Assembly: GCA_946699065.1 (NCBI GenBank)
Contig: CAMPDV010000111.1
Span: 704,913-768,912, forward strand
Source: Loxodes magnus
Taxonomy: Eukaryota; Ciliophora; Karyorelictea; Loxodida; Loxodidae
Direction: 5' to 3'
DNA: 64,000 nt
Made by a program: the position numbers and the translations under genes. The notes beneath the pieces are model-generated. The model was not told the origin of the DNA and ran no database searches. It saw only the letters and a program-made list of their open reading frames with translations. Numbering within the stretch: position 1 is the first letter of the stretch; each line of letters starts with the position of its first letter. Below, piece after piece: positions 1-64,000 of this stretch.

Positions 1-1
1 T

Positions 2-352
2 GAAAAACTACAGGATGAAAATGACTTTGACAATCTCCTTTTTTGCTTGTGCAGCTTTTACTCAATAATATTTCTACTTATATCTTTAATTATGTCTTTA
101 GTGCATATATACAAATCTTGAAAACTTGCAAAACAGAAAAAAGTGGATTGAAAAAGGAAGATAAAAGAGATAAGTAAATATTATAGAAAAGTGAAAGATC
201 ATTTATTCAATTAAATGGATAAATTAAAACAAGCAGTAGAACTTAAAGAGAAAGAAAGATAAATTATAATCAATCAAAAGAGGAATCTTATTAAGAAAAG
301 TCGTAAGAAAGGTCTTAAGATTAAGGAGCAAAAAGCTAAAATTCAAAGTTGA
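2..352 (+). CDS. C-terminal end of a membrane protein (5' partial)
   Basis: Only the last 116 codons are in the window; the 5' end is cut off. Reading TAA/TAG as Gln and TGA as Trp, the frame gives one hydrophobic segment of about 25 residues (codons around 52-115, LLFCLCSFYSIIFLL...), followed by a strongly basic, Lys/Gln/Glu-rich tail of coiled-coil character, ending at TGA 350-352. Two in-frame TGA codons (119-121, 149-151) fall in KSWKLA and VDWKRK contexts and read well as Trp. The other two frames have no comparable protein pattern. Family not recognised; the basic tail directly after a membrane span suggests a cytoplasmic C-terminus. Confidence 0.6.
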
Positions 353-3167
353 AGTTTAGAAATAAAAACAGGAATTGTTTGCGCATTATCATTTAATATT
401 AAATATTTCTTTCAAAATAAACAATTATTTCTAAGTCTATTCAACTATAGCAAAAATTTTCAATTTCAAATAATCAATCTCAAAGAAAATTGAAAACTAA
501 AGCTAATGTTCTTTAAATTTTTAAGAAAAGCTATTTCACATAAGGCTAATATTAAGCTATAATTAAACTTTAATATAAAAAGTCTAAATATTTTTTAAAG
601 ATTTATAAAAAAATAAATTTTTATTTTTTCATCAATAAAGCAAGAAATAAACTTTGTAGCTATTTATTGAACTATATACAAAGCAAATAATCTTAACTTT
701 ATATATTTATTCTTTAAATAAAAGTTATTAAGACTTATGGAAATTTCTTGAATTAAAATTATAAAGGGATATATTTTATAATTATTCCCCCTTACATACC
801 AAAGTTTTAATTTAAAAAATAGAAATTTAAAAATTAATTTCTTAACTTATCTTTAAACAAGTAACTAATAAATTTCTTTGTTAGATCGTTAAAACAAACT
901 AATATCTCGAACCGCATATGAGAACAATTTTTGCAATTTTCAACGAAATTACAACCTTTATATAGCAAGTATTAATTTTAGATATAATAATTGATAATAG
1001 AGCCTAAATTTTCAATTGCAAAAAGTAATTTTAATTTTTTGAAATGAAGATAGTAGAAGTTTTAGCATAATATACCCTTTCCAATTGAATATAAATTTTC
1101 AAACAGAATTTGATGAATTTATCTACAAATTTTTTTTATAAAATAGTTAATAATGATTATAATTTCTTCTTTAGATTAAGAAATTTTATTTTACTCATTA
1201 ATTTTAGTCAAGTATATAATGCTAAAAAACTCTTAAATTTCCATATCTTTAAGCACAATAAAAATACGTTTAATCACTTATAAAAATATATTTCCAAAAG
1301 CTACACTCTTAACCTAGTAAGAAAAACGAAATAATATTATGTTTGATATCAATTTTTGGAAAACCAGAGAAAATAAAAAAGCCTATAATCCACAAACAAG
1401 AATTTAAATAAAAGAAATTAACTATCTATTGCGATTGTTTTAGATAAAAAATAATTAACAAGAAATTACACTAAGTCTTTTTTAAATTATTCTCAATTAT
1501 AAAAAATTATTTGAATATTCAAATTGAATTTTTTCAGCTTACATCTCAATACTCAAATTTTTTTTTTATAAAAGGATTGAATATTTATAAAATTGTAGTT
1601 CAGACGCTATTTGAAGTCAAGAAAGTTCATATCAAATTTAAAAAGATGATATATAATAAGTTTAAAACAAATTGAAAACTATTTTGCTCAGGATATATAT
1701 TTTTTAAATAATATAATAAAAATCACATTCAAAAGTTTTTAATTTGAGAATTATTAATTTAAGTATTCATTGACTCAATCTAAAAAAGTTTAGATCAGCA
1801 AAAAGCCTATAAACTAAATTATTTAATTCTTTCAGAGTAAGGAAAAAATTGGAAAGTAATTTTGTATAATTTAGAATTTATTTGTGTAAATACAATAGCA
1901 ATGATTACCTTATAAACGTTATAATTATAAATAATTCCTATAAATTTTTTAATTTAAAACATATAAATTAAAAGAAGATGCAATAATTTAACCAAAGCAA
2001 ATTAACTGGATTTTTTTACCTATAATTAATTTTTATAAAAAAAATCAGGATTTTTTCAATCTAAATTAATTTCTATTAGCTTCTTTATGATTTTAACTTT
2101 CCTTTATTTTTTTCTTAAAAATTTAAATTTTTTATTAATAAATAAAATTGGCAAACTTAAAATTTTTAATTTATAAAAAACAGGATTTATATTTTCTAAA
2201 GATTTCTAGTTATTAATATATATTATCATATGCTACCTTATATAATTTTCATAATTTAATTTTTTTTATATTTGAATAAATATTTGAATATAGCTAAAAT
2301 AAAATTTAAAATATAAAAATTATAAATATTTATAAGTTTTGAAAATTATTTTTAAAATTTTGATAAATTTTTATTTAAAATATATTGGAACATTTTAAAT
2401 TAAGAAAATTCATTTTTTTAATTTCATAAGAATAGCTTTTATAAATTTATTTCATATATTTAATTTTATAATCCAAGACTAGACTAGGTAATACATTTTT
2501 TTTCGTAAGAATTGTTTTATACATAGCCGCTATGATTTTATTTTTTAATTTATTTCAATAAAGTTAAATGATTATTATTAAAGTGAAATAAAAATATTTT
2601 AACTGCAGAGGAAAATCAACAATTATTACGATATTAGTAAAATTTTACCATTCAAGCTAAAAGTTTATTGAATTAATAAAAGATAAATTCTAAGCTTTAA
2701 TAATTTACATATCTTTTATAAAAAGTGAAGAATTCAATTATAATATTAAAGTCTATTATTTTTATCATCTTCTCTATTCTAAAATTGATTTTCATTTTAT
2801 TATTAAATCCTAACTTTTTTCTAGGTTGAGTTACTTCTCTAAATAATTGTTGAAAAATTAAATTAAAAAAGATAGAATTTAATTAAGATTTTTTATCTTT
2901 AAATTTATTTTAAAAAAGAAATAATAAAAATTTAAATTAACTAAATTAAAGATCATGATGGAGCCAACAAAATAAGTTATTAAGCATAGCATTAAGCTAT
3001 AATTATATCTTATATAAATTAATAAAAACATATTATAATATTTTAAAATTGCTTTCATCATTATTTTTTAGTTATATCTAAACAAATAAAAGTTATTATT
3101 AGTTTTATGTTTATTAAAGAAATAATTTAAATAAGCATAGATTAAAAGATTAATAAATTTCTTATAA
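353..3167. other. AT-rich intergenic stretch, no gene seen
   Basis: Almost pure A/T with short homopolymer runs. Open frames exist on both strands because only TGA stops, but none has protein-like composition. No repeat or RNA gene recognised. Confidence 0.5.
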
Positions 3168-4019
3168 ATGGAAGCTCAACATACCTTAAGAATTTTTAAA
3201 TGCATTAAAGTGTAGAAATAATCTAAAACTTATGCGCAGGTCTCCTTTATACTTTCATTTATAATTAGTTTGCTTTCATTAGTAGCTTTAGTTATTATTT
3301 GTGCTTCTACTTCTTCAGGCTTTGGATTTATTTGTATAATTTCGCTTTTATATACTGGATGCTAGTTCATAGCTTATTGAAGATTTAATATTCAGAAGTT
3401 ATGCCTGATTATACTGGTAATTTTTCAAATTATTTATTCAATTACAATTGTAATTATCACTATTTTTTTTGGTGCTTCTTTTGCTGTTTATTACGAAGTA
3501 TGTTATGGATCTGACAAAATATGTAAGAATGATGAATAAGGTGATTTACATTGTGAAAAAGATAATGGAGATTTTATAGAATGCTCGCTTTCTAAAGATG
3601 AAACAAGAAGCTTAGAGGCAGGATTATGAATATCCTTAGTTGCTCATTTATTGACTTGCTGCGTTTGTTCATGCAATATAATTAGTATATGTCTCATTAA
3701 AAAGTAATTTGGTATGATATAGCCTTATTAATAATAAATGCCTGGGTAAAATTAAGTAAATCAAGAATAAATTCCTATCATTTAATAGTAACAAAATCTC
3801 TCAATTGATCAGCCTATTGGACAGGGAATTCCAGTTTCCTGATAAATTCCAATAATCATTTAATCAGAAAATCAGCCTGTAGTATTTCCCAACAACTAGC
3901 ATCAAATAAAAATTTAAAATATCAACTTCAATCCAGGTAATGAAAATTAGAGGGGAACATAAGTTAATCTTATGACTCTTGGTAATTACGAAAATATTCA
4001 AGAAATAAAGAAATAATGA
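3168..4019 (+). CDS. Four-span membrane protein with Gln/Pro-rich tail
   Basis: 283 codons from ATG 3168 to TGA 4017-4019. Three hydrophobic spans lie at about residues 25-48, 52-70 and 76-102. A Cys-containing loop of about 45 residues follows (YEVCYGSDKICKNDE... HCEKD... IECSL), then a Cys-rich fourth span (about 150-178). The C-terminal 100 residues are polar and rich in Gln, Asn and Pro. The layout of three close spans, one large Cys-bearing loop and a fourth span is tetraspan-like, but I do not recognise a named family. In-frame TGA at 3378, 3627 and 3840 reads as Trp (IAYWRF, GLWISL, VSWQIP). It is the first of three small multi-pass genes in the left 10 kb. Confidence 0.8.
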
Positions 4020-5974
4020 TAGAATAAAATAAATTATTCATTCTTAATTAATAAAATAGTTTCTCTCCTATAAAAATCAATAATTCTAGCCTTTAAACTT
4101 TAAGTGAGTCTAATATTTAAAATTAGTTAAAAACCTTATTTAATTACAATGCAATTTAGATAATTAAATATATAGAAGTTTTTATTCTAAAAAAGAATAA
4201 AAATAATTAGTTTTATAATGCTGAATATTTACTAATAAATAATCATTATATATACACTTAATTATATGCTTTATTATTTTAATTATTTTTACTTTTATCT
4301 TTTTTCAATTATAAAAAATATTAAATTTTTTAATAAAATAATTTAGTTTATATTTCATTTTCATATTTATAAATTAATAAAGAAAAGAAAAACTTTAAAT
4401 AAAAAATTACTAAGATAAGGAAAGAAAATTTAATTTTTTGATTAAAAGTAAAATATAATGAAAATCATAGGTAAGAGATATAAATAAATACGAAAAAAGT
4501 ATGAAAAATTATGAAATCAAAAATATTTTGCTAGCAAATTAAATTTTAATGGATTCATTATGATTTTTTATTTTTAAATTATTTAATAAAATATTTATTT
4601 ATTTAATGCTTTATTTGATACATTTTAATTATAACGTATAAAGGAATTAAATTATAATAAATAAAAAATATAAAGAGACGTAAAAACGAATAATCTATAT
4701 ATAATGTTTACTTTGAAAACTTAAATTAAATTATCGAAAAATTTCTAAAGCATATAGAAAAAAGTTAGCTTAAAACAAAATTTAATGATTTCTATTTATT
4801 TTAAATTAAATTAATAATTTATTACTATTAGATAACTTTATTATAAATGGTTATAAACTTAAATATATAAATTTTGGCTTTATTTCTATCAAAGCGGCTA
4901 ATTATTTTTATTAAGAGCTAAAATTGAATTTTCAAGTTATAGTTAATTTTTTATACTTAAAATAGTTTAGAGATATTTAATTGGAATGTAAAATTAAAAT
5001 TATTTAATGATTTAAAAAAAGCATTTTATAAATATAAAAGAATATATTAGCTATTTAATTATAAATAACTATAAAATAGTAACTAAAATTTTTATTATAT
5101 TAAATTAAAATAAAACATTTATTATATTTAAAGTGATATTAATATTTGTATCTTTCTTTTAGTTTTTAAATAAATTGAATACAATTAATTTTACTAACAA
5201 ATGTATTAATTATCTTTTATACAATATTTTTAGTTTTAATAAATAAAATTTATTTTTTAAATTTTTAAATTTTAACTAAAAATTAAGATTATTCATATTA
5301 ATTTAAATTAGTTTATTTGAGATTAATTTTTTAATACTTCTATTAAAATTATTTATTAATGTTAGTCAATATAATAAGAAAATATTATATTTATAATCTT
5401 CATAAAATTACTTATTAATCCATTTTTCAAGTTATTATAATTAATTTTTTTTTCAAAATTTAATGATTTGATTTATAGTAAAATACCTAAACTTATATAA
5501 AGAACATTCTAATTTTTTATAATTAAATAAATTAAAATATCATTAAAAGGTAAAATAATTAATTAGAAGAAAATATTACTTTCAAATATTTAAGAAACGC
5601 TATAGAAAAATTATATAAGCTATTTTATTAATATGTGTACTAAATATTTATTTAAAATTAAATATTTTTAAGCAAATTATATTAAATATATCTGGATTAA
5701 ATTTAATTTTCTTAAGAAATTAACAAATTTTAAATGTATAATGAAATAATTTTTGTATTTAATTAGATTAAATTATATTAGATATTTTAAAGTAAATATT
5801 TTTATAAGCATTTTTGAAATATGTTTTAAAAAAAATTTTCGTAAACTTGAACGTTATATGTTTCAATTTTTTGTTATTGATAAATATTTAATTTCTATTT
5901 ATTATTTAAGCAATAAAATAATTAACTAATAAGCAAGTCTGTTTAGAAAATTTACTCAAAGATCAATTACTTCT
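4020..5974. other. AT-rich intergenic stretch
   Basis: No coherent protein frame up to about 5.9 kb. Between 5943 and 6276 a second frame (positions divisible by 3) is also protein-like and competes with the annotated start of the next gene. Confidence 0.4.
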
Positions 5975-7294
5975 ATGTTTTTATGATTTTCTAGTTTCTC
6001 AGATTAAAAATTGGTTAAATCTTCTTATTCATCCTGACAGCGCGAGTTATCAAGCTTCTTAACGAAAGCTATTATTTAATTTTAATGCTATTCTATTTTA
6101 GTAAATTGCTATTCTTGATTTTAAAAATCTTAAAAACTCACTTAGGTTTGCGTAACTTGATAGCAGCTTATAGGAGTTTTTGTAAGATTAGATTGATTCA
6201 ACTAATCAAAGGATTGTTATTAAACTACTGGAATTCCTTATGAAATTTCCACTGATTCACCTTCTTAAGTTGGTTATCTATTAGTGATATTTGGTACTAT
6301 TTAGTTTTTAATATTGCAAGTACTAATAATGTTGATAATGCAAACTAAAAAAGTAAGCAAGTGACCACATAGAGAAACAACTAATCCTACGTATAGTTCA
6401 CTCAATTAAGTTTTAGTATATTTGCATTTTACAAATTATCCTTAGTTATTTTCACATCCCCATTCCTTTCTTTAGTTATAGTAGCAACTTTAAGAATTTT
6501 CTTGACAAGTTTCAAAAAAAGTCTCGAAGAAAAGTATTAAAAAAAGTGTAATAGTGACAATAAAAACTGAGTAAATAGACTACAATAAAATAAGGATGCT
6601 AAGACAAATTTTTTGTTTCTTGTAGTTATATAAAGCACAGAACTAACAAGAAGAATATAAAAAACTGACCAAGCATATACTACCTAAACATGATTTAGTA
6701 GCATCACTAATAATTACAATACCTATAAATGAAATTATTGTAATAATGATGGACAGTACAAGAGAAAGCATAGTATATGCTTTATAGGATTTTTAAACTC
6801 TAATGCAAAAGAAAATAACATCTGTTGTCTCTTCCAACATTTTATTATTAATTAACTTTATTTTAAAAAATTTAGTTGTTCAACTAACAACTGAGTTAAG
6901 AGATTCTAGTACTTTAATTAGTCAATAGAACTCTAATTATTTTAAATATTTAATATATTTCTAAATTGGAACCAGCTCCCTTCAGAACTCTGACTTCAGT
7001 CGCCTTGGATTGTGTACCACTTGTGTTTGTAGATTTGACCTCCTGACGGATAAAATTAGTTACAGAATTCTCGTCTAATCTTATCCTAATATTAGTACTA
7101 TTATTTTTCTTATTATTTCCTATTCCAGTACTATTATTTAATTAATTTCAATTTCTAACATTGCCTATATTTATGTCCAGTTTGTTTGCATACAAAGCAT
7201 CTTGGTTTATTCCTAATTTATTTCTTGTCTGGACTCTTCGGTAACGTAGTAACTCCTTCTATATCCATTGGATCTTAAATTGTCCTAACTTTGA
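5975..7294 (+). CDS. Putative multi-pass membrane protein, 3' end overrun by a retroelement
   Basis: From ATG 5975 the frame gives a Cys/Trp-containing segment (CYSWFQ, VCVTWQQ, DWFNQSKDCYQTTG) and then a clear membrane span at 6247-6306 (GYLLVIFGTIQFLILQVLIM). A basic cytoplasmic region follows, then a charged helix and a further hydrophobic helix near 6840-6885. Six in-frame TGA in the first 90 codons read as Trp, which is many. An alternative frame over 5943-6276 looks equally protein-like, so the N-terminus is uncertain. No in-frame TGA occurs before the antisense element at about 6962, so the formal stop (7292-7294) lies inside foreign sequence; the native C-terminus was probably lost or shortened by that insertion. 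Confidence is good only for 6230-6950. Confidence 0.5.
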
Positions 7295-7500
7295 ATTCCT
7301 ACTACTGTTGCTACTTGCTGTTCTCTTCAAGTACAGTTGTTCTCTGCTGCAGCAATCCCATTTCCCTGAAGAAAGTGTTTTGCTCTCGATCGTAGACTTC
7401 CCAGAAACTTTCTTTCCATTCCTTGAGCTCAGTAACTTGATTTTTTAGAGCTCTATGGCATCGCAATTCAAAGAATTATCAAAGAAAAGAACCGTTTTAA
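6962..7500 (-). mobile_element. Zinc-knuckle retroelement copy A (5'-truncated)
   Basis: On the minus strand an open frame ending at TGA 6996-6998 encodes a coiled-coil segment (LKNQVTELKEWKESFWE), a short acidic linker, and a CCHC zinc knuckle of spacing CX2CX4HX4C (CFVCKQTGHKYRQC, about 7160-7205). A basic tail ends in a GGQIYKHKW motif that parallels NGVYRQKF and REGIYKKK in copies B and C. The stretch is visibly richer in GC than its surroundings. No start codon or full 5' region is seen, so the copy is probably truncated. Like the others it carries no reverse transcriptase in view. It lies antisense to, and at the 3' end of, the membrane gene at 5975. Confidence 0.65.
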
Positions 7501-9362
7501 TTTAGTTGAAAATCAATAAATAACAAAAAATTAAAAAATATTTAAATATTTTAAAATGAGAAATACATAAAATATTTGATTCTTAAATTTATGCTTATAT
7601 ATTTAAATTAAAAGTTTAATAAACTAAAATTAAATACTTTTAACTTTAATTTAATATTTATTTAAAATATTTTAAGTTTTTTATCTTAAATTTTATTATT
7701 TTATTTTCAAACATTCAGAAAAATCATTTTGGGATACTTATTTATATTTTTTATGATCGATAACTTTATTTTATTTTATTAAATCATAATAATTTTCTTC
7801 TTGTATTTTAGAAATTGAGACTTTTAGAATTTCTTTAAAACTATATAAATATATAATTCTAATAGAATATTTCAGTGAATTTTACGTAATTAAATTATTA
7901 AGTGAGATCAATGTTATGTTTGTTTCCAGATATAATAATTTATTTTAATAACCAAATAAAAATTAATTATATAAATATAAATTTATTTTTTTATCTATTT
8001 TTTTAATTTAATTTTATTAATTTTTAAGGTTAAAAATAGAAAAACCAGGAAATTTAACAATAATTATGCATATTTATCCTTATAAACATTTTTGTTAATT
8101 AAAGAACCAAAATATTAAATTCTTGAGAAAAATACCAAAATTATTTTTAATTTTTCAATTAAAATTATAAAATTAATCTTATATTTATTTTACTTGTTTT
8201 TTAACTTTTCTTTTATACAACTATATATAAAATTATTTATAATTAAGATATTTTCAATACCTTTATAATAAAAATGTTATCGAATAATTTAAAAAATTAA
8301 GGAGTTTAACATACTTAAATTTATTCTTTTAAGTATCAAAAATAAAATTAAATAATTAGTATTTATAAACTTATCTTTATATAATCTCTTTTATAACTCT
8401 AATTCTAATTACTTTCTCATTTTTTCATATTCTTTCATTTTCTGATTTTTGTGTTATAAAGTTTAACAAAACTAAAAGGTAAAAAAATGTATATCCTTAA
8501 AATTAAGTTAATAGTATAGCAAAGGATATTCATAATAAAATAATAAAAATGATAGTTAATTATTAAAGCAATAATATGCTTATGTTTAGAATGATGCTAT
8601 TTTCTTTGATTATAAGGCTAAATAAAAGCAATGCAATCTAAATTTATAAAAATAAGGAAATATATTAGCTTAAGTAGTATGATATTTTCTATGTTATTAA
8701 GACTTATTAATTATTCGTATATTTTTATTTAGCAGAATCCAGAAACTTTAGATATCTCTAATGTTCAGATGCAAAATAGTTATGCTTGAGTTATAAATCT
8801 AAATTAGATTTAATATTAAAGCTAAATGTAATTTATTTATTTATCCCCATATTTTAAACCTATGCTAGACTTTTTTTAAATAAAGAAGTTAATTGAGTTT
8901 CGCATTGAAAATACACATGAGACTCAGAATTTAAATTCTTTATACCAATATACAAAATAAATTAAGTTTAGCTTTTAAAATTAAATGAAATAGGCATGAC
9001 TAATTAAAAAAATAGCTTAATAAATAACTTAAAGACTTTAATATAATAATTCTTTAATTAACTTAGATCTTTTTAAAACTCTTCAGAAATTATAAAATTA
9101 GCTTGTAAATCTTGTAGTTATATTTTATTTATTTAATTTAGAATTAAGCATTTATAAAAAATTTGGAAATTATTAATAACATGGAATTCTAGTAAGATTA
9201 AAGGTAATTATTTTATATTCTTTATATAATCAAATATTTATGTTTATCTTCATAATTTTTGTTAATTTTACAATAAATTTAAACTAAAGTTAAGCCTAAA
9301 ATCAAATAGTGCTAAAATTATCGCCTAACCTTAGCAAAATAAATCTTAAATCTCAAACTCTA
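7501..9362. other. AT-rich intergenic stretch
   Basis: Nothing convincing. A weak plus-strand frame from about 8549 to 8900 is open but its composition is not distinguishable from chance under a one-stop code. Confidence 0.45.
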
Positions 9363-10328
9363 ATGAAGAGTAGCTTAATTAAAAAAATGATATTTAGATT
9401 AAATTTAGATTTTGTAAATTAGTATAAGAGTTATAAAAATAGTCATTCGAGAGAATTCTTTCAATTCTTTGTGTTATCTATCTAAGAATACGGCAAACTC
9501 TAAGGATTTGTATTGTTCTATGATCCTGCTACCTAGGTGCTGATTTGTACAGGCATTTGATTGAATGTTTGGAGTTATACTTATGGATAATTAGTATTAA
9601 TAGGTTGCGCTGCTTAGTTTGCTTAATTTGCAAATCCTAATTGCATCTAAGGATAAGTAGCAGGGTATTACTAGGAAGTTTAGACATTTGCTGAAGAGGA
9701 CTATTACTATTAGACTGGTAATCCCTATTAAATCTATATCACTTAATCATTATTTGCAATTTACTATTCTGCATGAGTAGTAGGCAAAAACATCACAGCT
9801 ACTTTTCTGATATTGCATGCACTTATTATATTGCAAACACAAACACAACAAGTCAAAGAGTGAGCCACTAAAGAGATTCAAAATCCAGCTTGCAAATTGT
9901 AGGAATCATCTTTTGAAAGACGGCATTCTATATAGTCATCTTTATTATTTTTACAATGTAAATCATCATCTTCATCTAAATAGCAATCTTTTTAGTCTTC
10001 ATAACAAATATTGTAGTAGGCAGTGAACATTACACATAAAGCGATCGTAATTATAACTATTATTATTGAGTAAATAATTTGAAATATCACTAAGACTATC
10101 AAGCAAACCTTTTAGCTTGTATAAACCGCATAAACTCCAAATTAACATCCAGTATAAAATAACGAAATAACGCAAATTATTCCAAAGGCTGAGGAAGAAG
10201 ATACACAAATAATAATCAAGGCTATCAAGGAAAAGACTGTTATTATAAACGAAAGAATAAAAGAAACTTAGACGTAGGTCCTGATGTTTTCCTGGATTTT
10301 AATACATCCATAAATTTCAGTCGTTTGA
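9363..10328 (+). CDS. Small multi-pass membrane protein, end uncertain
   Basis: ATG 9363 opens a frame that is clearly protein-like from about 9440 to 9860. It has hydrophobic stretches (ATQVLICTGIWLNVW, GQLVLIGCAAQFAQFA), a polar Tyr/Glu-rich loop (YYQEVQTFAEEDYYYQTG), and a last span (FAIYYSAWVVGKNITATFLI) running into a hydrophobic helix. TGA codons before 9860 sit at plausible Trp sites (GIWLNVW, YSAWVV). The protein could end at TGA 9861-9863 (166 aa). Alternatively it could read through as Trp into a Ser/Gln-rich and then Glu/Lys-rich tail that stops at 10326-10328 (321 aa). I list the longer model because the far tail (PKAEEEDTQ...) looks like protein. Family not recognised; related in style, not visibly in sequence, to the gene at 3168. 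Confidence 0.6.
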
Positions 10329-12835
10329 AGACTATCCATTTTTATGGTTATGATATTTTTTAGTTTATTTAAAGCATAATAAAGATAAAACGCATTGCTT
10401 TATATTTAATAAGAGTAGCTAATTTAAAAAACATGTCTTATGTATTTAACAATAACTCTAAAAAGTTTTAAAAACTTTTAGCTTTGAAATAATATCTATA
10501 ATGAATAATAATAAATATTATCTTAGACAATGACTTAAGATATAATTTCTTAATAATAGCAATTTGGATTGTATAAATTTAATATTTTTCTAAGAATAAA
10601 CATTTGAGCCTGGTTATTACTAAATTAAAGAAATTTTGTTTTATATAATTATTTGCGTGTTAACTTGATTATTTTATTGCAAATAATTTTTAAAAAAAAT
10701 CTTTTTTGCTTTCTCTTCGATAACTTAAAATTTTTTAATTACACATTTATAAAAAAATAGATTTCAACTTATTAATATAGATTACTCTCTTATATTAAAA
10801 TATTTTATCGAATCATGCTCTAAATTCAATTTAGGATTCTTATAGATCTTTTAAAATACCTTTAGTATTTAAGTTAAATTTTATTTTTATTTATGTAAAT
10901 AAATTATTTTAATAAGCCTTTCTAATTTATTTAATATTATACTATAATGTTCTCATAAAACATTTATATATTTGTTTAATTAGACAGCAATCCCTAGTAA
11001 TAAACTTCTATCTTTATATTTCAAACGATCAAAGCTTAAATTTTACTTTTACGCAAAATATTTTTTTCTAATTTTTTGCAAAGCAATAAATTGTAGCATC
11101 TAAGTATATTAATAGCTCTTTATTATTTTTAATTTTAGCTATAAAAGTTAATATCTCTGAGAGATATAAAAATTATTAGGAGAGCATGTATATATTTCAG
11201 ATTTTAAAAATAAAATTTAATTTATAATCTTTAATTTTAAGTTATAAATACGAGTAAACAAAAATAGAACATTTTGTATATTTTAGTTTTATCAATATCT
11301 TCTTAGTCAAATATAAAACTTATGCTCTAGAGGAAAATAAGAACCTACAAGATGTTTATAGCTATAATTTAGTTTAAATTATATTTAAAATATTTTATTC
11401 AGAATTAAATTATGAAAGCTATAATTATATTTATGTTTAGCTTTATTATATTTAGTTTTAATTTAGAAAGTATCAGATATACTTATATACAATCTAGTAA
11501 TTCAAAATATTTCAAAAAGGCAAAAGTTTGCTATTATTATTGTGAGTTGAGTATGTTTTAGAAAAGGATTATAAATTTGTTAATTAGTAATAATTACCTA
11601 AGGAATTTATTCAAATTACATAATGCACTAATTTTTTTACTTTCCCTTATTCCGATTTTCACATCTTTTAGGTTTTTAGCAAAAGTTTGAATTAGTTTGT
11701 AAAAAATAATACAAACTAACTGATAATCTTTATTTTATTTATTTATCAATTGCCTGTAAAGCAAGATAAGAATTTATCTATTTATAAAATATTAATTTCT
11801 TTTATCTAACTATATACTTAGAAATAATTTAGAATAAACATCACTAAAGCAAGATTTATTTAGTAAATTTGTATTCTGATTTTTTAAGTTAGAGGAACTA
11901 ATTTATTTGTTTGGTAGCATTTAGGCAATTAAAAAAAAATTCCAAATAGACTTAAATTTTGTAATTGAAAGAAACTGAAATAAAGGGTTTCTTAAGTTAA
12001 AAAATCACAAAATATTTCTAATTAAGTTAGTTTATTCTAAGTGGTATATTAGTTTAATTATAATTAAAAGGGTAAACTTCTATTTTTTATTATGAGTATA
12101 AATTTTAAATAAAAAATAGTTTTGAAATTTTAAGAAGCAAGATTGATATTTTCCTCTTAAAATGCCTAATAAAATTCTTAAAATAGCTAAAAGAAATGTA
12201 TTATTAAGTTTGATATATGTTTTCCTAAATTGAATAATTTTAATATTTTTACCCACTTTGATTTGTGATTATAAAGTTAAATTTTTCAAGAGAAAAGGAA
12301 TTTATTATAAAAAGGATGTTATAATATAAATCTAAAAAATAAATATAAAAAGTGAAAAAATAAGTTAAATTTAATAAAATTATAGATAAAATACTAAATT
12401 AATAAAATACAATATTCTTCCTAGCTTTATAACTAAAATTAAAAAACTTATTCATAGATGTAATTTCAATTTGCTGATTTAATTTAAATTAAAAATAAAT
12501 TTTAAAGAAAATAATAAAAATAGTAAATAGTTAGAATTTAACTGTAAAATTAAAATTTAATCATTTTAGCTTATAAAAAATTTGTATAATATGATTTATA
12601 ATAAAAATATTAATAATGCTAAATTCAGATTTTTTAATTTTAAAGTTATATATATAAATTAAGTAAATTGCTTATCTTTTTCTAATATTAAAATATTGCT
12701 TAGACTTTAAAAATTAATTAACAAATGAAATAAAAGTGAATAATATAATTTAAAATTAAGAAAAAAGTTTTAATATATTTAATATATTTTTAGAATTAAA
12801 TAAAAATATATAATCTAGAAATGATTTCAAGTATC
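10329..12835. other. AT-rich intergenic stretch
   Basis: No coding pattern, repeat or RNA gene recognised on either strand. Confidence 0.5.
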
Positions 12836-13963
12836 TCAAATAACATTTGTTAAATCCATTGGTAGTTCATCTATTTAAATTTAGAATCATTTCTCTATCT
12901 CTCTTATAAATTTTATATCTTCCATAACTAAAAAATTTATACACACTAATCTTCTACCAAAACAACCACTATGATCTATTCTATTTAAATATGAACTAAA
13001 ATCTTCTGGTATATCGTAATTTATTACCAAAGATACTTAATAAGATGGAACTAAAAGATTAAAAAAATCAGTCGAAACTAACACTCTAAATAGACCTATT
13101 CTAAATTATTCTAATATTTAATCTATTTCTTGTGAATTAGTCTCTTCGCTTATTACTTTTGCTACTATATTTTATTTATTAAGCTATTGGAAGAGTCATT
13201 AAGCAGTTCTATTTTTATTGCAATAAATAATTAGATTTGTTATTTCTAATAAGCTAAATAAGTCTAAGAGAGTTTCAAATTTTCATTATTCTTTTTCAGT
13301 TTAAACATAAAATTATTTAGCTCCACATAAAGTTAAAGAATTCTCACTTTCTATAAACTCAGTAGGTTACTTTAAAATTTATTATTTTACTTATAAGAGA
13401 TCATTGGTTACTTAATTAGTGCACATTATTCTTTGAACTTAAGGAGAAAGAAGCTATAAAATATCAAGAATAAAATTTTATAATCCTCTAGAAATAATTT
13501 AGTGAGCATACATAATTGCAACTATCTTGATATTAGGAAATTATATCTTTTGCATTATATTGAAGATGCTTAGAGGAGTTCCTATAACTACTTATACTCC
13601 TTACTCTATAACTTATATGTCATTTTAATGTTTGATGCCTCCTATTATAACATGAGATTTAATTGGTAATAAATTTGGTTAAAATAGAATTTGGTTGTTA
13701 ACATATTAAGCAATCTACTTAGTAGGAAGAATAATAAAAGCTTAAGTTATTGTTCTTAGTTAGTCTATTTGTTATAAAATATCTACTATTACATATTTAA
13801 ATGTCTTTTCCTTTCAGTTTTCTACAATAAAAATGTTTTCTCCTCTTTAGATACTTTAAGAATATTAAGATTAAATAGAAGTTGGAAATTAAAGTTAAGA
13901 TTGGTTCTGTGATTTTTATAAGTTATCTTAAAGACTCGTTTAACTAAGTTAGTTTGAATCCAT
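12836..13963 (-). CDS. eIF4A-derived pseudo-helicase (DEAD-box motifs lost)
   Basis: 375 residues from ATG (13961-13963) to TGA (12836-12838). The whole chain aligns with eIF4A, and the C-terminus IQIDELPMDLTNVI is eIF4A-like to the last residue. Yet nearly every catalytic motif is gone: Walker A is VENWKEKT (about 47-54) with no GTGKT; motif Ia is PTKQIA (80-85); GG is kept (108-109); motif Ib is GTPLS; the DEAD position reads YAHQ (152-155); SAT reads CTN (181-183); motif V reads LLVPS; HRIGRGGR reads NRIDHSGC (327-334). Structural segments survive, for example CGAKQFYV (213-220) and SLVINYDIP (311-319). The frame is intact, so it may be an expressed, inactive paralogue that binds RNA or eIF4G-like partners (inference). 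All four Trp (50, 227, 256, 359) are TGA; 227 and 256 align with eIF4A tryptophans. Trp359 is only 17 codons before the stop. Confidence 0.88.
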
Positions 13964-15474
13964 TTATAAAAAATTAGAATAAATCTAAAGCTAAGCAAAT
14001 TATCTAATAACTTTTTATTAAATGATTCTTGAAAATTAGCTTTTATTATATTAGTTTTAAGTAATTAATATAAGAACTAAATAAAATTAGTATAAAAGTG
14101 AAAGTCATCATATAAAGTATGTTAATTAATAAATTTTATATATAATTTCCCTTTTAGTTTTAAATTTAAATATAATTTATAATAAATAGATATTTTATGA
14201 TATTTTATATTTAATCTTTTTAATTGCTAGCAGAATCAAATAATAAAGCTATTTAAATTAAAGACTATATAAATAAATAATATAATAGTTATTCATTAAG
14301 TAAATATCAATATCATTAGATTAACATATACTTATATCCATTTTTATTTGTATTTTATAAATTAATTACTCATATTATTTTATACCTAAACTTAATTAAA
14401 TTTTATACGAAATTAATAATAATTTATATCCTAGGAATAAAAGATAAAATAAATGATTAAATTTTATTCAATTTTAGTATAAAATTAAGTTAATTTGATT
14501 TTACATTAAAAAAGAAACTTAACTGTCTTTAAAAAAGATCTTAATAAATGAGTATAAAATATATAATAATTAAACTTTTAAGCTTATCTTTATCAATTAT
14601 CTTTTATGGTAAGCGTATTTTAAAAGTAAAATTAAAAGTTTCATATCTTTCAAATTTCAACTATTATAATTGCTTTTATCGTATTTTTAATTAATTTTCA
14701 AATGAGATGATGGTTTCTCTATTGCAAGAGTTAACATTCAAATTTAGGTTAAATAGTTATAAAGAAATTATAGAATTATAATACTTTCTTGCTGTGATTA
14801 AGAAATAAATATATCTAGAAAGTTGCTCTTTTATGAAACCTTTTTTCTTTTATAAGTAAAACAAAACATTTTCAAACATTTTCTATATTTTAATAATTAA
14901 GCAATTACTTGATATAAAGTGTTGCAAATCAAGTTTTTGATATCTTTAGTAAATTGATAAAGATTTAAACCAAATTAAAATTATTAATAAATGTATTATT
15001 TATAATCAAAGTACTTTAAATAAAAAGTTATTTTTATTCTTTTATCATATTTAATAGTCAATTTTATTTTTTATATTTTTTTCTTTTAAATTTTATTATT
15101 AGTTTGCTAGTTCTTAGATATATTAATTACAATAAACTAGTTAGCTCCATTTATTATTATTTTTATAATTTAAAATATTTTCATTTAGATTCAAAACAAA
15201 AATTTAATTAAATAAGAAAAAATAGATTTATCTATATATATTTTAAATAATAAAAGAATAATTTAATTACTTATAGCTATTAATTACTTATAACAATTAA
15301 CTTAGAAATATAAAAGCTAAATAAATACTTATTTTACATTATTTTAGCATTATATTTTAACAAACATTTCAAATTTATTATTTCATTCAAACTTACTTTT
15401 GAAATTTAAATTTATTCATTTTATGAAGTTTTTTAAATATAAACCGGGATATCTCTATATAAAAACCCATTTTA
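13964..15474. other. AT-rich intergenic stretch
   Basis: No supported gene between the divergent eIF4A-like and HMG-box genes; it should hold both promoters. Confidence 0.45.
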
Positions 15475-15490
15475 TACCTACTATATAAAA
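15475..15490 (+). promoter_or_regulatory. Conserved TATA-like block before the HMG gene
   Basis: TACCTACTATATAAAA abuts the start codon. The same block (TACTATATAAAA) precedes the start position in HMG copies 2 and 3 although their coding parts have decayed, so it may be core promoter or short 5' leader. It could also simply reflect shared descent. Confidence 0.4.
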
Positions 15491-15925
15491 ATGACTCCCC
15501 CTAAGAAGAATCCAACTACCTAAAAATCTATAAAGAAAGTTCCTAAAAGAATCAACAGGAATAAAGATCCTTATGGACCTATCAATCCTAGAACTGCTTA
15601 CTCTTTCTATGTAACTGAAAAAGCCAAAGAATTCAAAGATAAAAAGGAAGCAGCAGGAGAAGAAGATGGTGAAGGAATGAAGTATAGAGTATTTTTGAAA
15701 GAATAAGCACAGATATGGTAAAGTATGGATGAGAAAGGAAAGTAGAAATACGCCTAATTGTACGAAAATGATGTAAAGAGATTCCAGAAATAGTTACAAG
15801 ATTATGAAGAGACAGGACATTTTTAAGGATAAGAAGAACTATTTGCATTAGAAGAAGAAAAACAAGTGAAAGAAAAAGGAAAATAGAAGAGCTAGAAGTA
15901 GAATAAGAGAAAAGCAATGTGCTGA
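15491..15925 (+). CDS. HMG-box protein, intact copy 1
   Basis: 144 codons from ATG 15491, TGA at 15923-15925. A basic, Pro-rich N-terminus (PPKKN...KKVPKRINR) leads into one HMG box. The box has DPYGPINPRTAYSFYV as its first strand/helix, then FLKEQAQIWQSMDEKGKQKY, matching the helix II/III signature in which the invariant Trp (here TGG) precedes the M-D-x-x-x-K-x-K-Y pattern, then a helix III rich in Glu/Lys. The tail is a highly charged Lys/Gln stretch. Such proteins bend DNA non-specifically in chromatin. An acidic insert (about residues 52-60, AAGEEDGEG) between helices I and II is longer than usual. This is the only intact HMG of three; copies at 24577 and 46493 are broken. A kelch gene follows about 970 bases downstream on the same strand in the ancestral block order. 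Confidence 0.9.
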
Positions 15926-16892
15926 TAAAAATATAAACTTTTTGATTTTAAAAATTCCTTATTTCCTTATATTTCTATAAAAGATTGTTATTAATAGCTT
16001 TATATTTAAAAAATAATATAATTAAAAAAAATTTAAAGTATTTCATTAGCAAATAAGAAAAAAAATTAATTTGAAGAATATTTATAAATTCTGAAATTTT
16101 ACATGCAATATTAAAATAAAATTATAAAAAATAATTATTAATATATTTAATTAATTTTGATGAAATAAAGAAAATTAAGGATAATTTTAAATTTCTAATT
16201 TTAAAGAAGAACAAAATTAATAAAGAAATAAATTATATCTAATTAAAATATAAGTGACTATTGGGGTTTTAGTAAATTTTATTAATGCAACGAAAACTTT
16301 GAAATTAAACATATATTACTATATAGAAATAACATCATAAATATTCAGATATAGAATTTTAAAACATTTCATTTCATAGTAAGAAATAATTTTTAAACAA
16401 ATAGTTATAATAAGATAAATATTAATATTAAAGTCAGATATTTCTTGTTATCACATGACTTAGGAAGATAGTAAAATTTTTTGATATATCTAGATATATT
16501 ATTGACAGAAATAATATTAATAACTTAAAATAGGAGAGCAGCTAAATTAATTATCAGTTTGAATATGATGAAACTAATAACTGCTTATATTATAATAATT
16601 AGATTTTAATTTATGAATATTAAATATTCTTTTCTGAAGTTTTCCATTTTTAATTTTTATGAAAGTATCATAATTATTATATTTAGATCCTTAAACTAGA
16701 TTTATTTAATCTTACGAATACATCTTAAGATTTAAAAGAATATAAGTTGAAATTCTTTTGAAAATGCTTAGTATAAATAGTTTCTATTTCTTTTATCACT
16801 TATCATTATATTTAATAGATATTTATGTTTAAATTAATCTAATAAAATATTATAACTTAAGTTTATAAGGCCTGCAATTTTAATTTTATAAA
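15926..16892. other. HMG-kelch intergenic spacer, block 1
   Basis: Noncoding AT-rich spacer. Parts are recognisably shared with the spacers of block 2 (23577-24576) and block 3 (45379-46492), including the region just after the HMG stop and a TTATAAGGCCT motif shortly before the kelch start (shared with block 2). Confidence 0.5.
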
Positions 16893-17360
16893 ATGGGAAA
16901 TTGTGCAAAATAAAAATATTGCTTAACTAAATAATCAATAAAACCACTTGCTGTAAAAATTAAAAAAATGTAAAATAAAAAAAACAAAAATTTTAACTTA
17001 CAACCTTTTTTGCCACTGTCTCTTAATTCAAAACCATAAAACGTATTCGAAAGAGAAAGTGAAGTGACATCAGCTTGAAAAGAATATTATAAGAATGAAG
17101 AGGATTAGCAACTCTAAGGATAGCTTTGCCAAAAGGAAATTAATTAATAAAGTTAGCAAGAACATTACTGGAAAGAAATACTAGGAAAATTAAAATATTA
17201 ATATGAGAAATTTAGAGGATATTGCTGTGGAAAATAATATTGGAAATAAAGATAAGAAGAAATGGAAAGCTAATATGAAGAAGAATATAGACAATAAGAA
17301 CATTAAAAGCATGAGTAAAACATAATTTAGATAAATATTTAATAACCAAACAATTATTTT

Positions 17361-17379
17361 ATTAGATTCTTATATCTAA
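17361..17379 (+). repeat. Target-site duplication, left copy
   Basis: ATTAGATTCTTATATCTAA, repeated exactly at 18226-18244. The uninterrupted kelch copies 2 and 3 carry the sequence once at this position, which proves it is host sequence duplicated on insertion. Confidence 0.92.
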
Positions 17380-18225
17380 ATAATAGAAAAAATGGAATAA
17401 TAGGTCCGTCTTTCAAAAAACTAAATAGGGAAAGCAAGAAAGCAAGCGACGAAAGAAGAACTAAAAAAATAAAAATAATAATAAGAATCTAGCTCTTCAC
17501 CTGAAGGAAAAATAATGATAGGTCCAGCTGAGTTAGTTAATCCACAAATTTAGAGTAACGACTTTCTTCAAGATTAAATTGAAAAAATGAAAACAATGAT
17601 CACTAAATAAGATGAAATGATATTCAATTACGGAGATCGAATTCGAGAACTTATGGATTGCATCGAAGATTAAAACAACGAATTAAAAATATTGAGAAGC
17701 TAGCTAATAAAAAGTAGTTTAGTTACAGAATAGTAATTATGATAAATGTCATAATCAAATTTTAAATAATCTCAATGCATGATTATAGAAGAAACTCCAA
17801 CCCAATTTTAGAATACAGAATAAAATAAACCTAGTTAAGAATAGGCGAGCACGGATTTAAGTAAAAGAATTGAACAACTGGAAAATAAAATATTTAAAAA
17901 GAAGAAAACTGAAAAATAAATAAAAAATTGTTGGTATTGCTACTCACGGAATCACTTACTAAGACACTGCAAAGAATGAAAGAATTTACAGATAAGAGAA
18001 GAGCAGAAAACATGAAGAGCTTTAAATAAACTATGGATTACTGAAAATGGAGTTTACAGACAAAAATTTTTAATACGCAACAAAGAAAATTAACAGTAGT
18101 AACCATCCACTTACAAAAAAGATCGGGGAAGACTTACCACGTAAAAAAATTGGTCTGAAGGTACCTGGTTGAAAGTCCAGGGATAGCAAATTTTTTTAAC
18201 ACTAAGTTCATTTATTATTATTATT
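17380..18225 (+). mobile_element. Zinc-knuckle retroelement copy B, complete
   Basis: Bounded by a 19-bp target-site duplication, with a 12-base 5' leader, a single long ORF, a hairpin, and a 3' tail of TTA/ATT triplet repeats (18211-18228). Long duplications of variable sequence plus a triplet-repeat tail are typical of LINE-type target-primed insertion (the I-factor group ends in TAA repeats). The ORF resembles LINE ORF1 or Gag, and no reverse transcriptase is present, so it would move by borrowing enzymes, like mammalian HAL1 half-LINEs (inference). Its ends are exact thanks to the empty sites in the other kelch copies. Confidence 0.85.
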
Positions 18226-18327
18226 ATTAGATTCTTATATCTAAGGAGAATACTTAAGAAAAAATAATAACAATAAAATGTTTATATATAGCCTTTCCAA
18301 GCTCCCCTTATTACTTTCTAAATATGA
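17392..18327 (+). CDS. ORF1/Gag-like coiled-coil and CCHC zinc-knuckle protein
   Basis: ATG 17392 is 12 bases inside the element. Order: Lys/Gln-rich N-terminus; a Ser-rich segment; a coiled coil (about residues 62-105, DQIEKMKTMITKQDE then ELMDCIEDQNNELKILR); a Gln/Ser linker; a second short coiled coil (LSKRIEQLENKIFKKK); then a zinc knuckle CWYCYSRNHLLRHC (17929-17970, CX2CX4HX4C) and a basic helix ending NGVYRQKFLIR. Coiled coil plus CCHC is the usual build of nucleic-acid-chaperone ORF1 or Gag proteins. In-frame TGA reads as Trp three times (QLWQM, KEWKN, KTWRAL). No stop lies within the element: the frame runs through the 3' hairpin, the triplet tail and the duplication to TGA 18325-18327 in kelch sequence. 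The native stop is therefore unclear. Confidence 0.8.
18164..18181 (+). other. 3' hairpin of retroelement copy B
   Basis: CCTGG, loop TTGAAAGT, CCAGG. Copy C has TCAGG, loop TTGAAATC, CCTGA (minus strand, 20113-20130): same loop start and length, with two compensatory pair changes in the stem. Hairpins just before a microsatellite tail are used by several LINE reverse transcriptases to recognise their RNA. Copies D and E keep TTGAAA but not the stem. Confidence 0.55.
18226..18244 (+). repeat. Target-site duplication, right copy
   Basis: Exact repeat of 17361-17379; the kelch homology continues from here. Because the element tail is itself ATT repeats, the left boundary is uncertain by two bases. 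Confidence 0.92.
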
Positions 18328-19099
18328 AATTCTATCTAACTTAATATAAATAAAGAATCTTATTTTTTTCAATTTTTAAGTTTTTTATTTCGAGCCTAAA
18401 ATTAGCAAATTTAGATACAAATAAGAATTAAAAGTTTGACTCAGTGAAGATTTTAGGGCCCTTTAAATTGAAGAATAAAGCTGCGCAATTTCAGGCGGAA
18501 ACAAAAGTATTTATGATCTTGCGATAATTAAAAAAAATGAGATATAAGTATTTAAGGGTAAATTTGGAAGATGTAATCATAATATCACGAAATTAAAAAG
18601 AATATTTTAATATTAGGAGGTTTACATAAAAGAGTCGAAAGATTTGATTTAGAAAATAAATCCTTTTCTTCTGTTTAAGATCATCCTTTAGATGTGGTAG
18701 ATTTAAGCTGTGTAATAAAAGATGATAAAATATTTTCCTTTGGAGGTAATGATTATAGTTAAAAATCAGTTTAATATAGAAATATATATGAATATCATGT
18801 TAATAAAGATATTTGGATTATGAACATATAAAACTCCAAAAATATCATGGACTTGTTCTGTTTTAGTACCAATGAAAAACATACTTATTTTCGGTAATGA
18901 TGGTTAAATGAAATAGGTGTGTTTATTCGATGAAAAGTAAGTAGTTTTTTATGTTGATGATTGTGCAAGAAAAGGAAATATACTAAACATTCCTCAGTAT
19001 TATGGGAAATTTGTTTATTTCTACAATTAAGAAAGTGAGTTATTTTCTTTTGATATTGGAAACGATAAATGGTTTAAGCTAGTGAATAAGAACATATGA

Positions 19100-20102
19100 A
19101 TTAAAATTAAATTTGATTGAATTTCATTTTATAAGCATTTTTAAATAGTATAAAAATAATAATTTAAAATATAAAATAAAATATAGAATTTTAGATAAGT
19201 TTAATAAAATAAAATATTTTTTATGCAGAATTGATTATTAAAAAAATTTATATTTTTACTTTATTAATTAAAAGAATTTTTAATTTAATTTAATAGATAT
19301 ATTAGTTTTTAGTTTTATCTTTTCTTAACTTTTTTAATAACCTACCTAATTTATCGTTGTATTTTAACTTTAAAATAAAATTTTTAATATTTCAAATTTT
19401 AATTAAATTAGACAAATGTAATTGAAACTACTAAAAGATTTTATGAATTTTCAGAATAAGACTGGAAATGGAATAATAATTAGCATCACTTTAATCCTTA
19501 AAACAGTGATGAACCTTATTGATAGGTGGAATAACTATAATTAATTATAATATTATATATATTTATTATTATTTGCTTTATTTAATGTAAAAATTATGAT
19601 TATTTTATCAAATCTTTTAATTACATAAATTTCTTATAAAAATAAGGTATATTAAAATTGATATTTTGTCTACCTTTATTTTTTATATATTTAGAATAAT
19701 ATAATATTAATAAACTATCTTAATAGTCTCTTAATTAAAAAAATACAAAATAGCAATATTTTTAAATGAAATCTATTTAATTTAACAAGTTTACAATAAG
19801 ATATTTGTTTATTCCTTTATAATTTCATTATTAAAGAATAAAACTATTATATTTTACTTTATATTTGTAAATACTACATTATTATTTAATTTTAGTTATT
19901 ATTTAGTTAATTTATTGGCTAATTTAATTTTTTCATTCATAAAATAGAAAAATTAAATATTATTTATAAATATAATTAAAAAATTAATATATATCTTAAA
20001 ATAATATAGTATATTATTATACCTTAGCTTTTCGTAGTATTATTGTTGGATAAATATTTAAATATTATTTTAATATATTTAAAATTATTAATAAAAATAA
20101 TA
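19100..20102. other. AT-rich spacer
   Basis: No gene seen between kelch copy 1 and retroelement copy C. Confidence 0.45.
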
Positions 20103-20945
20103 TAAACCTTCTTCAGGGATTTCAACCTGATTAAGGCGGCCCATTAAGTTTTACGTGGCAGGGTTCCACGATCTTTTTTGTTAGGAAGGTTAACCAACTT
20201 GCTCTCTCTAAGTTTTGCTATTAAAATACTTTTTTTTTGTAAATTCCTTCTCTTGTTATTTAAAGTCTTGAGATCTGCCTTAGCGTTTTTTTCTTCTCTT
20301 ATTTGAAGGTTTAAAAGTCTTTACAGTTTCTAATTAAGTGTTATGTTGATATGCAATATCAACATCTTTTTCTGACTACTTGCTTTTTTTGTCTCTTGAT
20401 AAGGATTCTTTCTATTTTCTCTAATTTTTAAGAAATTCCTTTATTTTTATCCTCTTAAGTTGAAGAAATATTTTATTATTAGATTTGAGTAGTGGCTACT
20501 AGTATTCAAGGTTTTCTATCTGCATTGATACTACTTAACTAGATGCTTGCTACGACTGTAATCATATTTATTCTCTTGTTATGTGCTTATTTGTGACAAG
20601 TAAAGTCTTTAGTTGGTCGAGTTCTTTGTTAAGCACTTCATACTAAGTTAAAATGGATTTTGATTACTCTGAAAGGTTAAAGATTGTCCCTTCTTACTTA
20701 GATATTTTGAGTAATAGATTTCCAACTTAATGAGATTCGTTTATTTTCTATTCTCCTACAAGGCTTTTCCATTCATATGAGGAGGACGAATCCTCGCTTT
20801 CATTGGGTTTCTCCTAATTACGAATCTATTGGTAAGTAAATCTTTTTGCTTTCATTAGCTCGCTTTTTGTAATCTTAGATCCTGTCATTCTGATTTATAT
20901 GTTTTTCCCGGGTTAGAAAAATTTTGTTCTCATTTAAAATAATGA
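20103..20945 (-). mobile_element. Zinc-knuckle retroelement copy C (frameshifted)
   Basis: Minus-strand relative of copy B. From an ATG near 20933 the frame gives a Lys/Arg-rich start, a Ser-rich acidic patch (ESEDSSSSYEW) and a coiled-coil region (LTQYEVLNKELDQLKTLL). The zinc knuckle CWYCISTQHLIRNC (20323-20364), followed by REGIYKKK, is one frame away; the shift falls in or near an A7 run. The Trp of the knuckle is TGA here (20359-20361) and TGG in copy B (17932-17934). The 3' part shares the block AAAAAAGATCG..GGA...CCACGTAAAA with copy B and ends in a hairpin. It stands tail-out beside copy D, in the spacer between the two inverted HMG-kelch blocks. Confidence 0.75.
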
Positions 20946-21232
20946 TTTAAAGCATAAAATATCTAAAAATTTAAATTATTAAAACCAACTCTAATTTCTA
21001 CTTAATTATTTATCAAAATGACTTATTATAGATTTATAGCTGCTCAATAAAATTATATTAAACATCTTTTCATTTTTTAATTTTTGCTTTTATTTAATTT
21101 TTATATTTAATAAATTAATGACAAATAAAATTTAAATATTGTTAACCAATTTAAATTTATTATATTATTCTATAATAAAATTTAATAGAAACTATTTTTA
21201 AATAAATAAAGTAAAATTAAACAAATTATAAA

Positions 21233-22190
21233 ATGGAACGATTCAAAAGAGGTTTCTATACCACCTCCAAAAAGATGGGAGAGAAAATCTGAATCTAATC
21301 TTGGATATTCTTCTTTCCCTTAATCCTAATCTTTATCTTTATCTTAATAATCTGGAGAGGAACAGAAACTAGCTCAGAAGATAGCACATGCAACAACTCC
21401 AACTTCATAAGAGAAATCAAGGAAGTTAATGAAGTTTATTCTTCTTAAGAGGCCTCGAAGTTTAATCCTTCTAGCCAGATGAGTATGGAATAGCTCTTTA
21501 AAGTGGTACTGAACCTCCAGGAAGAAGTCAGAAAGCTGAAAAAGAAAAATGACAAACTAATGGAGAATCTGAACAAACAAGAGGAAAATCGAATCAAGAT
21601 TCATGTCCCAGAAAAGAGATTAAATGTTTTCTTAGGCATTTCATAAGATCAAAGCAACTAATTTTAAAGCTAGCAATAAAAACAGCCAGAAATTGGAAAA
21701 AGGATAGAGAAAATAGAAGAAAGCAAGCAAAATCTACAACTTCAAATGGAGATAAGAGGGCATAAAAGCGATCCAATGCTGATTGAAGAAGAAATTATCA
21801 GAAAACCTTAAAAGGAAATAGAGGTAAATAAAGATTAGAAAAAAATGTTTTTGTTGTGGAAGCTTGTGACATTTATATCGGAAATGTAAGAAATTCTAGC
21901 AAAAAAAAAACTGAATTATTGGATTAAAAAAAAGAAAGAATCAAGAAGAAGCAAGATTAAACCGAATGCATTACAGTCCAAGAGGAGAAATATTTAAAAT
22001 CAAGAAAGATGCGATAAGACAAGAGCAGGAAAGGAGAGGAAAATAAACTTGGAAAATTTCGAATTTCTAACCTCGCTAAAATTGGTGTTGCCAAACATTT
22101 TTTATTTAACAGCAGGGAGTTGAAATGCTGTCTGGTTGAAATACCTCAAATTTTAAAACTTAAATTTATAAATTATTATTATAAAGTAAA
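21233..22190 (+). mobile_element. Zinc-knuckle retroelement copy D (frameshifted)
   Basis: Plus-strand element whose protein must be assembled from several frames. A Pro/Ser/Gln-rich N-terminus (PPPKRWERKSESNLGYSSF) is followed, in another frame, by a coiled coil (VVLNLQEEVRKLKKKNDKL). The knuckle CFCCGSLWHLYRKC (21846-21887, its Trp a TGA at 21867-21869) lies in a third relation, directly after an A7 run at 21839-21845. Near its end are a TTGAAA motif and a short ATTATTATT tract. It is a sister of copy E: N-terminal and coiled-coil parts of the two align closely. No duplication was identified at the ends, so boundaries are approximate. Confidence 0.7.
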
Positions 22191-22289
22191 ATAAAAAATA
22201 AGCTATTAATTTAACATATTTTATATTTAGTTAATAAAATAAATATTTGTTTTATATGTTTTTTAAAATAATAATTAAATTATAATAAT

Positions 22290-23576
22290 TCAAATTTACA
22301 TTTAGATTTTATTTCTTTTTTTAAGATTAAGCCATTTTACGCATCTAATATCAAAAGAAAATAGCTCACTTTCCTAGTTATAGAAATAAACAAACTTTCC
22401 ATAATACTAAGGATTGCTTAGTATATTTCCTTTCTTTTCACAGTCTTTAGCAAATAATACAACTTGCTTTTCATCGAATAAGCATACATACTTCATTTTG
22501 TCTTTATTATCAAAAATAAGTATGTTTTTCATTGGTACTAAAGCAGAACAAGTCCATGATATTGTCGGAGTTTTATTTTAGTTCATAATCCAAATATCTT
22601 TATTAATATGATATTCATATATATTTCTATATTAATCTGATTTTGAGCCATAATCATTACCTCCAAAGGAAAATAATTTAGCATCTTTTGCTATGCAACT
22701 TAAACCTACCACTCTTAAAGGGTGACTTTTAACAGCAGAAAAGGATTTGCTATCTAAATCAAATCTTTCGACACTTCCATGTAATCCTCCTAATATGAAA
22801 ATACTTCTTTTAAATTTCGCAATACTATGATTACATCTTCCATATTTACCTTAAAATGCTTATAACTCATTTTTTGTAATTATTGCAAGATCATAGCAAT
22901 TACTTCCGCCTGATACTACACAACTATATTCTCCAATTTAAAGCGCTCTGAAAGTATTATTATGGTAAATTTTTAAATCATATTTTTATCAAAATTTATC
23001 TATTTTAGGTTCGTAATATAAAATTTCTTAATCGACAAATATTAAATTTTTTACCCATTTTAAGTTAGATAGAATTTCATATTTAGAAAGTAATAAGGGG
23101 AGCTTGGAAAGGCTAGAAACGTTTTATTGCTATTATTTATTCTTAAGAATATTTCTTAGATATAAGAATCTAATAATATATTCATTATACTATTTAATTT
23201 TTATCTAAACCATGCTTTACTTTTGCTTTTAACTAATTTTTTATATATATTCTTCTTCATACAAGCTTTCCAATTCTTCTTATCCTTATTTCCAGGATAT
23301 TTTTTATTAGTGACAACCGCGAAATTCTTCATAATTATGTTTTAATTTTTGTGTATGTTCTTTTTAGTAATTTTCTAGTTAATTTTCTTAATTAATTTCA
23401 TTTTAGCAATGCTACTTTTAAAATTTATAATCAGTTTCTTTATTATAATAGGTTTTTACAGTATTATTTTCTTTTCTTTCACTAGCAAATAAATTATCTA
23501 ACTTTGAAATTGAAGGTTTTGGTTTTATTGATTATTTAACTTAAAATTAAGATTTTTACTTTGCACAATTTCCCAT
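22290..23576 (-). CDS. Kelch-repeat protein, intact copy 2
   Basis: 428 residues from ATG 23574-23576 to TGA 22290-22292. The N-terminus MGNCAKQK fits N-myristoylation at Gly2 with possible palmitoylation at Cys4, suggesting membrane attachment. Residues about 10-150 are Gln/Lys/Glu-rich and coiled-coil-like, then a conserved RFLYLRNILK block. The C-terminal 250 residues carry kelch-type repeats with paired glycines and following hydrophobic strands: CVVSGGSNCYDLAII, SIFILGGLHGSVERFDL, KLFSFGGNDYG, ending in QYYGKFVYFYNQESELF. Only three or so blades are recognisable, fewer than a full propeller. One TGA is Trp (KIDKFWQKYD). The gene is convergent in an inverted copy of the block at 15.5-19.1 kb; its HMG neighbour upstream (24577) is broken. 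Confidence 0.85.
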
Positions 23577-24576
23577 TTTATAATGTTAAATTAAAGGCCT
23601 TATAAACTTAAGCTATAATATTTTATTAGTTTTAATATAAAATAAAGGAGTATAAAAATATAATAAATTTATATAAGTATAATGATAAGAGATAAAAGAA
23701 ATTAAATTACTTATATAAAAGATATCATACTAAAATCTTAGCAATAGCTTTATTAGCTTTATATTTTTAACTTAGTCTATAAGTATTTTAAAATATTGTA
23801 AGATCAACTCCAAATTGTTAAAACCATTTTTAATCAAATCAATAAGCTTGCAAATCAATATATTTTCATACTAATAATAATAATATATAAGCATTTCTAA
23901 GTAAAAAACTAAATAATTTAAAAATCTTAATTTATCTTTTAAATTAGCTAAAATACAAATTTTATTTTAGATTATAAAATTTCGTTTAATAGTGAAATAA
24001 AATAAAATAATCTTTTATCTTTATTAATTTATTGAAAAACGAATTTAGTATATTAAATTTTAATTTTTAGTTTACTATAATTATTATTTTATTAATTTTA
24101 AAGAATTAATAATTTTTTTCAGAATTATAAATATGTAGATTTATGATATTCACTTTTATTCAATTTTCATGCTTATCATAATTAAGCATATTTTGATAAT
24201 TTCTATAAAATTTAAAATAGTTTAAATTAATTTAATAGATATTCATAAAATTTTATGTTTTTATGAATTTTAATTTTATTTCTTTAAAGTTAAGAAATTA
24301 TCCTTAATTTTCTTTATTTCATCAAAGTTAAATAAATAATTTAATAATTATTTTTTATAATTTTATTATAATATTACATGTAAAATTTCAGTTTTATTAA
24401 TATATTTTAAAGTTGTAAAATCATTTAAAAAATCACATTTTTTTAATTGTTTTTAATAAAAGAAATTAAGAATTTGTAAATTATATTATTTTTATAAATA
24501 TAAAGTTATTAATAACAATCTTTTATAGAAATATAAGGAAATAAGGAATTTTTAAAATCACAAAGTTATATTTTTA
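23577..24576. other. HMG-kelch intergenic spacer, block 2
   Basis: Noncoding; inverted relative of the block 1 spacer. Confidence 0.5.
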
Positions 24577-25010
24577 TCAGCACATTGCTTTTCTCTTATT
24601 CTACTTCTAGCTCTTCTATTTTCCTTTTTCTTTCACTTATTTTTCTTATTCTAATGTAATAGTTCTTCTTATCCTTCAAAATGTCCTGTCTCTTCATAAT
24701 CTTGTAACTATTTCTGAAATCTCTTTATATCATTTTCGTACAATTAGGTGTATTTTTACTTTCCTTTCTCATCCATACTTTACCATATCTGTGCTTATTC
24801 TTTCAAAAATACTTTATACTTCATTCCTTCACCATCTTCTTCTCCTGCTGCTTCCTTTTTATCTTTGAATTCTTTGGCTTTTTCAGTTACATAGAAAGAG
24901 TAAGCAGTTCTAGGATTGATAGGTCCATAAGGATCTTTATTCCTGTTGATTCTTTTAGGTCCTTTTTTTTTAGATTTTTAGATAGTTTCATTCTTCTTAG
25001 GGGGAGTAAT
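24577..25010 (-). pseudogene. HMG-box gene copy 2, start lost and frameshifted
   Basis: Closely matches copy 1 base for base. The start codon position reads ATT (25008-25010) instead of ATG, with no upstream in-frame ATG in the short leader. A one-base deletion near 24656 (CTATTACAT against CTATTTGCAT) shifts the charged tail. The HMG box between is still readable, including the helix III region with TGG. The terminal TGA is kept at 24577-24579. It could be rescued only by a non-AUG start; decay is the simpler reading. Confidence 0.85.
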
Positions 25011-25065
25011 TTTTATATAGTAGGTATAAAATAAAGTTTTTATTAATTAATTTCAACTAAAAATG

Positions 25066-25322
25066 TTTTTTGGACCAGAAACTCTTTCCAGTTAGACGAA
25101 CCGACGCTCTCTTTTTTAAGGTATAACGGGGATATCCTGTTATGTTCCAGACACAGCTGCTAGGGAGCTCCATTACTATGAACAGACAGGCTTCAAGCCC
25201 CTACCAAGAGTGGATAATCTCGAAGACAGTGTTCCCTTCAGAAAAGGACTCTAGCAGGGACTTTCTCAGCGACAGGAAAGGAACTTGTTCCTAGCCATAA
25301 AGTAAGGAAGTTGATTCCAGAA
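25066..25322. repeat. GC-richer dispersed repeat, copy 1
   Basis: A stretch far richer in G+C than its surroundings and without a convincing frame. It matches the reverse complement of 43421-43715 in a colinear series of blocks (GGATATCCTG, AGGGAG.TCCA.TA, GACAG..TTCAAGC, CATCGACAGG/CAGCGACAGG). Two diverged, oppositely oriented copies suggest a SINE-like or structured-RNA element. No clear tRNA A/B boxes seen. Confidence 0.5.
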
Positions 25323-28300
25323 TGTAAATCTCAGCTTGCAAAATATTGTAAATGATATAAAATAATAATAACTGTCTATTGGCTTTAATAAATATGATTC
25401 TGGTTTTATAATAGTAATAGTTTGGTTTTTATAAATAATGAATAGTTTGAATATAATATTAAAGCTCATTAGTTTAAATTAAAAGATAATCTCTAAATTA
25501 ATAATTTATATCTAAAAGTAATTTGATTAAAGAATTTTGTATAATAGAGTGATCTAATTTAATAATAAGAGTATACTTAATTGATTAAATAAATAGACTT
25601 AAATATATTATTTTTAATCTTATACTCTAAAATAAAAACAAAGTTCCAATTTTATTTAATTAGTTCCTTTTAGAAAGGATATTTATCTTAATTAAATAAA
25701 TAAATGATGAGCTATTATTAAGTAAATTAAGAGAATATCGATTCTATATTTTATAATTTAGTAAATTATCTATGTCACTCTAGTTTGAAACATAAAAAGA
25801 AGAGGCATGCTTTAGGTATAGAAACTAAAGATTTGTTAATTTAAGTATAAGATAAAAGTTTAAGATAGATGAAAGGTTTATTTTCTTATTAATTAGATAT
25901 TTATCTTTTATTTATTTTCAAATTAGTTATAATTTACTATTTATTCATGCTCTTTTTAATTACTTTACTTTATTAAATTAATAGGCTTATATAACTGCTA
26001 ATTTATAGTAAAGGCATTAGTGCTTGTGATTTTCAGCTTTTAAAGCTATAAGCTTTATACTTATTTGGGATTATGCTATATGATTATAAATAGATATATC
26101 ATTCGAGTTTTAGTTTATAAATTGGAGCAGGTAATTTATAGTGAAAGAGGGAGTTACTATTTAGTTATCGAAAATAGCTAAGTAGTTATTCTAAACTTTA
26201 TAACTCTTTTAGCAAGATATTTTATAGAAATAGCTTTGCAATTTAATAATTACTCTTTATAAGTTTTACTACAATAGATAGTATAAAAAGGAACAAAATA
26301 TAAAGATTCCTTTATTATGGATGAACCACTTATTAAGTAAAAATTGTTCATCAAATTATATGAACTTTTATTAAAGCTCTTAATCATTTAAATAGAAATT
26401 ACCTATTTAGGGATTCTACATTTACCTTTTCCTAGAAATTACTTTAAATCACTTTTAATGATAACTTAGCTACTATTATACTAAACTCAAAGGTTAGTTA
26501 TTAATAGAAAATATTTAAACTATTTTATTTAAAAAGTAGAGAATAGAAGAAGTTGTAAATGAAGAGTTTCATGAGCAGAAGAAGAGAAGTTAGGAATATG
26601 ATACATTGAGATAATTAAATTTATTATTTTTAAATAGAAAAGATATTTAGTTTAAGAAAATAGCATTTCTTTTATTTATAAGTTTAAGTGTATTATGCTA
26701 TTTTATAGACAAACTATTTAAGAGTTTATATATTAACCTGGCTATTATATAAATATTTAAAAGTATATAAACAATTATCTAACTAAGTTCATTAAAAACC
26801 AATTTTAAACTAAGATACTAAAATATGACTATAATATACAAACATTTTATAGCAAATAAATCTATTTTTACTCAAATTGTTTGGATAAAAGATTTAAAAT
26901 TATAAGACAATTTCAAAATATAATACTCAAACTTTAAGTATTCAGTTATATAAGAATTAAAAAAGAAACTTAACTATTAAAAAAGGTTTTCTAATAAAAA
27001 AGTCTAGTACAAGATTAATATAAAAACGTTTATAAGTATAATTTTTATTTGGAGCAATAATTAAAATATAGAAAGAAGTCAAAAGTTTATTTATTATACA
27101 TTAAACTTTTAATTTATCAAGGTTTTATTTAAATTCTATCTTTCTTTTATCTTAATACTACATAGATAACTTACCTTAAATTATGAATAATCTTAAAAAT
27201 AGGCTCTAAATAGTTATCATATCTATTTTTATTAAATAAAGCTGGAAAAGTTGTTTGATTTTGAAAAGCAATAAGTTAATTAATCTTAGATTTGAAATAT
27301 ATGGATGTAAAAGTAGTCTGCGAATAATTATTTCTAACTAAGTCTTGAAACTTATTGCTTCTATTAATTATTTTTTGCTAATTACTTTTAGTATAAAATT
27401 TTCACTTAGGTAATTTTTAACCTTTTGCTTACTAAAATTCAAATATTCAACTAAGAGATAGATAATTAAAAAAGAAAGAAGATGCATAAAGCATAATTTA
27501 GTATGTTAGGGTATCTTTCTCTTATTTCCCTCTGCTTTTAGTGAAAAGCATACTTATAACCATTAACTTTATTAAAATTTACCTTGGCAATTTTATCAAA
27601 TTGATTAAATTTTGACTTTAAGCGAAGTTTTATTATTTAAGTTAGGAAGTAAAAGAGTATTAATAAAAATTAAAAATCTTAAGATAATTTAGATTTATTG
27701 AAGAATGCTTTACCTAAGCTAAACATAGTTAAATTATTAAGCTTGACAATTATTTCATTAAATAGTCTATTTAAACTTTTTCTTTAGAGGAAATTAATAA
27801 ACTTGGCTTTTAAATTTAAGAATAAAGCAAAAACTTGAAGGTTTCTTTTCAAAGTATAATTCGAAATTTTTCTTTATTGATTAACTTCCTAAATACAGCT
27901 GCTGAAATTTCTTCTTTTCCATCAAGTAGCTTTGTATCATTCTATATACATTAATAATTTCATTTTAAATAGACTTGATTTATCTACTTTTATTCTTATT
28001 CTTTTCCTACGACATTTTCTGAAAAAGCTAAATCTTCAGGAATTACATCGAGGACTGCTGTCAATATATAATCTCTTGTGCAGTTTTTCCTTTAAAAATA
28101 TGTTATTTTTGTATTTAGCGTTAAGCTAAAATTACTACTGATATTTTAGACTTCTTTTAAATCTCATAAACCACTTAGCAGTTAAGTTTCTAGATGGATT
28201 TTAAATATAAAAAGGAAATAAAAGCAATCAGCATTTCTTTCTGCATAGGTTATAATTGGAGAGATTTCTTGAGGTGACTTGAAATAAAGTTGAGGAAGAT

Positions 28301-31200
28301 TGTCTTTAACTTGATACTTAAGCATTTGAATAATATTTAGTTTTAGCGTTATAAATTTTAGATTTGTAGACTGTTGTTTCTTAAGACTTTCTAACTTAGT
28401 GTTGTAAATATTTAAAGTAGAATAAAATATATCTCTATAATTAATAGACTAATATCTATATACACTTAATTAAAATAGCTTAGTAAAGCATCTTAGTTAT
28501 TTATTTCTATTTCCTTAATCTTTTACCCTAAAGCTATATTAGCTATGCACCTTTTAAAGAACAATTCTAATATTTTATTTATTAATTTTGAAAGTTTTAG
28601 AATGCTACTCTTTAATGAGGTAGTGCAAGGACTAAAATTCTTCAACTAATAAATGCAAGAAAATTAGAATGAAGAAAGTTAAGCTCTGTAGTTAATATAA
28701 TGCTAGATAGACTCATTAATGCATTTTGATAATATCACATCAGAGGATTATAGAGTCATAGCATAAGAGAATTAAGCTAAAATTAACTCTTTAACAAGAA
28801 ATATCCTATAAGCAAATTTAACGAGCAATGGGATAAATTGAAGCCTGGATATATTAATGAAAAAGCCTTTAAAAATGATATTAGTTCTTATTTTACTCAT
28901 ATTAACTATAGAAGAAAGAATATATATAATAGGTAGAAAAGCCATTAGTTATAAGGTATATTAATTTAGAGATAAAGTTTAGTCATTTAAGTTAGATATT
29001 CAAGTGAAAGCTTATTATAAGTTCTTTGTATTTTAGCTATTAAGTTTTGCTATTGAAAGATGTTATACTAAATTGATTGAAAAAGCATTACATTAATGTA
29101 AGAGAAATTTTATGGTTTGCAAAAAGAGAGTTAACACATATCAATACGAATCAGTTAATTTAGCATCTCAAAGATAATCTAGCAATATAATAAACAAAAA
29201 AGGATTGATAGATATGGAATAAAGAAAAACTCAATTTGATATGATAAATACTCTTAAGAAAACAAGCCAATCTATCAGGCAGAAATAAATAATTTAAAGA
29301 TTATTTTATAATTTTATAAAATAGGAAAATAATGCTACTTTAAACCTCTAAATTAACTAAATCCTAAGGTATTTAAAATAAATTGCTTAAATAAAGCATA
29401 GCAAGAATATTAATTATAAACAGCTAGTTCGAAATTAATAACTAAATGGAATAAATTCCTATAACCTTCTTAACGAAATCCATAATATAAAAGAAATTTA
29501 ATTTAGAGTTATATAGCCCTAGTTATTATAAACATTCCAATACCTTTTATATTTATTTAAATAAAAGAAGAAACTACTTTATTATATGCCATATTCTATT
29601 AGCATGCTATTAAGCTATAAGGTTAAAGCTAACTTTTTCATAGGATGCATCTTAACTATTCAAAGTATCACACTAATTACGTTAAATTTCTAAAATATGA
29701 ATTTAGAAAGCTAATAAAGAGATTTAAAATAATGACATAAGATAATCTTTTTTATTCATTCTTAAATAGATATTTAGTATATTTTAAAAAGTCCTTTCTG
29801 TGAGTTTTGGTGATAAAGCAAAATAAAGCTAAAATAATTTTTCATTTTAGCATAGTATAATCATTAACCTTGAGAACATTTCTCTAACTTTTATTTTCTA
29901 ATGAGGGGCATAAAGCACAATTTAATAAGAACAATAATAAAACTAAATTTTATAGAAGCTGAGGCAATTAATCTAAGGAATAATTTAAGCATTTTTTAAT
30001 CTGAAGTTAAGGAAATAAAGGGAATGGAAATAATCTACTCTCAAATAATTTTTATAGCAAACATTTCTAAAATCTAAAACCAATAAATTTTAGTATTTAT
30101 CAACTAAAACACTAATATTAAAGAAAGCTAAGAATAATCTAAGCTTTAGCTTTTCTTATAAGTTTATATTAGTTTACTTCTATACTTATTTATTGGCTTC
30201 AACTATTAGTAATAAAAGTAACTCTTCTAAACTTATCTACAGCTACTATAGAAAGTATTTCAAGGAAATTAATTTAAAATTTTAGTTTGAAGGATTGTAG
30301 CATTTAGCAAGATCTCATTAAATGATAACCTGCTTTCTGATATAAGTAAAAAGGCTTTGCTTAATCAAAAGTATGTAAGCTAGTTAATTAATAAAAAGTA
30401 GACTTTTTCCAATAAATAAGCAAGCATCAGCTAATATTTAACTAAGATTTATTTATAGAACTTAAGAAGCACTTTCAGTTAATTTTCATCAGAACGAATT
30501 GTAAATTTTATATGAACTTTTGGCTAAATTTTACTAAGCTTAGCAATCCTTATGAAATACCTTTGTTTTAGCTTTTAAAGGTTTATAATAATGTAAATAC
30601 TTAATTACTCATATTTTAATATATATCTAAGCAAAACAATTTAGACTCAGCTTTGAATAGAAAATAAATTAACTTGAGTAAATAATTGAAAATGCATTTA
30701 AAGTAGTTTAAATATTCTATTAGCTTAATCTAAGTTTATACGAAACTAGCATAATTAACTTATTTAAAAACCTAAATTCAGCTATAAACATTAGAAATAG
30801 ATTTAATTAGGTGGAACCGGGTGATTTTATATTAGCAAGAATTATAAAAGAACAATAAATCATTTTATAAGATAACCAATATCGAAATTTAAGTAAATTG
30901 GATTCTTTTAGTTCAGATGCAAAAGTTAATTGATAGAGCAAATAGTTTTCTATATTATTGGCTAATTAATATAATAGACATTTACTTAAGGCCATCACCT
31001 TATTTAGCTTAGATAACGAAGCTAAAAAATAAGAAATTTAATTAATGTTCTATATTTTTATTTTTAAAGCTGTAATAGTTCTTTGGCTTTAAGAAACACA
31101 CTTAAGGAATTATAGCTAAATTATACTGTTATATTTTATTAAAGGTATCAATTAACTAAAAATAGATAAATCTTAGAATTAAGAGTAAAATATACAATTT
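25323..31200. other. Long region without a supported gene
   Basis: Open frames run for kilobases on both strands, and both give superficially protein-like translations because only TGA stops and the DNA is rich in the palindrome AGCT, which places GCT codons on either strand. No frame shows homology, domains or TGA avoidance, so I call none. It contains the orphan CAP-type upstream sequence at 26122. Confidence 0.4.
26122..26217 (-). promoter_or_regulatory. Orphan copy of the CAP-gene upstream sequence
   Basis: Matches 52182-52273 (the sequence just 5' of each CAP gene) over about 95 bases, in the same orientation, starting GGAGCAG.TAATTTATAGTG. It keeps both inverted repeats, including TTAGTTAT CGAAA ATAGCTAA, where the single stem change preserves pairing as G-U. 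No CAP coding sequence follows it. Confidence 0.65.
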
Positions 31201-32026
31201 CAGATTAATGTCGATGGACTTTTAAACCAGTTTGAATGTCTCAAATAAAATACTTTTAACTGTTTAAGTGAATTGAATATATTTGGCACAAGAGAGTTAA
31301 TAGTAATTTTAAAAAGAATGATATCTATTATGAATAAGGATATTTTAGTAGCTTTAAATTAAGAAATAATTAATAAAGTAAATAGAATAATTTAAAACAT
31401 AATCATCCTATTCATTATAATACGTTTGCTATTTGTTCTCGCCTTTGGTGAATATTTCATGATATTAGCTCTTCAATTAATGAATTATTAACTTTTATTA
31501 ATTATTTAGAGGTATCATTATACTTCTGTATTTCTTTAATTTCTTTCACTAAAATAATATCTAAGTCTATTTTATTTTTTTGCTGTAAGTTTCTTTGGTT
31601 CTCACCCTCACATTAATCAATTTAAATACTACTTGCTTAAAACATTTCTTCTAGATAACAGTATCTGGATGCCTACTTAATATTTAGAGATCATATTTTT
31701 AAATCTACCCAAAAGCTAAATTAATATTGGCATTAATTAAAAAGAATAAAAGAGAAATTTAGAATTAAAGAGCTACTTTTAAATTAAGAGTAAGTGGCTA
31801 CTTAGAAAGGTTTATCTATAAGCTTATTTTTATTTTCCTTTTTATTCATTTCTTATTTTATTAATTTACTCTTTTCCTCTATCTCTTAGTTCCTTCTGCT
31901 ATCAGTCATATGCTTTTTATTTAAGATAATAATCTGAAATATTTGCAAAAGCTAATGCTTTATATAAAAGGATTAATAGATAGTAAGGGTTAACCATTAT
32001 TAATGTAGTAAGAAAATTAATAAGAT
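31201..32026 (+). other. Probable upstream coding region of polycystin 1, frame unresolved
   Basis: The frame starting at 31201 has coding-like codon use, no TGA for over 270 codons, and several hydrophobic helices (IIILFIIIRLLFVLAFGEYF, FLILLIYSFPLSL). It ends at TGA 32026-32028 just as the polycystin frame begins. A short GT-AG intron, for example 32008-32029 (22 bases, GTAAG...GAG), would join the two in frame. Alternatively it is a separate overlapping gene. Between about 32025 and 32330 two other frames are also protein-like. Confidence 0.35.
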
Positions 32027-35000
32027 GAGATTCTTAAAGCTGTATCTATTATCATTTTAATACTCTCAAATTATGCTTAACCTAATTCATTTAAAAAGAA
32101 AGTCTGAAAGGATTTACATACCTGACCACTATTTATTCTATTCTTTGAAAATAAGTTATAAAATGTCATAAGAGTTATTTCAAAAGAATACTACGGAGTT
32201 AAATACTAATTATGAAAAATAAAATTATACAACTCGAAAAATTACTAGCTTGGAGATCTATAGACATAAGGCAACGAAGATAATCAATGAGAAGAAAAAC
32301 TATGAAAGCATGAATGGTTACCCGCTCTTTAAAACTAAGGTCAAATTGAATGAATAAAAAATAAAATTGCTATCTATGAATCGGATAGCGAAGATGAGTA
32401 AGAAGTAATTTAACTTAGAAAAAAGTTAATACCAGGCTCTTATGAACAAAAATTAGAAAAAGATGAAAAAGTAAGTGATGAATAGATCAAGCAAGGATTA
32501 GCAGATAATGAGAATTGATTCTATCCATATTTGATTCTCTGCATTATTTTTATTGCTTTGCTGAATTTAACAAATTTAGTCTACGAAACAGCCTAAATGA
32601 ATAAAGTTTTCCAAGATACTTTTAGATATAAAAAGCTAGATTAATTATTCCTTAACGAGTTGGTACAGAAAATTCCTGATCTTATTCTAAATCCGCTTTA
32701 TAATCCTTATGTACGCAGTTCTTAGATTTATCAGTGAGAGTCTAATGTGTTCTTAGGCATGAGGTTTTCACTTAAGCGCTCAAAAGTTGAAAAAATGACA
32801 GACAAAAATTATGCAAAAATTCTAAAGCATAAGAGAACGGATTGTGACTTCATAAACCCCTATTATAAAAATACCTATGAAAGCACAGAGTCATTTTCAC
32901 AGAAATAATGATGGAGTGCTCTAAGCTTGGATTAAGTTTAACTGTAAGATTTAGCAAATAGGTAAAATGAGACTTACGTGAAACAAAATGAAATAAACTA
33001 TAACTAATAGAAAACCTTTACATCCAGCAAAACCTAAACAAACTTACAACATTATATTGATCAAGTATCATATAATAACGATTTCAAGACTTATAAATAC
33101 AAAGAAGAGAATGGATTCTTAAATTCGGGAGCTTATACTTAATATTTCGCTTACAATGAAACAATGGAAAGGGTAATGTATTAGTACGCTTAAATGATAT
33201 AGTCTGGATGATTCGAAGTAACTGTTTTTGGATCTTTAGTAATCGAGTTCTTCTTTTATAATGCAAATTACAGAAATTTAGAATATTATTGCATCATTGC
33301 TTAGATAAAAAGTCCCTACACTGTGAAAGTAGAATAATATAACTAAGGAATTTACATAGAATTACTAGACTAAGATAATAAAGATTCAAAGACAGCCCTT
33401 TATCTAGGTATAGTTTTAGTGATTTTATCCTTTTTCTACTTTCTTAGAATTATTAAAGCAGCTAATGTCAATATTCGCTTTTATTATAGCAATGGGCAGT
33501 GCTAACTGAGCGTAAGATATCTGCTTTAGTTAATAGTCTTTATTATGATAGTGATTAGCATGGCTTTATGAATTGATATTCAGCTTGTTAAGGCAAACGA
33601 ATTAGAACTTCCAATCGAAAACGAAGATGATTTTAATGATTACGTTTCCCTAGCGATAGAATATCGTTATTTTGTAAGAATCGCTTCGTTGACAATAATT
33701 TCTATGTCAATAGAAATATTGGAAATCCTTACAAATAAGCTAGTAATTTTTGCAGTGTTTCTAGATTTGCTGATTAAAGCTAAAAATGAGATTTTTATGT
33801 TTTTTATAGTTTGATTTGTAAGCATTATGTCTTATGCTTTCGTTGGTGTTCTTTTATTTTATTTCGACACAGCTTACTAAGAGTTTTGGTCATCTTTATT
33901 TATGCTATTTAAGTTTTCAATTAAGCATCATCCTTATGATGATACCAATTTCGAAAACAGTTGGCTAGAGTATCAATTTTACAAGTAATGCTGATCAAAT
34001 GGAAATTGGATTATTCTGATTTCTTTCATTATTGTTCAAACCTTTTTCCTCAATTCCTTGATAACAGCTTAAGTATTATTCTATTTTGAAGTAATCAAGC
34101 ATTAAACTATATAAGTAACTCAAGCTTAGTCCTAAATACGCAAGCAGAAGAACCAGCAAACTAGAAGGCTTTGGATTAATTTGATTCTTTTAAGATAGAA
34201 TAGAAATAAAGACCTTGAAAAGGATATTTTAGAGTATGATTGGCTATCTAAGCAAATTTAACTGCTAACCAAAATAAAAGCTAAAGAGCATTGTTTATAA
34301 AGCTTCGATTCTTAATTGATAAGTTTTGATAAGGATAGAGATCAGTTTAATAAAGAAAGCAAATAAGAAGAAAAGAAAACTTATAGTAATAGTAAAAAGC
34401 TATAGAAGCAAAAAAATATTTAGCATTTCTGTGATTTCTCAATGCAAAAATAGTATCAAGACTGAGATAAAATTATTCTTGAGCTATATCGAAAAGCTTA
34501 GAGGCCAGCTATTGATGCTAAAATGGATTAGAAGAAATGGCCTAAATATAATTTTAGCAAGCATAATGAAATAATAAACTATTTTGATTTTACTTCTAAC
34601 ACAAGAGAAGTAATGCTGAGATGTATGCTAAAAAGACATATATTTCTTGAATATTCTATAGCTCATCAAAAAGAACTTCCTTGGTATTACAGTTTTATCC
34701 AGAATCTGTCTGAAATTCAACTTTTTCAAATATGCTTAAAAACTAAAGCGAAATCTTTGAGTACACTAGAAGAGCAGAAAGCTTAAATCTAAGATCAAAT
34801 AAAAAAGAACAGTCAGCAATGAGAAGAAAATATTCAAAAGGCTATGGAAAAGAAAAAAAGACCAAACTAGGAATGGAAATATGTCTGTAAGCTAATTCTA
34901 TATATTATCTACATCCTAATATTCTTTTCAACACTTAGCAAGTTTTTAAATTTAGAGTCTAAGTATCAATACCTGCAATTCTCAAATGAATTTCTATAAA

Positions 35001-38000
35001 AAGCAAAGTTTTAAAACTAAGAGTTCTATCCAGGAAAAAATTTAACTTTCTAAGACATAAAATTTGACTTTATGATATAAGACTTTTTACAGCAGAGCAT
35101 TTACTAATAGTTTTAAAGAAATAGCACGCTTCCTTAAGTATGACCTTAATTTTATGGAACTCCTATTTTTAGAGTAACGACAAGATTTACTAAAGTTCTA
35201 GAAAACAAATCTAAATTTTCCAAAAACTTGTGTCAAACCAGAAAAGAAACTGGAATAGTATCTCCTTATGATAAGAATTCAAATGAAGTTACTGAAACAA
35301 TTTGGAAAGAAAGAAATTTCATTTACAAGAAAAGTGGAGATAATATAACCGCATTCAGAGCAGGAGGATATGTAACTTTACTGTCTCAAGAAACACTACG
35401 ACATCTATAAGCAAACGAGAAGTATATAGTTGATAATATATTCGATTATCAAAAGAATTGCATGGTCTTTGACTTCATTTCCTTTTATAATCACAGCAGC
35501 AACATTAACTATTAGAGTTTATACTGATGCAATTAGCAAAGCGGGAGAATAACATCAAGTGCCTGAAACTCCTCAGTATAGGTAATAAAATTTAGTGAAC
35601 TTCCTCATGAAATAGTAGCTGGAATAGCTTTCATTTTTATATTTGGTTTCTGCTTTCTGCTTTCTGCTTTCTGCTTTTTGATTGAAGAAATGATGAAATA
35701 TTATAAGCAGTACTGTTTAATCTCCAAGAAAGGAAAAAGAAAGTAAAATGTTAAGCTATACTTAAAGAATTTACAACTTTAAGCTAAATTTAATCAGAGC
35801 AAGAGTTACCAGAAATAATTAGAGAATAGTAAAGGATGAAAGAAAAATTCCAAATAAATATTTAGTTTTACATGTGTGGTATTGAAATTTATTTTCGATC
35901 GTTTATAATGAATGATCATAAGCTTTTTAACCTATTCAACTAAGTCTATTTGAAGCTTGATTGATATTATGCACGTAATTTTATTCTTATGTTCGTTCGG
36001 TCTTTTAATTCAACTTACTTCCAACACAAGTTTAGAAAAAGACTGGTCAATTTATTACGTAGAAGCTGATTCAGAAATAGGTAATTTTTATGACTTTGCT
36101 AAGTCATAGCAAGCAGTAGCAAAGATGCTTTCATTTTATGGATTCTTCTTAATCCTGAAATTCATAAAATACTTCAATTTTTATAAAAAGTTTGCCATTG
36201 TTAAAATATTCATTCAAAGAGCACTAGATGATATCCAATCTACCCTGCTTCTACTCCTTATTTTGCTAGTAGGATTTACACTTATGACTCATAATGCTTT
36301 CGGGCTTTTATACTATAAGTTTGACCAAGAGTTATACTCATTTATCTTCTTTATAGAAATACTTAATGGAGTGATTCCAATTCATGAGATAATAGAAGTA
36401 GACTATAGCTTATCAGTTATTTTCATTCTGCTCTTCATTTTCATCTTCTACTTTACATTTAGAAGCTTATTTACAGCTAACATTAACGCTCATTACTAGA
36501 ACTACAAGCATTATGTTGATAATTACTTTCCAGGAGAAAGCAACTGAATGTAAAGTCTGCTGAAGCTAATAAAGAAAATAAGCTTAAAAGTGTTCTCTAA
36601 GATAAAAAATCTATTTAGTTAGCTTTAAAAAAAGCAAGAAAGTGACCTTTCTAAGTAGTAAAGTAAGAAGTAACTTAGCTCTCAAAGATAGAAAGCAACT
36701 AACCCTTCTTCTGAAAAGTTAAAAAGTATCATTTAACAATAAACTTAGTGAGAATCTCCTGAAATAGACTAAAAGAATTTATTTGAACTTGATAAAATGA
36801 TGAGACCTTACATTAAACTAAACTAACTATAATATGAAGCTTAGATCTAGAAATAAAATGATTAAAATGAGAAATCAAAACTAGAAGAATAAACGAATAT
36901 CAAGTTGCAAGTTTATCAAGACTAAATTAGATCAACTTTCTGATTAGGAAAACTTGAAGAAATGCTAGAGAAGAAAAATAACTTTGCCCTATTCTCCTTA
37001 GCAGGCTAATTGGAAGAAGAATAAATATGCATAAAAATAAAGCAAACTATTTATAACTTCAATAGAAATGCTAACTTCGATTTGTTCTCATAATTAGATG
37101 AGTAGCAAGAGGAATGACTAAAGTTTCCAGATTAATGGCAAGAATTAACCTTTAGAAAAGCGAATTCAGTTTTGAAGCTTAAGTTTTGGGAGGCTTATTA
37201 TGTTCAGAGAATTTAAGATTAAAAAGTTCAAATAAGAGATGCTAATTCAGGGTGGGATAAATTACAGTCACTATGTAGAAACAAAATTACTAAAGAGAAC
37301 TAACTTTTGAGCATGGATAGTAAGCTTTTTTGTTTGTGGAATATTCTAAGCCTGCAAGAAAAATTATCTTTATGATGTGGAGAATATAATAACCAAAACT
37401 AAATGCTAGATTAAATTCTCACTTTCCAGTAAATGAATCAAATCTGGCAGAAAACACCCTTTGATAGCAAAAGCCTGTATAAGAATTTCTCAAAGCTTAG
37501 AGTTGTAGTAAGCGAGGGCTATTCAAACTATACAATAGAATAGATTTCTAAAATGGAGTAGATATTCTATGAAAAAGAAGAAACTGAAAGTGATGCTTTA
37601 TCAAAATAGAGGAGAATCTTCTAAAAACTAAAAACTAATTTGAAATATCTTTTAATAAGCTATATCATCAAAGGAGATAATTAAGATGAAATCACCAGAA
37701 AACTATTCATCCAGAATAGCTAAAATCTCCCTGTTAAAGAAAGAATTTCATTTATACTTGAGGAAAAAAATAATAAACTGGGAGCAATCTTATAGCAAAG
37801 CTTTGAAGAGAAACTAATATTTTGAATAGCTTTAAATAAAACCTAGAAAATTTAGCTTATTCTTCACTGCTAGGATTCATTAGAAAGTGAAATAATGGAA
37901 ATGATAATGGATTGGGAATCAGATTTTTCATTATGAAACATAGAAAAGAACAATATAACTTTAATTACACAAATAAACCAAGAAACATACAATAAAAATA

Positions 38001-39172
38001 CAGCTTTAGGATGCTACTAAGCAAAGAATTCTATATTAACAGAAAATCTTTAAAATCATAAAGATATTGAGAACTAAATAAATTCCTTTAACATATACGA
38101 ATAATTCCTAAGAGTTTAAATTGCAAAGTTTACATAGGAAAATATAGTGGTAGAAGCTGCTTAGCAAACTTAAAATAGAAAATCACAGTTTGAATAAAAC
38201 TTTAGTAAGCATAAGAAAATGATTGAATTTAGTGAAAATAAAGTAAACAAATATAGAGAAGAAGACTCCATTGTATCTTAAAATTAGAAGTAAGAAAAAA
38301 TAACTAAGTAGATTAAAATATTTTCTGATGACATTAAATAGAAATAATTGGAAAACTCAGACAGTTTACAAGATGGCTAGGATGAATTTTTAAGTCTAAG
38401 CTCTAGATAGATAAACTGAAACGAAAGTGCTATTTCTACAGATCAGAATATAGAAGAAGAAATTAATTAGCATTCTAGCTTTTAAGAAGATTAACCTAAT
38501 TAAAATTGATAATTAGATGATAATTAGAAAAATTAAGTACTTAAAGGTTTTAAGAAAGTAAAATTTTAGTTAGAAAAATTCCCTTTTACAAATAAACACT
38601 TAGACTAGAAAGATACTGCTGAAGCCTTAACTCAATAAAAGCTAATCCTAAAACAGTCTCCGAAAGAAAAAATTTCATAAATATATATTTAAGATCGTGA
38701 AACTTCCTAATGAAATTTAGAAGTAAAGAAAGGTTAAGATAATAGTCCCTTAGAAAAAAATAATCCTTAAAGTAAATCAATAATTTAAGAATAATCAAGC
38801 GAAGAAAGAACTTCTTGTAACGATTCCTTGGAAAATAAAAGAAAAACTGCATTTCACAGCAAGGAAATTAACAGTAATGAGTTTATTGAAATAAATGAAT
38901 AGTAAAAATAATAAGAATAGAATTAAAGTGAGAGTGATTAGTCTCTTACTGAAAGGCTAATATAATTAGAATTGCCAAAAAATAATTATGCTAATTAAGC
39001 CAGCTCTGAAATTATTCCTTAGCTTGAGTCTTAAAATAATAAAAGAAACTAAGAGGAAATTAATTTGCTTTTTCAAGGATAAATATAGCAAATCTAAAAC
39101 CTGCTTAAATAAAAAAGTGGGGAAAGCCCTAATTCAGTAGCTAAAAGTTCTAAAGATGAAGAATAAAAGTGA
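32003..39172 (+). CDS. Double-unit polycystin (PKD2-like) cation channel 1
   Basis: One frame stays protein-like from about 32369 to TGA 39170-39172. The first 120 codons and the start (32003, or ATG 31910/31955) are provisional. Unit 1: a span near residue 172 (FYPYLILCIIFIALL); an ectodomain ending in GSLVIEFFFYNANYRN, the hallmark end of the polycystin (TOP) domain; then six-span channel helices and a final span at about 667-692. Unit 2 repeats the plan: span at 960-980; TOP domain at 1012-1199, with AGGYVTLLSQ and MVFDFISFY matching PKD2 segments and SSAWNSS (Trp = TGA 35564) at its conserved IPSW; S2-S6 at 1200-1492, including KYFNFYKKF and the S6 helix ending in TANINAHY. A Gln-rich cytoplasmic tail of about 880 residues follows. 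About 25 in-frame TGA read as Trp; the last is at 38711, leaving 152 TGA-free codons before the stop. It is paralogous to 58327-64000. Confidence 0.88.
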
Positions 39173-42100
39173 GATATAAACGTCGATAAATATTAATTTA
39201 ACTTAATTATATTTCTATTAATTTATAAATTAAAATATCACCTATCTAGTTAACCATGCTAAGAAAAAGCTTTAAATTGAGAGACTAAGATAAATAAAAT
39301 ATTTAAATTAAGCTTAATATACTCTATCTAGTAAATTTGATAAGCTTTATATAGTAAACTCAAGAGTTAAAGGTATATATCAAAGCTATTTTAGTAAATA
39401 GTAAAAGGTTGATAGATAGGATATAAATGATATAAAATAGTAGGGATAAGCACTATAAATTTATTTGAATAGTTAATTACCCAGTGCTATATAATTTTCC
39501 AGTTCATTAAAAGAAAGAGATTATCCTTTTTAGAGACAATACTCTATATATTTCTACTTGATAAGATTATTCTTATTAAAAGGATTTCTATTTTTGAAGA
39601 AGAGAAAATGAAAAATGCCTTAAGTATATTAAAAGATATAAATAGGATATATTAAATAAAATGAAATAACTAATACTCTTAGATCTTTATTATTATCTTA
39701 ATAACTAATATTAACTTAAGCTTATCTCTCTTGATATATCCTTAGTTATTATTATTTTTATACATTCTTTATTCCAAAGCTATTTATTAATTAAAGTCTA
39801 GCTTTATTTAACTTTTGAAGGTATAAAATTAAGAGTTTAATACATTACACTAAGAAAGTGATTTGACTATTTATTAATTTAATAGTTTTGTCCTTAACTA
39901 TTTATCCTAGCTAAAATTTAATTATATAATAAAGCTTATTAAATCAATAAGTTGCTAAAATAACTAAACAACTAGCTATAGCTACAACCTATTTATTTAA
40001 CTAACTAAATATAAACTCTGTCTAGTAGATTTTCTAAACTAATAGCAAGCTATATATCTTAATAAACTTTAGAAGACTTAATTAAGTTAAAGATTAATAA
40101 ATTTAGAGTTACTTTAGAATAAAGAAATTTAATATATCTACCTGTATATTCTCTAACACTATTACAAGCTTTAAAGTTATTGTATACTTGTATATAAGTA
40201 TTCTTATAGATTAAAGATAGTAAAGCTTATTGCTTTAATTATAATTAATAAGTAGCTTTTATCCTAAATTAAAGGATTAATTTAGAGTTTACTTTATTAA
40301 CTAATTTCCTTATCTACTGGCATTAATTAAAGTTAAGGAGCCTATTTTTAATTTTGAAATATGAGTTCGACTTTGTTTATTTATATATGAAACAGCATTC
40401 GCAATCAAACTTTTTTATTTCTATTTGTATTCTTTCATAAGAAACAAATTTAAGAGAGGTATTTTAAAGGATAAACTAGAGAAATTAGAAATTTAAATAT
40501 CTAAAATCATAATTTTAGATATTTATACAAACTAAACTTTACGAAAATATAAATGACTAAGAAATAATAGAAATAATTAAGAACTATAATATGATTTTAT
40601 ATAGCTAAAAGCACAATAATCAATTGAAAAAAAGAGAAACTAAAAGTAAACAACAAAATTGAGTGAGATTATATAATTATTTATTTCCACTTTTTGTAAA
40701 TTTATTGTTTGATTTCTTTACGAATAAGAAGCGTAAAAAACAGTTAAAGGCTATCAAAAGAATAACTTATAATTGCTAGACCAATTTAATAAAATAAAAG
40801 CTTTAAAATTTGATTCTTTTTATATAAACAGTTTAAATTTAGTTATATAGATAATTAATTAATTAATTATAAAAGCCTTTAGAATATTCCTTGCTATCAA
40901 ATAAAATGCTTTTATTTATTTAATTTTACTTAATAAATTATTATAATGAAATAACTAAAGAGTGCTTTACATATCTTTTATTCTAGCTTCATTTGATTCT
41001 TTATATAAGTATAAAGTATCTGATTTCATTGCTTTTTTTATTATTAATCAATATATTTTTCTTCCTTAAAATAAGGTTAGAGATATTATTTTTTAAATAA
41101 TTGTATAATTTACCAGGTTTATAAAATAAATATCTGACTTATAAAGAAGTCCATATGAAGTTTACCTATTTTCTATTAAAGTTAATAAAAGTTTCCTACT
41201 TTAACTAAAACTCATTTATAGGTGCTTTAGTTTAGACTACCTAAACATAATTTACTTATCTACATTTATTTGCAAAATTGAATAATTATCTTAAAATATC
41301 CTTTACTTAATTAAATATTTAAGCTTTATCTTCCATGAAGCATCAGAGTACTAAGCTTTATAATTACATTCTATTATTAAAACTTAGAACTTTAATATAT
41401 TTTTAGTTTTGCTTTGGAAGTTTATGTTGAAATAATTAGCTTTCAGTTTTAATAGTCTATTAATTTGACCAATGTAAATTTTAACTTATATGCTACTATA
41501 GAGTTTAATAATTCTCATATTCAATGTAACATTCTTTTTACACTACAACTTAAATTATGGATCGGCTGAAAAGCTTTAAGCAAAGTATTGTTCTTAATTA
41601 TTTTAGACTTAAGTAAGAATAACTTATATTTAAAGATATATTTCTTATAGCTTTTTATTTATTCCTCTTTACTCTAAATCTAAATTTTAGTAAGAAAAAG
41701 CTATAAAAGTAATCAGAAAAGCAAATTAACCTACAAAGCTAGAGTATTTCTTAGTATAACTCTTTAATTTATAGAATCTTTCAGTTATAAACTTTATGGT
41801 GCTTTTATTTAGAATAGACTGTAAATGATAAATACACATATACTAATAATAGATTATATAAAAAGATGTAATAATTGCTTTTTAAACTAATAGTCACTTT
41901 TTAAAATCCTTAGTAGCTAAAGTACTTTTAATACTCTACTATGTATTAGATGATACTAGAACCTGAATTCTATTTCTAAACTTAATTTTAAAGCATTATA
42001 TTTAAACTTTATTAACTTTCCGCTATTATAAATAGTTAAAAGCTCTATCTTACTATATCTCATATATCTTCTCACAGAGACTAAAGATATTGCGTTTTTA

Positions 42101-42952
42101 AACAATTAGAAAATTATCTAAAGTTAGTCTGTTAAAAAATACTAAATTTAAAGAAATTATGAAGGAGTATAATTTACTCTTTATTAATATAATATAGAGA
42201 GTATCATATGTGATTAAATAGCTTTACTAACAAATCTCTTCTATACATTTTTACATGTTCTGATTGAATAACCTTATACTAGAGTTATTAAATAGATCTT
42301 AGAGATATCCAAATATAGCGGAAGTTTAAAAAATAATTAAATTCAAACTTAAATTTAGATTAACTCTTAGAATGAAACTACCCTATTAAAAGGATTAAGA
42401 TAGCTATTTAATATTTTTTCTATTTTAGTTCTTTATTTTTATCAAAATTAAAATCAGAAACATTATTTCTTTCACACCAGCTTCTTATATCTTATTTATA
42501 GGAACACATTGAAAACAAGCTAAAAGTTCTTAGATGAGAATAAAACTTTCAAATTTGATAAACTTAAATAAGAGGGAATTGATTTATTTAGATTAAGCTA
42601 AATTTTATATTTTTATCCTTGAAGTTCTTAAATTATTATTAGCATTGCTAATTTGCATAGTCTTTATATTGCTATAATAATAAATAAATAAATATTTTCA
42701 ACCAACACCTTTATGGAATATTTTAGTCTTTTTAAGCAAATTAGAATAATTAAAAATTATTAAATAAGTTTATTTAGCTAAATAAAAATAAGATAGGATA
42801 AGTAAATTGTTTTTATTAAATCTTTTATCATAGTTGATAGTTTAATAGATAAACAATCTTTAAAGCATTTACTTTACTTAAGCGAGTGGAAATTAGCAAT
42901 ATTTTAAACTTAATTTTAAAAGCTTAAAAATTTAATTTATTCAACTTGCCAT
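39173..42952. other. Region without a supported gene
   Basis: Same AGCT-rich composition as 25.3-31.2 kb on the other side of the polycystin gene. Nothing with domains or convincing frames seen. Confidence 0.4.
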
Positions 42953-43075
42953 TCCAATTGTCACTTGGTCTAACGCTTGTCGACCAAGTAGTAGGTTTTG
43001 AATCCATCTTCATGAAGTTTTACTCGTTCACAACCGAAAGTCTGCACTCTAAGATGATTGGATAATAAGTTATAG
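42953..43075. other. GC-richer hairpin, possible structured RNA or SINE relic
   Basis: Contains a perfect 7-bp stem CTTGGTC / GACCAAG around an 11-base loop (42964-42988), followed by GGTTTTGAATCC, which resembles a Pol III B box (GGTTCGANTCC) with one extra base. A full tRNA cloverleaf cannot be drawn. Confidence 0.3.
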
Positions 43076-43420
43076 TTATAATAGATATTTAAAAGCATTA
43101 TATTTCATATAAAACAAATCTAGCAATTAAATAAGTTCTATATAAGGTAAGAGAGGCATTTTTATAGTAAGTTTAGTATATTGTTAGCATTTTGCAGTTT
43201 CTTATATAGTAAGCTCATATTAAAAAGTAAAAATAAACTTAATTATTTCTAAATATAACTAAAAGCATTTATATTCCTCTTATGTAAGTATAACTCAGAT
43301 TCGTACCTTAACTTTTCTTAATTATAAATGAAAGATAAATAGCTAAGTTTTAGTTTAGAAATTTGGAGCAATGCCTAAATATATAATATAAATAATAATT
43401 TAAATTTAATTAAAAAGACA

Positions 43421-43715
43421 TTGGAACTGAGGCTGGCTCTCTGATAAAGCATTCTAGTTTTATGGATAAGGGCAAATTCCTATCCTGTCGATGAGAAGTT
43501 CTCTAGTTAGAGTAAATCTAAGCAAGAAAGCAAAATCTTTCTGGTTAACTACATTTATTAACTGCTTGAAATCTGTCGGCTTATAGTTATGGAACTCCCT
43601 GTCCGAAGCTTATTCAATTAAGCTGCAGGATATCCGCGTTATTGGCATCAAGAGAGTAAACTGGATTAATTAGCTGGAAAGGAATTTCCAGTCTCTTTAA
43701 AGAGAAACTTTTCAA
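43421..43715. repeat. GC-richer dispersed repeat, copy 2
   Basis: Reverse-complement relative of 25066-25322 (shared blocks listed there). It lies about 300 bases beyond the end of kelch copy 3. No open frame of quality. Confidence 0.5.
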
Positions 43716-44034
43716 GCTTATAAATAATTAAAAGAAACTTAAATTACTTTAATTTAAAGAAATTATAATTGATAAAAAAATAAAAATTTTAAAATAAACT
43801 AAATAAGCTTTATAACTCTAAAGACAAACTTAAAATAAAAATTATTAAGTTATAATAAATAAAGTAATAGAAAAAGTATTAAGATATAATTTTAATTTTC
43901 ATATTAATAATATTTTATTTTTAGTTACTAAAATATAATAAAACATACTTTATAATATTTTATACTTTAATTCTTTATTTTAGTACTATTTAAAAACATT
44001 ATTATGATGATATTATTTCTAATTTAATTTTAGT

Positions 44035-45378
44035 TCAGATTTTCTTATTCTCTAGTTTAAACCATTTGTCGTGTTCAATATCAAAAGAAAATAGCTCTCT
44101 TTCTTAATTGTAGAAATAAATAAATTTTCCATAATACTAAGGAATATTTAGAATATTTCCTTTTCTTGCACAGTCTTCAGCAAACGGAATTACTTGCTTT
44201 TGGTCAAATAAGAGCACCTACTTCATTTAGCCTTTATTACCGAAAATAAATATGCTTTCCTTTGGTACTAAAACAGAGCATGTTTACGATACTGTTGGAA
44301 TTTAATTTTAGTTCATAATCCAACTATTTTTATTGATGTCATATTCATATATTGTTCTACAATAATCTTATTATTTTCTATAATCAGTACCTCCAAAGGA
44401 AAATATTATATCATCTTTTACTGCACAACTTAAACCTTGTACACCTAAAGGATGACATTAAGCAGAAGAAAAGGATTTATTATCTAAATCAAATATTTCG
44501 ACACTACTATGAAATCCTCCTAATACAAAAATATTTCTTTTGTAATTTACAATACTATGATTACATCTTCCATAACTACCCTTAAATACTTATATCTCAT
44601 TTTTTTTAATTACCGCAAGATCATAAATACTTCTACTTCCACCTGAAATTACGCAACTATTTTCTCCAATTTAAAGGGCTCTGAAATCATCACCTAGTCA
44701 AACTTTTAATTCTTATTTGTATCTAATTTTGTTAATTTTAGGTTAGTAATAAAAAATATCATAATCGTAAAAAATAAGATTCTTTATTTCTATTAAGTTA
44801 GGTAAGATTTCATATTTAGAAAGTAATAAGGGAATTTTGGAAAGACTAGATACTTTTTATTATTGCTATTTTTTCTTTAGAATGCTTCTTAGATATAAGA
44901 ATCTAATAAAATAGGCATTAGGCTATTGAACATTTATCTTAAAAGTATTTTACTCATGCTTTTAATGTTCTTATTATCTATACTCTTCTTCATATTTTTG
45001 TTCTATTTCTTCTTATCTTTATTTCCATTTCATTTTTCCACAGGAGCATCCACAAAATTCTTCGTAATTATTTTTTAATTTTCCTATAATTTCTTTCCAG
45101 TATTGTTCCTGCTATTTTTCTTATTACATTTCCAGTATGCAAAGTTACCCTTAAAATTTTTAATCACTTTCGTTTTTCTAATAATCTTTTCAAGCTGATG
45201 ATTCTTCTCTTTCTCTCCCAAAAAAGTTATCTGGACTTTAATTTGGAGAATTTGGCTATTAAGATTATTAGTTAAGAAAGAATTCAGGTTGACTTAATAT
45301 ATTGAGAGGTTGTGAAGGTAAATTTTATATTTGGCTGCTTATTTAAGAAGCAAGATTATGATTTGCCGAATTTTTCAT
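44035..45378 (-). CDS. Kelch-repeat protein, intact copy 3
   Basis: 447 residues from ATG 45376-45378 to TGA 44035-44037, colinear with copies 1 and 2. The N-terminus is MKNSANHN, so the Gly2/Cys4 lipidation signal of the other copies is absent. An insert rich in Ser/Pro/Gln follows, then a Glu/Lys coiled-coil-like region containing a Cys cluster (FCGCSCGKMKWKQRQEE). Next come the uninterrupted RFLYLRSILKK block (the empty site of retroelement B) and the kelch repeats (CVISGGSRSIYDLAVI, NIFVLGGFHSSVEIFDL, IIFSFGGTDY). TGA is Trp in SSAWKDY (as in copy 1) and KVWLGDD. Its upstream HMG neighbour (46493) is broken. Confidence 0.87.
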
Positions 45379-46492
45379 TTGATATACAAATAAATAAAGT
45401 CTTAAATACTTAAAGCATAGTATCTTATTAGTTTTAATTTAAGCTAAAAGGAATATAAATCTCTAATAAATTTCTTATAAATAGACTAGCAAGCGTTTAA
45501 GTAATTAAAACTAGTGATACAAAAGCTATTACAATAGAAATCTAAATTAATATTTATTTATTTTATAACTCTTATATTTATGTCATAGTATTAAAGGAAA
45601 TGCTGTAATATACTTTTAATAAGCAAATATAATGCTTTTATGAGAAACTAAATTTAGACTTATAAAATAAATTATTATATTCATAAATTAATATCTAATT
45701 ATTTAAGATAAAGCAAGCTATCATCTAGCTTTTATAATTCTATTAATAGTCAACCATTAATCTAATTTAATTAGTTAAGTCTAAAATTAAACTTTACTTA
45801 GAAAAGTCTCTTTTTAAGTTTATTTTAAAGCACTATCTTTTTGCTATTTTAAAAGGATTAATCTTATTTGGAATAGATAAATAATTAAGTTAGTTATGCT
45901 TATTTAATAATAGCTTTTAGATTGTTTATTATTTAATATTTTAAAGATTTAGTGTATCTGAGTAATTTAAATATTATATTATTTTTAGTTTATTGCTTAT
46001 ATACATTAATTTACTAAACTTATTAAGAACTCTGAAATTCTTGGCTTTATATTATATTAATATAATAAAATGCTAACTAAGAAATAGTAGAATTCTCCAG
46101 CAAAGCCTAATAATTAACAGACTTAGCTAATTATTTATATTTCCTACAGTTGGATAATTAGAAGCTAGCAAAGGAAGTTTAAGATTTTAAATAAATTATT
46201 TTCGCTGTTTTAAAATTTAAAAAAGTAATTTTATTTATTTTTTTAATTATATTAAATAGATAATCTAATAAATTTTATTTAAACTTTCTTTTTTATCCTT
46301 GTAAGTATCAGGCTTTATTAAAAAGTCCTAATATAATAACAACTAAAAAGATTTTTCCTAATTTGTTGATTAAACAGATTAAGAATTTAGTATTTTTATC
46401 AGCTTTATAAATATAAAGTTATTTAATTGTTCATTGTTTATAGAAGTATAAGAAAAGAAGAAATTTTTAAAATCGCAAAGTTAATATTTTTA
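45379..46492. other. HMG-kelch intergenic spacer, block 3
   Basis: Noncoding spacer, about 1.1 kb, longer than in blocks 1 and 2. Confidence 0.45.
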
Positions 46493-46925
46493 TCAGCATA
46501 TTGCTTTCCTCCTATTCTACTTCTAGCTCTTCTATTTTCCTTTTTCTTTCATTTGTTTCTCTTCTTCTAATGCAAATAGTTTTTCTTATCCTTCGAAATA
46601 TCCTGTCTCTTCATAATCTTGTAACTATTCCTAGAATCTCTTTATATCATCTTCGTACATTTAGATGTATTTCTACTTTCCTTTGTCATCCATATTTAAC
46701 CATATCTTTGCATATTCTTTCGGAAAATCTTTATATTTCATTCCTTCACTATCTTCTTCTCCTGCTTCTTCCTTTTAATTTCTGAATTATTTTACTTTTC
46801 AGTTACATAGAAAAAGTAAGCAGTTCTTGGATTGATAGGTCCATAAGGATCTTTATTCCTGTTGATTCTTTTAGGAACTTTCTTTTTAGATTTTGGGAAG
46901 TTGCATTCTTCTTTGGAGGATTTAT
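46493..46925 (-). pseudogene. HMG-box gene copy 3, start lost and multiply frameshifted
   Basis: The start position reads ATA (46923-46925). One-base deletions relative to copy 1 occur near 46895 (CAAAATCTAAAAAG) and in the acidic insert near 46770. The remaining blocks are clear: DPYGPINPRTAYFFYV, then KIWLNMDDKGKQKY with TGG, then the charged tail to TGA 46493-46495. More diverged from copy 1 than copy 2 is. Confidence 0.87.
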
Positions 46926-47165
46926 TTTTATATAGTAAGCTTAAAGGTTAACTTTGATATAGAGTTATTCCTTTTTTATAACTTAATAGAAAAATAGAAA
47001 ACTTAAAATTTAAATATATTAAATTTTTAATTAAATTCTAAATATAAAGCAAAAATAGAAAAACTTAATAATTAGTTTAAAATACTTTATGAAATTAGAT
47101 ATTCTAAAAAATATTAAGCTAACTAAACTAAATAAAATTAAAATAATTATTTAAAATTCTAAACA

Positions 47166-48152
47166 AATGTAAAATAGAAAGATTCATAATAAATTTCTAC
47201 ACCACCTTCAAAAAGTTGGAGAGGAAACCTGAATCCAATCTTGGATAGTCTTCTTTCCCTCAACCCTAACCTTTTTTTAATCCCAATAACCTGGAGAGAA
47301 ATAGAAACAAGCTCAGAAGACAACTCATGCAATAACTCCAACTTAAAAAAGAATATAAGGAAGTAGATGAAGTCTGCTCTTTTTTAGGAGGTCTCGGAAT
47401 TCAATCCTTCTAGCCAGATATGTATGGAATAGCTCATTAAAGTGGTACTGACTCTCCAGGAAGAGGTCAGAAAACAAAAAAAGGACAATGGCAAACTAAT
47501 GGAGAATTTGAGCAAACAAGAGGAAATCGAATCAAGACTTATGTTTCAGGAGAGAGATCTAAGCGCTTTCTGGAACATATCTCAGAGTCAGAACAGCTAA
47601 TCCCAGAATCAAGATTAAAAATACAGAGAAATTGACGATAAATAAGCACAGCTAGAAGAAAGTCAGCAATAATCAGTAAAAATCGCAAAAGTAAATTGAA
47701 TCAAGAGTCTAAAAATGAGATAGGTGAGATCGAAGAAATTAAATTTGACAAGCCTTTATACAAGCGAGAAGTGAAATCCTGCTACTATGTGGCTCAAGAG
47801 AAAACTTGTGAAGGAAGTATAGGAAATTCCTAAATTTCAAACAGAGTTACTGCCAAAAGAAAAACAACAGTAGGAAAAAAGGAAGAGGTAGCAACAGCTC
47901 AAGCAAAGAAGGAATAGAGAACAGTTATGGATTAACGTTCTTGGGAATATATACAAGAAAAAATGAAATTAGTAATGGAAGAGAAATTAGAGATTTTAAG
48001 AACAAGCAAGACAGGACAGTGGGCGGAGTATGAATATTTAACTTTAGTTTTCCAGAGCAATCTGGAGGCAGGCTAGAAACAGTTTGAAATACCTACAAGA
48101 AGGTCAAACACTTTTATTCATAATAATAATAATTATTATTATATCAATGCTA
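47166..48152 (+). mobile_element. Zinc-knuckle retroelement copy E (decayed)
   Basis: Aligns with copy D from its Pro/Ser-rich start (CCACCTTCAAAAAGTTGG) through the coiled coil (VVLTLQEEVRKQKKDNGKL). The knuckle region is degenerate: an extra two bases break the C-x-x-C spacing (near 47785) and the His and last Cys are lost. The 3' end has TTTGAAATACC and then a triplet-repeat tail (ATAATAATAATAATTATTATTATA, 48118-48145). A defunct copy. No duplication identified. Confidence 0.65.
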
Positions 48153-48919
48153 AACTAATCCTAAAAAATAGGCTTAAATTAAATTAAGGCTATTAATTAT
48201 ATTAAATTTAGATTACTCTTAGAAATAATTTAATAGTTTTATCCTATTAATTATTAATTATCACAATAATAAGAAATAGAAGTTTTCGCTTGTATTACGC
48301 TTATTATTTTTAAAAGGTTTTCACCCAACGCATTTATTAATTTATGTATTATTTTATTCTGTTAATTATGTGTAGAACTTGAATAATACATGACTTTTTA
48401 TCATATCATTTTCATAAACTTTTCATATCTTAAAACAATCTCCAATTTTGTTGTTTTTTTAAAGATTATTATAGTTCTCTCATCTATAAATTTATTTATT
48501 TCAATTTCTATTTATGAATAAAGCTGCATAATCTATTATTTAATTGAAGGATTTTTCACTCTTACCTCAACTTATAGCTAAAACTTTCTAAATGCATAGT
48601 CTTTTGATGAATCAATATAATGGATTTAGAAAAATAAGTTATTGGCTGCACTTAATAAAAATACTAGGAGTAATATTTAAACTATTAATAGATAATTTAA
48701 TATCTTAAACAAAGACTATCCTTCTTCCCTATTATTATAGCTAAATACTTTCTACTTAGTCTCTTAATAGAAATTCTTAAAACAGGTGTAATAATAGAAA
48801 ATCTACTTAATCATGCTTTTATTTTTGTCTAGCTTGAGTTTTGGTTTAAACCTGGGATATTAAAATGTAATAGTCCAATGAAGCAATTATAAAGTTAGGC
48901 TACTTGATTATTTAAGTTA
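48153..48919. other. AT-rich spacer
   Basis: No supported gene seen. Confidence 0.4.
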
Positions 48920-49429
48920 TCAATTTACTTAATAAAGGAATATGAATCTTAATTTTTAATTAAAATAAGGGGTTTTTTAAGATAAGCTTAGTTTTTCCTA
49001 TAAAGCTCTAAAGGCACTTATAAAAATTCCGTCTCTGACTCTTTTTATTAAAGTTTCTTCATCCTCTTTAGAATTAGGAATAAAAAAAGCATATCTTTCG
49101 ATATATGTTTTATCTGGCTACATTGTTACTTCTTTACAGTTTATTGTAGCTAAATAATCTTTAAAATTGAATGGACCTTCTATCATATTGTAAGTAACAC
49201 TATGTTTCATATCGTCCAAGCTTATTAAAGTTTCCCGAATTATGGCTCCTGACTTTGTTATCAACTTTCTTACACATCCAATCTAATCTGCAGGCTTTCC
49301 GTCTTCGATTTCTGAAGAAACTTAGCCTGGATGCCATGATGGCAAATCATTGAAATCTCTAATAATAGGCCAAACCTTAGATAAGGGAGCGTCAACAATA
49401 ACGCTAACAAAGACAAGTGGTTTAGCCAT
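48920..49429 (-). CDS. SRPBCC/START-like ligand-binding protein
   Basis: 169 residues from ATG 49427-49429 to TGA 48920-48922. It opens with a hydrophobic strand and the family signature DAPLSKVWPIIRDFNDLPSW: a strand, then the V-W-x-x-I-R-D-F helix of polyketide-cyclase/START-like (SRPBCC) proteins. It continues with IGCVRKLITKSGAIIRETLI and the VTYNMIEGPF strand pair. A final amphipathic helix (LIKRVRDGIFISAFRALQEKL) closes the helix-grip fold. Such proteins bind lipids or other hydrophobic ligands; the ligand cannot be told from sequence. Both Trp are TGG and no in-frame TGA occurs. The last 25 residues after LQEKL are not family-like. Confidence 0.85.
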
Positions 49430-50509
49430 TAAAAATAATAAAAAGAACTTGAGAAAAACTTAGAAAGCTACTAGACAAATAAACTTATTCTGTTCAATTT
49501 AAATAAACTATTTTAAAAAATAAAAATATAGAAAATAAGTTAAAACATTAAAGCAAATAGGTAAATATATTGTTAAAAGCAAAAGCAAGCTAAAAATAAA
49601 TAAATCTTTTCTTTACTTCTAAAAAAGACTAAATCAATAAAATTTTATTTATTTTCAAGTCTACTTATTGCATACAATCTAAAATAGAACACTTTAGAAA
49701 AAAAATTTACTAAAAGCATTGCTCTAGCAAGGAGCAAGTATGATCTTAAAATGTTAAATCTTGTAAAATAGTTAGTTTAGATTCTACTCAATCTAAAAAT
49801 GAAGAATTTTGAATTAACATTAATAATTTATTTAATATATAATTTCTATTGAAAAGATTCTAACTTATTAATATGGAATTTAAATCTACCTTCCATGTTT
49901 ATTCGATTTAACGAAATTTAAGAGTTTATTTATCAAAGATTATATCTTAGTTGTAATATATAGTATCAAGTAAGTTGTTATAAGAATAAAATCGTTAACT
50001 TGATTACACAATTTTCATTATTGCTATAAATACAGTTACTACTAAGCAAAAGAATTTCAAGATTTAAATCAAAATTCTTCACAACTACATAAAAGAAAAA
50101 GTTGATTAAATATTTAAGAGGTCATGTCATGAAAAGATCAAAAAAAAGTAAAAATAAAACTGAAATTTTAAATTTAAAGAGAAAACGATGAAAAGGGTTT
50201 AATTATAATCTTCAACGAAGTCTCCGATTTAACCACAAAACAGTGCTGAATCAAAAAAGAAGTAAAAATGAAGAAATTTATTAAGAATCTGAGAGAAAAA
50301 CTTAAAATTGAGGAAAAATAAGAAAAATAAATAAATTAAAAAAAATCCTTTTAAATAAAAAAACAACAAAGATAAAAAGCAATAAAAAAAGTTTAAATTG
50401 AATAAATAAAAAAAGAAAGTAGAACAATAAAAATATTTAAAAAAAACAATACAAATACAGAAGAGAAAAAAAAGATACAAAGTAAAATAATTTAATAAAA
50501 AAATTGTCT
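49430..50509. other. Spacer with a polypurine tract
   Basis: From about 50130 to 50490 the plus strand is almost entirely A and G. An ATG at 50129 opens a Lys/Arg/Asn-rich frame of about 110 codons, but composition alone explains it; I do not call a gene. Confidence 0.35.
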
Positions 50510-52168
50510 TCATTTATTAGCAAAGAACTAGCAGAAATACCATCTTCCCGTTGAATCGTCTTTTACTCCACTCACTGCCATGTAATGATTGTCTGATAAA
50601 ATGTTCTTTCTATGTCCGTCAGAATTTATCCACTAATCCACTGCTTTCGCTCCTGGATTTGTTGCGTCATAATTATAAGCTACGTTTTCGGCACAACTTG
50701 ACCAGTTTGGAATTGAGTTACAACGTTCACTAAATCCGTCATGAGAGATTGTTCCAGCACTTATTTAGTAACTATTATGTCCTACACAAAGCTCGAATAA
50801 TAAATTATCCCACTCCTAATTATCTTTTCCTTATGAAACTCTAAACTTGTTAGATTCCAAGAAAGCTGTCCATGAAACATCATCTACATTGGAAGGTTTT
50901 CCATTACTTTATTGTTCAGTAGTTTGCTAAAGCTAAGTAGTTTGCTAAGTGGTTTGCTAAGTAGTTTGTTATTCATATTATGGATTGGAAAAAGCTGCTA
51001 CTTTTTACACCCATTCATCGAAACAGCTGGCTCCTTTATAAGTAACATCACTACGTCCATTTCTATTTGCTTCTGTTCCATCCTTATTAATCAAAATCAA
51101 AGCGGGAATTCCACTAACTCCATATCTACTGTAGACTGAATTTTGTCCATAAGGTTGACGAGCAAAAGACATTCCGAGTGAATAAGAATCATAAGCACCT
51201 TATGAATATTCATAAAGACTTGCTACATTTTCATATTTGAAACAACCTCCTGAGTTCACTTAGTTATAGAATTATTCCAGTTGAGGAGTAAAGGATTTAC
51301 AAGATCCACACCAAGAAGCTGTAAAGTAAATAGTAAGGGCTTCTACAAACTAAAAGTTATCATAAGTCCACTAGCTATATCCTTTCTTGTTAAATGTGCT
51401 TCCAATTATTTTAGTAACAGGTTCTCTATAATAAATTGGTTTAGCATTGCAATTTTAATCAGTGCTTTCATCAGGAGTGCTTTCATCAGGAGTAGTTTCA
51501 TCAGTTTCATCAGGAGTATCATTATTTTGGTTAGCTAAGAATTAATCTACCTCTGCTTTCAACTGTTGGTATTGAGTATTTAAATTAGCGAGTTAGTTTT
51601 CTTGTTTGGTGTTAATGGACTTTTTGGTTTTTTCATACTGTTTGTTCAATTACTCTTTCTTTTTATTGTACTCATTCTATAGTTTGGTTAGTTTCTAATT
51701 GGTTTATTTTCTTTAGTCTTTAAGTTGCGTTTTCTAGTTGTTTTTACTATCGATAGCTTACTAGATTTCTTTCTTCTTATTGTTGTCTTTAGTGCTTTTC
51801 TTCTATTCCTTTAGGGCTGCTACATCAGTATCAATCTACTAGATTTAAGAGTCAAGAGCAGCTATCTCACTTTACAATTGTTGCAACTGAGGATCGTACT
51901 GCTAACTCAAAGCTGTAAGATTTGCTTAGTAATCATTATCTAGATTCTGTAGACTCTATGCTGCTTACTCTGTAGTTGCTTCTAAGTCATTAAGCAGTTA
52001 GTATACTTAATTTTCCAAATCTGAACCATCTGGCAAGGCATCAAGAAGGTCATTCAATTATGATTGCAAATCTGATTGATCCATCTATAAGAGTTATATT
52101 TGGGAATAAGACTAGACTAAATGGAAGGTAAGAAGAATAGATAGCAATAGAGATAAAGGTAACTTCAT
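50510..52168 (-). CDS. Secreted coiled-coil/thioredoxin/CAP fusion protein, copy 1
   Basis: 552 residues, ATG 52166-52168 to TGA 50510-50512. A hydrophobic signal peptide (MKLPLSLLLSILLTFHLVQS) is followed by about 200 residues of Gln/Lys-rich coiled coil and an acidic Thr/Pro linker (DETDETTPDESTPDE). Next is a thioredoxin-like domain with active site WCGSCK (Trp286, Cys287, Cys290) and GVSGIPALILINKDG, the loop with the cis-Pro. A Gln/Thr linker leads to a C-terminal CAP/SCP domain (about 430-552) with HDGFSERC, SCAENVAYNY and DGHRKNIL motifs. CAP domains are secreted and may bind sterols or act at the surface; the redox domain would act on disulfides in a vacuole or outside the cell (inference). 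All Trp are TGG, with no in-frame TGA in 552 codons, which suggests strong expression. The QTTQ linker is two residues longer than in copies 2 and 3. Confidence 0.93.
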
Positions 52169-52805
52169 AGATGTTTGTAAAATGGAGCAGCTAATTTATA
52201 GTGAGGGAGTTACTATTTAGTTATCGAAAATAACTAAAGGAGTTATTTTAAACTTATAACTCTTTTTTAAGCACTATAAAGACTTAAATAGACTTATAAT
52301 AATCATTATATAGTATAAAGTTATTGAGTATCTTTATAAAGATATGCCTCGTTCTTATTAGTTTCTTTTATCAAGAGATATAAAGTCATTATTTATAGTT
52401 ATATATGTTCAAAGATCTCAAGCCTTTAATTAATTTATTAAAGCTTATTCTTCTATGCTAGCATTTCTCTTCACATTTTTACCTAAATAACTGTGTAAAT
52501 AACATGTCTATAAATGAGACTTTATCATTTACAACTTAATAGCCTCTATCTTACAATTTATAATGTATCAGTTCTTATCTATTAATAAGTTCTTATAAAG
52601 CCTCTATCATCTAACTCAATATCTTTCAGTTCTATTTTCAATCGAGATCTTAGCAAATATCAAGTTTACAGTTATGCTTATATACTTTGTATACTTATAT
52701 ACTTATATACTTTTATGCTTATATACTTTTATGCTTATATACTTTATATACTTATATGCTTTGTATATCAATAAATAGACTTATAGATTAATAAAAAAAT
52801 TGTCT
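52169..52805 (-). promoter_or_regulatory. CAP-gene upstream spacer (unit 1)
   Basis: Within 110 bases of the start lie two inverted repeats: TTAGTTAT CGAAA ATAACTAA (52217-52237) and GAGTTAT...ATAACTC just beyond. The same block recurs before genes 2 and 3 and as an orphan at 26122, so it is a candidate control element or 5' leader hairpin. The rest is AT-rich and ends in a minisatellite. Confidence 0.5.
52673..52768. repeat. Minisatellite of TATACTTATATGCTT-type units
   Basis: Irregular tandem 8-15 base motifs (TATACTT, TATGCTT) in the spacer between CAP genes 1 and 2; repeated identically at 54963-55058. Confidence 0.75.
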
Positions 52806-54458
52806 TCATTTATTAGCAAAGAACTAGCAGAAATACCATCTTCCCGTTGAATCGTCTTTTACTCCACTCACTGCCATGTAATGATTGTCTGATAAAATGT
52901 TCTTTCTATGTCCGTCAGAATTTATCCACTAATCCACTGCTTTCGCTCCTGGATTTGTTGCGTCATAATTATAAGCTACGTTTTCGGCACAACTTGACCA
53001 GTTTGGAATTGAGTTACAACGTTCACTAAATCCGTCATGAGAGATTGTTCCAGCACTTATTTAGTAACTATTATGTCCTACACAAAGCTCGAATAATAAA
53101 TTATCCCACTCCTAATTATCTTTTCCTTATGAAACTCTAAACTTGTTAGATTCCAAGAAAGCTGTCCATGAAACATCATCTACATTGGAAGGTTTTCCAT
53201 TACTTTATTGTTCAGTAGTTTGCTAAGTGGTTTGCTAAGTGGTTTGCTAAGTAGTTTGTTATTCATATTATGGATTGGAAAAAGCTGCTACTTTTTACAC
53301 CCATTCATCGAAACAGCTGGCTCCTTTATAAGTAACATCACTACGTCCATTTCTATTTGCTTCTGTTCCATCCTTATTAATCAAAATCAAAGCGGGAATT
53401 CCACTAACTCCATATCTACTGTAGACTGAATTTTGTCCATAAGGTTGACGAGCAAAAGACATTCCGAGTGAATAAGAATCATAAGCACCTTATGAATATT
53501 CATAAAGACTTGCTACATTTTCATATTTGAAACAACCTCCTGAGTTCACTTAGTTATAGAATTATTCCAGTTGAGGAGTAAAGGATTTACAAGATCCACA
53601 CCAAGAAGCTGTAAAGTAAATAGTAAGGGCTTCTACAAACTAAAAGTTATCATAAGTCCACTAGCTATATCCTTTCTTGTTAAATGTGCTTCCAATTATT
53701 TTAGTAACAGGTTCTCTATAATAAATTGGTTTAGCATTGCAATTTTAATCAGTGCTTTCATCAGGAGTGCTTTCATCAGGAGTAGTTTCATCAGTTTCAT
53801 CAGGAGTATCATTATTTTGGTTAGCTAAGAATTAATCTACCTCTGCTTTCAGCTGTTGGTATTGAGTATTTAAATTAGTGAGTTAGTTTTCTTGTTTGGT
53901 GTTAATGGACTTTTTGGTTTTTTCATACTGTTTGTTCAATTACTCTTTCTTTTTATTGTACTCATTCTATAGTTTGGTTAGTTTCTAATTGGTTTATTTT
54001 CTTTAGTCTTTAAGTTGCGTTTTCTAGTTGTTTTTACTATCGATAGCTTACTAGATTTCTTTCTTCTTATTGTTGTCTTTAGTGCTTTTCTTCTATTCCT
54101 TTAGGGCTGCTACATCAGTATCAATCTACTAGATTTAAGAGTCAAGAGCAGCTATCTCACTTTACAATTGTTGCAACTGAGGATCGTACTGCTAACTCAA
54201 AGCTGTAAGATTTGCTTAGTAATCATTATCTAGATTCTGTAGACTCTATGCTGCTTACTCTGTAGTTGCTTCTAAGTCATTAAGCAGTTAGTATACTTAA
54301 TTTTCCAAATCTGAACCATCTGGCAAGGCATCAAGAAGGTCATTCAATTATGATTGCAAATCTGATTGATCCATCTATAAGAGTTATATTTGGGAATAAG
54401 ACTAGACTAAATGGAAGGTAAGAAGAATAGATAGCAATAGAGATAAAGGTAACTTCAT
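52806..54458 (-). CDS. Secreted coiled-coil/thioredoxin/CAP fusion protein, copy 2
   Basis: 550 residues. Same domain order as copy 1: signal peptide, coiled coil, WCGSCK thioredoxin domain, CAP domain. It differs by a two-residue shorter Gln/Thr linker and a few substitutions in the coiled coil. Appears identical to copy 3, implying very recent duplication or gene conversion. It ends 637 bases before the start of copy 1. Confidence 0.93.
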
Positions 54459-55095
54459 AGATGTTTGTAAAATGGAGCAGCTAATTTATAGTGAGGGAGT
54501 TACTATTTAGTTATCGAAAATAACTAAAGGAGTTATTTTAAACTTATAACTCTTTTTTAAGCACTATAAAGACTTAAATAGACTTATAATAATCATTATA
54601 TAGTATAAAGTTATTGAGTATCTTTATAAAGATATGCCTCGTTCTTATTAGTTTCTTTTATCAAGAGATATAAAGTCATTATTTATAGTTATATATGTTC
54701 AAAGATCTCAAGCCTTTAATTAATTTATTAAAGCTTATTCTTCTATGCTAGCATTTCTCTTCACATTTTTACCTAAATAACTGTGTAAATAACATGTCTA
54801 TAAATGAGACTTTATCATTTACAACTTAATAGCCTCTATCTTACAATTTATAATGTATCAGTTCTTATCTATTAATAAGTTCTTATAAAGCCTCTATCAT
54901 CTAACTCAATATCTTTCAGTTCTATTTTCAATCGAGATCTTAGCAAATATCAAGTTTACAGTTATGCTTATATACTTTGTATACTTATATACTTATATAC
55001 TTTTATGCTTATATACTTTTATGCTTATATACTTTATATACTTATATGCTTTGTATATCAATAAATAGACTTATAGATTAATAAAAAAATTGTCT
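54459..55095 (-). promoter_or_regulatory. CAP-gene upstream spacer (unit 2)
   Basis: Same as 52169-52805, including both inverted repeats and the minisatellite. Confidence 0.5.
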
Positions 55096-56748
55096 TCATT
55101 TATTAGCAAAGAACTAGCAGAAATACCATCTTCCCGTTGAATCGTCTTTTACTCCACTCACTGCCATGTAATGATTGTCTGATAAAATGTTCTTTCTATG
55201 TCCGTCAGAATTTATCCACTAATCCACTGCTTTCGCTCCTGGATTTGTTGCGTCATAATTATAAGCTACGTTTTCGGCACAACTTGACCAGTTTGGAATT
55301 GAGTTACAACGTTCACTAAATCCGTCATGAGAGATTGTTCCAGCACTTATTTAGTAACTATTATGTCCTACACAAAGCTCGAATAATAAATTATCCCACT
55401 CCTAATTATCTTTTCCTTATGAAACTCTAAACTTGTTAGATTCCAAGAAAGCTGTCCATGAAACATCATCTACATTGGAAGGTTTTCCATTACTTTATTG
55501 TTCAGTAGTTTGCTAAGTGGTTTGCTAAGTGGTTTGCTAAGTAGTTTGTTATTCATATTATGGATTGGAAAAAGCTGCTACTTTTTACACCCATTCATCG
55601 AAACAGCTGGCTCCTTTATAAGTAACATCACTACGTCCATTTCTATTTGCTTCTGTTCCATCCTTATTAATCAAAATCAAAGCGGGAATTCCACTAACTC
55701 CATATCTACTGTAGACTGAATTTTGTCCATAAGGTTGACGAGCAAAAGACATTCCGAGTGAATAAGAATCATAAGCACCTTATGAATATTCATAAAGACT
55801 TGCTACATTTTCATATTTGAAACAACCTCCTGAGTTCACTTAGTTATAGAATTATTCCAGTTGAGGAGTAAAGGATTTACAAGATCCACACCAAGAAGCT
55901 GTAAAGTAAATAGTAAGGGCTTCTACAAACTAAAAGTTATCATAAGTCCACTAGCTATATCCTTTCTTGTTAAATGTGCTTCCAATTATTTTAGTAACAG
56001 GTTCTCTATAATAAATTGGTTTAGCATTGCAATTTTAATCAGTGCTTTCATCAGGAGTGCTTTCATCAGGAGTAGTTTCATCAGTTTCATCAGGAGTATC
56101 ATTATTTTGGTTAGCTAAGAATTAATCTACCTCTGCTTTCAGCTGTTGGTATTGAGTATTTAAATTAGTGAGTTAGTTTTCTTGTTTGGTGTTAATGGAC
56201 TTTTTGGTTTTTTCATACTGTTTGTTCAATTACTCTTTCTTTTTATTGTACTCATTCTATAGTTTGGTTAGTTTCTAATTGGTTTATTTTCTTTAGTCTT
56301 TAAGTTGCGTTTTCTAGTTGTTTTTACTATCGATAGCTTACTAGATTTCTTTCTTCTTATTGTTGTCTTTAGTGCTTTTCTTCTATTCCTTTAGGGCTGC
56401 TACATCAGTATCAATCTACTAGATTTAAGAGTCAAGAGCAGCTATCTCACTTTACAATTGTTGCAACTGAGGATCGTACTGCTAACTCAAAGCTGTAAGA
56501 TTTGCTTAGTAATCATTATCTAGATTCTGTAGACTCTATGCTGCTTACTCTGTAGTTGCTTCTAAGTCATTAAGCAGTTAGTATACTTAATTTTCCAAAT
56601 CTGAACCATCTGGCAAGGCATCAAGAAGGTCATTCAATTATGATTGCAAATCTGATTGATCCATCTATAAGAGTTATATTTGGGAATAAGACTAGACTAA
56701 ATGGAAGGTAAGAAGAATAGATAGCAATAGAGATAAAGGTAACTTCAT
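55096..56748 (-). CDS. Secreted coiled-coil/thioredoxin/CAP fusion protein, copy 3
   Basis: 550 residues, apparently identical to copy 2. Its upstream spacer retains the hairpin block (56761-56853) but loses homology at about 56892. If the spacer's distal part carries promoter elements, this copy may be expressed differently. Confidence 0.93.
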
Positions 56749-56892
56749 AGATGTTTGTAAAATGGAGCAGCTAATTTATAGTGAGGGAGTTACTATTTAG
56801 TTATCGAAAATAACTAAAGGAGTTATTTTAAACTTATAACTCTTTTTTAAGCACTATAAAGACTTAAATAGACTTATAATAATCATTATATA

Positions 56893-58326
56893 AAAGATCT
56901 TTGTTTTTTAATTTTTTATTATCTTTTTATTCTTTGTTTCTTATTTCTTTTTTATTTTCTTTCATTTTTGATTAGTTAGTTGTTTCTATTTTCTCTTTCG
57001 ATTTTATTCATTTGCTTTGATTAGTGGAGTAGCAGAGAGAATATTTATTTCTTATACAAAAGTTGATTTAGATTTGCAAATATATTTTACTTTTTATTCC
57101 TCAGTTGTAATTTTATCTTCTATTAACTACTTAATTGTTCTAACATAATATGAGTTATAACTAGAAAGTTAGAAGTTTAAATAAGAGTCAATAGCTAGAT
57201 TTAATAAAATAAATTAGGATAATAACTTTTTATTGTCTATCTTGAAGATTTTCATTCAGGATATTAATTAGAGTGACACTTTAAATTTTGATGAATAGCT
57301 ATTCTGAGTTATTTTTACTTAAAGTATACTAGTCAAATAAAGATGGTTATTTACACCAATCTAGATAGAACTCTATATATAAAATATTAAAAAATAACTG
57401 ATTTTGTAACTTTAAAAGATCTGTCTATTTTAAATCTAGTTAGACTCATAAATTCTCTAATATTTGTTGAAATGAATCCTTCTACTAGGTCAAAATTGAA
57501 TTTTACTAATAAGTGATGCACTTAAATTCTATGATGATCTAAGTAATAAATAAAGATGATTTAGTAGATAGCATATTGCTCTTTATAGTCTAATAAAAGT
57601 GCTTACTATTATTTTTGGTAAGAGGATATGATGCAGTCTTAAATAATGAGATTATAAAATACTAGCTCTAGCTATTAAGAAATGTATCTACTATAAAATA
57701 ATGAGAAACTTAAAATTAAAAGTCAGCAGATATGATTGAGATTTTAATAACTCAAAATAGAAATTAAACTTTATACATTATTCAAGCAATAAATGAGAAA
57801 TATGATAAAGCAAGATAGTCTATTTGAAGCTACATGCTATTAACATGTTATAAATAGACTTATTAGCAAAAATACATTCAAAGATATAAAATTGGTATTA
57901 TATAATTTAAATATTGTTATTTATATATAATGGAGATATATAAAAAAGGTATAAAATATAGGGTAAAACTTAAGCTAGAATTTTGAAAATTGAATTACAG
58001 TATTATGATAAAAAATCGAAATACTTGAATAAAAGGAGTTAGATTTATTAAATTATCGAACTTATAAAATATTATATTTATATAATTTATCAGATCTTTA
58101 GCTACCAAAATTTATTTAATGACTAATAAAATGAGAATTGTAATAAATACTCAACTAACTAAGAAAAGCTAATATGTTTTTAAATAAATTATTATAATAT
58201 CCCTTTAATAAATTTATATACATATGGTATATTTTACTCTAAAAACTAATTAATTTTTATTTTCTAAAAGTATTTTAAAGTCTATTATATAAAGAAAATT
58301 TATCTTATTATATATTATAATGTTGC
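56893..58326. other. Spacer between the CAP array and polycystin 2
   Basis: Begins with a T/C-rich (polypyrimidine) tract to about 57040, then mixed AT-rich sequence. No supported gene seen. Confidence 0.4.
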
Positions 58327-61300
58327 TCATTTCCTCTATTTCTTCTCTTTTTAAAAATTTGGAGCTTTAACTTTTTCTATTTAACTACATTTTTAAACTT
58401 AGTTAATGTTTTCATTTTTTTAAAGAAAATCTTATCTACCTGCATTTTCATTTCGCTCTTCCTTCTAATAAATAGATTATCTTTCTCTGCTTTAATTCAA
58501 GAATTCACTTTGATTAATTAAATTTAAATCTAATTATTTTTGAGTTTGAGATTATTCCCAACTTCATTCAGTATCATTTTAATTCCGTTCTAAAGCATTT
58601 TTGATTTATTGCTTTTCAATTTTATTAATTTTATAATCATTTTGATCTTCTAATAAGGTGAGTACATCCTTTTAACCTAACGTTGTGTTTAACTTTAAGG
58701 ATTCATTAAAAGATACTTAGTCTTGCTCTATTTTTAATTACTACTAAGAGTAATCTTCTTTCCCTTGTTCTAGATTTTTTTAATTATTATCATTAATTAA
58801 CTACTTTTAAAGGAATTAAATCTATTACAAAAACTAAACTCTATCAGTTCCTTCATTCTCAACAATTAGGTCTTTATTCTCTTAAATGTGATTACTAATT
58901 TTTGATAATTCTTATATATTTCCTATAAACTTGCTTTAAAAAATCTCATTGAAAGATTCTTTTCTATGTTAACTTTGATCTTCTATTTACACTATATTTT
59001 ATTCTTAAATAATAGATTTTTAACTAGAGCATATTGAAGAGTCTTACTCTAACTAGTTTTATTTTTCTTTTTTATTTACGAAATTTGATTTTGATTTTAC
59101 TTTACTTTCACTTAAGTTCTGTAAGTTTTTGCTATCCTTTGAAGTAAAATTTATTTATTTCTATTTAAATTAAAATTATTCTGATGATTCTTTTATCTTA
59201 AACGTTATAGATTTGTTTTGCTACCTCTAATCAAGCAACTTAAATGGTTAGCTTTTGACTTTAGATTTTATCAATTTTAATAAACTTTTTTATAGTTGCT
59301 TTTGAAACTTACCTTTTTAATGTTGTTTTTAGATATTATATTTGTAAAGTTAATTTCTCTATCTTTATTCTTCTATTTATACTCATAAATATTACTAGTA
59401 GCTTTAGAAGTTTATATTTTCGTCTAGCAATTATTAAATGCTTCTTTAGTTCTATATTAAGATTGAGTTTTTTGCTTAATAACAGCAAATATTTGTCTGC
59501 TTACTATAAATTTGGTTGCTGAGAGTTTAATTTAGAATTTGGTAATTTTTTTCTTGGTCTTCCTTTCCACTTTCAGATTCCCAGTTGATCATCATAGACA
59601 TTATTTCACTTTATATAGTGTCTTAGCAATTTATTATAAGTAGTATTTTCTAAATTCTATTAAGAGCTATTCAAAGAGATAGCTTTTCATCTATATCAGA
59701 CTGTGTTAATCCTAATTTGTTATTTTTTTCTTAAAGAATGCTTTGTATCCTTACTTAAATATTTTGATTCTCTATATTTTTTATAAAACTTCTTCTAGTT
59801 ATTTCATCTTCATACTCTCCCTTCATTATGTTCTTTATCAATTAATATTTTAAATTAGTTGTCAGCTTTTCAAAAATAGTCCTTTGTTTCGTCAAAGTAT
59901 CGTTGATAGATGAATCAATGGCAAGAAGAGCTTATTCAATGTTGGCTATTCTATCTTTTGTATAATCAGAACATTAGCTTTCAATTTGTTATTTAAGCTT
60001 CTAGAAACTTCTATGGAAATTTCTAGTACTGAATGGAGTTTTATTCCAAATTTAGTTCATTTACTGAAACGTTAAAATTTAATCTATCATTTAATTTTCA
60101 GAATTGTATTCACCACATCAGAAGGTAAGTTTCTCTTATAAAGTCATGAATTCTCAAAATGTGAATAGTCTGCTATCCATACTTAATATTTAGTTTTCAT
60201 TTGTTTTTTTATTTTTGAACAAAGCTATTAGTTAGTACCATCCTGATCTCTAATTCACTTTTTTCTCTCTTTAATTATATATTTTTTACATAATATAAGC
60301 TTCTCAATTCTCTTATTTCTATTTATAGTTTTCTTATCTAAAAGTGAGATCTTGTAATTAATCAGTGAAAGTGATTCATTCTTCTTATTTTTCATTTAAT
60401 AAAGAGAAAAGATCAAAATTAGGATTTCTATTAAAGTTGTAAATTACTTATTTTATTTTAATGCATATCTCTGTTTCATCTATTTCATTTTACAACTAAA
60501 ATAGCTGCTATGGTTTCATCTATTTAGCTTAAAGCTTTTCATCAATTTTACCCAATCAGAAAGTAGTTCTAACTTAATCTTATTAAACCTAAAATTTTTA
60601 TTCACTTTTGTCTTTTTCTGTTTCAGAGTTTAATCCTTTATTTTATATTTCTTACTATGATATTTATCAGTTTTATTTAATATAAGGTTTCATCATACTG
60701 TTCAATTCATAGTAATTACGTTAGTCAATTTCTGGCATTTCACACTATTATATTCCACTAATAATAAAGCTTACAGCTTGGCTTAAAGGACTTTTAATAT
60801 CTTAATCTTTAAAGACTCGAGGAAATATGAATTATCTTTTAATGATGGCTTTTTTCCGTTATAAAGGAAGTTTTTTACATAGTTCAGTAAAGCATTTAGA
60901 AGTAACCTTTATAAGGAATTCTGTTATTATATCATATAGACTACTTATTCCATTCTACTCCTCAGGAAAGTACTTCTCTACATAGTCCTTGTAATTTATA
61001 TAATGGGTAAATATATTTGCTGTAAATAACACTCTCAAAGTAAAATGAAGTAATATAATCAGAAGCAGTAAAAACATTACTGACAGAGAGTAATCAACCT
61101 CTATCATTTCATGAATTGGAATTACACCAACTAAGAATTATATTAAGTTTATAGCTGTAGATGAAAGTTAGCTAAAGTGCTAGAATGAATGACCAAAACC
61201 CTGGTTAACCATTAGCATAAATCCAATAAATAAAAGAGAAAGAAGGAGTAAAGTGAAAGTAATATCTTCCAGAGCTCTTTGCATGAAATATTTGACTATT

Positions 61301-64000
61301 GCAAATTTTTTATAAAAGTCAAAATATCTAATTAACTTCAGAACTATGAAGAAAGCATAAGATGAAAATACTATTTGTAACTCATTTTACTTCCTTACGA
61401 AGTCAAAGAAATTTCCTATTTCTGAATCAGCTTGAAAGTAAGGAACTGATAAATCCTTTCATAATATTTTGTTAGTAGAGAACTACACAAAAATTATGAA
61501 AGTAGATAGAAATAAAATAGCATGAATGAAATTTATCAAACTCCAAACTGATTTGGAAACATAAATATAAAAGCTTTTCAATATTCATTTCATGCGATTA
61601 AGCAACCATTTTGATGATTATTTCAGATAATCGTAGCATTTCTTAAGCTTTAATTTAAATTCTTTCCTATTTTCATAATTTTCTTTATAGGACTTATCTT
61701 GGTTCATCTTGGCTAAGTGCTAGATTTGCTTTAGATTGGTTTCAATTTGTATTTTTTTGGTTTATTGTAATGAAATAAGAGAGTATTACTTATAATATTT
61801 TTTAAGTTCCTTCAGTACAAAATAAAAGCCAAAGAGGGAAAATAAAATGATTCCTACTATTATTATATTAGAATTATCCTCAAATTTTAGTATTTAAATA
61901 GGATATTTAAAGTATCCTGGAGTTATTCTTCCACTTGGTTAGTTACATCAGTATAAACTGTTAAAATTGATGTTGCTACTCTAATTGAAGAAAAAGACGA
62001 AATCATATATCATGCATTTGGTTTGAGGATTGAACATCTAATCTTTTATTATATGATTGTTTGCTTTTATAAAATCATCATTTCTAGGACATAAGATAAC
62101 AAATCCTCCCTATTCAAAAGCTGTCTTATTGGTATTTTTTTACTTGTAAATATGATTTTAGGAAATTCATGTAGGTGAAGTTTTTTCGTTGGTGTCTATA
62201 TAAAAAGGAGAAACTTGTCTTTTAGTTCTTCGATTTTACTAAATTTGTTCAGAAAAAGCGAAAGTATTAGATAGATAATTAGTGTATCTAAGAGTAACTC
62301 TAAATATAGGATCTCCATAAATGCTAAGCTTAAGTAGCTTCTAATTGGTTTAAGATTGTTTGGTTATGAATTGCTAAATGAAATCATTGACCATAAAAAT
62401 AGCTTTTATGTCTTTAAACGTAAAAGTCTTTTCTGGGTAAAATTCTTAATTATAGAATTTTTATCTTTCTAGATAAAATGTGGAACTTTAAGCAAGAGTA
62501 TAACTTTGATGGAAGTTAAAATGGAGACTAAAGACTCCTAAGGTAATGATGATGTAGATGAGATAGACTATTAGTTTGCATACTTGCTTGCATTATTAGT
62601 TTGGCTTGCTTTTCTTTTTCATTGACTAATAAATTTTATACTCTTAATCTTTTTTATTTTAATGGATTTATTTCTTTATTTTGTTTTTCAATTCTTCAAA
62701 AGTTTCTAACTCATTTGTCTTAGTCTTCAAGCATAGCTGAAAAATCTTTATTTCAGACATGTTTTGAATGAAAACGTAGTATCATGGAATTTTTACTTAA
62801 TGAGCAATAGAAAATTCAAGGAACATAAGTCTCTTTTGCATGCATCTTAGCATAACTTCTCTTGTGTTTGAAGTAAAATTAAAATAATTGATGTCTTTAT
62901 TATGGTTTTTTATCTTATATTTAGGTCACTTTTCTGGGTCAGTTTTAGCATCAATAGCTGATCTTTTCGCTTGTGAGCATAAGTAGATAATTAACTAATC
63001 ATAGTCTATTTATTACTTCTTAGCAGAAAAAATATAAGAGTTGTTCTTATACTTATCTATATTTTTTTATTGCTCTAGTTCCTTCACTAATTTTTTTCTG
63101 GTTTAAAGTTTTTAATCTTAAGCTTTGATTTTTGATAATAAAGTGATTTGTTTAGATAATCAATCGTACTCTAAAATGTCTTTTTCATATTCTTTGTTCC
63201 TTTGCTTTCTTAGGAGTAATAAGTTAAGTCATTAGTTTCTTTTTTGCTTCATTTGTTCCTTTAGTAACTAAGATTAAGCTTAAGTTATTTTAATAGTCTT
63301 GCTTTTTATTACTTCAAAGTGATGTAGAATAAGTGCTGTTATGAATGAGTTTAGGAAGAAAGTCTAAATTATAATGAATCCAATCAAAATCAACCCATTT
63401 CCTCCTACCCAACATTCTTTAAACTGCTCATATTCGTCTTCCCTCTCCAAATCCTATTCAAAAGGATGATGATTTATAGAAAACCTGAAAAGCATAAATA
63501 AAGAGGGCCAAAAATTCTCATAAGCTTAGTCAAAGTAGAACAGAAGCATTCCTATCACGCTAAACGTGGACAAACTTATGAACCATATAACCAGAAACAT
63601 CAAAATCTCTGTCTTAGCTTTCATAACCAAGTCTTACAAAACTGAAAATAAAACTAACTTCTAGGTCAGAATTTCTATTATTTCTACTCCCATTAATATT
63701 ACTGTTAGAGATGCAACTCTAACAAAATGGCGATTCTCCATGATGATAGATATATAATCTTAGAACTAAGACTCCTTTACTATAGGTAAACTTTATTCTT
63801 TTGCTTTCACTATATAAATGTCTATTCATAGTCCACTACTTAGTACTATCATCAAGAAACTACAACACTGAAGTATCTAGCCGAACTTTAACTGACACTA
63901 TCCTGTGCTATAGTAAAATCTAAGATCGTTTACTAATTTACTTACTATTCGTAGTAAATAAATTATATTTAATATTATAAAAATTATCCCTAAAGCTAGA
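58327..64000 (-). CDS. Double-unit polycystin (PKD2-like) cation channel 2, 5' partial
   Basis: Ends at TGA 58327-58329; the N-terminus lies beyond 64000. Colinear with the gene at 32003. Unit 1 helices survive from S3 on (GLWIDIYIVKAKEQSLP; ENRHFVRVASLTVI; S6 TFFLNSFITALILHHFEVIK). A second unit follows with a span (KLIVYLIYIIITLGVFSL), a TOP domain (DPIFRVTLRYT, FEQGGFVILCP) and S4-S6 (KLIRYFDFYKKFAIVKYFMQ, GVIPIHEMIEVDYSLSVMF). The charged Gln-rich tail runs from about 61000 to the end. TGA at 63826-63828 is the Trp of GLWID, the same Trp being TGA in paralogue 1 (33569-33571). A TGG in VIWFIS here matches a TGA in IVWFVS there. I followed the frame in pieces and saw no break; not every codon was checked. 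Confidence 0.85.

Follow-up and report, generated by a model that had tools for sequence, protein, structure and literature searches.

E1, a probable gag-only non-LTR retroelement in the genome of the karyorelict ciliate Loxodes magnus

A short element with a single open reading frame (ORF) interrupts a gene of Loxodes magnus within a stretch of 64,000 nucleotides (contig CAMPDV010000111.1, positions 704,913–768,912, forward strand), referred to here as the window. The locus raises the question of what kind of element this is and how it moves, the original prediction having left the choice between a half-LINE of the HAL1 type and a Gag-only parasite. Our analysis indicates that the element, which we call E1, is very probably a non-autonomous retroelement of the non-LTR kind that encodes a gag/ORF1-type protein and nothing else. 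Its position and limits, together with those of the target-site duplications (TSDs) and the empty sites, are as follows.

17380–18225, plus strand: E1, an ORF-only retroelement of 844–846 bp, its ends placed from 30 copies and from the empty sites.
17359–17379, plus strand: 5' TSD, TTATTAGATTCTTATATCTAA, of which the last 15 bp lie outside the overlap with the tail.
17380–17386, plus strand: seven extra nucleotides at the 5' junction of E1, identified by comparison of the 30 copies.
18212–18229, plus strand: (TTA)n tail of E1, whose end overlaps the 3' TSD.
18224–18244, plus strand: 3' TSD, the second copy of TTATTAGATTCTTATATCTAA.
44889–44913, minus strand: empty site in a kelch paralog (collinear alignment, single TSD copy).
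23150–23178, minus strand: empty site in a second kelch paralog (collinear alignment, single TSD copy).

Many of the other E1 copies among the 30 compared start with A(n)TGG, and a T-run near the end of the element is 2 nt shorter in the window copy than in 29 of 29 others. The TSD of the window copy is no longer than 21 bp and, with the part that runs into the (TTA)n tail discounted, no shorter than 15 bp, a range that includes the 19 bp originally predicted; the length predicted for the element (846 bp) and its triplet-repeat 3' tail also agree with what was measured. A kelch motif (PF13964, 4e-07) lies just 3' of E1, at 18571–18900 in the window, the insertion being in a kelch gene. Two paralogs of this gene at ~22.2–23.5 kb and 43.9–45.3 kb, both on the minus strand of the window, are without E1. 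When the flanks of E1 are joined and one TSD is removed, the sequence is collinear with both paralogs, each of which has one copy of the TSD, with a flank identity of 76–83%; both are thus empty sites, as had been proposed.

The HMG-box and kelch genes form a pair that is present in three segmental duplicates (15.4–19.3, 21.2–25.0 and 43.8–47.7 kb) with 69–89% identity, and E1 and two further RT-less elements described below, E3 and E4, lie beside or inside these segments. The window contains other duplications. A 2.3-kb unit with a thioredoxin-domain gene (in the first copy, the one scanned) is repeated three times in tandem at 50492–56892 with 99.5–99.8% identity, and the regions 33663–37923 and 59573–63734 are inverted paralogs, 64–67% identical.

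E1 is a multicopy family. Searched in full, the genome (705,730,643 bases; 705.7 Mb) gave 2714 first-look candidates, and the 40 that were scored are 96–100% identical to E1 and nearly full length, so the element is not an ordinary single-copy gene. The first 30 coding bases of E1, counted from the ATG, matched at 170 places with up to three mismatches and a 42-base stretch of its 3' end at 115, the reversed patterns giving 0 matches in both cases. These two patterns miss diverged copies; the full-length copies at loci L076, L078 and L079, for instance, have no paired 5' match among those listed. Among the matches listed (100 of each) at least 59 pairs of 5' and 3' patterns were formed, 58 of them 708–776 bp apart and one 440 bp apart, and 41 of the 100 listed 5' places and 41 of the 100 listed 3' places were left single. 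Nine of the 30 E1 loci that were fetched share one insertion, and on contigs C379, C362, C607 and C1127 E1 copies occur roughly regularly, every ~18–45 kb, in an array-like manner. Because of the shared insertion and the regular spacing on C379 and C362, we attribute part of the copy number to amplification of single insertions. Once 13 duplicates are dropped, the 30 loci represent 17 independent insertions, with a mean pairwise divergence of 2.4% (136 pairs), a value biased low because the copies fetched were the best-scoring ones.

All 17 independent insertions are flanked by exact repeats of 11–21 bp, with 14 bp or more in 12 of the 17 (counted from the element boundaries). Pairing the flanks of different insertions (272 pairs) gave repeats of at most 13 bp, and of 11 bp or more in 10 pairs, which rules out chance as the source of the duplications. 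The 3' end and (TTA)n tail are common to the 30 loci (17 insertions), and many of the duplications start with TTA or TA (a count with no background comparison), as would be expected of pairing between tail and target. Two insertions lack the 5' part of the element, one starting from element position 433 (L077; TSD of 14–17 bp, by eye) and the other from position 550 (L074; TSD of 15 bp, by eye), the latter insertion being also present in L075 and L080. Variable TSDs, 5' truncation accompanied by a TSD and a constant 3' end with its tail all point to target-primed reverse transcription as the route by which E1 moves.

The short and uniform length of E1 might also suggest a DNA transposon or a MITE-like element. 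The self-comparison of the window, which gave only the TSD and simple-sequence matches, shows neither terminal inverted repeats nor long direct repeats at the ends of E1; with TSDs that vary from 11 to 21 bp, 5' truncation and a tail on one side only, this origin is scarcely credible. The same comparison, in the lack of long terminal repeats, rules out a Gag-only element of the LTR type.

The single ORF of E1 and the features of its product are listed below.

17392–18190, plus strand: E1 ORF under code 27, beginning MEQQVRLSKNQIGKARKQ..., with three TGA read as W; similarity to L064 extends to about codon 242.
17578–17724, plus strand: predicted coiled coil, residues 63–111, with I I I I I L L at the a-positions.
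17929–17970, plus strand: CX2CX4HX4C zinc knuckle, CWYCYSRNHLLRHC, recognised from the sequence.
18022–18066, plus strand: conserved C-terminal motif, LNKLWITENGVYRQK, near-identical in the relative at L064/L070.

The coiled coil and CCHC knuckle of the original prediction are both present in one ORF, with two corrections: the ORF starts at 17392, and the frame is open only if TAA and TAG are read as Q and TGA as W. The in-frame TGAs are residues 117, 196 and 208; the first two are kept in 29 of 29 other E1 copies and the third in 28 of 29. A conserved Trp, residue 215, is TGG in E1 and TGA in L064, and since the two codons exchange at this position, TGA is a sense codon here. The coiled coil has seven I/L at a spacing of seven residues, which was equalled in 48 of 20,000 shuffles, and an AlphaFold model of low confidence (mean pLDDT 43) has a long helix at residues 53–107. 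Pfam does not recognise the knuckle, the spacing of which is the same in E2, the L064 relative, E3, E5, E7 and E8; the C-terminal motif recurs in E3, E5, E7 and E8 in the form G-x-[IVLF]-[YF]-[KR]-x-[KR].

No reverse transcriptase (RT) or endonuclease (EN) was matched in the ORF by Pfam, and against Pfam and the sequences of the PDB nothing was better than E 0.47 (one PDB match, which we take as chance). The copies, the TSDs and the lack of an RT match together support the view that E1 is a retroelement, mobile and present in many copies, whose ORF is of the coiled-coil/CCHC type and which has no RT. Two other origins of such a protein have to be weighed at this point. The hallmarks of target priming would equally fit a host gene that encodes a coiled-coil CCHC protein and has given rise to processed retrocopies. 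The lack of any better database match, a tail of (TTA)n rather than poly(A) in all 30 loci (17 insertions), the many copies at 96–97% identity and the amplification of other families besides E1 make this origin improbable. Alternatively, the copies might be 5'-truncated LINEs and the knuckle that of the C-terminus of ORF2, and ORF2 does end in a Cys/His motif, for example CLCGQDFDETDHIFDC, in two of the LINEs examined here, LINE-D and LINE-X. The Cys/His spacing differs from that of E1, however, the copies of E1 have a common 5' end with a start codon, there is the same want of an RT match in the ORF, and true truncations of E1 itself exist; we regard this second origin as highly improbable.

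Codon comparisons give signs of purifying selection on the ORF when it is set against one relative, which is present at two duplicated loci. The dN/dS of E1 is 0.15 against L064 (137 codons) and 0.18 against L070 (159 codons), with dS saturated at 2.4–2.6, and 0.79 against each when read one frame off; L064 and L070 are 98.6% identical duplicated loci and therefore count as one comparison, not two. Against L067, a more broken relative, the ratio is 0.31–0.36. Values of 0.42–0.53 against E2 and E7, at ~1.5–2 synonymous changes per site, are given little weight, since some off-frame values are no higher. Among the E1 copies, several of which have frameshifts, unique substitutions have an N/S of 2.20 compared with 2.65 expected from the mutation spectrum (1.5–8.0 in bins of 40 codons), weak selection as for mostly dead copies. 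A SINE without a coding ORF is set aside on account of these signs of selection.

The end of the ORF lies close to a feature of the 3' end:

18164–18181, plus strand: 3' hairpin CCTGG-TTGAAAGT-CCAGG, with similar hairpins in E2 and L067 and, by sequence, in L064.

The 3' end of E1 is predicted to fold no better than shuffled sequences do (z −0.08). In L064, as read from its sequence, the UGA that ends the ORF is in the hairpin loop, and the same holds for E2 (hairpin TCAGG-TTGAAATC-CCTGA at ~20100–20130, minus strand), where the hairpin was folded and the frame of the UGA taken from the alignment. Thus, in E2 and L064 the same few bases may have two roles, in termination and in recognition by the RT. 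A similar TTGAAAT stretch in E3 and E4 also contains a UGA, but no hairpin of this kind is predicted around it. In E1 itself the TGA of the hairpin is out of frame, and there is no in-frame TGA from residue 208 to the 3' end. An alignment of four E1-type copies (E1, L005, L017 and L020), which did not include L008, L064 and L070, places one extra nucleotide near codon 246 of these copies relative to E2 and L067; 1-nt deletions near this site are found in three of 29 other copies (L011, L024 and L030). The lack of an in-frame stop suggests that in this E1 subfamily the product may be unneeded, or needed only from other copies. The family to which these copies belong has nonetheless been amplified. 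In Loxodes magnus (code 27) UGA is described as either Trp or stop (PMC11441545).

E1 does not stand alone. The window holds four further candidates, E2–E5, and E6–E9 were found at neighbouring loci.

20060–20895, minus strand: E2, a diverged relative of E1 (67% over 232 bp including the knuckle); ends approximate.
21218–22180, plus strand: E3, RT-less and of the same class, with a broken frame and a 12-bp TSD, ATAAAGTAAAAT, at 21206–21217 and 22181–22192.
47138–48130, plus strand: E4, degenerate, 78% identical to E3 over 548 bp; ends approximate, no clear TSD.
6900–7362, minus strand: E5, partial, with the signature PMDIE-CCHC-GGQIYKHKW; ends approximate, no clear TSD.

No TSD was found for E2. 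E7 is inserted in a copy of LINE-A, a LINE family described below, with a 15-bp TSD, and four LINE-A copies without it provide the empty sites; its family gave 885 search candidates, and the 39 scored besides its own place span the query from 1–9 to 875–881 of 891 at 95–99% identity, some of them within amplified segments. The E9 family gave 2547 candidates, of which 40 were scored at 96–100%, starting at 1–8 of 921 and ending at 861–921 in AT-rich sequence. The E9 insertion has a tRNA-Ser(GCT) gene (L061, 1889–1971) ~130 bp away on its 3' side. The signature of the class is M.IE, the knuckle and G-x-[IVLF]-[YF]-[KR]-x-[KR], identified by eye for most elements; a strict pattern of knuckle and C-terminus occurs at four distinct places (E3, E5, E7 and E8) and in none of five shuffles, and it misses E1 and E2. 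The E1 and E7 proteins are 26% identical over 202 codons. The tie of E9 to the class is looser because its motifs are seen by eye and only across a frame change, with a knuckle one residue shorter. E1, E2, E3/E4, E5, E7, E8 and E9 are members of a wider RT-less class that has one protein architecture in common, and common descent of the whole E-class appears likely on these motifs.

If E1 has no enzymes of its own, which LINE serves it? The genome does contain LINEs with RT and EN; the RVT_1 profile gave 3403 candidates (150 scored) and Exo_endo_phos_2 gave 2075 (150 scored). In its text on repeats, the description of the genome names two LINE families and many unclassified repeats (PMC11441545). 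We examined five LINE families. LINE-A, read from a single copy of 10 kb and from 30 loci of 3.8 kb each, is by estimate ~5.5 kb long and has an ORF1 with a knuckle, an ORF2, a 3' hairpin and a (TTTA)n tail; the tails of LINE-C and LINE-X are (TTTA)n and (TTTAA)n. The 3' ends of LINE-B, C, D and X are those of one copy each, D and X being judged by eye.

On the strict half-LINE reading, E1 would be a recent or old internal deletion of a LINE that has this ORF1 and is, or once was, in the genome, and would use the 3' end of that LINE. The tail, TSDs and truncations of E1 are indeed LINE-like, and two similarities between RT-less elements and LINEs point the same way. A 69-bp stretch near the 5' end of E3 (window 21225–21293) has 78% identity to the region upstream of the LINE-A ORF1 (L061, minus strand, 8442–8509), possibly a 5' module shared by an RT-less element and a LINE. 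The 3' region of E6 resembles the 3' end of LINE-C over 35 nt (1 of 300 shuffles), a lead only, as it is one of 30 comparisons; the next best, E2 with LINE-C (4 of 300 shuffles), sits inside the element and not at its end. The LINE-A 3' hairpin was rejected as the source of the E9 3' end: the two are alike by eye, the similarity is not above that of shuffles, and E9 continues past the hairpin. Against the half-LINE reading, an E-class profile made from E1, E5, E7 and E8 (E2 and E9 left out, E6 taken in part) aligned with the ORF1s of LINE-A, B and C, that of LINE-B being partial, in the knuckle region alone (hhalign Prob 1.8, E 0.028). Pfam gave only weak matches on the LINE-A and LINE-C ORF1s. 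The search for a LINE that shares the E1 3' end, proposed with the original prediction, brought none to light in the five families: the E1-type end, a CTGGTTGA..CCAG hairpin followed by (TTA)n, is absent from all five 3' ends (LINE-A, B, C, D and X). When the window and the loci preceding L074–L081 were scanned for hairpins whose loop is TTGAAA, the hits were E1-type elements, E2 and a single unrelated site, with no LINE 3' end. We do not class E1 as a half-LINE because both homology of ORF1 and sharing of the 3' end were lacking in the LINEs seen, and the strict form of this reading seems to us rather unlikely; of the two kinds first proposed, the gag-only element fits better. A partner LINE may well exist, since the five families were drawn from among thousands of RT/EN candidates.

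A gag-only non-LTR retroelement is of a known kind. To our knowledge such elements are few (HAL1 and HeT-A) and come mainly from animals. HAL1 of mammals is non-autonomous, encodes ORF1p alone and is described as derived from L1, having arisen several times independently (PMC5753468). E1 resembles it in its LINE-type movement and in having an ORF1-type protein with neither RT nor EN, and differs from it in that its ORF is similar to three LINE ORF1s of this genome at the knuckle alone. HAL1 also differs from E1, which is ~0.85 kb long with (TTA)n and not poly(A), in both size and tail. HeT-A has a Gag with a knuckle and is far longer than E1. At the telomeres of Drosophila this Gag-encoding non-LTR element without RT is thought to borrow its RT and, according to the same account, transposes to chromosome ends with no need for nicking (PMC5537684). 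E1, in contrast, inserts internally and with TSDs.

The Gag-only LTR retrotransposons of plants (TR-GAG) are moved in trans and have LTRs, which E1 lacks. SINEs such as UnaSINE are moved by LINEs (UnaL2) with stringent recognition of the 3' end, and E1 is likewise short, without RT and endowed with a simple-repeat tail beside a 3' hairpin; unlike them it has a protein product, in which there are signs of purifying selection. The LINE families reported for L. magnus, described as having consensus lengths of 5–6 kb with RT and EN, neither of which E1 has, could supply the enzymes; they are not matched here to LINE-A to LINE-X. E1 works like HAL1 or HeT-A and is apparently a separate lineage.

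We picture the movement of E1 as follows. Its RNA would consist almost entirely of the ORF, preceded by a leader of a few nucleotides and followed by a 3' end of ~60–70 nt comprising a small hairpin and the (UUA)n tail. The product of the ORF, with its coiled coil, knuckle and C-terminal motif, would most likely multimerise and coat its own RNA in cis. The element being too short to encode the enzymes, they would be supplied in trans, a LINE-encoded endonuclease/reverse transcriptase nicking the target. The (UUA)n end would then pair with TTA-containing DNA and the cDNA be primed there. The outcome would be duplications of 11–21 bp and occasional 5' truncations, both of which are seen in the copies.

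What is new in E1 is its own protein architecture, the existence of several amplified families and the setting in an ambiguous genetic code. The original prediction knew of no such family from karyorelictids, and in the literature searched we too found no description of an ORF1-only or gag-only family from karyorelicts. In the main text of the Loxodes paper the term ORF1 has 0 occurrences, and its LINE passages contain no ORF1-only family (PMC11441545).

We tentatively entertain the possibility, short of favouring it, that the E-class is an old, self-perpetuating RT-less lineage with a Gag-like protein kept by selection, and not a set of recent half-LINEs, its families having drifted apart until their DNA is no longer recognisably alike, taken on different 3' ends and tails and been amplified repeatedly; the order of its protein would then be coiled coil, M.IE, CCHC and G.[IL]Y[KR].K. 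Different E families may borrow the enzymes of different LINEs, much as satellites depend on helper viruses.

The L. magnus genome, in which three or more RT-less families with the same type of architecture (E1, E7 and E9 among them) have been amplified, lends itself to testing whether LINEs can have a long-lived parasite and what an ORF1 protein does on its own. The macronuclear (MAC) assembly of L. magnus is given as 706 Mbp, with 366 Mbp of unclassified repeats (PMC11441545), and the E-class may account for part of the latter. Elements whose stop codon is read from its context, UGA being either Trp or stop, would also provide a handle on how this code works.
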